64,000 nucleotides of DNA from the NCBI RefSeq assembly GCF_017811155.1, contig NZ_JACVCV010000005.1, forward strand, positions 124,001 to 188,000, in the 5' to 3' direction. Below the pieces are notes generated by a model that was given only the letters and a program-made list of their open reading frames with translations, ran no database searches and had not been told where the DNA came from. The stretch comes from Lunatimonas salinarum. Its GTDB lineage: Bacteria; Bacteroidota; Bacteroidia; Cytophagales; Cyclobacteriaceae. The stretch's first letter is position 1. Each line of letters opens with the position of its first letter. Shown here piece by piece: positions 1 to 64,000 of this stretch. The translations under genes were made by a program, and so were the position numbers.

Positions 1-675
1 TGCGTCGTATTTTGCCGAGGGGGAAGTGATTACCTCTACCGATTTAATCTCCTCCGCAGGAATCTGCTTCAACGCTTCAGCGATGTTGTTTGCTACAATT
101 GCCGATTGCCTACCGTCTATTAATACCAAGATATTACTACTGCCCCTCATGGAAACATTTCCATCAAGGTCCACAGAAAGCATTGGCACCCTGCGCAAAA
201 CGTCGGAGGCATCGCCCCCTGCGGTGGTTAAATCATTTTCAGCATTGTAAATGGTTCGATCCACTTTCTCTTCAATCAGTTGTCTTTGCCCCTGAACGAC
301 CACTTCTTGAAGAGCTACCGATTCCTCTACCAACTGTATTTCGCCTAAATTGAAATAATTACTGGTCGGAGTGACTTTCAACTCGATAGGTTCGGACGTA
401 TTGTATCCCATAAAAGATACACGAAGTCGATAGTTACCATCCTTAAATCCGGTGATGAAAAATTCACCGTCATCGTCTGCAACAGCACCTGCCACGTTCT
501 TATCTGTTTCAGCTTCCACTAGTATAACAGATGCATAGGATACCGGATTTTGGGACTTATCGGTTACCTTTCCGGTGATTTGGTAACTTCCGGCTACATT
601 TTGCCCAAACGACGAAAAGCCGAGACCTAAGAAGGCCGCCACAATCAGCAAGGCACTAACAGTAATTTTTTTCAT
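1..675 (-). CDS. TonB-dependent outer-membrane receptor, N-terminal 225 residues (runs off the window)
   Basis: Reading the minus strand from ATG at 675 gives an open frame of 225 codons with no stop to base 1. It starts with a Sec signal peptide (about residues 1-24, MKKITVSALL then a hydrophobic run ending SFGQ). A carboxypeptidase-regulatory-like beta-sandwich follows (about 30-115, with GKVTDKSQNPVSYASVIL). The start of a TonB plug domain comes next (from about 125, with LRRVPMLSVDLDGNVSMRGS and VLIDGR). This order is that of the outer-membrane beta-barrel family proteins of Bacteroidota, which take up ligands across the outer membrane with TonB energy. The barrel lies outside the window. 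The gene diverges from the LytS/LytTR pair at 1038-2890, which may control it. The substrate cannot be told from this part; a SusC-type receptor is less likely because the plug motifs are of the other subfamily. Confidence 0.88.
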   Translation of the reverse strand, partial: MKKITVSALLIVAAFLGLGFSSFGQNVAGSYQITGKVTDKSQNPVSYASVILVEAETDKNVAGAVADDDGEFFITGFKDGNYRLRVSFMGYNTSEPIELKVTPTSNYFNLGEIQLVEESVALQEVVVQGQRQLIEEKVDRTIYNAENDLTTAGGDASDVLRRVPMLSVDLDGNVSMRGSSNILVLIDGRQSAIVANNIAEALKQIPAEEIKSVEVITSPSAKYDA

Positions 676-763
676 TTTGTAAATTGTACGGAGCATTTTG
701 ATTGGTTTCTTTTTCAAAATCTAACCCAAAGGAACGGAATGAGTTTACCCAGAAAAAATCTAC

Positions 764-793
764 TAGACGAAACCGCATCTTTTATAGACGAAA
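764..793. promoter_or_regulatory. Direct repeat TAGACGAAA-N12-TAGACGAAA, candidate LytTR binding site
   Basis: TAGACGAAA occurs at 764-772 and again at 785-793, a perfect 9-bp direct repeat with a 12-bp gap (21 bp start to start, two helical turns). LytTR regulators such as AgrA bind two roughly 9-bp direct repeats with about this gap. On the minus strand the unit is TTTCGTCTA, which only partly fits the published LytTR consensus. The site is 89-118 bases upstream of the receptor ATG and more than 240 from the kinase ATG, so the receptor is the likelier target. That a LytTR protein binds here is inference. Confidence 0.5.
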
Positions 794-838
794 TACCCCA
801 AATCTACGGTATCTCCATCTCGGCGCCTCAAAAGAACG

Positions 839-850
839 TTGGTCGACCAA
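839..850. promoter_or_regulatory. 12-bp perfect palindrome TTGGTCGACCAA
   Basis: A perfect inverted repeat without spacer lies inside the divergent regulatory gap. It could be an operator half-site pair for a dimeric regulator, or chance; nothing nearby identifies a binding protein. Confidence 0.3.
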
Positions 851-1037
851 AATCGCGAATCTACCGATTCATTCCGCAGAACTGTATATTGAATAGCTTG
901 ATAAATCGACTATTTATTATGTTTACCGTCTAAAATCAGTGCCCCCAGCGACTCCGGTTCGGATTCCCTGCCGCATATACCTTCCTCATTTGACAATACG
1001 AATGGGCAATGCCAAACTTTCGGAATAACATCGTAAA

Positions 1038-2111
1038 ATGAAACCTACCCTATTTAGAAAAAACTTAACGGTATTGGTGCATGTGCTTGCTTGGCTACTG
1101 GTAGCGTTGGCCTTGTTTGTCATCAACCCATTGTCTTGGAGAATAGATCTTCCTATGGAGTTTTGGGTGAAGCAATTCCTTATTTTAACCATATTGATTT
1201 GGTCGTTTTACGGAAACATCCTCTACGTGGCACCCAAATTTCTCTTCCGGGGAAATTACTGGCAGTATTTGTTTATCGTTCTATTTGCCGGCTTGGCCTT
1301 CGTCCTGATTTTACAAAAGTACGATAGTTGGGTAGAGTTTTCCCGTCTGATGCATGAGGCTTTTCGCCCGGGACAACCGTATGTGCCCAGACCGAAAAGC
1401 TATACGTGGGATATTGTCTTCTACATGCAGTATGCGCTTAGTATAGGCATAAGCACCAGTATCGCAGCAGTTCATAAGTGGCAACTGGAGGATATAGTAA
1501 GACGCCAATTAGAAGAACAGAAAAAACTATCCGAGCTTTCTTACCTGAAAGCACAAATCAACCCCCATTTCTTTTTCAATACATTAAATAATATATATGC
1601 CCTTATCAATTTCGACGTAGAGCAGGCCAAAACTGCACTATTGAAACTCTCCAGAATGATGAGATATGTGCTATATGAAACAGAAAAGGACAAAACCTTC
1701 CTCAGCGCTGAAATCAGTTTTATCAAAGATTATATTTCACTGATGCAAATACGCGTATCCGAAAAAGTGAAATTAGACATCCAAATTCAAGAAAAATTCG
1801 ATGAGGTGCCCATAGCCCCCATGATGATCTTGCCGTTTGTCGAAAACTGCTTTAAGCACGGTGTGAGTGGAAGCAACCAAAGCTATATCAAAATACACTT
1901 GCACATGGAGGAAAAGCGACTGATCCTTGTAACAGAAAACAAAATCACAGATAAAAACCAGGCTAGTCCGGAAACATCCCGAAAAGGTATAGGTCTGACA
2001 AACACCCTGAGAAGACTTTCCCTGTTATATAAAAATAAACACATACTTACCATTGACGACACCAATCCGGAAAGGCTCTACCGGGTAAATCTTTCCATTG
2101 ATCTGACCTAA
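1038..2111 (+). CDS. LytS/YehU-type sensor histidine kinase
   Basis: This 357-residue membrane kinase belongs to the His_kinase (PF06580) family and would pass a signal to the LytTR regulator encoded next. Four hydrophobic segments fill the N-terminal part (about 10-30, 45-65, 75-93 and 124-146). A short linker leads to the dimerisation helix with the phospho-acceptor motif QINPHFFFNTLNNIYAL, where His177 is the expected phosphorylated residue. The ATPase part has an N-box PFVENCFKHG (266-275) and a G-box KGIGLTNTLRRL (316-327). There is no separate extracellular sensor domain, so the signal is probably sensed in or near the membrane. The ATG at 1038 follows an A-rich stretch. Its stop is 38 bases before the regulator's ATG, so the two are probably one operon. 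Confidence 0.93.
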   Translation: MKPTLFRKNLTVLVHVLAWLLVALALFVINPLSWRIDLPMEFWVKQFLILTILIWSFYGNILYVAPKFLFRGNYWQYLFIVLFAGLAFVLILQKYDSWVEFSRLMHEAFRPGQPYVPRPKSYTWDIVFYMQYALSIGISTSIAAVHKWQLEDIVRRQLEEQKKLSELSYLKAQINPHFFFNTLNNIYALINFDVEQAKTALLKLSRMMRYVLYETEKDKTFLSAEISFIKDYISLMQIRVSEKVKLDIQIQEKFDEVPIAPMMILPFVENCFKHGVSGSNQSYIKIHLHMEEKRLILVTENKITDKNQASPETSRKGIGLTNTLRRLSLLYKNKHILTIDDTNPERLYRVNLSIDLT

Positions 2112-2149
2112 TTTTTTTGGATGATATCAAAAATTCGTACCTTTTCCCA

Positions 2150-2890
2150 ATGATCGACAACAAAATCAGATGCATAGCTGTAGACGATGAACCGTTGGCC
2201 TTGGCGTTAGTGAGTGGATTCATTTATCAAACCCAATTCCTAGAGCTTGTAGGTAAGTTTGACAATGCAATCGAAGCGTTAAATTTTCTCCACCATAACG
2301 AAGTCGACCTGATTTTTTTAGACATCCAAATGCCCGATTTGACCGGAATGGAGTTGGCGAGAGTTTTAGAAGGCAGGAAAAGCCCACATAATCCGAAGAT
2401 CATCTTTACGACCGCCTATGATCAGTTTGCGCTAGAGGGGTACAAAGTAAATGCACTGGACTATCTCTTAAAGCCGTTTGGATACGATGATTTTTTACGC
2501 GCAAGTACAAAAGCCTATCAGCTCTCCCAATCCGCCCATTTCCCGCCTCAGGTTTTCGCTCCACAGAAGGATTATATTTTTCTCAAAGTGGAATATCAAC
2601 TGGTAAAAGTCTTTCTAAAAGATATTATTTGTGTGGAGGGATACAAAGACTATGTGAAGGTGCATCTAAAAGATAGGCCCCACCCGTTGCTTTCCTTGAC
2701 TTCGTTAAAAAATCTCGAGGAGATCCTCCCGAGCGAACATTTCATGCGCGTGCACCGCTCATTTATCGTCTCGTTAGACCACATAGAGTCGGTAACCAAA
2801 AATACCGTAAACTTGGGCTCGTTCAATATAGCCGTTAGTGACCATTACAAAGATAATTTTTTAAAATTTATGGAAAAATGGATTAACTAA
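2150..2890 (+). CDS. LytTR-family response regulator
   Basis: The protein has a CheY-like receiver followed by a LytTR DNA-binding domain, and is the partner of the kinase just upstream. The acidic pocket VDDEP is at residues 11-15, the phospho-acceptor Asp58 lies in DLIFLDIQMP, Thr87/88 are in FTTAY, and Lys108 is in LLKPF. The LytTR domain covers about 138-246 and ends with the typical MRVHRSFIVSLDHIESV stretch. I start at ATG 2150, giving 246 residues and the usual short lead before the receiver. A TTG at 2117 in the same frame would add 11 residues with no family resemblance. LytTR proteins bind paired direct repeats, and such a pair occurs at 764-793 beyond the kinase gene. Confidence 0.93.
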   Translation: MIDNKIRCIAVDDEPLALALVSGFIYQTQFLELVGKFDNAIEALNFLHHNEVDLIFLDIQMPDLTGMELARVLEGRKSPHNPKIIFTTAYDQFALEGYKVNALDYLLKPFGYDDFLRASTKAYQLSQSAHFPPQVFAPQKDYIFLKVEYQLVKVFLKDIICVEGYKDYVKVHLKDRPHPLLSLTSLKNLEEILPSEHFMRVHRSFIVSLDHIESVTKNTVNLGSFNIAVSDHYKDNFLKFMEKWIN

Positions 2891-3086
2891 ACCCAAAATA
2901 GCTTTTTTGCACGGCATTTGCTGCTTACCCGCTCAAAGGGTTTCTGTTTTTTCGCGTCTGCCTACGCTCCTATAGCTGAACCTTCAAAAAACCCTCCGAA
3001 TAAGGTGTTCCGAGTTTTACGCCTTAAAAAAAACAGAACTTTCTTAAAGAAATAAACGTAAAACGTACAAAGAAAAAAATAACATT

Positions 3087-3602
3087 ATGAAATATCCAGG
3101 AATTATTGCTTTATCCATCTTAACATTCACATCCTGTCAAAAAAACACGAGCGAGGAGAGGTTCCTCTATGAGGAAGAACGTGTAGTGGATTTGGAAACA
3201 GGTGACGAGTATTTTCTTCAAAATATGGATACCCTAACCGTGGTGCACATCGACGGCAAATCGGAACAGCTTGTGGTGTCTGCTGCACCCTTCTCAGACA
3301 GCGAGGAACTCGAATTGCTAATTTCCTCCTACAAAGAAAAAATCTCCGATAGAAAGGAAAGCATCTTTACGGAACAAAAAACGAAAATCATTGAGGAGCG
3401 AAAACTCCGCTACCAAGAATATAGTGACGAAGAGTTACTCGCTTACTTTAATAAAATCCATCAAGACGATGAGCCCTATGGACAACAAATGGATGTCATG
3501 GCAGAACTGGTCAAAAGAGAAGCCGTCTTAGCAATCGATGTGCCTGAACTCTTGGAAATAGATACCGCAAAGGTGGATTTCAATGCCGACTATACCAACT
3601 AA
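3087..3602 (+). CDS. Small putative lipoprotein of unknown function
   Basis: A 171-residue protein begins with a short hydrophobic segment and a lipobox-like TFTSC, giving a probable lipidated Cys17. The rest is hydrophilic, strongly charged and probably largely helical (for example EERKLRYQEYSDEELLAYF around 108-126), with no domain I recognise. It stands alone: 196 bases separate it from the regulator upstream, and a strong hairpin terminator lies 45 bases after its stop. The gap before it (2891-3086) shows no clear promoter or gene. It is probably anchored in the periplasm or at the outer membrane. Function is unknown. Confidence 0.75.
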   Translation: MKYPGIIALSILTFTSCQKNTSEERFLYEEERVVDLETGDEYFLQNMDTLTVVHIDGKSEQLVVSAAPFSDSEELELLISSYKEKISDRKESIFTEQKTKIIEERKLRYQEYSDEELLAYFNKIHQDDEPYGQQMDVMAELVKREAVLAIDVPELLEIDTAKVDFNADYTN

Positions 3603-3646
3603 AACAAAAATTCCTACCCAACATCGGGTTTTGGATCCAATTACGC

Positions 3647-3685
3647 AAAAAAGGTACCGGCCAAAAATAAGCCGGTACCTTTTTT
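3647..3685. terminator. Bidirectional intrinsic terminator
   Basis: A perfect 9-bp stem GGTACCGGC (3653-3661) / GCCGGTACC (3671-3679) with loop CAAAAATAA is flanked by six A on the left and six T on the right. It can therefore end transcription of the lipoprotein gene on the plus strand and of ffh on the minus strand, whose stops face each other. Confidence 0.92.
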
Positions 3686-3709
3686 CAGTTTTTAAGAGTA
3701 TCTATTTAC

Positions 3710-5041
3710 CTATCTTCGGCGGCCTCCAAGGGCCCCCAGTGCCTTTTTTGCTCCACCCATGTTGTTCATTTGTTTCATCATTTTCTTCATATCGCCAAAT
3801 TGCTTCATGAGATTATTTACCTCTTGTATGGTTCTCCCGCTACCAGCAGCTAGCCGCTTTCTCCTGCTTCCGTCGATAATCTCGGGATTTTCACGCTCCC
3901 CAGGAGTCATACTTTTGATGATTGCTTCAATCGGTTTAAACGAATCGTCATCAATATCCAACCCACGAATGGCCTTTCCCATACCGGGGATCATCCCTAG
4001 CAGGTCTTTGATATTGCCCATCTTTTTGATCTGCTCTAACTGAGATAAAAAGTCGTCGAAATTGAACTGATTTTTCCGGATTTTGGCATTAATACGCTTT
4101 GCTTCATCTTCGTCAAAAGACTGCTGTGCCTTTTCCACCAGAGATATGACATCTCCCATACCCAAAATCCGCTGGGCCATCCTATCGGGATAGAAAATAT
4201 CCAAATTCTCCATCTTCTCCCCGGTAGAAATGAACTTGATCGGCTTATTGACTACATGGCGAATGGAAATTGCCGCACCACCTCGGCTATCCCCATCTAG
4301 CTTCGTCAATACGACCCCGTCAAAATTCAGTCGCTCGTCAAAGGTCTTTGCCGTATTCACCGCATCCTGTCCGGTCATAGAGTCCACCACGAAGAGCGTC
4401 TCGGACGGATTTACCTTCCCTTTCAGCGCTGCGATTTCATCCATCATCTTTTCATCCACTGCCAAACGGCCCGCCGTATCAATAATCACCGTTTTTTTCC
4501 CGGTCTTCTTGGCATGGGCGATCGCATTGGTGGCTATTTGCACTGCATCCTTAGTATCGGGTTCGGCATACACTTCTACCCCTATCTGTCCTCCGAGTGT
4601 TTTAAGCTGCTCGATCGCCGCAGGTCGATAAATATCACAACCAACGAGCAAAACCTGCCTTCCCTGTTTCTTGAGGTAGGTCGCAAGCTTGCCTGAAAAA
4701 GTTGTCTTACCAGAGCCTTGCAGACCAGAGATCAAAATGACCGCCGGATCCCCCTTTAGATTGATATCCTCCTTAGCACCACCCATCAATTCGGTCAGTG
4801 CTTCCTGGGTGATTTTAACTAGCAATTGCCCGGGTGATACCGCTATTAGCACATCCCGTCCCAATGCTTCCTCCTTGATGCGGTCTGTTACGTCTTTGGC
4901 CACTTTGTAGTTGACATCCGCATCTATCAGTGCTCTCCTGATTTCTTTCACGGTACTCGCCACATTTATTTCAGTGATGGTGCCTGTACCCTTTAAGGTT
5001 TTAAATGCTCTGTCTAACTTATAACTCAGATTATCGAACAT
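3710..5041 (-). CDS. ffh: Signal recognition particle protein Ffh
   Basis: This 443-residue SRP54 GTPase binds signal sequences of nascent membrane proteins together with 4.5S RNA and docks on FtsY at the inner membrane. The N-domain helical bundle covers about 1-90. The G-domain has its P-loop in GLQGSGKTT (106-114), DTAGR at 188-192 and TKLDGD at 246-251. The methionine-rich M-domain covers about 325-443, with the RNA-binding SGRT region and MKKMMKQMNNMGG. Length and motif order are normal. The gene is single, with its own -7-like element upstream and the shared terminator at 3647-3685 downstream. Confidence 0.98.
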   Translation of the reverse strand: MFDNLSYKLDRAFKTLKGTGTITEINVASTVKEIRRALIDADVNYKVAKDVTDRIKEEALGRDVLIAVSPGQLLVKITQEALTELMGGAKEDINLKGDPAVILISGLQGSGKTTFSGKLATYLKKQGRQVLLVGCDIYRPAAIEQLKTLGGQIGVEVYAEPDTKDAVQIATNAIAHAKKTGKKTVIIDTAGRLAVDEKMMDEIAALKGKVNPSETLFVVDSMTGQDAVNTAKTFDERLNFDGVVLTKLDGDSRGGAAISIRHVVNKPIKFISTGEKMENLDIFYPDRMAQRILGMGDVISLVEKAQQSFDEDEAKRINAKIRKNQFNFDDFLSQLEQIKKMGNIKDLLGMIPGMGKAIRGLDIDDDSFKPIEAIIKSMTPGERENPEIIDGSRRKRLAAGSGRTIQEVNNLMKQFGDMKKMMKQMNNMGGAKKALGALGGRRR

Positions 5042-5068
5042 GGTCTTCTAGTCATTTTTTTTCTATCA

Positions 5069-5076
5069 CAAAAATA
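5069..5076 (-). promoter_or_regulatory. Putative -7 element of the ffh promoter (TATTTTTG)
   Basis: Read on the minus strand, TATTTTTG fits the Bacteroidota -7 consensus TAnnTTTG and lies 28 bases upstream of the ffh ATG. The -33 position has only T-rich sequence, not TTTG, so the promoter is partly supported. Confidence 0.45.
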
Positions 5077-5225
5077 AATAAAATAAATTCCATAAAAAGT
5101 TTTCTGGACCATATAATGCCCAGCGACCCAATTCCGACGGGTAAGTTGCCTTTTAAGGGCTCGCTAAAAAAATAAGAGATTATTTGAAAAAAATTTTTAC
5201 TATTATTTAGTTTTATAATTCAATC

Positions 5226-5357
5226 ATGATTTATCCTATTAACCTACCTCTAGAGGAGGCTCTGCTCCCAAAACCACGATTGAGACACCCTAAAACAATG
5301 ATTTTAGGTGAAATATCAACCTTTGAAATATCCAATAAGCCAAAAAGTTGTATCTAA
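5226..5357 (+). CDS. Possible small protein of 43 residues
   Basis: An ATG at 5226 opens a frame of 43 codons ending in TAA at 5355-5357, only 5 bases before the hairpin of an intrinsic terminator. The predicted peptide begins MIYPINLPLEEALLPKP and ends KPKSCI; it has no signal peptide or membrane segment. The region just before the ATG is AT-rich, as expected for a start region in this phylum, but no clear promoter is seen. The tight spacing to the terminator is the main argument that this is a real transcription unit. It may instead be a small RNA whose reading frame is accidental. No family is recognised. Confidence 0.35.
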   Translation: MIYPINLPLEEALLPKPRLRHPKTMILGEISTFEISNKPKSCI

Positions 5358-5362
5358 CATGC

Positions 5363-5389
5363 AAAAATACCCCGATCAGGGTATTTTTT
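5363..5389 (+). terminator. Intrinsic terminator after the small ORF
   Basis: The stem AAAAATACCC (5363-5372) / GGGTATTTTT (5379-5388) with a six-base loop ends in a T run. It lies more than 300 bases upstream of ffh, which is transcribed away from it, and 220 bases before the next gene, so the unit it ends must lie within 5042-5362. Confidence 0.75.
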
Positions 5390-5609
5390 AGGTTAGAAAA
5401 AAGTCGTTACTTACGCCCTGAAATGACATCATAATCAATTGCTTATGAAAAACTCCAAAGGATTGATTGTGTGGGAGATTACTGGGTTAAGGAGGCTGAC
5501 AATACATCAATAAAACTGTTTACTAATTAAAATCATAGTAAATTTTAAAAATTTGTAACTATAGTCAAATATTCTAGTTATATAAATTTCATAAATAAAA
5601 CTAAATATT

Positions 5610-6086
5610 ATGAACATGATACAAGAATCTACACCCCTTTTTATTCCGATCAGCAGTTTTTCGGAGCACTGCCGCAAACTTGCCGGCAGCAACCTGAAAC
5701 CACTTATCGAGGTAATTCACGAGCTGGAATTCAAATTCTACAAAGCAGAGAAAACACTCGGAATACTTAACTTCAAAGATACCCCCTATGAAATTTTAGG
5801 ATTAAAGGGCATTCATGTCAGGGTGCTCGACACTGTCCTAAAGCTGAGATTGGTACCTTTATTTGATTGGTATTCGTGGAGAGCAGAAGCTGAACTCTAC
5901 TACAATAATCCTTCAAAACTCTATGGATTGGACATCGTAACATTAGGCAAAATCCTAACGGTCATGCTGCGATCCCAGAGCATCTACGAACCTGGTTTTC
6001 TGGAGGAAAAGATTAAAGACCGATTTGTATTAAATTTATTGAAAGCCATCGTACAGGCCCTTCAGCAGGATAGTTCTCTAAGCTAA
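5610..6086 (+). CDS. DUF6508-like protein
   Basis: A 158-residue soluble protein of unknown role. Its C-terminal half follows the pattern I associate with DUF6508: FDWYSWRAEAELYYN (about 90-104), then LDIVTLGKILTVMLRSQ and a final helix FVLNLLKAIVQAL. The match is from memory of the family and is moderate. No catalytic motif is visible. The upstream 100 bases are extremely AT-rich, and the gene is isolated from its neighbours with no operon partner, so it may be a mobile or recently acquired gene. A second ATG two codons in is an equally possible start. Confidence 0.65.
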   Translation: MNMIQESTPLFIPISSFSEHCRKLAGSNLKPLIEVIHELEFKFYKAEKTLGILNFKDTPYEILGLKGIHVRVLDTVLKLRLVPLFDWYSWRAEAELYYNNPSKLYGLDIVTLGKILTVMLRSQSIYEPGFLEEKIKDRFVLNLLKAIVQALQQDSSLS

Positions 6087-6125
6087 CCTAAAGCCCATAT
6101 TAAAAAGGACAAATATTGGCAGGGT

Positions 6126-6153
6126 AAAACCTAATGATAAATTAGTTGGTTTT
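6126..6153 (+). terminator. Weak hairpin after the DUF6508-like gene
   Basis: AAAACC (6126-6131) and GGTTTT (6148-6153) can pair, with an inner CTAAT/ATTAG pairing offset by a bulge. It lies 40 bases after the stop and ends in only four T, so it is a weak terminator at best. Confidence 0.3.
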
Positions 6154-6230
6154 AAACTTGGCGCAGATATTGTGCTGACGCTGATAAATCATAGCGAAAC
6201 CAATTGGAATCACCCCATACCACACTACCC

Positions 6231-9200
6231 ATGGGCCAATCGCTGCGAAAGCGACTGTCTCTACCTACTTGGAATATCTGCTTGATGGTACTTTTTCTGT
6301 TTCAAGCAGCGGGGATGAACTCTATTGCATCCGCACAGAGTAATCCGTCGTTAACCATTACCAAAGAGGATGCCTCCTGCCCTGGAAATGGATCCATTTT
6401 GGCCACAATTGCCGTGGATGGGACAACAACCTTGACCAATGTCGTTTTCAGCCTTTTTTTGCCTCCGAATTTTCAAGAGCCCTTGGTAAGTAACGGATCC
6501 GGGATTTTTGATGGCCTTTCGCAAGGAAACTACCTTGTAAGAGCCACCGGTGAATCTTCAAGCACCGAATTCCTTATTGAATCCGAGGTTGAAATACAAA
6601 GGAACGTACAAGGATTAAATTTTTTTATCTCCGCGCAAGATATTTGCTCGGGAAACGACGGTGTACTGACAGCCATAGTTGAAACAGGCTCCCCGACTAG
6701 CTTCGAACTAAGGGGAGCCAAAAATCACCCTCCACAGACCAATCCTTCCTTTTCCAATTTAAGTGAAGGACTTTATACCTTAATTATAGTCGATGAGTGC
6801 GGCGAGGTCTATTCCCAGGACTACCAGTTGACGAAACCATCATTTGGTATTGACCCATCGTACCAAGAGTTCAACTCACTGCTCCCATCCTGCGATCTCG
6901 TAACGGTGGGACACCGGTTGGTATCCACCACAGCAGCTATTCAATTTCCGGTTGAGGTGACATGGACCATCGCTGTGCCCAATGGTGCAATTGAAACCAT
7001 TACAAGAGAATTTCAAGAAGGAGATTTGACCCGAGGCACCTTTTTTTCCGATATTCCCTTCTTTCAAGGCACCTCCTATACCTATCAGATTCAGGCCACC
7101 GATAACTGTGGTTTCACCACGCCACCTCAGCAATTTACCATCAATAAAACTATTTCAATATCAGATGATCTCAGATGGGGAGCTGGACTTTGTGGAAGGA
7201 GGCGCCTATCCATCAAGCCCCAATTTGCCCACCCTCCTTTCACCATAGAGTTTGATGCCTTCCCGGAGGGCTTTGACCCCGGTGAGGCAAATCCCAATTT
7301 CCCCGGTCCATTTACCGAGAATAATATTTTCTTTGGAAGCCCAGAAGATCCGATTCCAGATGGCTTTTATGCACTCACCCTATCAGACGCCTGCGGCAAC
7401 ACTGCCTCAATCAGTGTAGATCATCGAACCATCGTCGGTGCGCCTTCCGCTACGGTGCTAAAAAGCTGCACCCCTGGTTTTGCAAGTTTGGAATTACTGA
7501 ATTTTGACTATTTTTTGGAAAATGTCACGTTAGTGGATGGTCCCCCGGAGTTTGGCCAGTCGTTTCCGGTGGATTTATCGCAGCACATTAGCCAGGTAGA
7601 CTCCCGAAGGTTTTTTTTGGGAGAAATCCCTTCCGGAGATTATACTTTCGAAGTAAAAACAAGCTGCGGAGACGAAGTGTATAGAAGAACCTACCCCATC
7701 GCAGGTACGACGGTTACTTCAGAAGAAATAACCGTAGAAGAAAATTGCGGAACATTTAGTGTCTTTCTCAATTACCTCAGCGATATCCCCAACAGCCAAA
7801 ACCTTCGCTTCGGGCTTCAAAGAAAAGACCCTCAAACCGGGGTTTGGGGCCATCCCCAAACAGGTGTACCCTATGAGGAAGGTCAGGAATTGACAGCCGC
7901 AAATGCCGTTATGCTGTTCAATGGCCAATCCAATATAAACCTTGCCTATTCAGGCGATTTGCGGATTGTCAAAGCTGTTCGGGTATTTAAAGACGGTGCA
8001 GACATTCTACCGGGTGAAAGCGCATTTACTCAATGCATCAGCACGGTAAAAGAGTTTTATTTTGCAGGACGGGCCGAATTGGTATCTATCAACTTTTTTT
8101 CCTGCGGAAACGGTTTCTACGATGTCTATTTTTCAGAGGTGGGATATGAACCGGTTACTTACAGCATTGTTTCCATCAATGGTATTCCGGTAGATATCCA
8201 AAATGGCACAGATCCCCTGTTTAGAAATTTAGAAGCTGGACGCTACCGGTTTCGCATGATCGATCGATGCGGAAATACGACTACTTCCAGCCTCACCTTA
8301 TTTGGTAGCAACCTCCCTGCTATCACGCCCACAAACCTGTGCGAAGGTGAGAACGGTAGTCTGCTTGTACCTTTCTTCGAACAGGTAGATTACGAATGGT
8401 TTCGAACCGATGCGCCGGACGTGATACTCAGCACGGAACATATTCTGCGTTTTTCACCATTTTCGATAGACACCCACGCAGGCGTATATCAGGTACGCCT
8501 ATCTCTACCCGATCCGGAAAGTTGTATCAATGAAACCTTGGAATTCACCATAGACCCTGAGCAAGTAAACGGTAAGGCTGGTATCGGCCAGGTGGCAACC
8601 ATTTGCTTTGGTGAAATAGTAGACTTATTTGACTACTTGGCCCCCCCGTTCGGTATGTATGGCACTTGGGAAGACTTAAACAATAGCGGACAGTTGACGG
8701 GAAACCTATGGAATACGGAAGGACTGTCTCCTGGAGAATACGAGTTTGGGTACAAGATCTTTGGCCTCTGTGCAGGCGAAGATGAAACGGTGGTAAAGCT
8801 TACACTATTACCTCCCATCGAATCACCTGAAGGTCTGCAAATACAAGAGTTTTGTGCCACAAGTAACCCAACACTGGAAAGCCTGCAGGTTTCCGGGGAA
8901 AATATCCGTTGGCACGCTACGCCTGCCGGAGATCAACCACTGTCTCCGGACAACCCGCTTCAGGACAGAGTGACCTACTACGCAGAACAGGTGATTGGAG
9001 GTTGCCCTTCTGCAGAACGGCTACCAGTAAGTGTACGCATTTACCCGGAACTGACCAATGCGGTGATTCAGGAAAATCAGGTAGTCTTCCAATTACAACC
9101 AATCGATCCGCTAATTGGGCAACCGGTAGAAGGGGGCAAGCTTCCCTATACCTACCAGTGGGAACGATCACTAGATGGTGAAAACTGGACGGAAATCACC

Positions 9201-10610
9201 GAGGCTACCGAAGCATTTTTTGCCCCTGAACCAATACTGGAGAACACCTATTTCCGAAGGATCGTGAGGGATCAGCTTTGCGGTGAACTTATTAGTAACG
9301 TCATACTGATAGAAACCAAGGTCGCACCGATACAAGCTACTGCAGATCGGTATGGTCCCATTAAGGGTTTTGAGGAAAATATCTTGGGAGTATGGACCAA
9401 TGACCTGTTTATGGAGAGGCCGATTCAACCCGGAGAGGTGACGTTTGCGGTAACTTCGGTCACCGATGATTCAGGCACCGAAACAAATCTCAATGTAACC
9501 TTTGATCAGGTTGGGAACTTGGTTCTTGCTCCCGGAGCAGGTGCCGGAAACTATGTGGTGGAATACCAGATCTGTCAAACTGGAATACCAGGCAATTGCA
9601 GCGATGCCACCGTGGAACTTTGGGTAGGCAGGGTAGAAATCACCTTGGAAAAAAGAGTAGACCGGCAAAGGGCTGTGGAGGGTGAAATCCTTACGTTTTT
9701 TATCTCCGCCACTAACAACAGCCCCTTTGCGCTGGAAAATGTCATCTTGGAGGACATCCTTCCAGATGGTCTGATGTTCTTATCGGCCTCTATCACTCCA
9801 ACAGGTAGCTATCAGTGGAATTGGGAAAGTCTTGGCATGCAAGAAAACATTGAAATTACCCTGGATGTAATGGCTACCCAAGACGGCGATTATGTCAATG
9901 AAGTGCGGATATCAGCAGGAGATTTCGAACAGGCCGCCTCTAGTCCCGAGGTAATCGTAAGAGTTAGGGAGTCTGAATTAAGCCTCACCAAAACTGTCAC
10001 TCCGGAAGAAGTGGAGGATGGAGATACGTTTTTCTATGAATTGGAGATCCAAAACAATGGAATTGACGAGGGAACCGACTTGTCCATTTTTGACCGACTG
10101 CCGGTGGGCGTTAGGTTTGTAAGTTGGGAATTTGAATCTACTAGCTCTGAAATAACCCCCAGCTTGACCAATTCGGGACGTTTGCTGACATGGAATGTAG
10201 CTAAATTCCCTGTGAACGCATCATTGATCATCCGTGTAGAGGTCGTCGCTCTGACAGATGGCACCTTTACCAACGAAGCTTGGGTCGTTAGCGAGGCCTT
10301 AGACCCAGATACTGCAAACAATGCTTCTCAGGTTTCGAAACAAATCAAGCCGCTTTTCATCCCAAACGTAATCAAGCCGGACAATGATGGAAAAAACGAG
10401 ACGTTTATCGTTAGGGCGGAACATAAATTTGAAAAAACCGAACTGGTGATATTCAATCGATGGGGGGATCCGGTATTTCAATCAGATGACTACCAAAATG
10501 ACTGGAACGCCTCAGGATTAAACAGTGGCACCTATTATTACCAACTGAACGGGTATTTACCGGGCGGAGAGAAAATACAATATAACGGATGGGTTCAAGT
10601 AATCAAATAG
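6231..10610 (+). CDS. Large secreted adhesin-like protein with T9SS type B sorting domain
   Basis: About 1,459 residues from ATG 6231; a TTG nine codons earlier is less likely, since this ATG directly precedes the basic and hydrophobic parts of the signal peptide (about 1-36, ending IASAQS). The N-terminal 700 residues contain at least four repeats of 90-100 residues ending in a G-x-Y strand followed by Cys-Gly (VDECG, SDACG, KTSCG, IDRCG), like SprB-type surface proteins. An Ig/PKD-like region follows. Two DUF11-type beta-sandwiches come next (about 1136-1240 and 1248-1363; ITLEKRVDRQRAVEGE and LSLTKTVTPEEVEDGD). The last 85 residues (FIPNVIKPDNDGKNETF, VIFNRWGDPVF, YYYQLNGYLPGG) are the gliding-motility-associated C-terminal sorting domain. 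It should be exported by T9SS to the surface. The PorP/SprF gene overlaps its end. Confidence 0.93.
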   Translation: MGQSLRKRLSLPTWNICLMVLFLFQAAGMNSIASAQSNPSLTITKEDASCPGNGSILATIAVDGTTTLTNVVFSLFLPPNFQEPLVSNGSGIFDGLSQGNYLVRATGESSSTEFLIESEVEIQRNVQGLNFFISAQDICSGNDGVLTAIVETGSPTSFELRGAKNHPPQTNPSFSNLSEGLYTLIIVDECGEVYSQDYQLTKPSFGIDPSYQEFNSLLPSCDLVTVGHRLVSTTAAIQFPVEVTWTIAVPNGAIETITREFQEGDLTRGTFFSDIPFFQGTSYTYQIQATDNCGFTTPPQQFTINKTISISDDLRWGAGLCGRRRLSIKPQFAHPPFTIEFDAFPEGFDPGEANPNFPGPFTENNIFFGSPEDPIPDGFYALTLSDACGNTASISVDHRTIVGAPSATVLKSCTPGFASLELLNFDYFLENVTLVDGPPEFGQSFPVDLSQHISQVDSRRFFLGEIPSGDYTFEVKTSCGDEVYRRTYPIAGTTVTSEEITVEENCGTFSVFLNYLSDIPNSQNLRFGLQRKDPQTGVWGHPQTGVPYEEGQELTAANAVMLFNGQSNINLAYSGDLRIVKAVRVFKDGADILPGESAFTQCISTVKEFYFAGRAELVSINFFSCGNGFYDVYFSEVGYEPVTYSIVSINGIPVDIQNGTDPLFRNLEAGRYRFRMIDRCGNTTTSSLTLFGSNLPAITPTNLCEGENGSLLVPFFEQVDYEWFRTDAPDVILSTEHILRFSPFSIDTHAGVYQVRLSLPDPESCINETLEFTIDPEQVNGKAGIGQVATICFGEIVDLFDYLAPPFGMYGTWEDLNNSGQLTGNLWNTEGLSPGEYEFGYKIFGLCAGEDETVVKLTLLPPIESPEGLQIQEFCATSNPTLESLQVSGENIRWHATPAGDQPLSPDNPLQDRVTYYAEQVIGGCPSAERLPVSVRIYPELTNAVIQENQVVFQLQPIDPLIGQPVEGGKLPYTYQWERSLDGENWTEITEATEAFFAPEPILENTYFRRIVRDQLCGELISNVILIETKVAPIQATADRYGPIKGFEENILGVWTNDLFMERPIQPGEVTFAVTSVTDDSGTETNLNVTFDQVGNLVLAPGAGAGNYVVEYQICQTGIPGNCSDATVELWVGRVEITLEKRVDRQRAVEGEILTFFISATNNSPFALENVILEDILPDGLMFLSASITPTGSYQWNWESLGMQENIEITLDVMATQDGDYVNEVRISAGDFEQAASSPEVIVRVRESELSLTKTVTPEEVEDGDTFFYELEIQNNGIDEGTDLSIFDRLPVGVRFVSWEFESTSSEITPSLTNSGRLLTWNVAKFPVNASLIIRVEVVALTDGTFTNEAWVVSEALDPDTANNASQVSKQIKPLFIPNVIKPDNDGKNETFIVRAEHKFEKTELVIFNRWGDPVFQSDDYQNDWNASGLNSGTYYYQLNGYLPGGEKIQYNGWVQVIK

Positions 10611-11569
10611 GCCTGATTTTTTCGTGCTTGCTACGCATCGGCTCTACTTTGCTGGCTGGTTTCGGTTTGATTCCGTTGTCGGCAGAGGGACAACAAATCC
10701 CACAATTCAGCCAATATACCTTTAACGGACTCCATATTAACCCTGCCTATGCCGGTTACAAATTAGATCCGTTTGTGCAGGCAACCTACCGAAGTCAATT
10801 TATGGCATTCCCTGGGTCTCCGCAGACCTTCAGTATTTCCGGGGACATGGCTTCCAAAGATGGCAGCATGGGGTTTGGTGCTACGCTGCTTTCCGACCGA
10901 CTGGGTGCCTCTTCGGTGCAAAGTATACTCCTCACCTATGCCTACAAAATCAAAACCGGGGACCGTTCCTATCTGGGGTTGGGAATCAGTGGCGGCACTT
11001 CGGAGTATAGTATCGACGGCAGCAGGCTACTCCCTGACGACCCTACGGATGGAACCATCCCCATGGAGCGCATCAACTTATTTACACCTAACCTGAACAG
11101 TGGACTGTTCTTCCATACAGAAAGTTTTTTTACCGGCATTAGTGTGTTCAATATGATTGGGCGCCAAAGGCTGGAGAACAGGGATCTGGCATTGGCCACG
11201 CATAATTTTCACTATTTCTTTCAGATAGGTGGCATATTCGAACTTAGTCCGCAAGCCTCGCTAAAGCCCAGCCTGCTCGTCCGGGAGGATCTTTCCGGAC
11301 CCACCAGCTACGACCTAAACACCATGGTGCTACTCGATGAGCGATTCTGGGTAGGGGTCTCCTACAGATCGGGTTGGGGAAACCGGGGAAATAGAAACGC
11401 CATTGCCATGCTTTTTGACCTGTTTTTGTCCAATGACCTGCGGTTTGGCTATGCATATGATTTCAACCTGACCGCAACCAATAACTACCGAAACAACTCC
11501 CATGAATTTTCTTTGGGTTATTACTTGGGCGATAAAATGCGGAGACCAGGGCACAATTATAAATTTTAG
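10589..11569 (+). CDS. PorP/SprF family outer-membrane protein
   Basis: This 326-residue protein belongs to the PorP/SprF family, outer-membrane proteins that help secrete or anchor partner T9SS cargo with type B sorting domains. After a signal peptide (about 1-35, ending SAEGQQ) comes the family hallmark QFSQYTFNGLHINPAYAGYK, then beta-rich strands to a C-terminal aromatic barrel end. Its ATG lies 22 bases inside the 3' end of the adhesin gene, which strongly suggests translational coupling. In F. johnsoniae, sprF similarly follows sprB. It is therefore likely the dedicated partner of that adhesin. A paralog serving the T9SS core (PorP itself) is less likely given the location. Confidence 0.92.
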   Translation: MGSSNQIGLIFSCLLRIGSTLLAGFGLIPLSAEGQQIPQFSQYTFNGLHINPAYAGYKLDPFVQATYRSQFMAFPGSPQTFSISGDMASKDGSMGFGATLLSDRLGASSVQSILLTYAYKIKTGDRSYLGLGISGGTSEYSIDGSRLLPDDPTDGTIPMERINLFTPNLNSGLFFHTESFFTGISVFNMIGRQRLENRDLALATHNFHYFFQIGGIFELSPQASLKPSLLVREDLSGPTSYDLNTMVLLDERFWVGVSYRSGWGNRGNRNAIAMLFDLFLSNDLRFGYAYDFNLTATNNYRNNSHEFSLGYYLGDKMRRPGHNYKF

Positions 11570-11628
11570 AAGTGGAGATTAATCCTTAATTTGCAGCGAT
11601 AACGAGTTGCCAATTTTAAACCTCACAC

Positions 11629-14058
11629 ATGGCTTTTAGCTTCAAAAAAGATATACTTCCCCACTTACTGGGAGTTTTAGCCTTCTATTTGATTACGGTT
11701 CTTTATTTCTCTCCCATAGTTTTTGAAGGAAAACTCTTGTTTCAATCAGACATCTTGCAGTGGGAAGGCTCCGCAAAAGAAGTACTCGACTATAGAAACG
11801 AAACAGGCGAAGAAACCTTGTGGACTAACCGCATGTTTGGCGGCATGCCGGCATACCTCATTCACAGCAACCCAAAAGGTGACATTACCAATTTCCTGAT
11901 TAAGCTCCTAACGCTCGGTCTGCCACACCCAATAGGATCCCTGTTTTTTGGAATGGTAGGAATGTATATATTGCTCTTATGCTTCCGGATACGGCCGGAG
12001 ATATCCGCCGCCGGAGCGGTGGCCTTCGCTTTTAATACGTTTAATATATTGAGTTTGGAAGCAGGACATAACGCTAAGATTTGGGCTGTTTGCCTCATCC
12101 CCCTTCTTTTTGCTGGAGTACACCTCGCTTTTACGGGCAAAAAATTACTGGGTACCCTAATAACAGCCTTTGCTATCCTACTACAGCTTAAATTCAACCA
12201 CCTTCAGATCACCTATTACACGCTTATTATTGTAATCATCTATGGAATAGGCCAGTTGATCCACTTCCAGCAGAAAAACGAACTCCCAGCATTTGGAAAG
12301 GTCACCGGCCTATTGATCCTCGGCGCCTTTTTGGGTGTGCTAGGAAATGCCGCGCGATTAACCAGCGTAATGGAATACAGCCAATACTCTACTCGCGGTG
12401 TGAGCAACCTAGAAACCCCGCAGCAAGTTGGCCAATCCGGACTGGACAAAGACTATGCATTCAATTGGTCCCAAGGAAAGCTGGAATCATTGACCTTCTT
12501 GATACCTAATTTTTTGGGCGGTGGAAGTGTGCAGCCTTTACCCCGCTCATCTGCATCAGAGGAGGCGTTGAGGAAGCAAGGCATTGAACCTGCGCAGATA
12601 GCCGAATTTACACGCGGTGCGCCCACCTACTGGGGTGATCAGCCCGGTACCGGAGGCCCCATTTACGGAGGAGTGATCATGGTTTTCTTTTTCATTATTG
12701 GTTTATTTTTTGCGCCTTCATTATACAGGAATATCTTCCTAGGAATCACGGTCGCCACCTTAATCCTTTCCTGGGGAAAAAATCTTGCATGGCTAAACTA
12801 CTTCCTTTTTGACTACCTCCCCGGCTATAACAAGTTTAGAGCCGTATCCATGTCTTTGGGCATCACCCTTTTTGCGTTTCCTGTACTCGGAGCTCTAGGA
12901 CTCCAAAATCTGATCAGCCTACCTCCGAAAAAAGAAAACTTCCGAAGATTTTGGATAGCTACCGCTGTGGTATTGGGAATGATTGCACTTGCCGTGATCA
13001 TTGCTGGAATTTTGGGCTATAGAGGGACAGCGGAAGGTTCCTATCCAGACTGGCTGCAACAAGCACTTCGGGAAGACCGAAAAAGCATGTTGCTATCCGA
13101 CACATTTCGAAGCATCGCATTTCTTGTGGTAACGGCAGGCCTGCTTTTTGCCCTATTAAAACAAAAGCTAAACCAATCCCTTGCACTCAGCGTCATGGCA
13201 GTATTGGTAGCGATCGACGTATGGGGCATAAACCGTCGGTACTTGAATAAAGACAGCTTTGCCGAAAATCCCAGTCAGCAGTACTTTTCCGCCACCCCGG
13301 CCGATCAGAAAATCCTGCAGGATCCAGGCCATTTTAGGGTCCTCAACCTACAGAATCCTTTCAATGAAGCCAGAACCAGCTACCGATTCAACAGCATAGG
13401 TGGGTATCATGGCGCAAAACTCGGAAGGTATCAAGAGCTGATAGAAAACCGCATTTCTCCCGAGATAAACCAATTTATCCAAAAAGCACAGGAAGGTAAT
13501 TTTGATTTTGAGAGTATCCCGGTGCTAAACATGCTGAACACCAAATACATCATGGCGGGACGAGCTGAAAATGCCGTATTTCAAAACCCCCAAGCAAACG
13601 GCCCTGCTTGGTTTCCCGCAGAAATAATAAACGTAGACACCAATCAAGAAGAAATCGACCTGCTGAACGGCTTGGATACAAAGACAAAAGCCACTTTTGC
13701 CATTGCGCAAGGTAGCGCGCCAGCCATTGGGTCCGGATCTGTGACGTTGAAATCGTACCAACCCAACCAATTAACGTATTCGGTAGAAGCTAATAAGGCC
13801 GGGCTGGTGGTATTTTCCGAAGTCTACTACCCTGAAGGATGGACTGCCACGATCAACGGAACAACTGCGGAAATATTACGAACCAATTACCTGCTTCGTG
13901 GATTGGAGGTTCCACAGGGCCAATCCGATGTCGTATTTCACTTTAATCCTACCACCTATGCCACCGCTTCGCTGGCGATGAACATCACCCAATACCTGTT
14001 GGTTTTGGCCCTTGGATTCGCCTTGGTAGTTTCTATTCGCCGACGCAGCAACCAATAA
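11629..14058 (+). CDS. YfhO-family polytopic membrane protein
   Basis: This 809-residue inner-membrane protein resembles the YfhO family, GT-C-like proteins with roles in surface glycosylation. A first membrane segment (about 10-30) is followed by a loop with the conserved SDILQWEGSAKEVLDYR and LWTNRMFGGMPAYL. Ten or more further hydrophobic segments run to about residue 520. A large extracytoplasmic beta-rich domain (about 540-770, with NPTTY near its end) precedes a final membrane helix (about 780-800). The Asp in the first loop (SD) is in the position of the catalytic Asp of GT-C enzymes. It begins the run of methyltransferase, glycosyltransferase and flippase genes, and is only 12 bases from the next one. 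The acceptor is unknown. Confidence 0.88.
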   Translation: MAFSFKKDILPHLLGVLAFYLITVLYFSPIVFEGKLLFQSDILQWEGSAKEVLDYRNETGEETLWTNRMFGGMPAYLIHSNPKGDITNFLIKLLTLGLPHPIGSLFFGMVGMYILLLCFRIRPEISAAGAVAFAFNTFNILSLEAGHNAKIWAVCLIPLLFAGVHLAFTGKKLLGTLITAFAILLQLKFNHLQITYYTLIIVIIYGIGQLIHFQQKNELPAFGKVTGLLILGAFLGVLGNAARLTSVMEYSQYSTRGVSNLETPQQVGQSGLDKDYAFNWSQGKLESLTFLIPNFLGGGSVQPLPRSSASEEALRKQGIEPAQIAEFTRGAPTYWGDQPGTGGPIYGGVIMVFFFIIGLFFAPSLYRNIFLGITVATLILSWGKNLAWLNYFLFDYLPGYNKFRAVSMSLGITLFAFPVLGALGLQNLISLPPKKENFRRFWIATAVVLGMIALAVIIAGILGYRGTAEGSYPDWLQQALREDRKSMLLSDTFRSIAFLVVTAGLLFALLKQKLNQSLALSVMAVLVAIDVWGINRRYLNKDSFAENPSQQYFSATPADQKILQDPGHFRVLNLQNPFNEARTSYRFNSIGGYHGAKLGRYQELIENRISPEINQFIQKAQEGNFDFESIPVLNMLNTKYIMAGRAENAVFQNPQANGPAWFPAEIINVDTNQEEIDLLNGLDTKTKATFAIAQGSAPAIGSGSVTLKSYQPNQLTYSVEANKAGLVVFSEVYYPEGWTATINGTTAEILRTNYLLRGLEVPQGQSDVVFHFNPTTYATASLAMNITQYLLVLALGFALVVSIRRRSNQ

Positions 14059-14070
14059 CCCCATTGCACC

Positions 14071-14775
14071 ATGTCTGAGGATGTAGCCAAATTTTACGAC
14101 GAATTCGCCGATCTACAACTTAAAATCGGTGTAAACTCAAGACACGTGAGTATCTTGAAAAAAGTAATGGATGCCGGATTAAAGCCTTGGCACCATGTTT
14201 TGGAAGTGGGTTGTGGCATTGGAACGGTAAGCCACCTACTGGCCAAAAAAGTCCCGAAAGGCAATGTACTAGCCGTCGACATTAGCCCGGAAAGTATCCG
14301 ACAAGCTACCCATTTATGGGCCAAATATCCCAACCTTCGCTTTGAAACATCGGATATGAAGGACTTTGACAAAAAAGAACAGACTTTTGATGCAGTGGTC
14401 TTTCCCGATGTGTTGGAGCATATCCCAGTTGAAGACCATTTTGCACTGTTCGAAACCATAAAGCGTCACAGTCATCCGGACACCATAGTGTTTATACACA
14501 TTCCTGCACCAAGATTTCTGGAATGGATGATCGAAAACGAGGCTGAAAAACTTCAGGTAATCGATCAGCCCCTAGATACCGCCACATTGGTGGAAAACCT
14601 CTCAGCCAATGGGTTTTACCTCGACAAAATGGAAACTTACAGTGTTTTTTACAACGAAAAAGACTACCAGTATTTCGTGTTTAAAAAGCAGCGACCGATA
14701 GAAGCGGTCACGCACAAACCCAAATGGCAGATCTTTAAGGAGCGGATTTGGAACAAGCTAGGCCTTTCCAACTGA
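14071..14775 (+). CDS. SAM-dependent class I methyltransferase
   Basis: A 234-residue enzyme with a Rossmann fold for S-adenosylmethionine. Motif I is VLEVGCGIGTVS (43-54), the acidic residue after strand 2 is in LAVDIS (67-72), and FPDVLEHIP (111-119) is the post-motif loop. The C-terminal part is variable. Position 12 bases after the YfhO gene and 7 before a glycosyltransferase suggests that it methylates a sugar or lipid-linked glycan of the same surface polysaccharide. The substrate is inferred only from context; a small-molecule target cannot be ruled out. Confidence 0.88.
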   Translation: MSEDVAKFYDEFADLQLKIGVNSRHVSILKKVMDAGLKPWHHVLEVGCGIGTVSHLLAKKVPKGNVLAVDISPESIRQATHLWAKYPNLRFETSDMKDFDKKEQTFDAVVFPDVLEHIPVEDHFALFETIKRHSHPDTIVFIHIPAPRFLEWMIENEAEKLQVIDQPLDTATLVENLSANGFYLDKMETYSVFYNEKDYQYFVFKKQRPIEAVTHKPKWQIFKERIWNKLGLSN

Positions 14776-14782
14776 AGTCTCC

Positions 14783-15847
14783 ATGCTAGTCTATGTAGCC
14801 CCGATCAAAACTGCATTTATCCAAAGAGATTTGGAAATGCTAGAGGAACACACCAAGCTTACCTTCCTGACATTTACCGATAAACCGCTGCTTCTTCCGG
14901 CCTTTTTCCTGATACAGTTCCTACAGCTCACCCTGCTGCTGCCTTTTACTCGTCGTTATCTGTGCTTTTTTGGAGGCTATCACACGGTGATCCCGGTAAT
15001 ACTGGGAAGACTATTCGGAAAAAAAGTAATCATCCAATGCGGCGGCACAGACGCCATGCACCTCCCCCACATTAACTATGGAAATTACCGAAAAAAGTGG
15101 TTGCGCCGGGCCACTGTATTCAGCTTTAAAAATTGCAGCCTGATCGTGCCAGTCTCGGAGGCATTGGTTTCATCAGATTACCGATACGATTCAGAGGTAC
15201 CAGCAAAGCAGGGCCTCCGAAACCTGATCCCTGGGTTAAAAACCCCCATCCAAGTAATTCACAATGGCTTCGACACAGTCTTTTGGAATGACTCTGGCAC
15301 GAATAAAAAATCGTTTTCCTTCGTGACCGTAGCAACAGGGATATCTGCGGCCAACCGCGCCAGCGTGAAGGGCATAGATCTAATACTTAAACTGGCAAAA
15401 ACCTACGCACATTACCATTTCACATTAGTAGGTGATGCGGCGTTTTCGGTAGATCTGCCAAATGTTTATGTACTACCCAAACTCAGCACCATGGAACTCC
15501 GGGAAGTCTACAGACAAACCCAATTTTATCTCCAATTATCTGCTTCTGAAGGATTTCCAAATGCCCTGGCAGAAGCCATGCTTTGCGGCTGTGTCCCTAT
15601 AGGTTCCCATGTAGGTGAAATCGCACACATCATTGGCGACACCGGCTTTTTACTCGAACGAAAGGATTTTCAACAACTCTCTGCAATCATCGATAGCTTG
15701 GAAAAACAAAATTTGGCTGTCCTTCGTCAAAAGGCTCGCTTCCGCATCATGAACCTATTCCCTTACGGACTCAGAAAGCAAAAATTGCTAAAACTCATCT
15801 CACAACCAACTTTCTCCCCTACCTGCGACCAACCCGACCCACAGTGA
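14783..15847 (+). CDS. Glycosyltransferase (GT4-like, GT-B fold)
   Basis: A 354-residue GT-B enzyme. The C-terminal donor-binding half holds IQVIHNGFDTVFW (about 152-164) and SASEGFPNALAEAMLCG (about 253-269), the E-x7-E motif typical of family 4 and 1 retaining glycosyltransferases. The N-terminal acceptor half is less typical, with a hydrophobic stretch around 35-60 that may touch the membrane. It probably adds one sugar to the lipid-linked glycan made by this cluster. The start overlaps nothing; the stop overlaps the GTG start of the flippase by four bases (GTGA), showing a tight operon. Confidence 0.88.
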   Translation: MLVYVAPIKTAFIQRDLEMLEEHTKLTFLTFTDKPLLLPAFFLIQFLQLTLLLPFTRRYLCFFGGYHTVIPVILGRLFGKKVIIQCGGTDAMHLPHINYGNYRKKWLRRATVFSFKNCSLIVPVSEALVSSDYRYDSEVPAKQGLRNLIPGLKTPIQVIHNGFDTVFWNDSGTNKKSFSFVTVATGISAANRASVKGIDLILKLAKTYAHYHFTLVGDAAFSVDLPNVYVLPKLSTMELREVYRQTQFYLQLSASEGFPNALAEAMLCGCVPIGSHVGEIAHIIGDTGFLLERKDFQQLSAIIDSLEKQNLAVLRQKARFRIMNLFPYGLRKQKLLKLISQPTFSPTCDQPDPQ

Positions 15848-17337
15848 ATAAAATCGCCAAACAAAGTTTGCTCACCACCTTGTTCGCCTATTTGGGGGTT
15901 GTCGTAGGGTACTTTAACGTGCTTTGGCTACTGCCGTTTGTACTGGAACCGAACCAAGTGGGACTCTTCAAAACCATCCAAGATTTGGCGATATTGCTCG
16001 TTCCTTTCGCCCAACTGGGAATAGGAAACGGAATAACGCGTTTCTTTCCCTTGGTGGAAGGGAGCAAATTCTCGCTTTTGACCCAGACGCTTACCGTTGG
16101 CGTCATCGGTTTTGTGGTTATTGCCGGGTTGTTCGTGTTTTTTCAAGATACTGTCATAGCAGTCTTTGCCCGAAACGCTCCCGATGTAAATGACTACCTG
16201 CTGGTTGCGTTACTCATTACCTTATTTTCTTTGCTCAGCACCATCTTGGAATCCTTTTGTAGATCTTACCTCAAAGTGGCCTTCCCTTCCTTTATACGAG
16301 ACGTTCTATTGCGCCTACTGATTGCGCTATTGGTCCTTGGCTATTACATAAAACTGTATTCATTTTCAGCGCTGATGTGGGGACTTGGAGGCGTCTATTT
16401 ATTGGCATTACTGGCCATGATGACCTATATGGTGCGGTCTAAGCTTTTTCAGCTTACCTTAAACTGGCAAAACCTGGACCGGAAATTCCGCAAATCATTT
16501 TTTAGCTACAGCTTTATCACATTGCTGGGAACGGCAGGGGCATTACTGATCATGAAGATTGATAGCTTAATGGTCAGTTCGCTGATCGGATTAGATGCCA
16601 ATGCGGTTTACATCATTGGGTTTTCCATTGCAGTAGTCATTGAAATGCCCCGAAGAGCCATCTCCCAAGTAATCATGCCGGTCATTTCTGAGAAATTTGC
16701 AGTCGATCAATTAGATGATATTCACCAGATATACCGAAAAGTAGCTGTAAACCAGCTACTGATTTGTCTGCTGATATTTGGTTTGATCTGGCTAAACATA
16801 GATAACCTGTACCATTTCGTCCCAAACCGGGAAATTTACCAGGCTGGCAAATGGGTGGTTTTTCTCATTGGCATGGGTAAAATCACGGATGCCCTCTTTT
16901 CGGTGAATAGTGAAATCATAGTTTTTTCAAAATTCTACCTCTTTAACATCACTGCCACCTTGATTATGTGTATCGCGGTGATTATGTTTAACTTTTGGCT
17001 CATCCCAATATGGGATATAGAAGGGGCCGCCATGGCCTCCTTCATGGCCATGCTTCTATACAACCTGATCAAATTTATTTATATCAAGGTTCGATTGGGA
17101 TTTAGCCCTTTTTCAATTGCACTGCTCAAGATCGTCCTGATCGGGGCTTTCAGTTGGTCAATTGCACAATTCGTTGTCCCTGGATTGGAAACCGTCCTGT
17201 TAGACCTAGTCCTGAAAAGTAGCGTGTTTGTTTTCTGTTACCTACTCGGATCAAAACTATGGCAAGTCTCTCCCGAATCAGAGAACTGGATAAAAGACCG
17301 GGTTGCACATGTTTGGTCTACTGTAAAAAAAAGTTAG
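15844..17337 (+). CDS. Polysaccharide flippase (Wzx-like, MOP superfamily)
   Basis: A 497-residue membrane protein with about 12-14 hydrophobic segments, typical for O-antigen or oligosaccharide flippases of the MOP superfamily. These move lipid-linked glycans across the inner membrane. The N-terminal helix region QSLLTTLFAYLGVVVGYFNVL and the following charged loop fit the family. The GTG start at 15844 overlaps the glycosyltransferase stop. The stop codon overlaps the stop of the oppositely oriented aminotransferase gene by four bases, with no terminator visible between them. It would export the product of the upstream methyltransferase and glycosyltransferase. Confidence 0.9.
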   Translation: MNKIAKQSLLTTLFAYLGVVVGYFNVLWLLPFVLEPNQVGLFKTIQDLAILLVPFAQLGIGNGITRFFPLVEGSKFSLLTQTLTVGVIGFVVIAGLFVFFQDTVIAVFARNAPDVNDYLLVALLITLFSLLSTILESFCRSYLKVAFPSFIRDVLLRLLIALLVLGYYIKLYSFSALMWGLGGVYLLALLAMMTYMVRSKLFQLTLNWQNLDRKFRKSFFSYSFITLLGTAGALLIMKIDSLMVSSLIGLDANAVYIIGFSIAVVIEMPRRAISQVIMPVISEKFAVDQLDDIHQIYRKVAVNQLLICLLIFGLIWLNIDNLYHFVPNREIYQAGKWVVFLIGMGKITDALFSVNSEIIVFSKFYLFNITATLIMCIAVIMFNFWLIPIWDIEGAAMASFMAMLLYNLIKFIYIKVRLGFSPFSIALLKIVLIGAFSWSIAQFVVPGLETVLLDLVLKSSVFVFCYLLGSKLWQVSPESENWIKDRVAHVWSTVKKS

Positions 17338-18446
17338 CCTCGCTGAAAATACGCTACTAAAGCATCGCAAACCCGGTGAACCTCCTCCTCCCTCAAGCTG
17401 GGATTCAAGGGAAGAGACAGCGTAGAGCGAGCGATGGTACTCGCCACAGGGAACGCTCTCCCCTCCAAAAAGGGCTTTAGATGAGGTAAGATCTCCGGGT
17501 AATGAATCGCCGTACCGATGCCCCTCTCCTCCATATACGCTTTTAGCTGATCCCGATTGACACACTGGATGGTAAACAAGTGTGCGTTGTGGTCTGCTTG
17601 CAGCATACCCATGGGCAGGCTGATTTCAGAAAGTCCCCCCAAGCGTTCAAGGTAGATTGCTGCTAGTTTCTTTCTTCGCTCTTGCATGGATTCAAAATGC
17701 TTCAGCTTGATGCGTAAAAAAGCAGCTTGCAACGTATCTATTTTAGCATTTCTGCCAGAAATCTCATGTTCGTCCCGTTTTGGCTGCCCATGATTTAGAA
17801 ATAGACTTAGGTTTTCCGCCGAAATTGAATCGCTTGTCACCAACAACCCGGCCTCCCCTAGTGCACCTAGGTTTTTGGTAGGATAAAAACTAAAACAACC
17901 CACATCCCCCCAGCCGCCTGCGGGTATACCACTTTGAAAAGCGCCAAAGGCCTGCGCGGCGTCTTCTACCACTCGAAGATCCATTGAACGAGCAAAGGTG
18001 GTCAACGCCGCCATATCCACCATTTTCCCATACAAATGTACAGGAATAATCGCTTTCGTACGTTCTGAAAGCCCCTTGTCCAATCGGTTCAGATCAAGCA
18101 ATCCATTCCGGTCTACTTCCGCGAATTGGGGGACAGCACCGATGTTTACGACTGCTTCAGCAGTGGAAATCCAACTAAGTGCCGGCACAATCACCTCATC
18201 TCCCGGCTTCACACCAACTACCTTCAACGCCATTTCCAGTGCGTCGGTACCATTTGAGCAGGGAATGGCATATTTTACGCCCAAAAATCGACTCACTTCC
18301 CTGGCAAAAGATTCAACTTCATGGCCAGAAGAAAAAACCCCAACCCGTAATATCTCCGTGAATTTAGCCTCCAGCTCCGGCCTCAATGATTCATGTAACC
18401 GGCCAAGCTCTAGAAAAGGAATATGCAGTCTCATCTCGTTGGACAT
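17334..18446 (-). CDS. DegT/DnrJ/EryC1/StrS family sugar aminotransferase
   Basis: This 370-residue PLP enzyme transfers an amino group to a keto sugar nucleotide. The fold-type I pattern is clear: NGTDALEMAL (65-74) binds the phosphate, EDAAQAFGA (161-169) holds the Asp that contacts the PLP ring, and FSFYPTKNLGALGEAG (185-200) carries the Schiff-base Lys191. Length is normal. No sugar-nucleotide dehydratase or isomerase is encoded nearby, so the keto substrate must be made elsewhere. It lies 6 bases after the glycosyltransferase at 18453-19739 on the same strand and probably forms an operon with it. It converges with the flippase gene. Confidence 0.93.
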   Translation of the reverse strand: MSNEMRLHIPFLELGRLHESLRPELEAKFTEILRVGVFSSGHEVESFAREVSRFLGVKYAIPCSNGTDALEMALKVVGVKPGDEVIVPALSWISTAEAVVNIGAVPQFAEVDRNGLLDLNRLDKGLSERTKAIIPVHLYGKMVDMAALTTFARSMDLRVVEDAAQAFGAFQSGIPAGGWGDVGCFSFYPTKNLGALGEAGLLVTSDSISAENLSLFLNHGQPKRDEHEISGRNAKIDTLQAAFLRIKLKHFESMQERRKKLAAIYLERLGGLSEISLPMGMLQADHNAHLFTIQCVNRDQLKAYMEERGIGTAIHYPEILPHLKPFLEGRAFPVASTIARSTLSLPLNPSLREEEVHRVCDALVAYFQRG

Positions 18447-18452
18447 TGAACG

Positions 18453-19739
18453 TCAAAGCTCATCTAAAATCTCTGCTAGCTTTCCTGTGATGCGGCGTCT
18501 TTCAAATGACCCCATGCCCGCGCTCGGAAGCGGTGTAGCACGAAGGGTATTGGCTACGTGAAGAAACGCTTCTATTTCCCCCTCCTCCGAATGACTGATT
18601 ACCTTACCAGCCTCTGCGTCGTGAATAAGTTTAGCTGCGTCACCGGCAGGATCTCCCAAAGCCAAAATTCTTCGATTTGTCGCCAAGTACTCGAATAACT
18701 TTCCCGGAATATTTCCCTTGGCATTTTTGGTGTCGGTTAGAATCAGCAGCAGCAAGTGCGCGCGCTCATAATACCTGAATACCTCCTCATGGCTCACATA
18801 GCCCGCAAATGCCACATGTCGAATTAACCAACTATCTTCGGCAATGAAAGTCTTTACCGCCTCACTCACCCTTCCCACAAAGGTCATACGAACCGATAAT
18901 TCCGTTGAACCGAATGATTTCCGAAGGGCATTCAGAAATGGAATCGGGTTTCGAATGGCATCGATAACCCCGGCATATACGATTTCAAACACCCGACCCT
19001 TAGACGGCTCCTTAGCGAAATCCACTGGCAGGTCATCAGCATCAAAGCCATTGGTCAGCAGATGAACACTGCGGCCCGATAGCTCTTCCATCTCCTGTTG
19101 AAAGGTCGGGCTGATGGTAATCAACGCATTGGCTTCGCCAAAAACCGAACCTTCCAATTTCCTGTGCCGCTGACGTACCAAAGACATCATCGGTAGGGTA
19201 TCTAAAAACTCCCAAGAAGACCAGGGGTCGCGGAAATCGGCAATCCATGGGATGCCTGTGGCTCGCTTTAGGTTGCGGCCGATTAGGTGCATGCTATGAG
19301 GAGGACCGGTCGTAATTACTGCTTTGAAATTATTGGCCGCCAAAATGTCTACCAAGTACTTCACCGACGGTCGAACCCAAAACACCCGAGGATCAGGAAT
19401 CAATGTGTTGGCCCTAAGCCAAATGGCGACATGGTCCAGCAGCGACTTTCGCTTTTGCTCCAAGATGACGGAAGTATCTTTGATTTCCTGTCTCTTGGCT
19501 TTACGTAAGAGGTGATAAGGCTCCCAAATGGGAAACTTCAATACTTCCATCTGAGCCGGAACTTCCTTAACCAAGCTCTCGTCCTTGAGATCAAAATCGG
19601 GATTTTCGGGAGTAAACACTACCGGTTCCCAACCATACGCTGGGAGGTATTTGGCAAATTTAAGCCAACGCTGCACACCCGACCCTGCAGTGGGGGGCCA
19701 GTAATAGGTGATGATCAAAACTCGACTTGGTGCGTCCAT
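18453..19739 (-). CDS. Glycosyltransferase, GT4-like
   Basis: From ATG 19739 this is a 428-residue GT-B protein that begins with the family 4-like N-terminal motif IITYYWPPTAGSGVQRWLKF. The C-terminal half contains a donor-site region YERAHLLLLILTDTKNAKGN and GKLFEYLATNRRILALG, close to other fucosamine and lipopolysaccharide transferases. The open frame continues 25 codons upstream, but that stretch lies across the terminator of the isocitrate dehydrogenase gene, so the shorter start is better. It shares a strand and a 6-base gap with the aminotransferase, fitting an amino-sugar step in surface-glycan synthesis. Confidence 0.88.
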   Translation of the reverse strand: MDAPSRVLIITYYWPPTAGSGVQRWLKFAKYLPAYGWEPVVFTPENPDFDLKDESLVKEVPAQMEVLKFPIWEPYHLLRKAKRQEIKDTSVILEQKRKSLLDHVAIWLRANTLIPDPRVFWVRPSVKYLVDILAANNFKAVITTGPPHSMHLIGRNLKRATGIPWIADFRDPWSSWEFLDTLPMMSLVRQRHRKLEGSVFGEANALITISPTFQQEMEELSGRSVHLLTNGFDADDLPVDFAKEPSKGRVFEIVYAGVIDAIRNPIPFLNALRKSFGSTELSVRMTFVGRVSEAVKTFIAEDSWLIRHVAFAGYVSHEEVFRYYERAHLLLLILTDTKNAKGNIPGKLFEYLATNRRILALGDPAGDAAKLIHDAEAGKVISHSEEGEIEAFLHVANTLRATPLPSAGMGSFERRRITGKLAEILDEL

Positions 19740-19770
19740 GGCTGCGAAATGAACAAAAGATTGCGATAAT

Positions 19771-19811
19771 AAAAAGAACCCACCCACTACACATGAAGCG
19801 GTAGGGGTGGG
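19771..19811 (-). terminator. Intrinsic terminator of the isocitrate dehydrogenase gene
   Basis: On the minus strand CCCACCC pairs with GGGTGGG (arms at 19805-19811 and 19779-19785), extended by three pairs after a bulged T, and is followed by TTCTTTTT. It lies 13 bases after the icd stop and before the glycosyltransferase ATG at 19739. Confidence 0.85.
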
Positions 19812-19823
19812 CATACCAGTCAG

Positions 19824-21281
19824 CTATTCTCCCTGAGCGAGGGAAAATCCACGTTCCCCATTAAAAAGGTAGAGATGCTCTGTTTTAATGAAATCAAACC
19901 CAAGCTCCATCACTTGTTTTAAGACTTCGATGATTTGCAGGTGGGTGATCGCAGATTCGTCAGCGGTAAGAAAACGTACTCTCCAGTGGTCGGAACAAAA
20001 GGTTTCCTTCATCCCGTCAGGGTATACCTTCACACCTCGATTGGTGATCAGTCGCAATTTGAGCCCGTCGGCGTTTACCTGCCTTAACCGATCGCCAATG
20101 ATATTGGGATCCCGTTGACCTTCTTTCCAGTCAATAAACACATCCACACCAATCAGCTCTTTCTTTGAAGGTTCACGCTTGGTCAAACGCAAATCTCCAG
20201 CCCCTTCATCGCCACCCTTTGCGAAGGATGCGGGAGCCATATTTTGTGGCTTTTGGCCCAATCGCTCAATGACCGCTTGTGCGAACTCCTGTGTTCCCAC
20301 CTTCTTTTTGGAATTGCCTTCGTGAAATATATCTCCCGTATGGATGCCGTCTTCCAAGGTCTTCATCCAGGCATTGCTGATTTTTTCCGCTACATCCGGC
20401 TGTCCGATGTGCACCAACATCATGATGGCACCATTAAGGAGGCCCGAAGGATTGGCAATGTCCATACCAGCGATGTCCGGTGCAGAACCATGGATGGCTT
20501 CAAACATGGCGACGTCTTCTCCCACATTAGAAGAGCCCCCCAGTCCCACCGAACCGGTCACCTGAGCGGCTACGTCAGATATGATGTCTCCGTATAAGTT
20601 GAGGGTGACGATCACGTCAAACATCTCGGGTCTATCGGCAATCAAGGCTGTCCCTATATCGATGATCTTGTGGTCTGCCTCGATGTCTGGGTACTCTTTG
20701 GCTACCTCATTAAATACCTTATGAAAGAGGCCATCCGCCAATTTCATGATATTATCCTTTGTCATACAGGTCACCTTCTTTCGGTTATATTTACGGGCAT
20801 ATTCGAACGCGTACCGGACGATCTTTTCACTACCCGGCCTGGTGATCAATTTCAAACACTGGTACACCTCATCGGTCTGCCTGTGCTCAATCCCTGCGTA
20901 TAGATCCTCTTCGTTCTCTCTGATGATTACCAAGTCCGTCTTCGGAAAATGGGTACGTATATAGGGCGCAAATGCCTTACACGGCCTTACATTGGCGTAT
21001 AGGCCGAGGGTCTTACGGGTAGTTACGTTCAAACTTTTGAACCCCCCACCTTGAGGCGTGGTGATCGGTGATTTCAAAAAGACCTTTGTCTCCCTTAGGG
21101 AATCCCAAGCTCTTGGCTCTATTCCAGCGCTGATTCCTTTCAGGTATACTTTTTCTCCTATCTCGATGACATCCGTCTCGATAGCTGCACCCGCAGCTTC
21201 TAGAATAGAAAGTGTGGCATTCATAATTTCCGGCCCGATTCCATCGCCGTATGCTACCGTAATTTTTCTTTTTGAAGACAT
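19824..21281 (-). CDS. icd: NADP-type isocitrate dehydrogenase, long form
   Basis: This 485-residue enzyme oxidises isocitrate to 2-oxoglutarate in the TCA cycle. The N-terminal part is a normal isocitrate/isopropylmalate dehydrogenase fold: VAYGDGIGPEIM near the start, RENEEDLYAGIEHR with the substrate arginines, and NPSGLLNGAIMML towards the end of the core. After about residue 350 comes a C-terminal extension of about 130 residues (from KREPSKKELIGVDVFI), as in the Thermus-type enzyme. NADP rather than NAD use is taken from that subfamily and not shown by the sequence alone. It is a single-gene unit with a clear terminator. Confidence 0.93.
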   Translation of the reverse strand: MSSKRKITVAYGDGIGPEIMNATLSILEAAGAAIETDVIEIGEKVYLKGISAGIEPRAWDSLRETKVFLKSPITTPQGGGFKSLNVTTRKTLGLYANVRPCKAFAPYIRTHFPKTDLVIIRENEEDLYAGIEHRQTDEVYQCLKLITRPGSEKIVRYAFEYARKYNRKKVTCMTKDNIMKLADGLFHKVFNEVAKEYPDIEADHKIIDIGTALIADRPEMFDVIVTLNLYGDIISDVAAQVTGSVGLGGSSNVGEDVAMFEAIHGSAPDIAGMDIANPSGLLNGAIMMLVHIGQPDVAEKISNAWMKTLEDGIHTGDIFHEGNSKKKVGTQEFAQAVIERLGQKPQNMAPASFAKGGDEGAGDLRLTKREPSKKELIGVDVFIDWKEGQRDPNIIGDRLRQVNADGLKLRLITNRGVKVYPDGMKETFCSDHWRVRFLTADESAITHLQIIEVLKQVMELGFDFIKTEHLYLFNGERGFSLAQGE

Positions 21282-21622
21282 AAACGTTCGTTGTAAGTAG
21301 TTGAGAATTTACCTTAAGCAAAAATAACAAGAAATACCGGAGTAAACCTCAAAAAATTCATATTTAAGCGATACTCCATCCTAATAAATTCGACATTTCG
21401 GCTGCAAAATCTGATTATGTTAAAATATAATTTCGAAATTGAAGTAAAATTAAAATTTAGAGCCTGCAATACAGCACTGCGCATCCGATCAGGGACCTAA
21501 CGGCACACCTGGCTTCTTTTTGGCTGAGTTGGTTGAATCCTTGCCTCTTATGATTTCTGTTCGTTTCTTTTGCGATTGAAATACGTACTTGTATATTTGA
21601 AGATTAACATGAAGCGTTTCGT
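21282..21622. other. Divergent intergenic region between icd and the enoyl-CoA hydratase gene
   Basis: These 341 bases, AT-rich in the middle, hold both promoters. The plus-strand promoter (21569-21599) is a perfect consensus match. For icd a -7-like TATTTTTG lies at 21319-21326 on the minus strand, 37 bases from the ATG, without a good -33 box. No gene or repeat is seen. Confidence 0.6.
21569..21599 (+). promoter_or_regulatory. Consensus Bacteroidota promoter of the enoyl-CoA hydratase gene
   Basis: TTTG (21569-21572), exactly 19 bases, then TATATTTG (21592-21599): a perfect fit to TTTG-N19-TAnnTTTG, the primary sigma-factor promoter of Bacteroidota. Transcription should begin near 21606, leaving a short leader before the ATG at 21623. 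Confidence 0.85.
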
Positions 21623-22408
21623 ATGGCAGAACAGAAAAATATTCTTTCGGAAATCAAAGATGGAATACTTTATTTAACCATAAACAGGGAATCCAAATTA
21701 AATGCTTTGAGTTATAAGATATTGGAAGAGCTCAATAATATCTTTAACGAAGTAAATGACAACAGATCCATCCGCGGAGTAATCATCACGGGCGCGGGGG
21801 AAAAAGCCTTTGTTGCCGGTGCGGACATCAACGAAATTTCCGAACTGAATGAAGTCAACGCCAGAAAATTTGCGGAATTCGGACAAGAAGTTTTTCAAAA
21901 CATCGAATCTAGCCATAAACCAGTCATTGCCGTAATCAACGGCTATGCCCTAGGTGGGGGCTGTGAGTTGGCAATCGCCTGCCATATGCGGGTAGCTACG
22001 GAAAACGCCAAACTAGGACAGCCGGAAGTAAACCTTGGCATCATACCGGGATATGGTGGCACTCAAAGGCTTACTCACCTGATAGGAAGGACAAAGGCTA
22101 CAGAGATGCTGATGACTGCGGATATGATCGATGCCCAAGAAGCCATGCGGCTCGGCATGCTAAATTACGTAGAACCTACCAAAGAGCTTGCCATAGCCCG
22201 GGCGGAAGGGATACTTTCCAAGATAATGAAAAAAGCACCGCTATCCATAGGCATGATTATAGACTGTGTAAATGCGGTGTATGAAGGTGCAGGTAGCGGC
22301 TTTCAGATTGAAGCAAACAGTTTTGCCAGGTGTGTGAAGTCAGAGGACTATCGTGAAGGTACCAAGGCATTTCTGGAAAAAAGGGAACCTAATTTTAAGG
22401 GGGAATAA
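21623..22408 (+). CDS. Enoyl-CoA hydratase/isomerase (crotonase family)
   Basis: This 261-residue cytoplasmic enzyme hydrates 2-enoyl-CoA thioesters, most likely in fatty-acid or branched-chain amino-acid breakdown. The oxyanion-hole parts are AFVAGADINEI (62-72) and INGYALGGGCELA (105-117), and the two catalytic glutamates expected in hydratases are present (Glu115 and Glu135 in QPEVNLGIIPGYGG). Both being present favours hydratase over isomerase. The gene has its own promoter and terminator, so it is a single-gene unit. The exact substrate is not readable. Confidence 0.93.
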   Translation: MAEQKNILSEIKDGILYLTINRESKLNALSYKILEELNNIFNEVNDNRSIRGVIITGAGEKAFVAGADINEISELNEVNARKFAEFGQEVFQNIESSHKPVIAVINGYALGGGCELAIACHMRVATENAKLGQPEVNLGIIPGYGGTQRLTHLIGRTKATEMLMTADMIDAQEAMRLGMLNYVEPTKELAIARAEGILSKIMKKAPLSIGMIIDCVNAVYEGAGSGFQIEANSFARCVKSEDYREGTKAFLEKREPNFKGE

Positions 22409-22421
22409 TTCCCCTTTTTTT
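22397..22421 (+). terminator. Intrinsic terminator overlapping the enoyl-CoA hydratase stop
   Basis: AAGGGGGAATAATTCCCCTT followed by a T run (22415-22421). The stem includes the TAA stop codon. The next gene starts only 9 bases after it. Confidence 0.88.
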
Positions 22422-22429
22422 ATTTTAGC

Positions 22430-23947
22430 ATGGGCCAGCTTAAGAAACTAGCAAGCCAATCGGCCGTTTACGGAATCAGTAGCATTTTAGGCAAAACTAT
22501 CAACTTTTTGTTGATTCCGCTTTACACGGGGTACCTTCAGAAAGAAGACTTGGGGTCGTTTACGATGATTTATGCGCTGATCGCATTTCTTAATGTGCTC
22601 TTTACGTTCGGCATGGAGACTGCCTACTTCCGATTTGCCACAGGCAAGGGCCTTCCCGCGGAACGCGTGTATCACAACACACAAAGTCTGGTCGGATTGG
22701 TTGCATTGACGCTGGGATCCGTCGTATACCTGCTATCCGAACCACTGGCTGCGGTATTGGACTATCCCGGCAAAGAACATCTGTTTAAGTGGGTAGCATT
22801 CATCCTTACCATCGATGCCCTACTTGCCATACCTTATGCCAAGCTGCGAATGGAGGGAAAAGCGTTGGCTTTTGCGTTGATCAAGCTTTCAAACATCCTA
22901 CTAAACGTAGGCTTTAATTTTTTGTTTATAGTGGTAGCGTACCATATTTATGTTGGTGATTGGCTACCCGGGTTGAAACCTTGGGTTCTCACAGTATACA
23001 GGCCGGATTGGGGTGTCGATTACATCCTTCTGGCAAATGTGCTTGCCAATGCACTCATGCTTCCCCTCTTGTGGTACTACAGCCGCCCGGTCAGGGTACG
23101 CTTAGAGCGGGAGATACTAAAGCCAATGTGGTCTTACGCATACCCGCTGATGTTTATGGGTTTGGCCGGGGTCATCAACGAAGTATTCTCGAGAGGACTT
23201 TTTGAATTTGCCCTTCCCGACGGTTTTTACCAAGGCCTGAGCAAACGGGAGGCCGGGGGAATATTTGGGGCGAATTTCAAGCTGGCCATATTTATGAACC
23301 TGATCATCCAAGCATTCAAATACGCTGCCGAACCCTTTTTCTTTCAGCAAACCGAAAATAAAGAAAGCCCGGCCGTATATGCCAAGGTCATGCATTGGTT
23401 CATTATATTCTGTACCTTTTTGATGGTAGTGGTTTCCGTCAACCTAGACCTTATCGGCCGCTTGTTCTTTCAGTCACCGGGATATGAAACAGGCTTGGGA
23501 ATAGTTCCCATGCTACTATTGGGGTATTTATTTCTTGGGATTTATTATAACCTAAGCATTTGGTTCAAAATCACCGACCGTACATCCTATAGTTTTTACA
23601 TCACTGCTATCGGTGCTGTCATCACTGTTGTGATTATCCTTACCTTGGTACCGGTATGGGGATTTTTCGGTGGTGCACTGAGCACATTAGGGAGTTATTT
23701 TGTCATGACTGTGATTTGTTACTTAATCGGCCAAAAGCATTTTAAAATCCCTTACAACGTGGGTAAAGGCATCTGGCTATTGGCAATCTCATTTGCCTTT
23801 AGTTATCTTGGCTTTTGGGTAGATACCGGGAATAATTGGTTAAATTTCGTTATACATAACAGTTTCGTGGTCGTTTACGGAGCTATCCTTTTTCTAATGG
23901 AAAAAAAGGAACTAACTTCGTTGCTATCGCGAAATAATCAAACCTAA
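22430..23947 (+). CDS. Lipopolysaccharide/oligosaccharide flippase (MOP superfamily)
   Basis: A 505-residue polytopic protein with about 14 hydrophobic segments. The N-terminus KKLASQSAVYGISSILGKTINFLLIPLYT in outline (positions 4-32), with its short amphipathic helix and first membrane span, is typical of oligosaccharide flippases found just before dut in Bacteroidota. A longer periplasmic or cytoplasmic loop with Trp-rich sequence occurs at about 170-200. It should carry lipid-linked glycans or lipids across the inner membrane. It is 6 bases from dut, so the two are co-transcribed. It is not closely similar in visible motifs to the flippase at 15844-17337. Confidence 0.88.
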   Translation: MGQLKKLASQSAVYGISSILGKTINFLLIPLYTGYLQKEDLGSFTMIYALIAFLNVLFTFGMETAYFRFATGKGLPAERVYHNTQSLVGLVALTLGSVVYLLSEPLAAVLDYPGKEHLFKWVAFILTIDALLAIPYAKLRMEGKALAFALIKLSNILLNVGFNFLFIVVAYHIYVGDWLPGLKPWVLTVYRPDWGVDYILLANVLANALMLPLLWYYSRPVRVRLEREILKPMWSYAYPLMFMGLAGVINEVFSRGLFEFALPDGFYQGLSKREAGGIFGANFKLAIFMNLIIQAFKYAAEPFFFQQTENKESPAVYAKVMHWFIIFCTFLMVVVSVNLDLIGRLFFQSPGYETGLGIVPMLLLGYLFLGIYYNLSIWFKITDRTSYSFYITAIGAVITVVIILTLVPVWGFFGGALSTLGSYFVMTVICYLIGQKHFKIPYNVGKGIWLLAISFAFSYLGFWVDTGNNWLNFVIHNSFVVVYGAILFLMEKKELTSLLSRNNQT

Positions 23948-23953
23948 TAAAGT

Positions 23954-24385
23954 ATGAATGTCAGGATTATCAACACCTCCAAACACGCACTTCCTTCCTA
24001 TCAGACAGAAGAATCTGCAGGAATGGATCTGTATGCCAATACAGAGGCAGAGGTAACGCTTATGCCCCTAGAGCGCAAACTAATCGGCACAGGCTTGTAC
24101 CTGGAACTTCCTTCTGGATACGAGGCACAGATCCGGCCTAGGAGCGGTTTGGCCTACAAATTTGGAATTACGGTATTGAATAGTCCCGGCACGATAGATT
24201 CTGATTATAGAGGTGAAATCAAAGTATTGTTGGTCAATCTTTCGGATCAGCCATTTGTCCTCCGAGATGGGGAACGAATTGCACAAATGGTGGTGGCGAA
24301 ACACGAAAAGATCACTTGGCTGAAAACCGCTTCCCTCACTGAAACCATTCGCGGAGGAGGGGGATACGGCAGCACAGGTAGGTAG
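23954..24385 (+). CDS. dut: Deoxyuridine 5'-triphosphate nucleotidohydrolase (dUTPase)
   Basis: This 143-residue trimeric enzyme hydrolyses dUTP to dUMP, keeping uracil out of DNA and supplying dTMP synthesis. All five conserved motifs are visible: SAGMDLYA (21-28), RPRSGLA (61-67), [14 protein letters not shown] (76-89) with catalytic Asp82, GERIAQMV (106-113), and the glycine-rich C-terminal arm [11 protein letters not shown] (133-143). Normal length. It is co-transcribed with the flippase upstream. Confidence 0.98.
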
Positions 24386-24551
24386 TACCATGGTCTTGAA
24401 CCAATCCAATCCCATGAACCAAATTACCGGTTAAATTGTAGATAGTGAGGAAAACATTTCCGCCTCGCCATTCTTAGAATAATTCAAAACATTCATTAAC
24501 CTCGGTAAAACCTTCGACGTATAGTGGCATGAGCGTCATTTTCAATACCCT

Positions 24552-26291
24552 ATGAACATCCATACTTACATATACTCCGTTTTCCTTTCCTGTATATTTC
24601 TTTTCAGTCTATCCGTAAGCGAGTCTGTAGCCCAGCGTATTTCTAAAAAACAGCGAAAAGCGCAGGAGAAAGAAATACTGGCTTCCAGGCTTTTTGTAGA
24701 GGGGCAAAAATACATGATGCTAGAGGATTTTGACCGGGCCTATTTTTACTTTGACAAGGCGCGTTCCTATAACCCAGATGAAGCAGCCGTTTATTTCAAG
24801 ATGGCTGAAATCCTGACAAGGGCAAATCAGCTGGAAAAAGCCTTGGATCTCGCCAATCAGGCGGTAGAAATGGATGGTTCCAACAAGTATTACAAACTCA
24901 TGATCGCCGAGATCTACAGTAAACAAAAAAAACCGAAGGAAGCAGCCGAGGTACTCCGTTCGCTGATGGGTGATGATTCCGAAAATCAACACTACATCTT
25001 GGAACTGGCCTCTCTATACCTTGCATCTCAGGAATTTGACAAGGCACTCGAAGCATTGGATCAGGCCGAAGAATACTATGGGGTGGTAGAACAATTGACG
25101 GCACAAAAACAACGGATTTACCTTAGAAAAAACGACCTTGCCAGTGCGGTAGAAGAAGGAAAGAAGCTGATAGAGGCCCATCCCGGCAATGCCTCCTATG
25201 TGTTGGCGCTGGTAGAGGTCCTTTTTAACAATAACCGCGTGGAACAGGCAATGAACGAGGTAAGGCTATCCTTGGCAAATTATCCCGATCAGCCCGAGTT
25301 GTTTATGGCAATGTATACGCTACACAAGGAAAAAAAAGAGCTGTCTCCTGCCAATGACTACCTAAGGAGAGCCTTTTCACATCCTGACTTGGATGTAGAC
25401 ATGAAGGTTAGGGTGTTTTCGGAAATCATGCAAGAGCTCAAGACAGAGGCTAGGAACAACCTGCTGAGCGAGCTTGCTGATTTTTTAAAGGAACTACACC
25501 CCAAGCAGCCCCAAGTCAACGGTGCATTAGGCGATTACGAACAACTCAGGGGCAACAAAAAAGAAGCGCTGAATTATTATCGGTCGTCCCTTGCAGCATC
25601 TTCCGAAAATGAAGCCGTTTTTCAAGCTGCCATTAACCTGATGTTTGAGCAACAGGTAGATTTCGGCGAGATCGAATCCGTGACGGCTATCGCTGTGGAA
25701 GAATTTCCGAAACGTCCCGATTTTTGGTTTTTTGACGGAACTGCTAAATTGGCCTTAAAGAAGTACCATGAGGCGAAGGCATCGCTCGAAAAATCCTTAG
25801 AACTCAATCAACCAACCAACCGACAATTGGAAATGATGGCTTTGGGACAATTGGGAGACGTGTATCATGCATTGGAACAAAAAGAAAAGGCCTTTGAGGC
25901 CTATGAAAAAGTTTTGGAAATAAACCCCAACAATGAGCATATATTAAACAATTATGCCTACTTTCTGTCCTTAGAAAAAAAAGACCTCGAAAAAGCAAAA
26001 AAAATGTCCGAGAAACTCGTTACACGTTTTCCCAAAAACGCCACCTACCTAGACACTCACGCATGGGTCTTGTTCCAGCTTGGTCTATACGAGGACGCCC
26101 GAAAATACATGGAACGGGCGTTGGAGAATCAAAGCGAACCCAGCGGGGTGATGTACGAGCATTTTGGAGATATTTTGTACAAGTTGGGTGAAACAAGCGA
26201 AGCGTTAGCCTATTGGCAAAAAGCTGCGGGATTGGATGAGACTTCCAAATTTTTATCGGAAAAAATCAAGCATAAACGATATTATGAATAG
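24552..26291 (+). CDS. Exported tetratricopeptide-repeat protein
   Basis: A 579-residue protein with an N-terminal signal peptide (about 1-28, ending SESVAQR) and at least ten TPR units from about residue 45 to the end. Clear copies are AYFYFDKARSYNPDEAAVYF, KAFEAYEKVLEINPNNEHIL and EALAYWQKAAGLDE. TPR arrays bind other proteins, so it is likely a scaffold in the periplasm or at the outer membrane. It precedes a DUF4292 lipoprotein (overlapping by 8 bases) and an EnvC-like protein. This gene order is common in Bacteroidota. The 166 bases upstream show no strong promoter or other feature. Confidence 0.88.
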   Translation: MNIHTYIYSVFLSCIFLFSLSVSESVAQRISKKQRKAQEKEILASRLFVEGQKYMMLEDFDRAYFYFDKARSYNPDEAAVYFKMAEILTRANQLEKALDLANQAVEMDGSNKYYKLMIAEIYSKQKKPKEAAEVLRSLMGDDSENQHYILELASLYLASQEFDKALEALDQAEEYYGVVEQLTAQKQRIYLRKNDLASAVEEGKKLIEAHPGNASYVLALVEVLFNNNRVEQAMNEVRLSLANYPDQPELFMAMYTLHKEKKELSPANDYLRRAFSHPDLDVDMKVRVFSEIMQELKTEARNNLLSELADFLKELHPKQPQVNGALGDYEQLRGNKKEALNYYRSSLAASSENEAVFQAAINLMFEQQVDFGEIESVTAIAVEEFPKRPDFWFFDGTAKLALKKYHEAKASLEKSLELNQPTNRQLEMMALGQLGDVYHALEQKEKAFEAYEKVLEINPNNEHILNNYAYFLSLEKKDLEKAKKMSEKLVTRFPKNATYLDTHAWVLFQLGLYEDARKYMERALENQSEPSGVMYEHFGDILYKLGETSEALAYWQKAAGLDETSKFLSEKIKHKRYYE

Positions 26292-27027
26292 GCTGCTGTT
26301 ACTTCTTGTCGTCGCCACTTCCATACAGCTGGTTGGATGTGCTAAAAAGCCCCTTCTTTATACCTCTGACACGATAATGGAGGATTTTGAACCTCAATAT
26401 TTGGATTTTGAGTTTCTCTCTGCCAAAGGTAAGGTCATGATTGAAGATCAGTCCGGCAGGATCACCAAGGGTACCTTAAACATACGGGCCCAAAAAGATT
26501 CGGTAGTTTGGTTTAGCCTCTCTCCCGGATTGGGGATCGAAGCCGCAAGGGGCATCATGACTACCGATTTTATCAAAATCAGAGACCGGATAAACGGTAA
26601 CACAATCGACATGGATTATGCGACATTTGAGACCCGCTATGGGGTGGCCCTTACCCTTCAACTAATCCAAAACTTACTCTTTGCCAATATTCCACATGAA
26701 TATTCGTTTAGAGACAGACTGGTTCGTGTAGGGCAAGTGTTTGAACTTACACAGGAGCGGGACAATCTGGTGTATCGCGCCACCATCAGTGCCAGACATG
26801 GCAAAGTGACAGACCTTCAAAGTGGCACCAAAAGGAAAGATGGTGGAAGCCTTTCCGCCAACTACCTGGACTTCAAAGACGTAGAATCCCAGCCATTTCC
26901 GTACAAGGCGATTGTCAACATGGTACTAAGTCTACCGGATAAACCTAGGTCTAAAATGTCCATGAACGCAGAAATTGTAAAAGTTGACCTAACGAATGCG
27001 CCTTTATCCTTCCCCTATAATTATTGA
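26284..27027 (+). CDS. DUF4292 lipoprotein
   Basis: From ATG 26284 the protein has 247 residues. A short basic start and hydrophobic stretch end in the lipobox LVGC, then the mature part follows the DUF4292 pattern (FEFLSAKGKVMIED, then VWFSLSPGLGIEAARGIMTTDFIKI). The family resembles LolB/LolA-like lipid-carrying beta folds, so a role in outer-membrane lipoprotein or lipid handling is possible but unproven. The longer frame from 26236 is rejected because it would hide the lipobox behind 16 extra residues. It overlaps the TPR gene by 8 bases and the EnvC-like gene by 32, showing tight coupling. Confidence 0.85.
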   Translation: MNRLLLLLVVATSIQLVGCAKKPLLYTSDTIMEDFEPQYLDFEFLSAKGKVMIEDQSGRITKGTLNIRAQKDSVVWFSLSPGLGIEAARGIMTTDFIKIRDRINGNTIDMDYATFETRYGVALTLQLIQNLLFANIPHEYSFRDRLVRVGQVFELTQERDNLVYRATISARHGKVTDLQSGTKRKDGGSLSANYLDFKDVESQPFPYKAIVNMVLSLPDKPRSKMSMNAEIVKVDLTNAPLSFPYNY

Positions 27028-28282
27028 TAAGCATCCGTTTTTCCTTCGGCAGGCTATTTTTGGACTGCTGCTTATCGGCATTACTGTGCTGCAGTCTCCG
27101 GCGCAATCGCAATTAAAGCGTTCCCGGGCACAGCTAGAAAAAGAGAAAGCCGATATCCAAAAAAGACTAAGAGAATACGACACCATTCTGAAGCAAACGA
27201 CCGCCCAAAAAAGTAACACCTTGGGCGAACTAAAAGCCGTGAACCAAAAGCTCGATGCCCGAATCAAATACATCGGCACATTGAATAGGGAAGTACTGCT
27301 GATCAATCGGGAGATAAATGCAACCGAGAAATCGATCAACGCCTTAGAGAGAGACTTGGAAAACCTAAAGGAAGAATATGCTGGAATGATCTATACTTCC
27401 TACAAGCTTAACAAGGGAGTAAACGTCTTAGTTTTCATATTTAGTTCTTCAACCTTTAAGCAGCTATACCTGCGGATGAGGTACCTGAAGCAATATGCAG
27501 ATGAGCGCAAAAAACAAGTTGCGCAAATGGAAAAAGTAACCGAAGAACTCAATCAAGAACAGGCGGTTCTTCAAGGAAAGCGGTTGGAGAAAGAGCGACT
27601 ACTAACCCAAGAGCGAAATGAAAAGGAACAATTGGACCGCCTGAAAACAGAACAGCAAGGATTGGTAAGCAATCTGACCAAAAAAGAACTGGAACTGAAA
27701 AATGACATCGCTGCGGCCAAGAAACAGCAGGAAAACCTAAACCGATTGATAAAAAGCGTCATCGAAGAGGAAATTCGACTTGCGGAAGCGGAATCCAAAA
27801 AAGCAGGAAGCAGAACGACTACAAGATCTGCTAGCAAGGTGCCTCTCACTCCCGAGGGGGCAGCCATCTCCACGTCCTTTGCCGGTAACCGGGGAAAAAT
27901 ACCTTGGCCGGTAGAGAGTGGCTTCATTTCAAAACGATATGGCACCTACCCCCACCCTACCCTAAAAGGCATAACAGAAACCAACGACGGGGTCGACATC
28001 CAAACCAATCGAGACGAGCCTGTGCGGTCGGTATTTGACGGTGTGGTTACGAAAATCACCACAGTGCCTGGAATGGGCGGAACCGTAATCATCCGACACG
28101 GTGATTTTTATACCATGTATAGCCGTTTAAAAACCGTTTCTGTAAAATCAGGTCAGCAAGTAAAAACAAAAAACATAATTGGGACTGTAAACACCGACAA
28201 AAACGGCGTATCGGAGCTCCACTTTCAAACATGGAAAGGATTACAAGTAATGGACCCGAGTATTTGGCTCTCTAAAAAATAA
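26996..28282 (+). CDS. EnvC-like murein hydrolase activator (degenerate M23 domain)
   Basis: A 428-residue exported protein. A signal peptide (about 18-37) is followed by a long coiled coil (about 40-265, rich in Glu, Lys, Gln and Leu) and a C-terminal LytM/M23 domain (about 300-428). The zinc-binding residues of active M23 enzymes are not intact: the first His is replaced in TNDGVDIQ and the H-x-H motif is reduced to LHFQ. As in E. coli EnvC, it is therefore probably not a peptidase but activates cell-wall amidases at the division site. It follows the DUF4292 gene with overlapping coding sequence. No terminator is seen after it. Confidence 0.88.
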   Translation: MRLYPSPIIIDKHPFFLRQAIFGLLLIGITVLQSPAQSQLKRSRAQLEKEKADIQKRLREYDTILKQTTAQKSNTLGELKAVNQKLDARIKYIGTLNREVLLINREINATEKSINALERDLENLKEEYAGMIYTSYKLNKGVNVLVFIFSSSTFKQLYLRMRYLKQYADERKKQVAQMEKVTEELNQEQAVLQGKRLEKERLLTQERNEKEQLDRLKTEQQGLVSNLTKKELELKNDIAAAKKQQENLNRLIKSVIEEEIRLAEAESKKAGSRTTTRSASKVPLTPEGAAISTSFAGNRGKIPWPVESGFISKRYGTYPHPTLKGITETNDGVDIQTNRDEPVRSVFDGVVTKITTVPGMGGTVIIRHGDFYTMYSRLKTVSVKSGQQVKTKNIIGTVNTDKNGVSELHFQTWKGLQVMDPSIWLSKK

Positions 28283-28332
28283 TCCGTATATTCAGTTCAC
28301 ATTCAAAAAAACCAATAAGAAGAAGGCAAACC

Positions 28333-28363
28333 TTTGTGTTAGAAAAACTCAGTGATATATTTG
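28333..28363 (+). promoter_or_regulatory. Consensus promoter upstream of tatA
   Basis: TTTG (28333-28336), exactly 19 bases, then TATATTTG (28356-28363), a perfect match to the Bacteroidota consensus. Transcription should begin near 28370, 24 bases before the tatA ATG. It probably drives tatA-gatA and perhaps the lytic transglycosylase gene. Confidence 0.85.
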
Positions 28364-28393
28364 TAATTAATTCAAAACCAAAATAAGGAACAC

Positions 28394-28597
28394 ATGAATA
28401 CATTGGCATTTATTCAAAATATAGGAGGAGGTTCACTGGTGATTATCGTATTGGTCATCATACTTCTCTTTGGCGCCAAGAGAATCCCCGAGCTGGCAAG
28501 AGGATTGGGACGTGGAATCAGAGAATTCAAAGATGCCACCAAGGAAATTCAGGAGGATCTTGAAGAAGGTCTAAAAGACAAAAAAACCAAGGAATAA
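28394..28597 (+). CDS. tatA: Twin-arginine translocase subunit TatA/E
   Basis: A 67-residue protein with one N-terminal membrane helix (about 13-28), the hinge FGAKRIPELARGLG (26-39) and a charged amphipathic helix and tail. TatA multimers form the pore for folded proteins with twin-arginine signals. No tatB or tatC is present in the window; tatC is expected elsewhere. It starts 30 bases after a consensus promoter and is 11 bases from gatA. Confidence 0.95.
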   Translation: MNTLAFIQNIGGGSLVIIVLVIILLFGAKRIPELARGLGRGIREFKDATKEIQEDLEEGLKDKKTKE

Positions 28598-28608
28598 AAG
28601 AGAGACCA

Positions 28609-30048
28609 TTGGAAAAATTCCGTTCATTTGACGAAATAAACAGATCGCTGGAAAAAAGAGAAACCGATTGTAAGGCGATCGTCAATTATTACCTCGAAAA
28701 CATTCAAACGAAGGCGCACCTAAACGCCTTCGTTGAAGTTTATAAGGATTCCGCTTTGGCGAATGCCGACCTGGTTGATCAAAAAATTGCAGCTGGCAAG
28801 GCAGGCAAGCTTGCCGGCATGGTGATAGGAATCAAGGATGTACTGTGCTATAAAGATCACGAATCCAACGCGTCCAGTAAAATCCTGCAGGGATACCAAA
28901 GCCAGTATACCGCATCCGCGGTACAGCGTCTGCTAGATGAGGATGCCATCATTATCGGGCGCCTGAACTGCGATGAATTTGGTATGGGATCCTCCAATGA
29001 AAATTCCGTACATGGAAGGACTTTAAATGCCCTGGACGAATCCCGCGTACCCGGAGGGTCTTCGGGAGGTTCGGCCGTAGCAGTCCAAGCGAATCTGTGT
29101 ACGGCCTCGTTGGGAACCGATACGGGAGGCTCAGTACGTCAGCCGGCAGCATTTACCGGAGTGGTGGGTATAAAGCCCACTTATTCCCGAGTTTCGCGGT
29201 TTGGGCTGATCGCTTATGCATCCTCTTTCGATACCATCGGGATATTTTCCACAAACGTAAAGGACAATGCGTTGATCATGGAAGTGATGGCAGGTCCGGA
29301 CGAGTACGATAGTACCGCCTCGAGAAAACCGGTCCCGCATTACAGCGAGTTGCTGCATTTCGAAAAACGGGCAAAAGTGGCCTACCTTAAGGAAACCATT
29401 TTTACTGATGCCTTGCAGAATGAAATCCAACAAGCGACGCTCAGCACCATCGATCTATTGAAAAAAGAAGGCCATCAAGTGGATGAGGTAAACTTTCCCT
29501 TGCTAGAATACGTCCTGCCTACCTATTATATCCTCACTACAGCAGAAGCGAGTTCTAACCTTTCTAGGTTCGATGGCGTGAAATATGGATACCGATCCCC
29601 CAATGCGCATAACCTGGAGAGCATGTACAAAAAATCGCGTTCAGAAGGCTTTGGTAACGAAGTAAAACGCCGGATTATGCTAGGAACCTTTGTGTTAAGT
29701 GCAAGCTATTACGATGCCTACTTTACCAAGGCCCAACGTGTAAGGCGTTTAATCAAGGAATTTACCGAAAACCTGCTGGATAAGTACGATTATATCATCA
29801 TGCCAACCACGCCCAGTACGGCATTTAAATTTGGAGAACATTCCAATGACCCCGTGGCCATGTACCTCGAGGACTTGTTTACCGTGCAGGCTTCCGTATC
29901 AGGAGTACCTGCGATTTCAATTCCCAATGGAAAAGACAACCAAGGACTGCCTATTGGATTACAAATTATGGCCAACTCATTTAAAGAAGCCGATCTCTAT
30001 GCTTTTGCAGATTACCTAATGAAAATGAACCCTTTAACCGATCATTAA
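28609..30048 (+). CDS. gatA: Asp-tRNA(Asn)/Glu-tRNA(Gln) amidotransferase subunit A
   Basis: This 479-residue amidase releases ammonia from glutamine for transamidation of mischarged tRNA, working with GatB and GatC (not in the window). The amidase signature PGGSSGGSA and DTGGSVRQPA hold the catalytic triad Lys76, Ser151 and Ser175. The start is TTG at 28609: the first in-frame ATG is 70 codons later, after conserved sequence and only a few codons before catalytic Lys76. AAAAGAGAG precedes the TTG as a plausible ribosome binding region. Both the spacing to tatA (11 bases) and to the next gene (2 bases) indicate an operon. Confidence 0.95.
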   Translation: MEKFRSFDEINRSLEKRETDCKAIVNYYLENIQTKAHLNAFVEVYKDSALANADLVDQKIAAGKAGKLAGMVIGIKDVLCYKDHESNASSKILQGYQSQYTASAVQRLLDEDAIIIGRLNCDEFGMGSSNENSVHGRTLNALDESRVPGGSSGGSAVAVQANLCTASLGTDTGGSVRQPAAFTGVVGIKPTYSRVSRFGLIAYASSFDTIGIFSTNVKDNALIMEVMAGPDEYDSTASRKPVPHYSELLHFEKRAKVAYLKETIFTDALQNEIQQATLSTIDLLKKEGHQVDEVNFPLLEYVLPTYYILTTAEASSNLSRFDGVKYGYRSPNAHNLESMYKKSRSEGFGNEVKRRIMLGTFVLSASYYDAYFTKAQRVRRLIKEFTENLLDKYDYIIMPTTPSTAFKFGEHSNDPVAMYLEDLFTVQASVSGVPAISIPNGKDNQGLPIGLQIMANSFKEADLYAFADYLMKMNPLTDH

Positions 30049-30050
30049 AG

Positions 30051-31466
30051 ATGAATACCAAGCCCTTCCTTATACGTCTTTTTCTAGGTATAACCGTAGG
30101 CGTAATTACGTGTGGTTCCTTAACCGCACAAGGAGGTCATTCAGCTTTATCCGAACGTGTAGGCGCAAACACAGTTTCTATGGTCGAACCCCAATATCAG
30201 TTCGACTACATCCCCGATTTTACGTATTCAGAGATCGAGCAAAGGATTTCGGTGATGGAAACGGATATGCCTTTCGAACTTAATGAGACGATTTTTTCAT
30301 TTATCAATTATTTCACCGTCAGAAACAGGGAGTATACCCGTATGGTGCTCGCCAGAAAGGACCACTATTTTCCCTTATTCGAGGAAAAATTGCGGCAAAA
30401 GGACATGCCTGAGGATATCAAATTCCTGGCTGTAATTGAATCCGGACTCAACCCCAAAGCCCGTTCCAGAGTCGGTGCAATGGGACTTTGGCAGTTTATG
30501 CCAGGTACGGGTAGGGAATACCAACTTTACGTAAACCAATACATCGATGACCGACAAGATCCAATAAAATCCACCGAGGCAGCCTTAAAATACCTCAAGA
30601 ACCTTCACCGAAGGTATGGTGACTGGGAACTCGCCATGGCTGCATATAATTGTGGACCAGGCAATGTCAATAAAGCCATCAGACGCTCGGGAGGCAAACG
30701 TACCTTTTGGGAGATTTATAGATTCCTCCCCAGAGAGACAAGAAGCTATATCCCCCAATTTCAGGCAATCATGTATGTGATGAGACACAGTGAGCATCAT
30801 AACCTCTACCTTGAAGATCCCACGTTTCCAATGGAATTCGAACAAATTGCCTGGGATGGTCATTTGGATCTTGCACATTTTTCTAAACACACAGCTATTT
30901 GTGTGGAAGATTTGGAATTTTTAACCCCCTCCTTAGTAGCTTCCCGAATTCCCAAATTAGCACGAGAGATCTCTCTGCGAATACCTAAGTCGCATGTAGA
31001 CTACCTCGTAGCCAACCAAGATTGGATCAAAGATTCGCTAAACGTACAAGCCACCCAGTTTGTAGCCGAAACGGCAGCGGCAACTCCCCCACAAACTTCG
31101 GCAGGGCACACGGTGACTTACCGGGTGAAATCAGGCGACGTATTGGGTGCCATCGCACAGCAATATAATGTCTCCATTTCCAACCTTAAAAACTGGAATG
31201 GACTGAATGGAAATATGATTCGCGTAGGGCAGGTCCTCCATATCCATCAGCCCAATAGTACGCTAAACCAACGGGCTATAGCCAGTAGTGCCAAGCCGCT
31301 ACAGGTGGACAGCGAAAACGGAAGTAAAGTATACACCGTTCAGCCGGGAGATTCTCTGTGGCTTATCTCCTCCCGGCTGGAGGGGGTTACCATTGAGCAA
31401 CTCAAAAAACTCAACAACCTGAATTCAAACCAAATCAAACCTGGACAAAAGCTCATTATCGGTTGA
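30051..31466 (+). CDS. LysM-containing lytic murein transglycosylase (MltD-like)
   Basis: A 471-residue exported cell-wall enzyme. The signal peptide covers about 1-27. The SLT domain (about 110-240) has the family 1 motif AVIESGLNPKARS with catalytic Glu130, then GLWQFMPGTG and AAYNCGPGNV. Two LysM modules (about 358-402 and 428-471, YRVKSGDVLGAIAQQYNV and YTVQPGDSLWLISSRL) bind glycan strands. It cleaves peptidoglycan non-hydrolytically. Domain order fits MltD, but without a lipobox the name is not certain. It follows gatA by 2 bases. Confidence 0.93.
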   Translation: MNTKPFLIRLFLGITVGVITCGSLTAQGGHSALSERVGANTVSMVEPQYQFDYIPDFTYSEIEQRISVMETDMPFELNETIFSFINYFTVRNREYTRMVLARKDHYFPLFEEKLRQKDMPEDIKFLAVIESGLNPKARSRVGAMGLWQFMPGTGREYQLYVNQYIDDRQDPIKSTEAALKYLKNLHRRYGDWELAMAAYNCGPGNVNKAIRRSGGKRTFWEIYRFLPRETRSYIPQFQAIMYVMRHSEHHNLYLEDPTFPMEFEQIAWDGHLDLAHFSKHTAICVEDLEFLTPSLVASRIPKLAREISLRIPKSHVDYLVANQDWIKDSLNVQATQFVAETAAATPPQTSAGHTVTYRVKSGDVLGAIAQQYNVSISNLKNWNGLNGNMIRVGQVLHIHQPNSTLNQRAIASSAKPLQVDSENGSKVYTVQPGDSLWLISSRLEGVTIEQLKKLNNLNSNQIKPGQKLIIG

Positions 31467-31492
31467 CAATATAACTAATTTTTTAATTTTAT

Positions 31493-31523
31493 TTTTTTAT
31501 GCTTTCCAATTTTCCTAACTTGT
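31493..31523 (+). promoter_or_regulatory. Possible promoter of the DUF4837 gene
   Basis: TTTT, 19 bases, then TAACTTGT upstream of the ATG at 31547. Both boxes differ from the consensus, so this is tentative. The surrounding sequence is T-rich. Confidence 0.33.
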
Positions 31524-31546
31524 AAGCAAGGAACAAAACCATCGTT

Positions 31547-32656
31547 ATGAACTACTCAAAAATCTTTGCGCTAGCTTCTTTGCTTTCTCTTTCGCTAATC
31601 TTGTTCACGGCCTGCGAAAACAGTGGTGGCACCGGGGGTTCCGGAAATTCATCCCTACCCAAAGCAAGAGGAGCCTTTGGTGAAATCATTTTAGTCATCG
31701 ATTCTACCAAGTATTCAGGGCCCGTAGGCGAATTGCTTGCAGACATATTTGAAGAAGATATCCGGGGGATTATCCGGGAAGAATCGCTTTTTAACATTAA
31801 AAAAGTGGATCCTCGTAGTTTGACACGCATTTTGAAAATGGCGACAAACATGGTTTATGTCACTACTTTTGACGATACCAGGCCTGGCAGCAGGGTCATC
31901 AACAGTCAATTTACCGAAGATTCAAAAGAGATGGCCTTGGAAGATCCTTCCCTATTTATGCTTCGGTCAAAGGATGAATTTGCGGTTGGTCAGGAAGTAG
32001 TCTATTTATTTGGAAACAACGAAGAAGAACTTATCGCAAACCTCAAGGAGAATAAATCCAAACTTCAAAATCTATTCATAACCAAGGAAAGGGAACGGCT
32101 GGCAAAAGCGCTTTTCAATCGAAAAAGCAGTATCGCTACCGTGCTGGCAGAGGAAAAATTCGGTATCCAGTTAAATTTGCCGGCCTCTTATCAACTCGTC
32201 AAAGACGAAGAACAATTTCTTTGGTTTCGTCAACCCACTCCTCGTACAGACAAGCCGGATATTAGTCTGTTCTTTTACATGACGGATTATACCGACGAGA
32301 GCGAGGTATTTCCCGAAAACATCATCGCCCTACGAGACAGGATTTTAAAGCCCAGAATATTTGCCGACCCATCCAATAAGGAATCCTTTTTGGTAACCGA
32401 AACCATCGAACCTCCGGTCTTTTCGACCTCGACCATTGACGGGGCCTACGCCGTTGAGATGCGCGGTGCATGGAAAAGCAACAACTTCTCTATGGGCGGA
32501 TCTTTCCTGTCATATACCGTGGTAGATGCCGAGAGAGGGAAGATTTTCTACATAGAAGGATTTGTATATTACCCTAATGAGGCCCATCGCTCTCCACTCC
32601 GTGAAATTGAGACTATCCTATTGGCTACAGAAATGAAGGCGGCCTCATCCAATTAA
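31547..32656 (+). CDS. DUF4837 family lipoprotein
   Basis: A 369-residue protein with a signal sequence and lipobox (LILFTAC, lipidated Cys23), then a Gly/Ser-rich spacer. The N-terminal part ARGAFGEIILVIDSTKYSG and the following GPVGELLADIF match DUF4837. A repeat of the same fold seems to start around residue 195 (ATVLAEEKFGIQLNLPASY). The family is confined to Bacteroidota as far as I know and has no known function. It lies 21 bases before the malic enzyme gene, but that link need not be functional. Confidence 0.85.
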   Translation: MNYSKIFALASLLSLSLILFTACENSGGTGGSGNSSLPKARGAFGEIILVIDSTKYSGPVGELLADIFEEDIRGIIREESLFNIKKVDPRSLTRILKMATNMVYVTTFDDTRPGSRVINSQFTEDSKEMALEDPSLFMLRSKDEFAVGQEVVYLFGNNEEELIANLKENKSKLQNLFITKERERLAKALFNRKSSIATVLAEEKFGIQLNLPASYQLVKDEEQFLWFRQPTPRTDKPDISLFFYMTDYTDESEVFPENIIALRDRILKPRIFADPSNKESFLVTETIEPPVFSTSTIDGAYAVEMRGAWKSNNFSMGGSFLSYTVVDAERGKIFYIEGFVYYPNEAHRSPLREIETILLATEMKAASSN

Positions 32657-32677
32657 TCATCAAAAGCCCATTTATTA

Positions 32678-34942
<2,265 letters not shown>

Positions 34943-34943
34943 A

Positions 34944-35543
34944 ATGATCGCATATTTAAAAGGAAAACTTTCATATAAAGACCCCACCTATGTCATCATA
35001 GATATCGGTGGAATAGGGTACCATGTCAAAATTTCGCTGAGCACCTACTCTGCTATCAAAGATGAGGAACATATCTTGCTGCACACGTTCCTTCACGTAA
35101 AAGAAGATGCCCATACTTTGTATGGCTTCAGGCAGGAATCGGAAAAAAAGCTATTTCTGGATCTCATTTCGATCTCTGGTGTTGGCCCAAACACTGCCGT
35201 GATGGTGCTTTCTTCTCTGAATGTGGAGGAACTAGGGCAGGCTATCTTACAGGGAGACCATACCACCATCCAACGGGTAAAGGGGATAGGGGCAAAGACT
35301 GCCCAGCGAATCGTACTGGAATTAAAAGACAAACTTAAAAGGGACGGGATAGCTGAGTCCGCGCTGCCCGAACAGGGCTTTATGGCTCAAAGCAATAAAC
35401 TTAAATCAGAGGCGTTACAAGCCTTGATGAAACTTGGTTTTCCACGGGCAACGGCAGAAAAAAATATCGCTTCTGTCCTGAAAAAAAATGGTCTTGAAAT
35501 TTCATTAGAAGATTTAATTAAGGCATCTTTAAAGTCGTCCTAA
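34944..35543 (+). CDS. ruvA: Holliday junction helicase subunit RuvA
   Basis: A 199-residue protein that binds four-way DNA junctions and loads the RuvB motor. The OB-fold covers about 1-62, two helix-hairpin-helix motifs lie at LISISGVGPNTAVMVLSSL (about 71-89) and IQRVKGIGAKTAQRIVLEL (about 106-124), and domain III is about 150-199. Length and motifs are normal. It follows maeB by one base and precedes sprA by 9 bases; this order is conserved in related genomes. Confidence 0.97.
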   Translation: MIAYLKGKLSYKDPTYVIIDIGGIGYHVKISLSTYSAIKDEEHILLHTFLHVKEDAHTLYGFRQESEKKLFLDLISISGVGPNTAVMVLSSLNVEELGQAILQGDHTTIQRVKGIGAKTAQRIVLELKDKLKRDGIAESALPEQGFMAQSNKLKSEALQALMKLGFPRATAEKNIASVLKKNGLEISLEDLIKASLKSS

Positions 35544-35552
35544 CAGCTCCTT

Positions 35553-38500
35553 GTGTTGACCGATAAATGCGCAAATATTTTTTCGGAATCTAGATCTATC
35601 TTCCCTTCTTCCAGAACGCTTTTTCTGTGGGTTATCATTTTATTGTCCATGCTGAGCGGCCCGGCAGCAGCGTTTCAGACTCCTACAGATAGCCTGCCCA
35701 GTAAGGTTGACTCCCTTGAAAAAAGACGATCACTCCCTTCCTTTCTACTTTGGGACAACCTGAATACCACACCGTTGTTTCCCTATCAGGCTCCATTTAG
35801 GAATCGGCAGTCTCCGTTTGAGTTTCCGGCTCCGATGCAGCGTATCTATGAAGTAGAGATCGACTCAGTACTACGATACACTATTTACGAAGGATTAGAC
35901 TCCACCCAGGTAGACCCCAATTACTCGGTCGATTTCGGTTCGTTCTCCAAAATGGAGGAATTGAGACTGAGGCAAGAATACTGGAGAAACCGTTCCAGAG
36001 GCATGGACGGCGAAAGCGCTGTGGGCGGCAGGGGGTTGATTCCACCGATCACGATGAGTCCTACTTTTGACAGGATATTTGGAGGCAATGAAATCACCAT
36101 CGTACCTACTGGGAACGTCAACCTCGACTTTGGGGGCATCTTCCGACGGATAGACAATCCCTCTATTCCCGTACGCCAGCAACGAAACGGCGGATTTAAT
36201 TTCAACCAACAAATACAAATGAGCGTAAACGGCATGTTGGGACAAAAGGTACGGGTGGGGGCAAACTTTGACAGCAACAATTCGTTTGATTTCGAAAACC
36301 AACTAAAGGTAGAATACGCTGGTTTTGAGGAGGATATCATAAAAAGTATAGAGATCGGTAACGTGAGTATGCCTATCCAAAACAGCCTCATACAGGGCGC
36401 TACCAACCTGTTTGGCGTAAAAACCCAGATGCAATTTGGCAAGCTGTTCATGACTACGGTGGCATCCACCCAGCGGGGCAGAAGAGACGAAATCATCATT
36501 GAAGGCGGTAATCAGGGCCGTCCATTCGAAATACGTGGATCCAATTACGATGAGAATCGCCACTTTTTTTTAAGCCACTTCTTTCGGGACAACTACGAGA
36601 ACTGGCTGAGAGGACTTCCCCAGGTACTCTCGGGTGTACAGATCACCCGGGTGGAAGTATACATCATGAACCGTGCAAACAACACCGAAACGCTTCGGAA
36701 TTTTGCCGCTTTTATGGACTTGGGAGAGGGGCAGCGGATTTTCCGTCCCGATAATCCAAACATTGGGCCCGGCACACCGCAAGCCCCTGCCGCGAACAAT
36801 TCCAACAACCTTTTTACTTCGCTGCGAAACAACCCCTCCTTCCGGTCATTTGAAGAAGCCTCAAGCGCGATCTCCAATGAACTGGGTCTAGAGCGGGGCA
36901 TAGATTTTGAACAGGTAAACGGGGCCAGAAAGCTGGCGTCCAACGAATACACTTTTCACCGGGAATTGGGGTATTTTTCGCTTTTCCGGAAGCTGCAGAA
37001 CGATGAAATCGTAGCGGTATCTTATGAATACACCTATAACGGTCAATCATATAAAGTCGGAGAACTTTCGGAAGATTACCAAAACAGACCCGAAAATGAA
37101 GTCATTTTTCTCAAGTTACTACGACCAGCCCGAATAAATACACAGGTGCCTACTTGGGATCTGATGATGAAAAACATCTATAACCTAAATGCCAACCAAA
37201 TCAAACGGGAAGGCTTTCAATTACAAATCATCTACCGGGATGACCGTACCGGATTGGATAACCCAAGCCTCCTAGAAGGTCAGAATGTAAGGGATATCCC
37301 ACTTATTCGTCTCCTGGGCCTGGATCGGTTAAACCCGCAAAATGATCCTGTACCGGATGGAAACTTCGATTTTGTGTCGGGACTGACCGTACGTCCGGAA
37401 CAGGGGCTGGTCATTTTCCCTTCTTTGGAGCCCTTTGGCCGGGCCATTGCCCAAAACTTCCTTCCCGCCGAAGCCAACCTTGCTCAGAAATACGTTTTTG
37501 ACACACTCTACCGGACTACACTGGCCGATGCTGAGCTGGTGACCCGATTAAACAAATACTTCATCAAAGGTAGTTTCACCTCTGGATCCGCTTCGGAAAT
37601 CATGTTGCCGGGCTTAAACATCTCCGAAGGATCCGTGCTGGTAACGGCAGGTAATATTCCTTTGACAGAAGGAGTCGATTTTACGGTGGATTACAATATC
37701 GGCAGGGTCGTGATCATCAATGAAGGCATATTGCAATCCGGTAAACGCATCAGCATCAGTTTCGAAAAGGCAGACCTGGTTTCTTTCCAAACCAGGAGCA
37801 TGCTGGGCACCCGATTTGATTACCTATTTAACGAAAACTTTAATTTGGGGGGTACTTTTTTATATTTGAACGAACGGCCAAATATATCCCGGATAGCCAC
37901 CGGAAACGAAACACTTAGGAACAGCCTTTGGGGATTGGACATGAACTACAGCGACGAATCCCTATTTCTGACGAAATTGGCCGATGCACTCCCATTTACT
38001 GAGACAAAAGAAAAATCACTCATTACCTTCAATGGTGAATTTGCCCATTTGATACCAGGCACCTCGAATAAGGTAGACGGAGAGGGCGCTTCGTACATAG
38101 ACGATTTTGAAACGGCCATAATCCCATTTAATCTCGGGTCCTCACCACAAAACTGGAGACTGGCAGCTACTCCCGCCACGAATGACAACCGGTTTGATCT
38201 TTCCATGCAAACTGAAGACCGACTGGGCAACGCCTATCGTAGGGCCAAGTTGTCCTGGTATGTATTAGACAATGTGTTTTTCAGGGCTTCGGGCAGAAGC
38301 ACCCCTCCAAATATCAGTTCGGAAGACCGTCGAAACCATTACGTGCGAGGGGTTTTCCCTCAAGAGATCTTCAGAGGGCGTTACCGGGATGTGTTGGTAC
38401 CACCGGAACCTTTGTTCGATTTAGCGTATTTCCCACATGAACGGGGCATGTACAACTATAACCCAAACCTGACAAATGGCGGGCTCCTGCCCAATCCACG

Positions 38501-41500
38501 CCAAAATTACGGAGGAGTAACACGGGCCATCACCTCGGAGGTGGACTTTGACCGAACCAATATCGAATACATCGAATTTTGGCTGATGGATCCCTTTCTA
38601 CAGGGAGAATACGGAAGGGTATTGGATGGGATTTTTAATGAAAACAACACCACAGGAGGCAAGCTTTTCTTTAACTTGGGAGAAGTATCCGAAGATGTGA
38701 TGAAAGATGGTAGGCATGCCTTCGAAAACGGCCTTCCCGTAGACGGATCGCTCGATCGGGTGTCTGAAAACGAATGGGGCAGGGTTACTACCCAACAGTT
38801 TTTGACCCCAGCATTTGACAACTCGCCAGAAGCCCGACAAAACCAAGATGTGGGGATGGATGGCTTAGGGAATGCAGTAGAGCGAGACTACTTTGCCGAC
38901 CGCTTCCTCAATCGTTTAAATGTAAATCCTCAATCCCTACAGCAAATCCAAGCTGACCCCTCTGCGGATGACTTCCGGTATTACTTGGATCCCGAGTACG
39001 ACCAAAACGATGTAAAAATCCTCGAACGGTACAAAAAATTCAACGGTGTGGAAGGAAATACACCGATCACGTCAAACTCCAACCTCCCCTACACTCCCTC
39101 AGGCTCCAATATTCCAGACAATGAAGATCTGAACAATGACAACACCATCAACGAACTGGAAAGCTACTACGAATACGAATTAGACTTGAGACCTGCAACA
39201 ATGCGGGTAGGCCAAGGCCATATCGTGGATCAAATCACCCACATCGATGAAAACTCCGGGGATGAAGTAAACTGGTATTTATTCCGGATACCCGTGAGAC
39301 AGCCGGACCGAAACTTCGGGAATATTTCCGGTTTCAAATCCATACGTTTTATGCGTACGTACCTGACTGACTTTGAGCAGCCGGTGGTCTTGCGAATGGC
39401 CAACTTCCGCTTAGTAGGCAGTCAGTGGAGGATCTTTCAGGAATCTCTGTTTGAGAGGGGATTTTCAGAAATTCCCGAACCTGACAACTCAAATTTCACC
39501 GTTGGAGTCGTAAATATCGAAGAAAATGGTCAAGGCAGTGAAAACCAAAGTCCCTACGTACTCCCCCCGGGAATTTTTAGGGACCGAGACAATACTTCCA
39601 CTGTGGAGAGACAACTAAATGAACAATCCCTCCGATTATGTGTGGACAATTTACAAAGTCGGGATTCCCGGGCGGTGTTTAAAAATGTCAACGAAGACCT
39701 GGTACAATATGGCAGGCTGAAGATGTTTCTACATGCAAGTAGCCAAGACGCACAGAACGGCGAGCTTACGGCATTTTTAAGGCTGGGAACCGACTATACA
39801 GATAATTACTATGAAATTGAGGTTCCGCTAATGCTTACGCCTCCGTCCACGCGAAATCCCAGGGACATTTGGCCTTTAGAGAACGAAATTGACATCGCTT
39901 TCGATGAAATCGTAGGCGTGAAGGCAGACCGAGACATCAATCAACGACCCCAAAACCTCGCTTATTCGGTTCAGATACGACAGTACAAAGTTACCGTAGT
40001 GGGTAGGCCGGAACTTAGTTTTATCCAAGGAATGATGATTGGCGTGCGCAATCCCGGTATGTCCGGTGGGGCTAGCAAATCCGTCTGTATTTGGGCAAAT
40101 GAACTGCGGGTAACAGACTTCAACAAATCTTCCGGCTGGGCCGCGAACGCCCGATTAAACATGCAGATAGCCGATGTAGCCGTAATTTCGTCATCCATTC
40201 GGCATAATACGTTCGGCTTTGGCGGGCTGGAAACCAGGCTGTCCCAGCGGGCAAGAGAATCCACCACCCAATACGATGTTTCCGCAAACGTGAACGTAGA
40301 CAGGCTATTGCCAAAAGCCCTTGGAGTCAGTATTCCGATGTATGTGAGCGTAGAAAACTCGAGTACGAAGCCTGAATTTGACCCTCTCAACCCCGATGTT
40401 CCGTTTGAGGTGGCACTACAGAAATTCAATACAGGCGCAGAGAGGGAGAATTACCGAAATCAGGTAATGGACCAATCCCAGCGACGAAACTTCAGCGTGA
40501 CCAATGTGCGGAAAGTACGTAATCCGGAAAAGGAAACCAACCGAATTTATGACTTGGAGAACTTTTCCGTCTCTTATGCCTATGGGTTGGTAAAGCAAAG
40601 TAATATTCAATTAGCAGACTATACCTTTGAGAGTTACAGGGGAAGTGCCGCATACAATTTCCAACCAGACCCATTGTTGGTTGAACCCTTTAAAAATATG
40701 GAATTCCTGAGCGGGAATTACCTCCAATTGATCAAAGACATCAATTTTAACTTTGCTCCGTCCCTGGTATCAGCAAGGATTGACATAGACCGGCGGTTTA
40801 TGAGAACCCAGAATCGCAACGATCGATTGACCACCGAAGGAGTAGAAACCCTCTTTCAAAAAAGCTTTTTCGTCAACCGCTTTTATAGTTTAAACTGGGA
40901 TTTGACCAAAAACCTATCAGTTGATTTCAACTCTGCCATAAACGCTATCGTCGATGAACCAGAGGGTGATTTGGATACTGAGGCAAAATTGGATTCCTTG
41001 CGTTTTAACCTCCGTAGGCTTGGAAGAACCACCAACTATACCCATCAAGGTGTGGTAAATTACTCCATTCCCCTCGATAAGCTGCCTCTAACCGATTGGA
41101 TCAAAGCCGACCTCCGTTATGAGGCCAGCTACGGGTGGGTAACAGGGGCAATTGGCCAGCGGGATACCTTGGGAAACACCATTCAAAATACCCGTGACCG
41201 CTCTATAAACGGAAAACTGGATTTTATATCCTTATATAACAAAAGTAAAAAGCTAAATGCGTTAAATGCTCCCAAGCGTCCTACCATTCCCGGTAGGCCA
41301 AACGCGCCAAATACCAATTCAACTGCGTCAGCACCAAGCAACGAGGGCTTTGGAAATTCGTTGCTGAAATTCATGATGATGGTCAAAGAAATTAATTTTA
41401 GCTATCAAATAACTGAGGGAACCTTTCTTCCCGGTTACATGCAAAACACTGGACTTCTTGGAATGGATAAAAGCTTCATGAATCCCGGCTTACCTTTTGT

Positions 41501-42713
41501 ATTTGGCAGTCAAAACGATCAGATTCGCTTCGACCTCGCCAATCGGGGTATGCTTGCATCCAGCACACAATTGACTCAGGGCTTCCGGCAAAATAAGACC
41601 GAAAACCTACAAATAAGCTCGTTAGTAGAACCAATTCGTGATTTTAGGATTACCTTAGAAGTTAGAAAACGCCAAACGGGCGACTACAGCGAGATTTTCC
41701 GAAAAGCAAACCCACTCACAGAAGATTTTGTCTCGATTAACCCCAACAGAATGGGAGCCTATAGCATCAGTTATAACCTGATACGAACGGCTAGGTCGAG
41801 AAGTGATGCACAGAATAACTCTCCCCTATTCCAGAATTTTGAAGCATATAGAAGTACCATACAGCAACGACTTGAAAGCCAAAACCTAGGAGGAACCTAT
41901 AACATCAATGGGCAAGACGTGCTGATACCGGCCTTCTTGGCAGCTTACTCAGGCCAGGCACCCGAATCCATTTCATTGAACCCATTCCCACGGATCCCAC
42001 TACCCAATTGGCGTTTGGACTATAGGGGGCTGTCAAAAATACCTGCATTGAGTGAATATTTTTCGTCCATCAACCTCACCCACAATTACGCCTCCGCGTA
42101 CGAGGTAAGCAACTTCTCCAACTCACTTCTCTACCAAGATGGATTGGAACTATATAATCAGTTGCAAAATATTCCAAATGCTACTTTGCTAGATGAATTT
42201 GGTGCCTATATTCCCATTTTCATACTCAATCAAGTGGTGGTTTGGGAGCGGTTTGCGCCCTTGATCGGCGTAGACTTACTCACAAAAGACCGGATGAACA
42301 TCAGTTTTGAATACAATACCGAGAGAAATTTGGGGTTGAATTTTTCAAACGCCCAGGTCACCGAACAAAAAAGCCAGGATTTTAGGTTTGATCTCGGATA
42401 TACGAAAGCCGGGGTCAAAGTGCCCTTTAAAATCCAAGGACGTCAGGAAGTATTGAGCAACGACCTTACCTTCCGGCTTTCCACAAGGATCGTAGACACA
42501 CGGACGATACAACGTAAGATCGAAGAAATAAATACGCTGACAAACGGAAACCTCAACGTAAATCTGAGACCAAGTATCGGCTACGTAGTAAACCAAAAGT
42601 TGAACATTCAATTTTATTTCGACCGTACTATCAACGACCCCAAGGTTTCAACTGCCTTCCGCCGCAGTTCTACCGCATTTGGAGGTCAACTTACATTTAA
42701 TTTAAGCCAATAA
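35553..42713 (+). CDS. sprA: SprA/Sov, outer-membrane translocon of the type IX secretion system
   Basis: A giant protein of 2,386 residues, close to F. johnsoniae SprA. It forms the very large beta-barrel pore of T9SS. A signal peptide lies at about 20-42 (ILLSMLSGPAAAFQ). Family-typical N-terminal sequences include MEELRLRQEYWRNRSRGM, and TGNVNLDFGGIFRRIDNPS. The remainder is beta-strand-rich, with the barrel end AFGGQLTFNLSQ closing the chain. I use GTG at 35553 (TTG at 35556 is equally possible); the first ATG lies inside the signal peptide. It starts 9 bases after ruvA and has no visible terminator. PorV and PorU partners are encoded at 51353-55848. Confidence 0.96.
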   Translation: MLTDKCANIFSESRSIFPSSRTLFLWVIILLSMLSGPAAAFQTPTDSLPSKVDSLEKRRSLPSFLLWDNLNTTPLFPYQAPFRNRQSPFEFPAPMQRIYEVEIDSVLRYTIYEGLDSTQVDPNYSVDFGSFSKMEELRLRQEYWRNRSRGMDGESAVGGRGLIPPITMSPTFDRIFGGNEITIVPTGNVNLDFGGIFRRIDNPSIPVRQQRNGGFNFNQQIQMSVNGMLGQKVRVGANFDSNNSFDFENQLKVEYAGFEEDIIKSIEIGNVSMPIQNSLIQGATNLFGVKTQMQFGKLFMTTVASTQRGRRDEIIIEGGNQGRPFEIRGSNYDENRHFFLSHFFRDNYENWLRGLPQVLSGVQITRVEVYIMNRANNTETLRNFAAFMDLGEGQRIFRPDNPNIGPGTPQAPAANNSNNLFTSLRNNPSFRSFEEASSAISNELGLERGIDFEQVNGARKLASNEYTFHRELGYFSLFRKLQNDEIVAVSYEYTYNGQSYKVGELSEDYQNRPENEVIFLKLLRPARINTQVPTWDLMMKNIYNLNANQIKREGFQLQIIYRDDRTGLDNPSLLEGQNVRDIPLIRLLGLDRLNPQNDPVPDGNFDFVSGLTVRPEQGLVIFPSLEPFGRAIAQNFLPAEANLAQKYVFDTLYRTTLADAELVTRLNKYFIKGSFTSGSASEIMLPGLNISEGSVLVTAGNIPLTEGVDFTVDYNIGRVVIINEGILQSGKRISISFEKADLVSFQTRSMLGTRFDYLFNENFNLGGTFLYLNERPNISRIATGNETLRNSLWGLDMNYSDESLFLTKLADALPFTETKEKSLITFNGEFAHLIPGTSNKVDGEGASYIDDFETAIIPFNLGSSPQNWRLAATPATNDNRFDLSMQTEDRLGNAYRRAKLSWYVLDNVFFRASGRSTPPNISSEDRRNHYVRGVFPQEIFRGRYRDVLVPPEPLFDLAYFPHERGMYNYNPNLTNGGLLPNPRQNYGGVTRAITSEVDFDRTNIEYIEFWLMDPFLQGEYGRVLDGIFNENNTTGGKLFFNLGEVSEDVMKDGRHAFENGLPVDGSLDRVSENEWGRVTTQQFLTPAFDNSPEARQNQDVGMDGLGNAVERDYFADRFLNRLNVNPQSLQQIQADPSADDFRYYLDPEYDQNDVKILERYKKFNGVEGNTPITSNSNLPYTPSGSNIPDNEDLNNDNTINELESYYEYELDLRPATMRVGQGHIVDQITHIDENSGDEVNWYLFRIPVRQPDRNFGNISGFKSIRFMRTYLTDFEQPVVLRMANFRLVGSQWRIFQESLFERGFSEIPEPDNSNFTVGVVNIEENGQGSENQSPYVLPPGIFRDRDNTSTVERQLNEQSLRLCVDNLQSRDSRAVFKNVNEDLVQYGRLKMFLHASSQDAQNGELTAFLRLGTDYTDNYYEIEVPLMLTPPSTRNPRDIWPLENEIDIAFDEIVGVKADRDINQRPQNLAYSVQIRQYKVTVVGRPELSFIQGMMIGVRNPGMSGGASKSVCIWANELRVTDFNKSSGWAANARLNMQIADVAVISSSIRHNTFGFGGLETRLSQRARESTTQYDVSANVNVDRLLPKALGVSIPMYVSVENSSTKPEFDPLNPDVPFEVALQKFNTGAERENYRNQVMDQSQRRNFSVTNVRKVRNPEKETNRIYDLENFSVSYAYGLVKQSNIQLADYTFESYRGSAAYNFQPDPLLVEPFKNMEFLSGNYLQLIKDINFNFAPSLVSARIDIDRRFMRTQNRNDRLTTEGVETLFQKSFFVNRFYSLNWDLTKNLSVDFNSAINAIVDEPEGDLDTEAKLDSLRFNLRRLGRTTNYTHQGVVNYSIPLDKLPLTDWIKADLRYEASYGWVTGAIGQRDTLGNTIQNTRDRSINGKLDFISLYNKSKKLNALNAPKRPTIPGRPNAPNTNSTASAPSNEGFGNSLLKFMMMVKEINFSYQITEGTFLPGYMQNTGLLGMDKSFMNPGLPFVFGSQNDQIRFDLANRGMLASSTQLTQGFRQNKTENLQISSLVEPIRDFRITLEVRKRQTGDYSEIFRKANPLTEDFVSINPNRMGAYSISYNLIRTARSRSDAQNNSPLFQNFEAYRSTIQQRLESQNLGGTYNINGQDVLIPAFLAAYSGQAPESISLNPFPRIPLPNWRLDYRGLSKIPALSEYFSSINLTHNYASAYEVSNFSNSLLYQDGLELYNQLQNIPNATLLDEFGAYIPIFILNQVVVWERFAPLIGVDLLTKDRMNISFEYNTERNLGLNFSNAQVTEQKSQDFRFDLGYTKAGVKVPFKIQGRQEVLSNDLTFRLSTRIVDTRTIQRKIEEINTLTNGNLNVNLRPSIGYVVNQKLNIQFYFDRTINDPKVSTAFRRSSTAFGGQLTFNLSQ

Positions 42714-42744
42714 TTTTAACAGAAGCGTAAACCTTGTATTTTTG
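42714..42744 (+). promoter_or_regulatory. Promoter of gcvH
   Basis: TTTT (42714-42717), 19 bases, then TATTTTTG (42737-42744). The -7 box fits the consensus exactly and the -33 differs in one base. Transcription would begin near 42751 and reach gcvH (ATG 42768) directly after the sprA stop. Confidence 0.7.
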
Positions 42745-42767
42745 AGTATTCAATAGAACTGATAATT

Positions 42768-43145
42768 ATGAACATTCCAGAGGAATTAAAGTACACAAAA
42801 GACCATGAGTGGGTTAAGGTAGCAGGCGATGTAGCCATTGTAGGCATTACGGAATTTGCCCAAAGAGAACTTGGCGATATCGTGTATGTCGAGGTAGAAA
42901 CCATCGGCGAAACACTTGAAAAGGGAGAAGCCTTTGGAACTGTTGAAGCGGTCAAGACAGTATCTGACCTATTTATGCCGGTAAGTGGTGAAGTTACAGA
43001 ATTAAACGAAGACCTGGAGTCCTCACCAGAATTGGTGAACGAAGATCCTTATGGCAAAGGTTGGATGATAAAGATCAAGTTGACTGAAGGTTTGCCCACA
43101 GATTTGCTTTCTCCGGAAGCTTATGCTGAACTGATTGGTGAATAG
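42768..43145 (+). CDS. gcvH: Glycine cleavage system H protein
   Basis: A 125-residue carrier that holds the aminomethyl group on lipoamide during glycine breakdown. The lipoyl-lysine is Lys63 in the canonical context [11 protein letters not shown], and the [11 protein letters not shown] start is typical. Length is normal. The P, T and L proteins are not in the window. It starts a short operon with the VanZ-like gene (8-base overlap). Confidence 0.98.
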
Positions 43146-43527
43146 GGCACCATCATACCGATTATATGCTGCGGTCATTTGGACCCTAGGGCTTCTATAT
43201 GCGATCCTGTCACCAGGAAGCGCCGTACCCGAATTGCCCACCTTCCCAGGTTTTGATAAATCAGTCCATTTTACGCTTTTCTTTGGATTGGTGTTTCTTT
43301 GGGCCAGATTTTGGAACGCCCATGCCAAGGAAGAAAATAAAACTAAAAAATTATTTATTAATTATTTAGTTTTTGGAATTATTTTCGCTATCTTTACAGA
43401 GTACCTGCAGACGTACGTCCCCAATCGATCATTTGATTATTTGGATATCGGTGCAAATTTAACAGGTGGGGCCACTGGGATGGTTTTGTTTGTTTATTTG
43501 AATAAGAAGCGGAGCATTCTTGTATAA
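43138..43527 (+). CDS. VanZ-like membrane protein
   Basis: A small integral membrane protein of about 129 residues with four hydrophobic segments, of the VanZ-like family. Its motif [28 protein letters not shown] (in outline, positions 84-111) matches the conserved E-x-x-Q and D-x-x-A-N signature. Functions in the family are mostly unknown; one member affects teicoplanin resistance, but nothing here suggests a resistance role. I use GTG 43138 inside the gcvH 3' end; TTG 43135 is the alternative. The last gene before tonB. Confidence 0.83.
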
Positions 43528-43599
43528 GTGAAAAATATTTACTAGAATTGTTTCCGTTAATACGAAGGATCATTTAACAATAATAAAGGACAATTAATC

Positions 43600-44274
43600 A
43601 TGGAAGCTAAGAAAACGCCAAAAGCTGATCTGACCAAGAAGACGGGCATGTTCCTGAATCTTGGCTTGCTGGTAAGCGTTGGTCTTGTCCTATTTGCTTT
43701 TGAGTACAAATCCTACGGTGATGGTATGCTCAAAGATTTAGGATCAATCAACGATGAATTCGAAGAACTGTTGGATATTCCAATCACGGAACAGCCACCA
43801 CCGCCACCACCGCCAATCGAGCAGCCTGAGATCAAAGAAATCCCTGATGAAGTGGAAATCGAAGAAAAAATCGAGGTTAACTTTGATGTGGACGTGAAAG
43901 AAGAAACGGTCATCAAGGAGGTGATTATCGAAGATGCTCCCGTTGTCGAAAAGGCCGACGAAATATTTGACGTAGTAGAAAACATGCCAACCCCTCCGGG
44001 TGGTATGGAAGGATGGAATAAGTACCTTCAGAAAAATCTAAAATACCCCACACAAGCTAGGCGTATGGGTATAGAGGGTACTGTTTATGTGGTGTTCGTT
44101 GTAAACACAGACGGTTCCATTCAGGACGTTGACATCCTTCGGGGCATTGGAGGAGGTTGTGACGAAGAAGCTATGAGAGTAGTTAGTGAAGCACCTGCGT
44201 GGGAACCTGGTAAACAGCGCGGACGACCTGTACGGGTTAAGATGCGACTTCCCATCCGATTCAAGCTTAGCTAA
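43600..44274 (+). CDS. TonB-like energy transducer
   Basis: A 224-residue protein that passes inner-membrane proton-motive force to outer-membrane receptors such as that at 1-675. It has an N-terminal membrane helix (about 17-36), a proline- and glutamate-rich periplasmic spacer (about 60-125, with PPPPPPP) and a C-terminal TonB domain (about 135-224: NLKYPTQARRMGIEGTVYV and RVKMRLPIRFKLS). The acidic spacer with many Val-Glu-Glu units is longer than the proline part. exbB and exbD are not in the window. A strong terminator follows 24 bases after the stop. Confidence 0.93.
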   Translation: MEAKKTPKADLTKKTGMFLNLGLLVSVGLVLFAFEYKSYGDGMLKDLGSINDEFEELLDIPITEQPPPPPPPIEQPEIKEIPDEVEIEEKIEVNFDVDVKEETVIKEVIIEDAPVVEKADEIFDVVENMPTPPGGMEGWNKYLQKNLKYPTQARRMGIEGTVYVVFVVNTDGSIQDVDILRGIGGGCDEEAMRVVSEAPAWEPGKQRGRPVRVKMRLPIRFKLS

Positions 44275-44297
44275 TAATTCTTGTGATAATTATAAAA

Positions 44298-44331
44298 GGC
44301 TACTGACAAAATGTTAGTAGCCTTTTTTTTT
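44298..44331 (+). terminator. Intrinsic terminator after tonB
   Basis: A 10-bp stem GGCTACTGAC / GTTAGTAGCC (one G-T pair) with loop AAAAT is followed by nine T. Four A on the left also give a partial T tract on the minus strand, so it may also act as an end point for yicC from the other side. Confidence 0.92.
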
Positions 44332-44472
44332 CTTTCTTGGCAACCCTTCCTTGTAAAAAGCCCGAACCGACAAGACACTATATTTAAAGAGCTGATTGGG
44401 GTAGGATCACTCAAATCCATTTGGATTAAAACAATGTTTATAGGTTTTGAAAGCGACAAGTAGAAAAGAATA

Positions 44473-45351
44473 CTAAAGGATGTTTAGCACTTGCTCCTTA
44501 ATTTTCTCTAGCTCATCTTTCATCTGAATAACTGTCTGCTGAATCGCTACGTCATTTGCCTTCGAACCAATCGTGTTGATCTCCCGGCCTATCTCCTGAC
44601 CGATGAATCCCAATTTTTTACCTTGGGCTTCTTCCGATTGAATCACCTTGGTGAAGTACTTCAGGTGCGTCTCCAACCGGACGATTTCTTCGGTAATATC
44701 CAGCTTCTCAAAATAATAAATAAGCTCTTGCTCAAACCGATTTTGATCAAAACTACTCTCATCCAACCATTCTGAAAAATGGTTTCTTATTTTGTCTTTG
44801 ATACGGGACTTGCGAATGGGTTCTTCTATCCGAATTTTTTCCAATCCTTCCTTCAAGACCTCCATGTTTTCTTCGAACTTACCAAAAAGCGATGCGCCTT
44901 CTTGCAGTCTAAACTCATCACAATGCTGTAATGCCCTTTCTACCACTGACAAAACGAGGTTCCAATCAGTTACACCTTTTGGAGTTTCTGTATGGTTGGA
45001 AAGCACATTGGGCGATTGCAGTACAAGCCTAAAAAGATCATCTGTATTCAACCCTGATTGCCCAGCTAGCTCTTTAAATTCACGTACATACGCCTGAAAG
45101 AGGCCTTGGTTAATGGATACCGGCAGCTGATCATAGTCTTTTTCAGTTACCTCGATGATAAGGGAAACCTTCCCTCTCACCAACTTTTCAGAGACCAGTT
45201 TCCTAACCTCCAGCTCCCTTTCTGCATATTGCTTGGGGAACTTTAGCGAAAGGTCCAAAAATTTGGAATTTAACGTTTTAACCTCAACCTGTATTCTAGA
45301 TTGATCGTTTTCGAAATCGGCTATGCCATAACCGGTCATGGATTTAATCAT
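44473..45351 (-). CDS. yicC: YicC-family endoribonuclease
   Basis: A 292-residue protein of the YicC/YloC family. The start MIKSMTGYG and the C-terminal KKLGFIGQEIGREINTIGSKAND are the signature ends. E. coli YicC is an RNase acting on small RNAs; activity here is inferred from the family. It lies 17 bases after the mosaic outer-membrane protein gene on the minus strand and is the last of three linked genes. The 198 bases between tonB and yicC hold only the terminator. Confidence 0.93.
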   Translation of the reverse strand: MIKSMTGYGIADFENDQSRIQVEVKTLNSKFLDLSLKFPKQYAERELEVRKLVSEKLVRGKVSLIIEVTEKDYDQLPVSINQGLFQAYVREFKELAGQSGLNTDDLFRLVLQSPNVLSNHTETPKGVTDWNLVLSVVERALQHCDEFRLQEGASLFGKFEENMEVLKEGLEKIRIEEPIRKSRIKDKIRNHFSEWLDESSFDQNRFEQELIYYFEKLDITEEIVRLETHLKYFTKVIQSEEAQGKKLGFIGQEIGREINTIGSKANDVAIQQTVIQMKDELEKIKEQVLNIL

Positions 45352-45368
45352 CCCGCAATATACAGCCG

Positions 45369-48300
45369 TTAAAAATTGTATCCTAGAGTGACGTAAAATC
45401 TCATTTTTTCTACATCGTAGTTACGTATCGGCCTAGCCGCATCAAACTTTACATAATAATTCAACAGCACTGTCCTCAAGCCTGCCCCGTAACTTTGAAG
45501 CCAAGGGTTATTAAAATTATTTAGCGTAATCACAAATGGTGACCCTTCCGTGCGAATAACTTCCGTATTTTGGTCGTTGATTCGCTCCCATGGTGCCGCG
45601 TTGTTCCATGAGGACCCTGCATCGTAAAACCCGACAAGCTGAAAGTTACGGATAAAATTGGAGGTTATATTGCCCCTGGAGAGGTAAGCAAACAGCGGGA
45701 TACGTAATTCTGAGGTGAAGGTGATCACGTTCCTACCCCTTATCTCATCGTAGTCGTAGCCCCGCAAGTCAACAAACTCTGTGAAAAGGATGTTGGAATT
45801 TTCCACGCCTTGTGCATTTCGCACCGGGGATATCTCTGGTCTATTACTTGGAGGCTGATGAAACTGATTGAAGAGCCAGTTATCCATCCCTCCGACGAGG
45901 TACTGTTGAGGATTATTTCCGAAGAAACTACCCCCAAATACCCTCATGGCCAAGGTAATGTTTTTGTGAATTTTTTGGTAGTTGCGCAGATCTACGAAGG
46001 CATTGCTAAACGAGCGCTGATTATTCGAAAGCCCCTGATAGTGGGTCACACCAATCTTTCCTTTGAAGCCTTGCTCCATATAAAGCCCTAACAACCTGGT
46101 TTTATCCACAACAAACTCCGCTCTTCCCCCTGCGTAGTTCACATCGAACCGGTTTTGCCTTTCGTCTGTACCCCGCAAGATCGAGTCAGGATTCAAATTA
46201 AAATACTGAGTCTTCGCCACAAAAGGACTCAATGTGAAGCGTGTTCCTACTGAGAATGGGTAGGAAATTCCCAATTCGGTCTTAGTGAGCACATACTTTT
46301 GTGCGGTAAGATCGCCCTCACTGCGATTGATTGCCCGTCTATCAAACCTGCCTCGAAGGTCTATCCTACTCTTCAAATATTCGTATTCAAAAAAGACATC
46401 GCTACCAGAACGAAAATCCAACGCAGTCATGATGCCTCCCCTGACCGAGTGATTGTCTAGCAGATCACTCATTTTTCCATGTAAATTAATCGCAAACCCC
46501 CTCAATGGATCCACCTCAAAGTTGGTATTTAAACTAGTGGTAGCGAACAGGGGAGTATAAGTACTAGGACCTGTAACCCGCTTAACCATTGATTGCTGCC
46601 TAAATGCCTCCAATATATTACTTCTACCGACTGCGCCGGGCTGTTGTTGCGGTGGCTGCTGCGCTTGCTGCTGAAGTGTGCTACCTGGAGGAATTGTATC
46701 AAAGGTGTAGTCGTCGGTATTTATTCCTCCCTCTCGTTCGAAACGCAGCCTATCCAGACTAATCGCTCCCGTCGCAGGCTGAGGTGTAGAAGGCAAGGTG
46801 TCTGCAGATACGGATGGTTGATTCATTGCAGCGGATGCTGCAGACACTCTAGCAGAATTGGGAAGGGGGGGTGAAGTTGTGCCGGAATCAGGACGTGGAG
46901 CCCCTCCAATCAAAAGACTTTCTAGGTCGACTCCACCCACGATGGTTGTATCCGCCACCACTTGGCCATCATCCGTACGTCGCTGTGCCCTATCGATTAA
47001 TGAAGGTGCCGATTCGGAAGACTCCTCAATACGATCGGACTCACCGCCTTCTTCCTCTGCTTCCCGTTGGATACGACGTGAGGAAATGCGCTCGTTCAAT
47101 TCTTTTGCTTGTTGTATTTGCAGCCGGGGCGTGCTGGGGGTGAATTGATCCAGATTGGGAAAATTCTCCAAAACCAACCGGCTTTGATTACCATCTCTTA
47201 CCGCATAGGCCCATTTATTGGCTCGCAAGGAATAGTCGAAAGTTTCCACACTACGGTTAAAGGCGGAAACCTGACTACTCACCATATTTCCTAAGCCAAA
47301 CCGCATGATGTTCATTATCCCGCTCTGCTCGCTCAAATGAAGTACCGTAGTATTGTTTAGCTTCCTCGGCATTATATTTATATGATTTACGTTGGTCAAC
47401 TTGGTATGGACCAACGTATCATTCCCGGTTTCCAGCATAAAAATATTATAATAATCGGGCAGGTTGTTTACATCGATATTCCCCGTTAATAGGCTGTCTG
47501 GAAGTTCTGCTTTATTGGACGCGTATATTATGGTAGAGTCGTTTAAAAAGACCGGGGTTCTGTTGTCAAACACATCGTTGGTGATTCGCCGACCTTGTCC
47601 CCGCATGTTGAGTGTGTAGATATCTGTCTTACCGTTTGAAATGGCGGAAATGACCATGGCACGCCCACTAGGAGAAAAATCCAAATCGAGGATCTGCGTT
47701 AGGTTACGCAAGAATATTTTATCCTGGGAACTTCCATCAATGGCACGCATACGGATAGTGGTGACCCCTCGCTTGAAGCCTGCCAAAACTAAGTTCAACG
47801 TATCACGCCAAGCGATCGCAGGTGTCGTAAAATCTGCCTCCTGATCGAAAGAGGAGTACCCTCCTTTAAAAATAATCCGCTCCCGGCTATTGGAAAGATC
47901 GCGGATGATAACACGAAACTTCCCACCGTTATTTAACACGTAGGCCAAGTTTTTGCCGTCAGGGCTAAATTTGACAGAGGTAATGGACCCGTATTTATTA
48001 TTGGAGGTAGAGGCTATTTCGTTGTTCTTATTAACCTCTTTAAAGGTATCCAACACCTGTTTATTCAAACTCGTATAGAAGGAGCTCCATTCTGTCTGAA
48101 AATCTTTGAAGCGCCTGCCTAGGGTATTCGCAATACTGTTTTCCTCGTTTCGATTGATCCGGCTTAGATTAAGGATACTGGATATGTACCTCCGCCCAAA
48201 GCGCTCTACGATAAAATTCCAAATAGACTGTCCTACTAGTGCCGCTTCCTGTGGGTTTAGCTTATGCAGTTTTGGATTTTCATTGCCATTCAGGTAATGT

Positions 48301-48881
48301 CTAACAAAGTCATCCATCTCCATATCCCACCCGTAAGCCATGTACCTTGCCGCCCCGTCAATGAACCAATCCGGAAAATTATTGATCAGATTAGATTGGA
48401 ACGCGTCACTGATGCTGGAGCCATACAGCATTTCCTCCATGATGATTTTAGAGGTTTGGTACAGCAATTCCTTTTTAAAGGATTCCCAAGAGCCGGTAAA
48501 AGGGACTTCAGCCAATAATTTGGAGAAAAAGGTTTGCCCATCAATGGTATAGTTGTTTTTATTGATGTTAAGATTGCTCTCCAAGAGCTCCTGACTGGAG
48601 TTGTAAATAAAAATTTTTGGCTTCGTGTATGCTACGTAGCCGATTGTCTGCGTAAGGCGGTCAAATTCCCCTTCCAAAAAGTCTATTGCATAACGAGCAT
48701 TGGTAATGCCTCCGTCGTAAAAATAGACTTCGAAGTTGTTTGAACTGAAGTGGTACCACTCCTTATTCTTATGCTGAACCCGGTTCTTTCCAAAACGTTC
48801 CTGATCGAACTGTGCGTTGGCCAAATGAAGGTTACCAACCACGAAAATGACAATAAACAGGAGTAGAAATCTAACGCTCAT
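45369..48881 (-). CDS. Mosaic outer-membrane protein: peptidase-like, TolB-like propeller and BamA-like barrel
   Basis: A 1,170-residue exported protein with a signal peptide (1-23, ending LANAQ). An N-terminal part (about 30-270) resembles the peptidase MA fold, but the HExxH zinc motif is replaced around TSKIIMEEMLYG, so it is probably not an active protease. Next is a beta-propeller with PD40-type units (about 290-590, SVKFSPDGKNLAYVL, then DLDFSPSGRAMVIS). A low-complexity linker rich in Gln, Pro and Ser (about 600-770) leads to a C-terminal Omp85-like barrel (about 780-1170, RGYDYDEIRGRNVITFTSELRIPLF and GFYDAGSSW). It may insert in or help assemble the outer membrane. It sits between the FAD oxidoreductase and yicC on the same strand. 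Confidence 0.82.
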   Translation of the reverse strand: MSVRFLLLFIVIFVVGNLHLANAQFDQERFGKNRVQHKNKEWYHFSSNNFEVYFYDGGITNARYAIDFLEGEFDRLTQTIGYVAYTKPKIFIYNSSQELLESNLNINKNNYTIDGQTFFSKLLAEVPFTGSWESFKKELLYQTSKIIMEEMLYGSSISDAFQSNLINNFPDWFIDGAARYMAYGWDMEMDDFVRHYLNGNENPKLHKLNPQEAALVGQSIWNFIVERFGRRYISSILNLSRINRNEENSIANTLGRRFKDFQTEWSSFYTSLNKQVLDTFKEVNKNNEIASTSNNKYGSITSVKFSPDGKNLAYVLNNGGKFRVIIRDLSNSRERIIFKGGYSSFDQEADFTTPAIAWRDTLNLVLAGFKRGVTTIRMRAIDGSSQDKIFLRNLTQILDLDFSPSGRAMVISAISNGKTDIYTLNMRGQGRRITNDVFDNRTPVFLNDSTIIYASNKAELPDSLLTGNIDVNNLPDYYNIFMLETGNDTLVHTKLTNVNHINIMPRKLNNTTVLHLSEQSGIMNIMRFGLGNMVSSQVSAFNRSVETFDYSLRANKWAYAVRDGNQSRLVLENFPNLDQFTPSTPRLQIQQAKELNERISSRRIQREAEEEGGESDRIEESSESAPSLIDRAQRRTDDGQVVADTTIVGGVDLESLLIGGAPRPDSGTTSPPLPNSARVSAASAAMNQPSVSADTLPSTPQPATGAISLDRLRFEREGGINTDDYTFDTIPPGSTLQQQAQQPPQQQPGAVGRSNILEAFRQQSMVKRVTGPSTYTPLFATTSLNTNFEVDPLRGFAINLHGKMSDLLDNHSVRGGIMTALDFRSGSDVFFEYEYLKSRIDLRGRFDRRAINRSEGDLTAQKYVLTKTELGISYPFSVGTRFTLSPFVAKTQYFNLNPDSILRGTDERQNRFDVNYAGGRAEFVVDKTRLLGLYMEQGFKGKIGVTHYQGLSNNQRSFSNAFVDLRNYQKIHKNITLAMRVFGGSFFGNNPQQYLVGGMDNWLFNQFHQPPSNRPEISPVRNAQGVENSNILFTEFVDLRGYDYDEIRGRNVITFTSELRIPLFAYLSRGNITSNFIRNFQLVGFYDAGSSWNNAAPWERINDQNTEVIRTEGSPFVITLNNFNNPWLQSYGAGLRTVLLNYYVKFDAARPIRNYDVEKMRFYVTLGYNF

Positions 48882-48910
48882 TTATTTTCCTTCATGTACT
48901 TTCTGATTCT

Positions 48911-49963
48911 TTAAATATACTTAAAAAATCGATTTATGTTCACCTCTTTTGCAGGTTCCTTGCTAAAAGTTAACAAATTACTCATTTCTCGACTCAAATA
49001 AGGTGCCATAGAAACGCCCTTTGCCCCAAGCCCATTAAATATATATACCTGATTATAAGCAGGATGCCGTCCTAAAAATGGCTTTCGGTCTTTGGTCGCA
49101 GGCCGTATGCCCCAATCATGCCGTAGAATGGTTGGCCAGGGCAGATTTATCAGTGACTGCAATTTTTCCAGCAATTCGACCTTTCCCTTTTCCGTAGAAC
49201 CAGATTCCAAATCTTGATTATCGTAAGTAGACCCAACCCGGTGAACGCCTTCCTCTAAAGTAATTCGAAACACTCCCCGGTTAATAATTTCTTCCGGAGA
49301 AAAGGATTGTTCCACAGTCAATATTTCTCCCCGAACCGGACGAAAGGGCAGCCAGGCAAAGTACTTGCTTTTCAAGGCCTCCAGGCCATTGGTGTAAACA
49401 ACCGCTTTGGCTTCAATCCCATTGTAGGAAATGCCATCTGAATGCAGGATCAGCTTTGTTTCGTCAAAAAGCTCCTGCGTGAGCAAGCCCTCATTTTGCA
49501 GCCAATGACTATACGCATCCAGCAACTTTGGAATATTTAAGTAACCGCAGTGGGCAAGCACCACGCCTCCATAAGGGTCACTGACTACGTCATATTTCGA
49601 TGCAGTGCGTATTTCAAGTAGGTAACGGCTAAAACTCATCCGGCTACTATTTCCCATCCACTCGTTTTGCTCCTCAACATTTAAAAATGGCCTGTAAATG
49701 GGTCTAGGTTCCAAAAAACGCTGACCCAACCGCTCTTCCAAACTCCGGTAGAAGGGTTCAATTTCCGGAAAATGCAAATCTGCCGCCCAGGTCTTGACCA
49801 TCTTCCTTCCGGTAATTGGGTTGTAAAGACCGGCGGCTACCCGGGAACTCATATGCATGCCAGGCATATCCACCAAATGCACACGGTGTCCCCCAGCCAT
49901 TAACCTCCAAGACAGCACTGTTCCAGCCAAACCTTGACCAATTAGTAAAAAATCAGTTTTCAT
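48911..49963 (-). CDS. FAD-dependent oxidoreductase of the D-amino acid oxidase family
   Basis: From ATG 49963 the protein has 350 residues. The dinucleotide-binding motif LLIGQGLAGTVLSWRL lies at the N-terminus, then SSRVAAGLYNPITGRKMV (in outline) and the C-terminal Rossmann closure IFNGLGAKGVSMAPYLS. The DAO-type fold oxidises amines or amino acids; the similarity to the second half of MnmC is general and no tRNA role is shown. The substrate is unknown. TTG at 49969 is rejected as start. It is the first gene of a three-gene minus-strand operon, 29 bases before the mosaic barrel gene. Confidence 0.87.
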   Translation of the reverse strand: MKTDFLLIGQGLAGTVLSWRLMAGGHRVHLVDMPGMHMSSRVAAGLYNPITGRKMVKTWAADLHFPEIEPFYRSLEERLGQRFLEPRPIYRPFLNVEEQNEWMGNSSRMSFSRYLLEIRTASKYDVVSDPYGGVVLAHCGYLNIPKLLDAYSHWLQNEGLLTQELFDETKLILHSDGISYNGIEAKAVVYTNGLEALKSKYFAWLPFRPVRGEILTVEQSFSPEEIINRGVFRITLEEGVHRVGSTYDNQDLESGSTEKGKVELLEKLQSLINLPWPTILRHDWGIRPATKDRKPFLGRHPAYNQVYIFNGLGAKGVSMAPYLSREMSNLLTFSKEPAKEVNINRFFKYI

Positions 49964-50017
49964 ACCCAAAATTAAATCATTATTCGTTATTTTGAATTAA
50001 AATTAATCCATTTGCAC

Positions 50018-50668
50018 ATGCAGCTAAAATCCTTCACGTTTAATCCATTTATGGAAAACACCTATGTGCTGTTTGACGAGACTAAAAAAGCGGTAGTGAT
50101 CGATCCGGGGTGCCATAATAAACAGGAAAGGGGAGAACTCTTTGACTTCATCCAATCACAGGGCCTTGTGCCCGTGAAGCTTTTAAATACCCATTGCCAT
50201 ATTGACCATGTGCTGGGGAATGCATTTATTCAAAACAGTTACGATATCCCCTTGTGGTATCACAAAGACGAGGACCCAATCCTCAAATCTGTACCGGCCT
50301 ACGCACCCAACTACGGGTTCCCGCATTTTCAGGAGTCTTCGGCAGACCATTTCATCGCAGATGGGGAAATCATAAAGTTTGGAAATCAGCAATTGAAAGC
50401 GATCCTTGTGCCGGGGCATTCACCAGGACACTTGGTTTTTTACCATGAGGCTTCCAAAATCTGCATAGGTGGTGACACGTTGTTTCAGGGAAGCATTGGC
50501 CGAACCGATCTGCCAGGTGGAGATGCCGACACACTGCTTAATGCCATCAAAGAACGACTGTTTGCCCTTCCAAATGACGTGGTGGTATTCCCAGGGCACG
50601 GACCTGAGACCACCATTGGTGTCGAGAAGATCACCAACCCCTTCGTAGGTAAAAACGCTAGATTTTGA
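50018..50668 (+). CDS. MBL-fold metallo-hydrolase
   Basis: A 216-residue enzyme from ATG 50018. The metal-binding motif THCHIDHVLGN (58-68) gives His59, His61, Asp63 and His64; the later His and Asp ligands are in VPGHSPGHLVFY and IGGDTLFQGSIGR, and the last His in FPGHGPETT. This is the glyoxalase-II-like group of the metallo-beta-lactamase fold; the substrate is probably a thioester but is not shown. It overlaps pssA by four bases (TTGA). The TTG at 50012 is a less likely start. Confidence 0.9.
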   Translation: MQLKSFTFNPFMENTYVLFDETKKAVVIDPGCHNKQERGELFDFIQSQGLVPVKLLNTHCHIDHVLGNAFIQNSYDIPLWYHKDEDPILKSVPAYAPNYGFPHFQESSADHFIADGEIIKFGNQQLKAILVPGHSPGHLVFYHEASKICIGGDTLFQGSIGRTDLPGGDADTLLNAIKERLFALPNDVVVFPGHGPETTIGVEKITNPFVGKNARF

Positions 50669-51369
50669 AGGTGAAAAAGCACATTCCCAACCTGATCACT
50701 TGCCTTAACCTCTGCAGCGGCATGGCTGGTATTTACGTTGTATTGGAAGGCCGATTACTGTGGGGAGCCTATTTCGTCATGGCCGCCGCAGTTTTCGACT
50801 TTCTGGATGGGTTTGTCGCAAAATTGCTCAAAGCCCATAGCGAGATAGGCAAACAATTGGATTCCCTGGCAGATATGGTCACTTTTGGGGTGTTACCGGC
50901 ATTCATCGCCTTCAAACTGCTCCAAAGTGGTGGTCAGTTGGAATACCTCCCCTACCTCTCATTTCTTATTGGCATACAATCCGCTCTTCGGCTGGCTAAG
51001 TTTAACATCGATGAGCGACAAAGTGAGCGCTTTATTGGCTTGCCTACCCCAGCTAACGCCTTGTTTTTTAGCACACTACCTCATTTAGCTATGGCGATCC
51101 CTGAGCTTGGTAGACTGCTCCTCCACCCCATCCTAATAGGCCTGTTAGTTGTGCTATTTGCTTTTCTGCTGACCGCGGAACTTCCACTATTGGCCTTGAA
51201 GTTTAAAACATTTTCTGTCAAAAAGAACTTCTCAAAATATCTATTGCTGGCCATTGGATTGGTCGTTTTGGTGATTTTGGGTACTGCCGGAGTTCCCTTT
51301 ATTGTGGTGACTTACCTCCTCCTATCATTGGTTGAAAACCTGCTGACTAAACATGCTGTCCAAACCTAA
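50665..51369 (+). CDS. pssA: CDP-diacylglycerol-serine O-phosphatidyltransferase
   Basis: A 234-residue membrane enzyme that makes phosphatidylserine, the precursor of phosphatidylethanolamine. About seven hydrophobic segments surround the CDP-alcohol phosphotransferase motif DFLDGFVAKLLKA then GKQLDSLADMVTFGV, where the usual Arg after Ala is Lys. The start is either TTG 50665, overlapping the hydrolase stop, or GTG 50671. It overlaps porU by 17 bases, so lipid synthesis and secretion genes share a transcript. The serine substrate is assigned by family. Confidence 0.92.
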   Translation: MKVKKHIPNLITCLNLCSGMAGIYVVLEGRLLWGAYFVMAAAVFDFLDGFVAKLLKAHSEIGKQLDSLADMVTFGVLPAFIAFKLLQSGGQLEYLPYLSFLIGIQSALRLAKFNIDERQSERFIGLPTPANALFFSTLPHLAMAIPELGRLLLHPILIGLLVVLFAFLLTAELPLLALKFKTFSVKKNFSKYLLLAIGLVVLVILGTAGVPFIVVTYLLLSLVENLLTKHAVQT

Positions 51370-54300
51370 CATATGGAACTCACTAGCCACGCTTACCATT
51401 TGGATAATTGCTGTCGGAACCTTACCTGCGCAAGCATTTTTGGTAACCACCGAAACAGAAGGAATATATAAAATCACCCAAACAAAAGCCCAAACCTTAG
51501 GGCTTGGAGAACTTGAAAATATCAGCCTATTTGGGTTGGCCGGCATGCTTCCTCAGCGGTTGGATTCTGGTGCATGGAACATGCAGGAGCTCCCGGGACA
51601 GCTGATCGATGGCACCCTCTATTTTTTCCTTCCCGGGCCGGACACCTTCATCTGGGAGGAAAACTACCCAAGTTTTCAAGTCAATCATTACACAGAAAGG
51701 CAACACTTTATTCTAAAGGGAAATACTCCTTCCCCAAAACGGATCCAAAACCTTAACCCAAGTGAACCTACTCCTGACGATGATAACAACTCCTCCCCGT
51801 GGTATGCAATGGAAAGCTACCATGAACCAACCTACAACCTACTTCAATCGGGCCGAGATTGGTATGGGCATCGAATGTTCTCAGGGCAGCAGACTATCCT
51901 TACGGTAGACGTTCCCTCTGCGTTTGACTCACGACAAGAAGTGCTTTTCTCTGCCACCCTGCTCGCACAATCCATCGCAGACAGCAAGTTTACCACCTCA
52001 TTAAACGGGCAACTTATCAAAGAATCAGCGTTCCCATCGATTCCAAACAGCACTTATGGAATAAAAGGACGGGAGGGGGCCTTCACCGAACAACGTCAAA
52101 TCAATACCTCAGAACGGCTGGAGGTGCAGTTTGACTTCTATACAGCAGACCGCAACGGTGCAGGCTATTTAAAACACTTATGGATAGGCTATCCCGTAAA
52201 CCCTTCCTTAATGGATAACCACGTCCTCTATCGACCGCCAAACACCGCAAAAAATACCACTTTTGAGGCACCTGAAAACCGACAGGCTTGGTCCCTTGCC
52301 CCCAAAACGCAGAAAATCGCAAATGGTAGCCTTCTCCCAGCTGAAGTATCCAAAATTGCTTTTTTTGACCCCCGATCAGTCCCAGAAATGACAATCTCCA
52401 GACCAATGGACCTCTCCCTGCGCGAAAACACATTCTTTCCGGAATTATGGATCGTGACCGCCCCACACTTTATGCCAGAGGCCAACCGTTTGGCTTCATT
52501 CAAAAGCAGTTCGGGCATATCAGCCAAAGCCGTATCCATCGATGCCGTATACGATGCCTTCGGATATGGAAATCCCGACCCAAGTGCGTTACGAAACTTC
52601 TTGGCCTATCAATACCATGAGGGAAAATCCCTGCAAAACGTTCTGCTATTGGGAAAGGGCACTTTTGATTTCAAAAATATCCTTGAGGGCGAACCTAACT
52701 TAGTACCAACCTACAGTTCCAGAAATAGCCTCAATCCACTCACAACTTACAGTTCGGACGATTATTTTGGCTTCCTATCCTTTGGAGACGGTGAATGGGA
52801 AGAATCGAACTCCGGAGATCACCTGCTATCTATAGGAGTTGGAAGGATTCCTGCCATAAGTTTATCCGATGCCAAACATGCCATTGACAAAATTATTCAA
52901 TACAGCACCCGGGAGGGTCATGAAGGAGATTGGAAACGCAAGCTACTGTTGATTGCGGACGACGGAGACAACAATATCCACCTAACCGATGCCGAAGCCC
53001 ACGCAACTTTTCTCTTCAACAACCACCCGGAATTTATCGTTGATAAACTGTATTTAGACCGCTTTGAACAAGTCAATACAGGGAGCTCACAAGCATCCCC
53101 CGCGGCGCGTACCTATTTGAAAGAATGGCTCCGAGAATCCGGATTAGTAATCAACTACATTGGCCATGGAAATGAAACCACCTTGGCTGCGGAAGGGTTA
53201 TTTCGGGTAGCCGATATTGCTGAAATGCCAGCATCCAACCGCCTGCCTGTGTTTGTAACAGCCACCTGTGAATTTGGCCGACACGACAGCCCTTTGGTTC
53301 AAAGCGCCGCCGAAATGCTGCTTTTGACTCCTGAAAAAGGGGCCATTGCCCTGCTGACTACCGGGCGTCCAGTTTTCAGCAGTGTGAACTTCTTACTTAA
53401 CAGGGCGTTCATAGAGCATCTATTTGCCCGCCCCTATGGAGAATCACTTTCCTTGGGAGAAATCTTTCGACTGACGAAGAACAATAGCCTAAGCGGTTCG
53501 CTAAATCGAAATTTTTCGCTACTGGGAGATCCTTCCCTGAAGCTTTCACTTCCTGAATACCGGATCGGAGACCTCGAGCTACGCGATGGCCTGACGGAAA
53601 TGGAAGTAGATACTATACAGGCGATGCAGCGGATTCATTTTCGCGGTTCCGTATCCGACCCACTCTCCGGAGCCATCCCTGCGGGGTTTAATGGGACATT
53701 TGATATCCGTATATTGGACAAACCATTGACCTTAAAAACGCTCGGTGACGAAAGTCCGTCTGTGGAGTTTTTCGAAAACCGTGCCCTTTTGCACAAGGGA
53801 GTGGGAACGATTAAGGATGGGAATTTTGAAGGAAGCTTCTTTGTAGGTAAGAATATCGACTACCGCATTGGAGATGGAAGCATCCAACTGTTTGGCCTTG
53901 ATTCAGCTTCCGGCGGGGAAATGATTGGCGCCCTTCGGGTGAAAATAGGCGGCACCTATACAGAGACTCCGGAAGATACCCAAGGGCCGCAAGTCGCCAT
54001 CAATTACAACAGCCCAAACTTGTCGCCAAACGGGCAGCTATCCTCCACACAGGTTCAGCTCACCGTTTTCTTTGAAGATCCTTCCGGAATAAACATTTCA
54101 CCCATAAATCTGGGGCAGGATATCACCCTGCGGCTAAACGATCAGGATCCAGTGGTTTTAAACCACCTCTTTCGCTCATTAGATTCCGGATTTGAACGAG
54201 GAAAATTGCTGATGGAAGTATCCGGCCTCAAATCAGGAATAAACCAGTTGGTTATTACCGCCTTTGACAACCTAGGCAACCGTACGGCTAAGGATTTTAG

Positions 54301-54634
54301 GGTAGATGTGACTGGCATCGAATCAATCAAAATTTTAGCTGTAGCCAACTACCCAAACCCGGCTTCACTGGAAACCTCCTTTCGGTTTAGGCATAATCGG
54401 CCGGGGGAAACGGTTGGTGTTACGTTGCGGATCTTTTCGATTGACGGTCGTGAAATATTTTCTACGGAAAGACGTTTTGAAAACGCTGGTGAAAACATCA
54501 GCGGTCTTGATTGGATATTTTCAGAGGGCAACGCTGTATTTCCCATAAAAGGACCGTATATTTATCATTTAAAACTCTCATCTGAGCAGGACGGCAGTTC
54601 CGACCAGATAGGAGGAAAATTATTGATTAAATGA
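51353..54634 (+). CDS. porU: T9SS sortase PorU (C25 peptidase family)
   Basis: A 1,093-residue surface protein that removes the C-terminal sorting signal from T9SS cargo and transfers it to anionic lipopolysaccharide. After a signal peptide (about 1-28) comes a long beta-rich N-terminal region, then a gingipain-like C25 catalytic core (about 360-720). The catalytic pair is present: His605 in NYIGHGNET and Cys639 in TATCEFGRHDSP. Ig-like parts follow, and the C-terminus has a T9SS-type tail (YPNPASLETSFRF then IKGPYIYHLKLS). It is encoded between pssA and porV with overlaps at both ends (17 and 4 bases). Confidence 0.95.
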   Translation: MLSKPNIWNSLATLTIWIIAVGTLPAQAFLVTTETEGIYKITQTKAQTLGLGELENISLFGLAGMLPQRLDSGAWNMQELPGQLIDGTLYFFLPGPDTFIWEENYPSFQVNHYTERQHFILKGNTPSPKRIQNLNPSEPTPDDDNNSSPWYAMESYHEPTYNLLQSGRDWYGHRMFSGQQTILTVDVPSAFDSRQEVLFSATLLAQSIADSKFTTSLNGQLIKESAFPSIPNSTYGIKGREGAFTEQRQINTSERLEVQFDFYTADRNGAGYLKHLWIGYPVNPSLMDNHVLYRPPNTAKNTTFEAPENRQAWSLAPKTQKIANGSLLPAEVSKIAFFDPRSVPEMTISRPMDLSLRENTFFPELWIVTAPHFMPEANRLASFKSSSGISAKAVSIDAVYDAFGYGNPDPSALRNFLAYQYHEGKSLQNVLLLGKGTFDFKNILEGEPNLVPTYSSRNSLNPLTTYSSDDYFGFLSFGDGEWEESNSGDHLLSIGVGRIPAISLSDAKHAIDKIIQYSTREGHEGDWKRKLLLIADDGDNNIHLTDAEAHATFLFNNHPEFIVDKLYLDRFEQVNTGSSQASPAARTYLKEWLRESGLVINYIGHGNETTLAAEGLFRVADIAEMPASNRLPVFVTATCEFGRHDSPLVQSAAEMLLLTPEKGAIALLTTGRPVFSSVNFLLNRAFIEHLFARPYGESLSLGEIFRLTKNNSLSGSLNRNFSLLGDPSLKLSLPEYRIGDLELRDGLTEMEVDTIQAMQRIHFRGSVSDPLSGAIPAGFNGTFDIRILDKPLTLKTLGDESPSVEFFENRALLHKGVGTIKDGNFEGSFFVGKNIDYRIGDGSIQLFGLDSASGGEMIGALRVKIGGTYTETPEDTQGPQVAINYNSPNLSPNGQLSSTQVQLTVFFEDPSGINISPINLGQDITLRLNDQDPVVLNHLFRSLDSGFERGKLLMEVSGLKSGINQLVITAFDNLGNRTAKDFRVDVTGIESIKILAVANYPNPASLETSFRFRHNRPGETVGVTLRIFSIDGREIFSTERRFENAGENISGLDWIFSEGNAVFPIKGPYIYHLKLSSEQDGSSDQIGGKLLIK

Positions 54635-55848
54635 AGATCAGAAAACCTATTTACGCGCTAACTTTTTTAGCACTGGTTTTTATGGCACCGTATTACGCGG
54701 CCGCCCAAAACTCTGTAACCCTTTTTGGCCAACAGGATCCAAACAGACGGGTCATCACCACGGCGGTACCCTTTCTGAATTTTGCACCTGACAGCCGACA
54801 TTCCGCTATGGGTGACGTGGGAGTCGCCACCTCACCCGATGCCAATTCAGCCCATTGGAATGCAGCCAAATTAGCCTTTGTCGATACAGATATGGGGTTT
54901 TCCTTGTCCTACTCACCTTGGCTTGGACGATTGGTACCCGATATGTCAGTCAATTACCTCACTGGGTATAAGCGGATTGACAATGTATCCACATTTGGGT
55001 TGGATTTGAGATATTTTGATATGGGTTCTATCCAACTCACCAATGAAAACGGCGATCCGTTAGGTGATTTTAATCCGAGAGATATCGCTATTGGAGGCAC
55101 CTATTCTCGCAAACTTTCCGACAACCTTGCACTGGGAATTTCTGCCCGTTTTATTCATTCCAATCTTTCGGGAAATATATCATCTGCCGGCGGGAATGAG
55201 AGTCGGCCGGGCGTCAGCGTGGGAACGGACATTGGTCTTTACCATCAATCCGACGTCTTGGTATCCGGAAAAGACGCATTGTGGTCCTGGGGGCTGAACA
55301 TTTCAAACATAGGGCCAAAGATCACCTATAACAGTGCCGAAGACCTAGATTACCTGCCGACGAATTTCCGGCTTGGAACCGCATTGAAAATTCCAATGGA
55401 TAATTTTAACAACATCACCTTTGCCTTGGATTTCAATAAGTTGATGGTTCCTACCCCCCCCTTGTATGAACGTAACGCAAACGGTCAGATCGTAAGAGAT
55501 CCCATTACCAATCGGCCAAGCATAGCAGCTGGAAGCGACCCCACCCGCCCGCTATTGAGTGGAATGTTTGGATCTTTTGGAGATGCCCCCGGAGGGTTCA
55601 GAGAGGAGCTTCAAGAAGTGATGATTTCCTTTGGAGTGGCGTACGACTACGACAATAAATTTGCCGTTAGGACCGGGTATTTCTATGAAAACCCCCGAAA
55701 AGGAGGTAGACGGTACTTTACCATGGGTGTTGGCTTTCGAATTGTTGAAGGCCTCGCCTTTGATTTTTCTTATCTGGTACCTCAAACCCAAAACCATCCA
55801 CTGGCAGAAACACTGCGCTTATCGCTCGCTTACAACATCAATAAATAG
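54631..55848 (+). CDS. porV: T9SS outer-membrane shuttle protein PorV
   Basis: A 405-residue FadL-like barrel that receives cargo from the SprA pore and delivers it to PorU. The signal peptide (about 1-26, ending YYAAAQ) is followed by the hallmark TAVPFLNFAPDSRHSAMGDVG and repeated membrane strands up to LSLAYNINK at the C-terminus. The ATG overlaps the porU stop (ATGA), so the two are translationally coupled. SprA is encoded about 12 kb upstream. Confidence 0.95.
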   Translation: MKIRKPIYALTFLALVFMAPYYAAAQNSVTLFGQQDPNRRVITTAVPFLNFAPDSRHSAMGDVGVATSPDANSAHWNAAKLAFVDTDMGFSLSYSPWLGRLVPDMSVNYLTGYKRIDNVSTFGLDLRYFDMGSIQLTNENGDPLGDFNPRDIAIGGTYSRKLSDNLALGISARFIHSNLSGNISSAGGNESRPGVSVGTDIGLYHQSDVLVSGKDALWSWGLNISNIGPKITYNSAEDLDYLPTNFRLGTALKIPMDNFNNITFALDFNKLMVPTPPLYERNANGQIVRDPITNRPSIAAGSDPTRPLLSGMFGSFGDAPGGFREELQEVMISFGVAYDYDNKFAVRTGYFYENPRKGGRRYFTMGVGFRIVEGLAFDFSYLVPQTQNHPLAETLRLSLAYNINK

Positions 55849-55851
55849 GTG

Positions 55852-57123
55852 ATGCCAGACAGACGAAATGCGCCACCATTTCAAATACCCGATCAAATAG
55901 AGCTACGTGAACCGGAACGGAAGACGCTGGGCAATGGCATACCAATGTATTTTATACGCACCCCGCAGGTAGATGCCGTCCGGCTGGAAATCATGATGCC
56001 ATCTGTAGGCCTTCCGGTTTCCTTGGAAAATTCACTGGTCCCTTTCTTTACATTAAACATGCTTTTGGAAGGCACTCGGGAGATGAATTCTTCGAAGTTG
56101 GATGATTTTTTTGATTACTTCGCTTCAGAAGTAGAAATCCACACCGGGTACGAACAGCAAGGGCTTTCACTCCTAACTACGCGAAAGCATTTTAGAGAAG
56201 TCCTCCCTGTTTTTAGATCCCTATTCACCGAAGCCACTTTTCCGGAAAAAGAACTTCAAAAGCGAAAATCGCAGAAAAAGCTGACGATTAACCTTCAATT
56301 CGATCAAACTGGTGCCCGTGGCAATCAATTGATTCGAAGGGTTCTATTTGGTGAAAACCATCCCTTCGGATTTATTTCTGATGAAGACCATGTGGATGCC
56401 GTGACAAAAGAATCTATCCACGAATACTACGACCAATACTTTCGGGTATCTCCGGAAATATTCGTTACCGGGAATTTGGGAGACCGGGAATTGTTGGAAA
56501 TTGAACGGAATTTTGGAGATCTACCCTTTGGTGAGGGTAATTATGCTACCATCGCCTTCGACACGTTCCCTGAAAAGCGCCTAGTAGAAACCCGTCCATC
56601 GGCAGTTCAATCCAGTATTAGGCTAGGTAAAATTTTGGTTCCCAAATCAAACCCTGATTTCTTTGCGCTGATGATTGCCAACACCGCTCTAGGTGGCTAT
56701 TTTGGCAGCAGGCTTGTCAAAAATATTCGGGAGGAAAAAGGGTATACCTACGGAATATCCAGCTTTTTGGGAAGCCTCAGATCCACGGATTATTGGATGG
56801 TTTTAGCGGATATCAAAATGGGATTTGCTGAACAGACCATCGAAGAAATTTACCGTGAACTGGAGTTACTCAGCAGTGTGCCCATGGACGAAGATGAACA
56901 AACCAAGGTTAAAAATTACCTGATCGGAAACCTACTCTCTCAGTTTAGCAGCCCCTTCGATTTAATGACTCGATTCAAAAGGGTCCATTTGCAGGGTCTG
57001 GACTATTCGTTCTACGAAAAGCAGCTTCATTACATCAAGACTTTTTCGGCAAAGGAAATTATGGTGAAAAGCAAAACCTATTTCAATCCTGAAACAATCA
57101 AAGAAGTGATTGTAGGTCCTTAA
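55852..57123 (+). CDS. M16 family peptidase-like protein without the zinc motif
   Basis: A 423-residue protein with the two-lobed M16 (insulinase/PqqL) fold. The active-site HxxEH motif is missing: the corresponding segment reads PFFTLNMLLEGT (about 63-74). In contrast, the R/Y motif of the second lobe is intact (GSRLVKNIREEKGYTYG, about 284-300). This is the pattern of the non-catalytic partner in two-gene M16 proteases. No catalytic partner is encoded next to it here. It follows porV by 3 bases and may be transcribed with the T9SS genes. I use ATG 55852; GTG 55849 precedes it directly. Confidence 0.87.
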   Translation: MPDRRNAPPFQIPDQIELREPERKTLGNGIPMYFIRTPQVDAVRLEIMMPSVGLPVSLENSLVPFFTLNMLLEGTREMNSSKLDDFFDYFASEVEIHTGYEQQGLSLLTTRKHFREVLPVFRSLFTEATFPEKELQKRKSQKKLTINLQFDQTGARGNQLIRRVLFGENHPFGFISDEDHVDAVTKESIHEYYDQYFRVSPEIFVTGNLGDRELLEIERNFGDLPFGEGNYATIAFDTFPEKRLVETRPSAVQSSIRLGKILVPKSNPDFFALMIANTALGGYFGSRLVKNIREEKGYTYGISSFLGSLRSTDYWMVLADIKMGFAEQTIEEIYRELELLSSVPMDEDEQTKVKNYLIGNLLSQFSSPFDLMTRFKRVHLQGLDYSFYEKQLHYIKTFSAKEIMVKSKTYFNPETIKEVIVGP

Positions 57124-58080
57124 CTACCTTTTTCTTTGCCAGGAACGGTACAAAAAAGAAAGATCCAGTCTACTAATAGCCCAAATTTTATAGCAAAGCA
57201 CTTTGGCTCGCTGCATATTCAAGGATACAGCGAGTGCCACCATTTTATCCACCACATCGAAATTTGCCGACGCCAATGCCTGCCTACATTCGAACAAAAC
57301 CCGCTGCAATAGTGCCCTATCCTCTTCAGCTGTCCGGTTCATCCTTTTAATCTTTAATAGCACTTGGTAAGTAGACGGCAACATGCGTGAAGCACCCTTT
57401 TTATATTGATGGGCAGAAAAAGAATCGGGAAGTATTCGCTTGACCACGCCCATATTTGCATCAAATACAAACGGATATTTTCTAGCCAATCGTACCAGTA
57501 TATCAAAATCTTCATACACCAAATTGGCGTCGTATCCTCCCTCCCGTAGCAGCACGTGCGTGCGAAAAACCATGGAAACAGTACTGATAGCATATCGGCC
57601 CACTACATCTATATATACATCGCCCTCCTTTACGGACTGAATCAACTCACCGGCGGCATTTGTGGGATAAAAAGGCCTTTGCACTCCACCTTCAAACTGT
57701 AACATTACATTTGAAAAGTAAACTGCTGCCTTAGAAGTCTCCAGTTTGTATACAGCCGTGGCCACATGGCTTGGCAACAATAGATCATCTGCCGCAAGGT
57801 CAATGACGTACTTTCCATTGCAGTAAGAAAGCGCGTCGTTAAATACCCTGCAATAATTCTCCGTCTCCGGATAGAAGAAGGTTTTTACCGATTTGAAAAA
57901 ATCATGCAGCCAAATCCAATCTTCAATTACCTTTACCGAGTTGTCGGTGCTGCCGTTATCAATCACCAGTAGTTCCAAAGCCTTATATTGCTGGTTTAGC
58001 ACACTGTTTAGCGCTTCGAAAACAAAGCGCTCATGATTGTATGAGGTGCAGATTATGGAAACAAGCGGAAACTGCGACAT
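57124..58080 (-). CDS. Family 2 glycosyltransferase
   Basis: A 318-residue GT-A enzyme. The N-terminal core has SIICTSYNHERFVFEALNSV, LLVIDNGSTDNS (38-49 region) and the DxD-like LAADDLLLPSH, the nucleotide-sugar and metal site. It most likely adds a sugar to a surface glycan. Its stop directly abuts the stop of the M16-like gene on the other strand, with no terminator between, so transcripts may overlap. No partner genes adjoin it. Confidence 0.9.
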   Translation of the reverse strand: MSQFPLVSIICTSYNHERFVFEALNSVLNQQYKALELLVIDNGSTDNSVKVIEDWIWLHDFFKSVKTFFYPETENYCRVFNDALSYCNGKYVIDLAADDLLLPSHVATAVYKLETSKAAVYFSNVMLQFEGGVQRPFYPTNAAGELIQSVKEGDVYIDVVGRYAISTVSMVFRTHVLLREGGYDANLVYEDFDILVRLARKYPFVFDANMGVVKRILPDSFSAHQYKKGASRMLPSTYQVLLKIKRMNRTAEEDRALLQRVLFECRQALASANFDVVDKMVALAVSLNMQRAKVLCYKIWAISRLDLSFLYRSWQRKR

Positions 58081-58224
58081 GGCAAATCAGTAGGCTATCC
58101 AATATTTTCCCACGGCAAGGCAAACGAAGGAACAACAATTCGGGTTATTTCGAAACTTAGCGCTAATTTAGCCAAAGCGGTAGAAAAGAAACCAAGTATT
58201 AGACTATTAAATGGCGCATTCCAA

Positions 58225-58821
58225 ATGGAAGATACTTATTTGACGCTTGCTGAAATTTCAGAGGGTCTGTACAAGGAAAAGGGTAGCCGATTTTTGGCCT
58301 TTGCCCTTCCGGTCAAAACGGAACAGGAGATCAAATCCCATCTGGATGCGCTGTCCAAGAGGTTCCATGACGCAAGGCATCAGTGCTATGCCTATATACT
58401 GGGAAGTGACCAAGCCAACTACCGAGCCAACGACGACGGCGAACCGAGTCATTCGGCGGGCGATCCGATTTTAGGACAAATAAAATCCAGAAACCTGACT
58501 GATGCCCTCGTGGTGGTGATCCGTTATTTTGGCGGTACCAAACTAGGGGTCGGCGGATTGATTAACGCATACCGGACGGCCGCAGCCTTGGCATTGGACA
58601 ATAACCGCATCGTAACGGTAGTCAAAAAAGCAGTGATTCGTATCCGGTTCGATTATTCCGATACAGCCGAAGTGATGCGACTGATTCATCAACTTGGACT
58701 AGAAATCAGTCATCAGGATTTCCGGGAATACTGCACGATGTCTTTATCCTGCCGGCTAAAAAACCAGGAAGCAATTACCTCCGAACTACATGCGACCCGA
58801 TCTGTCAAGATCATCGATTAA
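58225..58821 (+). CDS. YigZ/IMPACT-family protein
   Basis: A 198-residue cytoplasmic protein of the UPF0029/YigZ family. The family signature is RHQCYAYILG, NDDGEPSHSAGDPIL and VIRYFGGTKLGVGGLINAYRTA. The C-terminal about 65 residues form a second small domain. Members may influence translation or protein turnover; the precise role is unknown. Its 3' end overlaps the exonuclease gene on the other strand by 11 bases. The 144 bases upstream show no good promoter. Confidence 0.92.
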   Translation: MEDTYLTLAEISEGLYKEKGSRFLAFALPVKTEQEIKSHLDALSKRFHDARHQCYAYILGSDQANYRANDDGEPSHSAGDPILGQIKSRNLTDALVVVIRYFGGTKLGVGGLINAYRTAAALALDNNRIVTVVKKAVIRIRFDYSDTAEVMRLIHQLGLEISHQDFREYCTMSLSCRLKNQEAITSELHATRSVKIID

Positions 58822-59413
58822 AAAGCCCGTCGAGATAGCCCTCATCTTTGAGACGAATAAAAATCTCCAAACACGCCCACGCATCAGTTGCTGCGTATAG
58901 CTGCTGTTTATCCGTCAGCTTCTCGGACTCCCAGTTGGAAACCTGCTCAGACTTGGATATGCGAATGCCCAGTACCATGGCACTCAGGTTTCGGACGCCG
59001 ACATTCAAAAAGCCTACTCTCTTTAATTCCTCGTTCAGATCAAAAAAAGCCTCCGGATTGAACGAAGCGTCCAGCTTTTTTAAAGCTTTGAGATCGTCCC
59101 GAACGGCCGCCCCCACTTTTACCACGCGGGGATTTTCCAGTATCTGCTTCACCGCTCGGGGTAAGCCCATATGATTCAGCCTTACCAAATACGCCCGCTC
59201 TCGGGTAGCCAGTTGAAGTAGCGCAACCTGGTAGCTCACGCCCTTTCGGAATGCCGGACGGGTTTCTGTATCAAATCCAATATAAGGCTGTCCGTACAGG
59301 CCTTCTACCAACTGTTGCAACCCATGCTGATCCTCAACAAGCGAAATTTCGCCGTCAAACGCCCCTACTTCCAGTTGGTTAACTTCTTCTTTGGTAATCT
59401 TTAAAGGTATCAT
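58811..59413 (-). CDS. 3'-5' exonuclease (RNase D/DnaQ-like, DEDDy)
   Basis: A 200-residue exonuclease of the DEDDy type. The metal-binding residues are Asp48 and Glu50 in GFDTETR, an Asp in VRDDLKALKK, and the Tyr-Asp motif in LYAATDAWACLEIF. It is about half the length of E. coli RNase D and lacks its HRDC domains, as usual in Bacteroidota. It probably processes or degrades RNA or single-stranded DNA. Its ATG overlaps the nhaC stop by four bases (ATGA). Confidence 0.92.
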   Translation of the reverse strand: MIPLKITKEEVNQLEVGAFDGEISLVEDQHGLQQLVEGLYGQPYIGFDTETRPAFRKGVSYQVALLQLATRERAYLVRLNHMGLPRAVKQILENPRVVKVGAAVRDDLKALKKLDASFNPEAFFDLNEELKRVGFLNVGVRNLSAMVLGIRISKSEQVSNWESEKLTDKQQLYAATDAWACLEIFIRLKDEGYLDGLFNR

Positions 59414-60891
59414 ACGGCCACTTCTTGTTGAATTTCTTTAAGCTCCTCCTCGGAATAAAAAGAAATACCTAATTTCAAATATCCAAACAAAATCGTCATC
59501 AGCGGACTGATGAGATTAAAAAAACAATAGGGCGCATACGCCAGGGTAGCCACGCCCAGTACCGAGGCCTGTGTGGCCCCACAGGTATTCCAAGGCACCA
59601 AGACCGACGTAACCGTAGCACTGTCTTCTAGTGCCCTGCTCAAGTTTTCACCTTTGAGGCCTCGTTTTCGGTATATATCTGCATACATTCTACCGGGCAC
59701 TAAGATCGCCAAATACTGATCAGAGGTGGCGATATTAAAAAATATGCCGGTCCCTGCGGTAGCAGCTATCAGAGAGCCAACGGACGTAACTTTTCTGATT
59801 ACCGCTTCTGCCAGCACCCTTAACATACCACTCACCTCCATAATGCCCCCAAGCACCATCGCACACACGATCAACCAAACCGTATTCAGCATGCCTGCCA
59901 TTCCACCCGTTACCAACAGTTCATTTACTACGTCATTCGAAGTCGTGATAGCCGTCTCTCCATACAGCGAAGTCATCACCACCTGAAAAGCATTAAATGT
60001 GAAGGATCCATCCGAGTTCCAAGCAAGCGATGTAATCAAAACGGGCTGAAATATCACAGCGCAGATACCTCCCAGTAATGCCCCCACCAAGAGCGTAGGT
60101 ATTGCGGGTACCTTCTTGACGATCATAATAATTACCAGTAATGGCACGACAAACAACCATCCATTAATTTCAAACCTATCTAAGATCACTTCACTGATTT
60201 CCTTTACCTGGCCAACCGTGCCTTCGGAATCACCCGTAAATCCAATCACCCCAAAGATTAGGAGCGTGATCAGAATGGAGGGTACCGTGGTCTTCGTCAT
60301 GTGTCTAATATGGGTAAATAGATCCGTTCCTGCCATGGCTGGTGCAAGGTTGGTGGTATCGGAAAGCGGGGACATTTTGTCTCCAAAATAAGCCCCTGAA
60401 ATGATCGCTCCTGCAATGATTCCTTCTTCAAACCCAAGTGCCTTGCCTATTCCCAACAGGGCTACCCCTACCGTGGCAACCGTTGTCCACGAACTTCCCG
60501 TTGCCACCGAAACCACGGCGCTTACCACACAGGCCGCCAAAAGAAAAATCGTTGGATTCAACACCTGCAACCCGTAATAAATCATGGCCGGAACAATCCC
60601 ACTTAACATCCAAGTACCCGCCAATGATCCGATCAACAACAAAATCAGGATGGATGACATTGCCGCAGAAATACTCTTGATCATACCGTCCTGGAGCTTG
60701 TCCCAAGGGAAATTCAGGCGAAATACCGCTATAAGACCCGCAATGGCAGCAGACATGACCAAAACCATCTGATTAGAGCCCCCCAATCCCTCAGAACCGA
60801 ATACCCGAATGTTTAACACCAGTAAAACGACCAGAAAAACAATCGGAAAAAATGCTTCCAGTACGGTGGGCTGCTTAATCGCTTTATTCAT
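59410..60891 (-). CDS. nhaC: NhaC-type Na+/H+ antiporter
   Basis: A 493-residue inner-membrane antiporter with 11-12 hydrophobic segments. The family motif AGAIISGAYFGDKMSPLSDTTNLAPAMAG (in outline, about 160-188) and the second repeat DSATVTSVLVPWNTCGATQASVLGV (in outline, about 427-451) are clear. It exports sodium in exchange for protons and suits a marine or saline habitat. It is preceded by a good promoter and co-transcribed with the exonuclease gene. Confidence 0.93.
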   Translation of the reverse strand: MNKAIKQPTVLEAFFPIVFLVVLLVLNIRVFGSEGLGGSNQMVLVMSAAIAGLIAVFRLNFPWDKLQDGMIKSISAAMSSILILLLIGSLAGTWMLSGIVPAMIYYGLQVLNPTIFLLAACVVSAVVSVATGSSWTTVATVGVALLGIGKALGFEEGIIAGAIISGAYFGDKMSPLSDTTNLAPAMAGTDLFTHIRHMTKTTVPSILITLLIFGVIGFTGDSEGTVGQVKEISEVILDRFEINGWLFVVPLLVIIMIVKKVPAIPTLLVGALLGGICAVIFQPVLITSLAWNSDGSFTFNAFQVVMTSLYGETAITTSNDVVNELLVTGGMAGMLNTVWLIVCAMVLGGIMEVSGMLRVLAEAVIRKVTSVGSLIAATAGTGIFFNIATSDQYLAILVPGRMYADIYRKRGLKGENLSRALEDSATVTSVLVPWNTCGATQASVLGVATLAYAPYCFFNLISPLMTILFGYLKLGISFYSEEELKEIQQEVAV

Positions 60892-60913
60892 TAACGGCTT
60901 TTCTTTTTCTCCA

Positions 60914-60944
60914 CAAAGATACAGGTAAATAAAGGTAGAAAAAA
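60914..60944 (-). promoter_or_regulatory. Promoter of nhaC
   Basis: On the minus strand TTTT (60941-60944), 19 bases, then TATCTTTG (60914-60921), the -7 box matching the Bacteroidota consensus. It lies 23 bases upstream of the nhaC ATG at 60891. Confidence 0.7.
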
Positions 60945-61142
60945 TATCGGTTATTCAAATGCCACTCTAAGGGTAGAATCCACAAATTATGACCTTTTCG
61001 AAAACACCTACTAAGTCTCCATGGGTAATCTGGTCTATTCACGGAAAAGAACACTGCAAAGGATGTCCCTCCACAGAATTCGAGGTAATTTGCCTTATGA
61101 CAAAAAGTATTTAATATCTTTAGTATATAAACCCCGTAATCT

Positions 61143-61622
61143 ATGAGAAAGATTGATCAGTTGCTCGAAACCTATGGAGAAAGCCATCAGCACCCGACAA
61201 ATAAAACGATCCATTGGATATGTGTGCCCTTAATCTTTTTTAGCATCGTGGGGCTGCTATTTAGCATACCGCCCGGACCACTACTTTGGATTCAGTTTCT
61301 ATTGGGTAATTTCTCTAACTGGGCCACTTTGGCGCTTGCAGCTGTTTTATTTTACTATCTATCCGTTTCTCCACCATTGGCATTGGGCATGTTATTTTTT
61401 TCCTCGGTATGTTTAGCCATGGCAAACCTGTTCAGCATCTTGCTTCCATTTCCACTTTGGATGTTCAGTTTGATTATTTTTATCCTTGCTTGGATTGGTC
61501 AATTTTACGGGCACAAAATCGAAGCCAAAAAACCCTCGTTCTTTCAAGACCTACAATTTTTATTGATAGGACCCGCCTGGCTGATGCATTTTATATACAG
61601 GAAGTTTGGATTTGCATATTGA
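61143..61622 (+). CDS. DUF962 (Mpo1-like) membrane protein
   Basis: A 159-residue protein with four hydrophobic segments of the DUF962/Mpo1-like family. The start MRKIDQLLETYGESHQHPTN with its conserved His pair and NKTIHWICVPLIFFS are typical. Yeast Mpo1 breaks down 2-hydroxy fatty acids with iron; the motif histidines here (YGESHQHP, and YGHKIEAKKPSF near the end) agree. Bacterial function is not established. A hairpin overlaps its stop. Confidence 0.88.
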   Translation: MRKIDQLLETYGESHQHPTNKTIHWICVPLIFFSIVGLLFSIPPGPLLWIQFLLGNFSNWATLALAAVLFYYLSVSPPLALGMLFFSSVCLAMANLFSILLPFPLWMFSLIIFILAWIGQFYGHKIEAKKPSFFQDLQFLLIGPAWLMHFIYRKFGFAY

Positions 61623-61646
61623 GTAGCCCCGAGCCTTTTACTCAAT
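61618..61646 (+). repeat. Inverted repeat overlapping the DUF962 stop codon
   Basis: ATTGAGTA (61618-61625) and TACTCAAT (61639-61646) form a perfect 8-bp stem with a 13-base loop that begins after the stop codon TGA. No T run follows, so it is not a standard terminator. Confidence 0.5.
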
Positions 61647-61834
61647 TACGGGAATCTTACTAATGGGTCGGCGATCTACTTCCAAAAGGAGAACCAAGAA
61701 GCTTAGTACGCTTTTTGGTTGATTCGAGTCTGAAAGAGGGCTTTAGTCAGAAATCCGGCTAGTTTCCGGCAAAAAAATGTATTTTTTTAACTTGGTTGGG
61801 TTACTTTTACCTAAAGACCCCAAAAAAGGATTTT

Positions 61835-63859
61835 ATGTTTCCAACCATACTCGCCGCAGCAGAGATCCCGCTGCTTTCGGACATCGTCGTGATCTTCGGA
61901 CTGGCCACCTTGGTCATCTTGCTATTCATGCGGTTGAAACTGCCTACGATTATTGGATACCTTTTTACGGGGGCCATAGCTGGCCCCTATGGATTATCCT
62001 TGGTGGATGCCTCCACGGCAGTGGACGTGCTCTCTGAAATCGGCGTGATTTTGTTACTCTTCGTCATAGGAATGGAATTTTCGCTGAGGAGCCTGATGGC
62101 CATCAAAAAGGCTGTTTTCGTCGGAGGCACCTTACAGGTTCTCTTTACAATCGGAGCCACCATGTTGGTTGCGAATCTATTCGGCTTTTCCTGGTCCGTA
62201 TCGGTGTTTTTCGGCTTTCTATTTTCCCTTAGTAGTACCGCTATTGTACTAAAGATACTGCAAGAAGCCGGGCAGGTCAATACCGTTTCCGGTCGAACGA
62301 CCCTGGCCATCTTGATTTTTCAGGACATCATCATAGTGCCCTTCGTACTCTTCACTCCCATGTTGGCGGGAGAATCAGACAATGTATTGGTTTCCTTGTT
62401 GCTGCTAGGCGTTAAAGGAGGACTGGTCATTGTTCTTACCATTTTGGGTGCCAAATACGTGATACCCAGGATCCTGTTCCGAGTAGCCACTACCCGAAAC
62501 GAAGAACTCTTTCTTTTGAGTATCATCGTGATATGTTTTGCTGTGGCCTATGCCACATCACTACTCGGATTGTCGCTGGGATTAGGAGCATTCCTAGCAG
62601 GACTGATCATTAGTGAATCTGAATACAGTCACCACGCTACCGGAAAGATCCTTCCCTTTCGGGAAATCTTCCTCAGTTTCTTCTTTGTGTCCGTGGGCAT
62701 GCTGTTTGACGTCAGTTTCCTGTATGAGCACCTGCTGATTATCCTAATGCTGGTCGCTGTAACCTTTGTGTTCAAATTTGCAGCTGCGACACTTGCGGTT
62801 AGGGCCATCGGGTCAAGTTTTAAAGAGGCTTTTATCGTGGGCTTTTCGATCTTCCAAGTGGGTGAATTTTCGCTGCTTTTGGCAAAAGAAGGATTGAAAT
62901 TCAACTTGCTAGATAATGAAACCTATCAATATTTCCTCGCCATTTCTATCCTTACCATGGCGATCACACCCTTTGTACTTAAACAGCGGGAAAATCTGGC
63001 ATGTAGAATATTAAACGCCCCCCTACCTCCCAAATTAAAAAACCGCTTGGAGAACAGTGAGGCCATTCCTATGACAGTATTGGATGAGGAAGCGCTTAGC
63101 GACCATTTATTGATAATTGGGTATGGACTAAATGGAAGAAACCTCGCACGTGCTGCGAAAGCTGCTGACATTCCATTTGTAATCATTGAGATGAATCCGG
63201 AGACGGTGCGAGACGAAGCAGCTAAAGGCGAACCCATTGTATATGGAGATGCCAGTAATAGCGCAGTGCTCGAACATGTAAACATTCACAAAGCAAGGGT
63301 CGTCGTGGTAGCCATATCCAATAATGACGCTACAAAGGGAATCGTCCTAAATGTTCGTTCCTATAATCTACACGCTAGCCTTATTGTAAGAACGCGCTAT
63401 GTAAATGAAATTGAATCACTTAAACAATTGGGAGCAGATGAGGTAGTACCGGAGGAATTCGAGACCTCAATCGAAATTTTCACCCGTGTCCTGAACAAAT
63501 ACTTGGTGCCCAAACGAAACATTGCCGCATTTACAGAGGATGTGCGGTCACATAACTACGAAATGTTTCGTTACGCCTCACTTGAACTTGGTTCCGGTGT
63601 TACGTTGGATGTACCCGAGATCAACTTTGTGAGCGTTGAAATCGAAAAAGATACCGGGCCATATATCGGGCGCCCGATTAAAGAGATTGACCTCAGAGAA
63701 AAAGCAAGGGTGAATCTCGTCGCTATCAAACGAGACGGGATTACAGAAACTAACATTACCGGAAATACCAAATTGAAATTAGGGGATATCATTTATCTCG
63801 TAGGCAAAACCGAGGACTTGGAAGCATTCGAAAAAACTGTTACTTTGCCACCGACTTGA
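61835..63859 (+). CDS. CPA2-family cation:proton antiporter with TrkA domains
   Basis: A 674-residue membrane protein from ATG 61835 (AAAAAAGGA just before it fits a ribosome binding site; the longer TTG frame is rejected). About twelve membrane segments (about 10-385) form the Kef-type exchanger, with the family sequences RLKLPTIIGYLFTGAIAGP and GAFLAGLIISESEY. A cytoplasmic TrkA-N Rossmann domain (about 423-545, LLIIGYGLNGRNLARAA) and TrkA-C domain (about 590-674) follow. It exchanges K+ or Na+ for H+ under nucleotide control. The 173 bases before the frame hold an AT hairpin (A7TGTAT7, 61771-61788) but no clear promoter. Confidence 0.9.
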   Translation: MFPTILAAAEIPLLSDIVVIFGLATLVILLFMRLKLPTIIGYLFTGAIAGPYGLSLVDASTAVDVLSEIGVILLLFVIGMEFSLRSLMAIKKAVFVGGTLQVLFTIGATMLVANLFGFSWSVSVFFGFLFSLSSTAIVLKILQEAGQVNTVSGRTTLAILIFQDIIIVPFVLFTPMLAGESDNVLVSLLLLGVKGGLVIVLTILGAKYVIPRILFRVATTRNEELFLLSIIVICFAVAYATSLLGLSLGLGAFLAGLIISESEYSHHATGKILPFREIFLSFFFVSVGMLFDVSFLYEHLLIILMLVAVTFVFKFAAATLAVRAIGSSFKEAFIVGFSIFQVGEFSLLLAKEGLKFNLLDNETYQYFLAISILTMAITPFVLKQRENLACRILNAPLPPKLKNRLENSEAIPMTVLDEEALSDHLLIIGYGLNGRNLARAAKAADIPFVIIEMNPETVRDEAAKGEPIVYGDASNSAVLEHVNIHKARVVVVAISNNDATKGIVLNVRSYNLHASLIVRTRYVNEIESLKQLGADEVVPEEFETSIEIFTRVLNKYLVPKRNIAAFTEDVRSHNYEMFRYASLELGSGVTLDVPEINFVSVEIEKDTGPYIGRPIKEIDLREKARVNLVAIKRDGITETNITGNTKLKLGDIIYLVGKTEDLEAFEKTVTLPPT

Positions 63860-63883
63860 CCGTTTGGCATACAGAATAAATCG

Positions 63884-64000
63884 CTAAGCCAGTCTTGCCA
63901 ATACGGTATCTCCGCTTTCTACCTCAATTGCAAGCTCTTTGAGGGACTTTTTGGTAAGCATTTCCTCCAATTGGGTGCGAATCTTTAGAATATCAAAATG
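63884..64000 (-). CDS. C-terminal end of an unidentified gene
   Basis: The minus strand from 64000 to the TAG at 63884-63886 is open for 38 codons, ending ESGDTVLARLA. The segment is charged and probably helical (KIRTQLEEMLTKKSLKELA). It is too short to assign. The stop faces that of the antiporter gene 24 bases away, with no terminator in between. Confidence 0.6.
   Translation of the reverse strand, partial: HFDILKIRTQLEEMLTKKSLKELAIEVESGDTVLARLA

Follow-up and report, generated by a model that had tools for sequence, protein, structure and literature searches.

Fusions of a propeller to an Omp85 barrel form a named subfamily, WD40-Omp85, in the survey of Heinz & Lithgow (2014, PMC4104836), where a propeller closest to TolB stands before the barrel and POTRA domains are absent, as in the protein presented here. 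For the Omp85 subfamilies besides BamA, TamA and Lipo that survey describes genus-level conservation, suggests horizontal transfer and offers protein assembly as a conservative guess at their role; the word 'peptidase' is absent from its main text, and the subfamily it calls 'metalloprotease' has a different domain, PF00149. More recently 'OMP-TolB-like' proteins, often annotated as TolB, were described as an outer-membrane barrel with a periplasmic six-bladed TolB-like propeller (Mol Biol Evol 2025, PMC12204202), features shared with our family, which by comparison of the descriptions is apparently also of this kind. The rule for the Omp85 superfamily is at least one POTRA domain, as stated in PMC11116518, and our protein has none. 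Outer-membrane biogenesis in Bacteroidota is being redrawn (F. johnsoniae BAM, PMC12611786), and no assigned function was found in the literature searched for an order-wide Omp85 protein with a propeller and a peptidase fold.

Reading frame and domain architecture

The window, 64,000 nucleotides from Lunatimonas salinarum (own order Cytophagales, own class Bacteroidia), contains an ORF at 45369–48881 (window numbering, as for all positions below; all features lie on the minus strand) that starts with ATG and encodes 1170 residues, arranged according to the translation and an AlphaFold2 model as pseudopeptidase, TolB-like propeller, linker and Omp85 barrel. With the window protein itself as query no second copy was found in its own genome, and most relatives also keep one uninterrupted frame. 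The ORF is intact and single-copy and the identical single frame is present in relatives, and an assembly artefact, a frame fusion and a chance ORF are therefore ruled out. Residues 1–23 (48813–48881), a hydrophobic stretch (ANA|Q), were read by eye from the translation as a signal peptide; no cysteine follows it, so the protein is not a lipoprotein and lacks the lipoprotein signal of TamL.

PD40 is the sole Pfam family above cut-off on the protein, and no POTRA model matches it at E<=1. Before the barrel, where TamA and TamL carry POTRA domains, the AlphaFold2 model has a gluzincin fold, a propeller and a disordered linker, and the POTRA domains that mark BamA, TamA and TamL are lacking. On this model it is almost certainly an exported POTRA-less protein composed of a gluzincin fold, a TolB-like propeller, a long flexible linker and a 16-stranded BamA-like barrel. 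The initial annotation had proposed a degenerate peptidase MA part, a TolB-like propeller, a Gln/Pro-rich linker and a BamA-like barrel, to be checked by structure prediction and to be given up if the C-terminus was without a barrel or the N-terminal part had an active protease site; the four parts are borne out below, a C-terminal barrel is predicted, and the N-terminal part has YQTSK instead of HExxH.

The barrel (residues 770–1170, 45372–46574, last residue F) shows 16 long strands between residues 779 and 1168 in the AlphaFold2 model (counted by eye). Its best VIA matches are BamAs, namely 8xnb with Z 25.2 and 4.1 Å over 317 aligned residues and F. johnsoniae BamA 9n2d with Z 24.9 and 3.7 Å over 309, and E. 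coli BamA is matched in Foldseek with E 1e-11. The Omp85 profile PF01103 has no match at E<=1 on the window protein, nor at its place in the genome, and is above cut-off in 2/8 scanned family members, with further members matching too. By conservation and model an RGY sequence (residues 1040–1042, 45756–45764) lies in the long loop that links strands 11 and 12. Across 42 diverse members R1040 is invariant, G1041 is conserved to at least 90%, and D1087 of strand 13 (45621–45623), in an FxDxG-like motif of Omp85 proteins, is likewise invariant. We take the RGY to be at the place of the Omp85 (V/L)RG(F/Y) motif in loop 6 and D1087 to be its strand 13 partner, and both positions are present as expected of the superfamily.

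The Gln/Pro-rich linker (residues about 606–756, 46614–47066) is predicted to be disordered, with pLDDT under 50 at 610–753, and has the lowest identity of the four parts. Alignment shows within it a conserved short motif, INTDDYTFD in the window protein (residues 720–728, 46698–46724), with the consensus [IV][DN]x[DNRK][ND]YxF. The core [ND]YxF is found in 44/67 and 15/28 linkers (shuffle means 0.41 and 0.39), and a motif scan of the window ORFs of 120 aa or more gave one match, the window protein.

The propeller (residues 285–575, 47157–48029) is assigned by Pfam, the model, sequence matches to TolB and a structural match to TolB 1crz (VIA, Z 23.2, 3.0 Å, 238 aligned), and stands in front of the barrel as in WD40-Omp85. 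It scores 39 bits, far below the TolB equivalog cut-off of 343 bits, and TolB_N (PF04052) matches neither the protein nor anything in its own genome. A closeness to TolB of this kind, together with the presence of TolB_N in 1/54 Bacteroidota genomes, would suit a replacement of TolB, in which the propeller binds Pal or an OmpA-type lipoprotein and a barrel-fixed protein does the Tol-Pal work in a phylum without canonical TolB; TolB has also been argued to derive from OMP-TolB-like proteins (PMC12204202). This we regard as unlikely, and as weaker than the scaffold role proposed below. TolB_N is missing also from 17/18 genomes without the main type (four of family f16 and 14 of f18, f19 and f21), so no trade-off is seen, and the 54 genomes hold hardly any variation to compare. 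Deletion of C. hutchinsonii tolB (chu_1429, at most a candidate family member) left growth on filter paper normal (PMC5891637), and PorE has been proposed for an outer-membrane tethering role (PMC12204202).

The former metal site and the distribution of the family

The N-terminal domain (residues 36–284, 48030–48776) is assigned a gluzincin (peptidase MA) fold without a metal site from the model, structural matches and orthologs matching PF13485. Its best structural match is the collagenase peptidase unit 7wss (Z 14.1, 4.1 Å, 226 aligned), and Peptidase_MA_2 (PF13485) is above cut-off in 4/4 scanned orthologs from outside the own class and in 4/8 scanned family members, with no match at E<=1 on the window protein itself. 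The adjacent domain of OMP-TolB-like proteins is called a Rossmann fold in PMC12204202, whereas the family here has a gluzincin fold with HExxH in many members; among the 50 structural matches listed there is no Rossmann-titled chain, and titles alone do not exclude such a fold. Should the domain be a gluzincin and not of Rossmann type, the view that TolB descends from proteins of this kind through barrel loss would need to be revisited.

In the alignment the former HExxH positions (residues 141–145, 48447–48461) read YQTSK in place of the HELVH that the scanned outside-class orthologs carry, and residue 175 (48357–48359), the former third ligand position in xEG, is D; the Glu of this position is presumably the third zinc ligand. 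The window protein accordingly has neither the HExxH nor the downstream glutamate of an active gluzincin. HExxH is kept in 28/28 fetched orthologs from outside the own class and in 8/8 'type 2' paralogs, and is found in 0/67 other rows of the own class, of which three are second fetches of a gene and about ten are divergent; the count took ORFs over 900 aa, which is why L235 with 679 aa was left out. In these 67 rows the first His remains in 1, the catalytic Glu in 4, the second His in 2 and the third Glu in 17. A separate set gave 0/98 (one row, L101, being without the N-terminal half and some genes being present twice), and 10/10 further rows from outside the class, of type 2 or of a third type carry the motif. 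HExxH-bearing paralogs coexist with the HExxH-less form in some genomes.

The HExxH state changes once in a tree of 103 rows. One change, with SH-aLRT 100, is also found in an 82-row tree without active-site and linker columns, from which 21/103 rows had been removed (near-copies and six divergent HExxH-less rows) and for which the program flagged adjoining long branches and an uneven residue composition. A 46-row tree scored three changes, with L161 and L299 counted as HExxH-less only through a position window that missed the motif. The clean split between HExxH-bearing and HExxH-less branches makes the role of a tethered peptidase on a barrel, and what remains of that role once the site is lost, testable by comparing the two forms.

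Mean pairwise identity in the HExxH-less group is 31% for the dead domain, 26% for the propeller, 32% for the barrel and 18% for the linker, so that in sequence conservation the dead domain is roughly level with the barrel. It is not the best conserved part in this group, whereas outside the class the HExxH domain clearly is, with 54% vs 43% for the propeller and 42% for the barrel. The dead domain is perhaps partly relaxed, and may persist as a remnant needed for nothing but a stable fold; synonymous sites are saturated and dN/dS by domain gives no usable ratio.

All 39 genomes of the order sample, the own one included, have a match, and 38 have the fused form, the match in G037 being an HExxH-bearing paralog (L185). 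Within the class 120/149 genomes match at E<=1e-100, paralogs included, and 29 do not (counted by eye); at E<=0.001 the figure is 148/149, other propellers and Omp85s included. A wider set gave matches in 161/198 genomes at E<=0.001, 27 of them in family f28, and in the four f28 genomes inspected the match is confined to a propeller protein of about 440 aa, which leaves at most 134 of the 198 with support for the fused protein. From the 133 matching genomes outside the class 28 orthologs were retrieved, roughly one or two for each family; the weak families f28, f42, f46 and f48 lie outside these 28 and were sampled later. Families f18, f19 and f21 of the own class have no match in the 198-genome search, which scored few candidates per genome, and only weak ones in the 149-genome search, and the window protein is therefore not indispensable. 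Unlike the genus-level conservation described for WD40-Omp85, the gene is found across an order and in numerous families of the phylum. The 'unusual mosaic' of the initial annotation is thus too strong a term, for the propeller–Omp85 type already has an Omp85 subfamily name of its own (PMC4104836) and the architecture recurs in 38/39 genomes of the order sample and across numerous families of the class.

Gene neighbourhood

Upstream of the gene lies a FAD-dependent oxidoreductase gene (DAO, 48911–49969), which is likely co-transcribed with it, and 17 bases past its stop a YicC-type endoribonuclease gene (44473–45351); each has a BLAST match in 76/79 loci of the order, a set drawn mostly from one family and with some contigs cut. 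The gene sits between SprA (35553–42713) and PorU/PorV (51353–55848), with PorU matched in 73/79 loci, which could point to an accessory function in type IX secretion or in the handling of its substrates. PorU is above cut-off in 35/36 genomes with the main type vs 14/18 without (Fisher p 0.04, relatedness ignored), and four f16 genomes have neither PorU above cut-off nor the main type. Against this, all 14 genomes of f18, f19 and f21 have PorU and no family protein (no match in a search scoring few candidates per genome), G045 has the family protein and no PorU above cut-off, and none of the identified recurrent neighbours in the 28 loci outside the class is a T9SS gene. A T9SS core component would be expected wherever the system is, and by these counts the family is not; a part in secretion is quite improbable and again weaker than the scaffold role.

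In the 28 outside loci (anchor gene mis-set in L166 and L177) RNase R is at -1 in nine and TamB at -2, two genes away, in seven, and other recurrent neighbours are as frequent, with ABC ATPases in eight (mixed positions) and histidine kinases in seven. The seven TamBs all fall outside both groups with an adjoining TamA/TamL-like Omp85 in a tree of 46 TamBs (FastTree, midpoint root; L278 missing from the neighbour table). These TamBs, and pssA (phosphatidylserine synthase), matched in 75/79 order loci, would suit an Omp85 that handles lipid in partnership with a TamB/AsmA-type bridge and helps to balance outer-membrane phospholipid, protein assembly being secondary. We consider this rather unlikely, since RNase R intervenes between tamB and the family gene in six of the seven cases, TamB is not shown in 21/28 outside loci nor in any of the 12 own-class loci of that set, and another Omp85 directly adjoins one of the two TamBs of the own genome. 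The studied TamB partner in F. johnsoniae is TamL (PMC12045153), which also counts against TamB as a partner here.

Proposed role and comparison with known systems

The leading idea, as in the initial annotation, is a possible role in assembly or anchoring of other outer-membrane proteins. We infer, with a probability of roughly 0.4, that the protein is a POTRA-less scaffold of the WD40-Omp85 kind for outer-membrane biogenesis or quality control, in which a former protease now serves as a binding module. The N-terminal domains would face the periplasm, by analogy with the patatin domain of PlpD, and would form a tethered docking platform for biogenesis or quality control. Ancestrally, in a form that persists outside the class, this platform would have had a zinc-peptidase site and might have cleaved clients that stall or misfold, much as BepA does, except that the peptidase was fused to a barrel of its own; BepA differs in being soluble and active, with TPR repeats and neither propeller nor barrel. 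In the window lineage the cutting site would have been lost and the domain retained for binding, the linker motif may be an additional contact site, and TamB-type proteins are candidate partners.

A long shot goes further: an assembly machine with its own quality-control protease would have been converted once to a pseudopeptidase machine acting as a built-in client sensor or chaperone, and the YxF-type linker motif, as a pseudo-substrate on a tether, would plug or gate the protein's own barrel, or that of BamA, until displaced by a client or a TamB-type partner. Barrel proteins carry an aromatic signal at the C-terminus, which the motif resembles.

Omp85 proteins include translocators, and here the N-terminal modules, propeller and pseudopeptidase, precede the barrel on a long flexible linker; the barrel might then export them to the cell surface, a mechanism once proposed for PlpD. 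This is very improbable, as the barrel lacks POTRA domains that could feed it and a closed 16-stranded barrel is generally too narrow for large folded domains. The domain of PlpD itself stays periplasmic (PMC11116518).

As a proposed scaffold of biogenesis or quality control the protein can be set beside several known systems. PlpD, a patatin–Omp85, shares the Omp85 barrel and a periplasmic enzyme-type domain, but this domain is patatin-like and PlpD forms a homodimer (PMC11116518). BepA, an M48 metallopeptidase, is described as a zinc peptidase whose action on LptD, a barrel protein, at the assembly machine serves both LptD biogenesis and LptD degradation (PMC8423444). TamA and TamL pair an Omp85 protein with TamB (PMC4494059, PMC12045153), and tamB is near the family gene in some outside loci; unlike the window protein TamL is a lipoprotein, and both are without propeller or peptidase fold. 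The combination of a propeller with an Omp85 barrel is of a described kind, and what is new is the dead protease part, which many related bacteria retain.

Domain architecture of the propeller-Omp85 protein

The ORF at 45369–48881 on the minus strand is intact and encodes 1170 aa, and with this protein as query only the single copy is found in its own 5.46-Mb genome. An AlphaFold2 model built from the window protein and 50 relatives (mean pLDDT 73.6, pTM 0.65) contains a hydrophobic helix at the N-terminus, a mixed alpha/beta domain at residues about 36–284, a propeller at residues about 285–575, a linker with pLDDT below 50 at residues 610–753, and 16 long strands from residue 779 to 1168. 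In VIA-align the barrel matches BamA (8xnb; Z 25.2, rmsd 4.1, 317 aligned) and the BamA of F. johnsoniae (9n2d; Z 24.9, rmsd 3.7, 309 aligned). For the propeller the match is TolB (1crz; Z 23.2, rmsd 3.0, 238 aligned). R1040, which lies in the loop that joins strand 11 to strand 12, and D1087 of strand 13 are invariant across 42 diverse members, and are taken by us to be the loop-6 arginine of BamA and its acidic partner. From this invariance and the positions in the model, the Omp85 hallmarks hold in the window protein.

PD40 is the sole Pfam family above the cut-off in the window protein, and Peptidase_MA_2 is above it in 4 of 8 members scanned, among them all four of the scanned orthologs from outside the class Bacteroidia. 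Modelled by itself (pLDDT 81.1), the N-terminal domain has collagenase units as its best gluzincin matches (7wss; Z 14.1, rmsd 4.1, 226 aligned), with M30 and M1 enzymes also among the structural matches. Z values of 11–14 are not decisive alone in a domain that is largely helical; a gluzincin fold is nevertheless indicated by the Peptidase_MA_2 matches in the orthologs and by their alignment to the window domain across the region of HExxH, the zinc-peptidase active-site motif. The initial annotation, a degenerate peptidase MA domain, a TolB-like propeller and a BamA-like barrel with a linker, is thus right in its domain reading, by the model, VIA-align and the Pfam matches of the orthologs. 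One relative, from a metagenome bin (L114:5995-9278), is present as two adjacent frames.

Distribution and loss of the catalytic site

All 39 genomes of the Cytophagales sample, the source genome included, have a match, and since that of genome G037 is an HExxH-bearing paralog, the window's own form (the main type) is present in 38. At E<=0.001, 161 of 198 genomes in the phylum sample match, 27 of them from family f28, in which the match in the four genomes checked is a propeller protein of about 440 aa alone (L288–L291), with neither peptidase nor barrel. Families f18, f19 and f21 gave no match in this search and weak ones with a broader profile. The latter matches 120 of 149 class genomes at E<=1e-100, and 148 of 149 at E<=0.001, a figure that includes other propellers and barrels. 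The protein is not the unusual mosaic first proposed: it belongs to an Omp85 kind already known, and is widespread.

HExxH is present in 36 of 103 rows, namely all 28 from outside the class and eight of a second type (type 2) within it, and in none of the remaining 67, which are all class members and include three repeat fetches and about ten divergent rows. It is also absent from all 98 rows from order relatives, some of which are repeats and one of which (L101) is without that part, and present in 10 of 10 further outside-class rows, of type 2 and a third type. Of the 67, none keeps the full motif: one row has the first His, four have the catalytic Glu, two the second His and 17 the third Glu. 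An unrooted tree of the 103 rows has one change of HExxH state, as has an unrooted 82-row tree from which active-site and linker columns were excluded (SH-aLRT 100), to which long-branch and composition warnings apply. Because HExxH is common to several groups and to the wider peptidase fold, loss rather than gain in the main-type lineage would be the natural direction of this change, as far as unrooted trees can indicate.

Mean pairwise identity among the 67 HExxH-less rows is 31% in the N-terminal domain, 26% in the propeller, 32% in the barrel and 18% in the linker, and among the 28 outside rows 54, 43, 42 and 17%, respectively. Judged by these identities the domain is still well kept after losing HExxH, yet no longer above the barrel.

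Both forms occur together in genomes G075 (L151 and L220) and G014 (L018 and L186). The type-2 paralogs (loci L185, L186, L216-L221; L283-L287, L293, L294) have HExxH intact, are found in and outside the class, in some genomes beside the form without it, and are the sole form seen in the four genomes of family f16. The third HExxH-bearing type (L296, L297, L298; families f40, f42 and f48) has its own branch.

Most of the linker is not alignable among rows, and it contains a recurrent motif close to [IV][DN]x[DNRK][ND]YxF, in the window protein INTDDYTFD at residues 720–728. The core [ND]YxF is found in 44 of 67 HExxH-less linkers (shuffle mean 0.41), in 15 of 28 outside-class linkers (shuffle mean 0.39), and in none of the eight type-2 linkers from the class.

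Gene neighbourhood

SprA of the SprA/Sov translocon (35553–42713, between RuvA and GcvH) lies on one side of the gene, and the sortase PorU (51353–54634) and PorV (54631–55848) on the opposite side, all three type IX secretion system genes within about 20 kb. Elsewhere in the window, a 1468-aa ORF with DUF11-type repeats (6204–10610) has a sub-cut-off match to the T9SS type B sorting domain. By BLAST, 79 loci around relatives contain a DAO gene (76), yicC (76), pssA (75), a metallo-hydrolase (75), PorU (73) and SprA (52). Of the 36 genomes that have the main type, 35 have PorU above the cut-off, versus 14 of the 18 that lack it, and TolB_N is present in one of 54 genomes.

Among the 28 outside-class loci, RNase R is at position -1 in nine and TamB at -2 in seven, and generic ABC ATPases recur in eight at mixed positions. 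The order tamB - RNase R - propeller-Omp85 is seen in distant families (L154, L158, L160, L162, L164, L171); L169 is rearranged, with TamB on the opposite strand and no RNase R, and in genome G134, where the genes run into contig ends, the arrangement would fit the same order. The two groups that have an adjacent TamA/TamL-like Omp85 in a 46-member TamB tree include none of the seven found at -2. The source genome has two TamBs (L240, L241), one adjoining a TamL-like Omp85 and the other without.

Comparison with known Omp85 proteins

WD40-Omp85 is one of ten subfamilies described by Heinz and Lithgow (2014), who name TolB as the closest propeller and compare the subfamily to a BamA-BamB fusion (PMC4104836); the word "peptidase" is absent from the main text. 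In the open-licence PMC literature, "WD40-Omp85" and close spellings are found in this paper alone. "OMP-TolB-like" and peptidase-MA terms lead there to a 2025 paper and otherwise, by title, to other subjects, and "pseudoprotease" to just one review, without that word. The 2025 paper describes an outer-membrane protein clade whose periplasmic part is TolB-like and which has a "Rossmann fold"; in its account TolB descends from this clade (PMC12204202). Deletion in C. hutchinsonii of tolB (chu_1429), which may encode this protein there, gave no cellulose-growth defect (PMC5891637).

We infer that the protein's most likely role would be that of a scaffold in outer-membrane biogenesis or quality control. 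PlpD shows that the enzyme-type domain of an Omp85 protein can stay on the periplasmic side (PMC11116518). Three things add to what these papers describe: the gluzincin fold of the N-terminal module, the fact that this module has lost its catalytic site yet stays conserved, and the motif in the linker.
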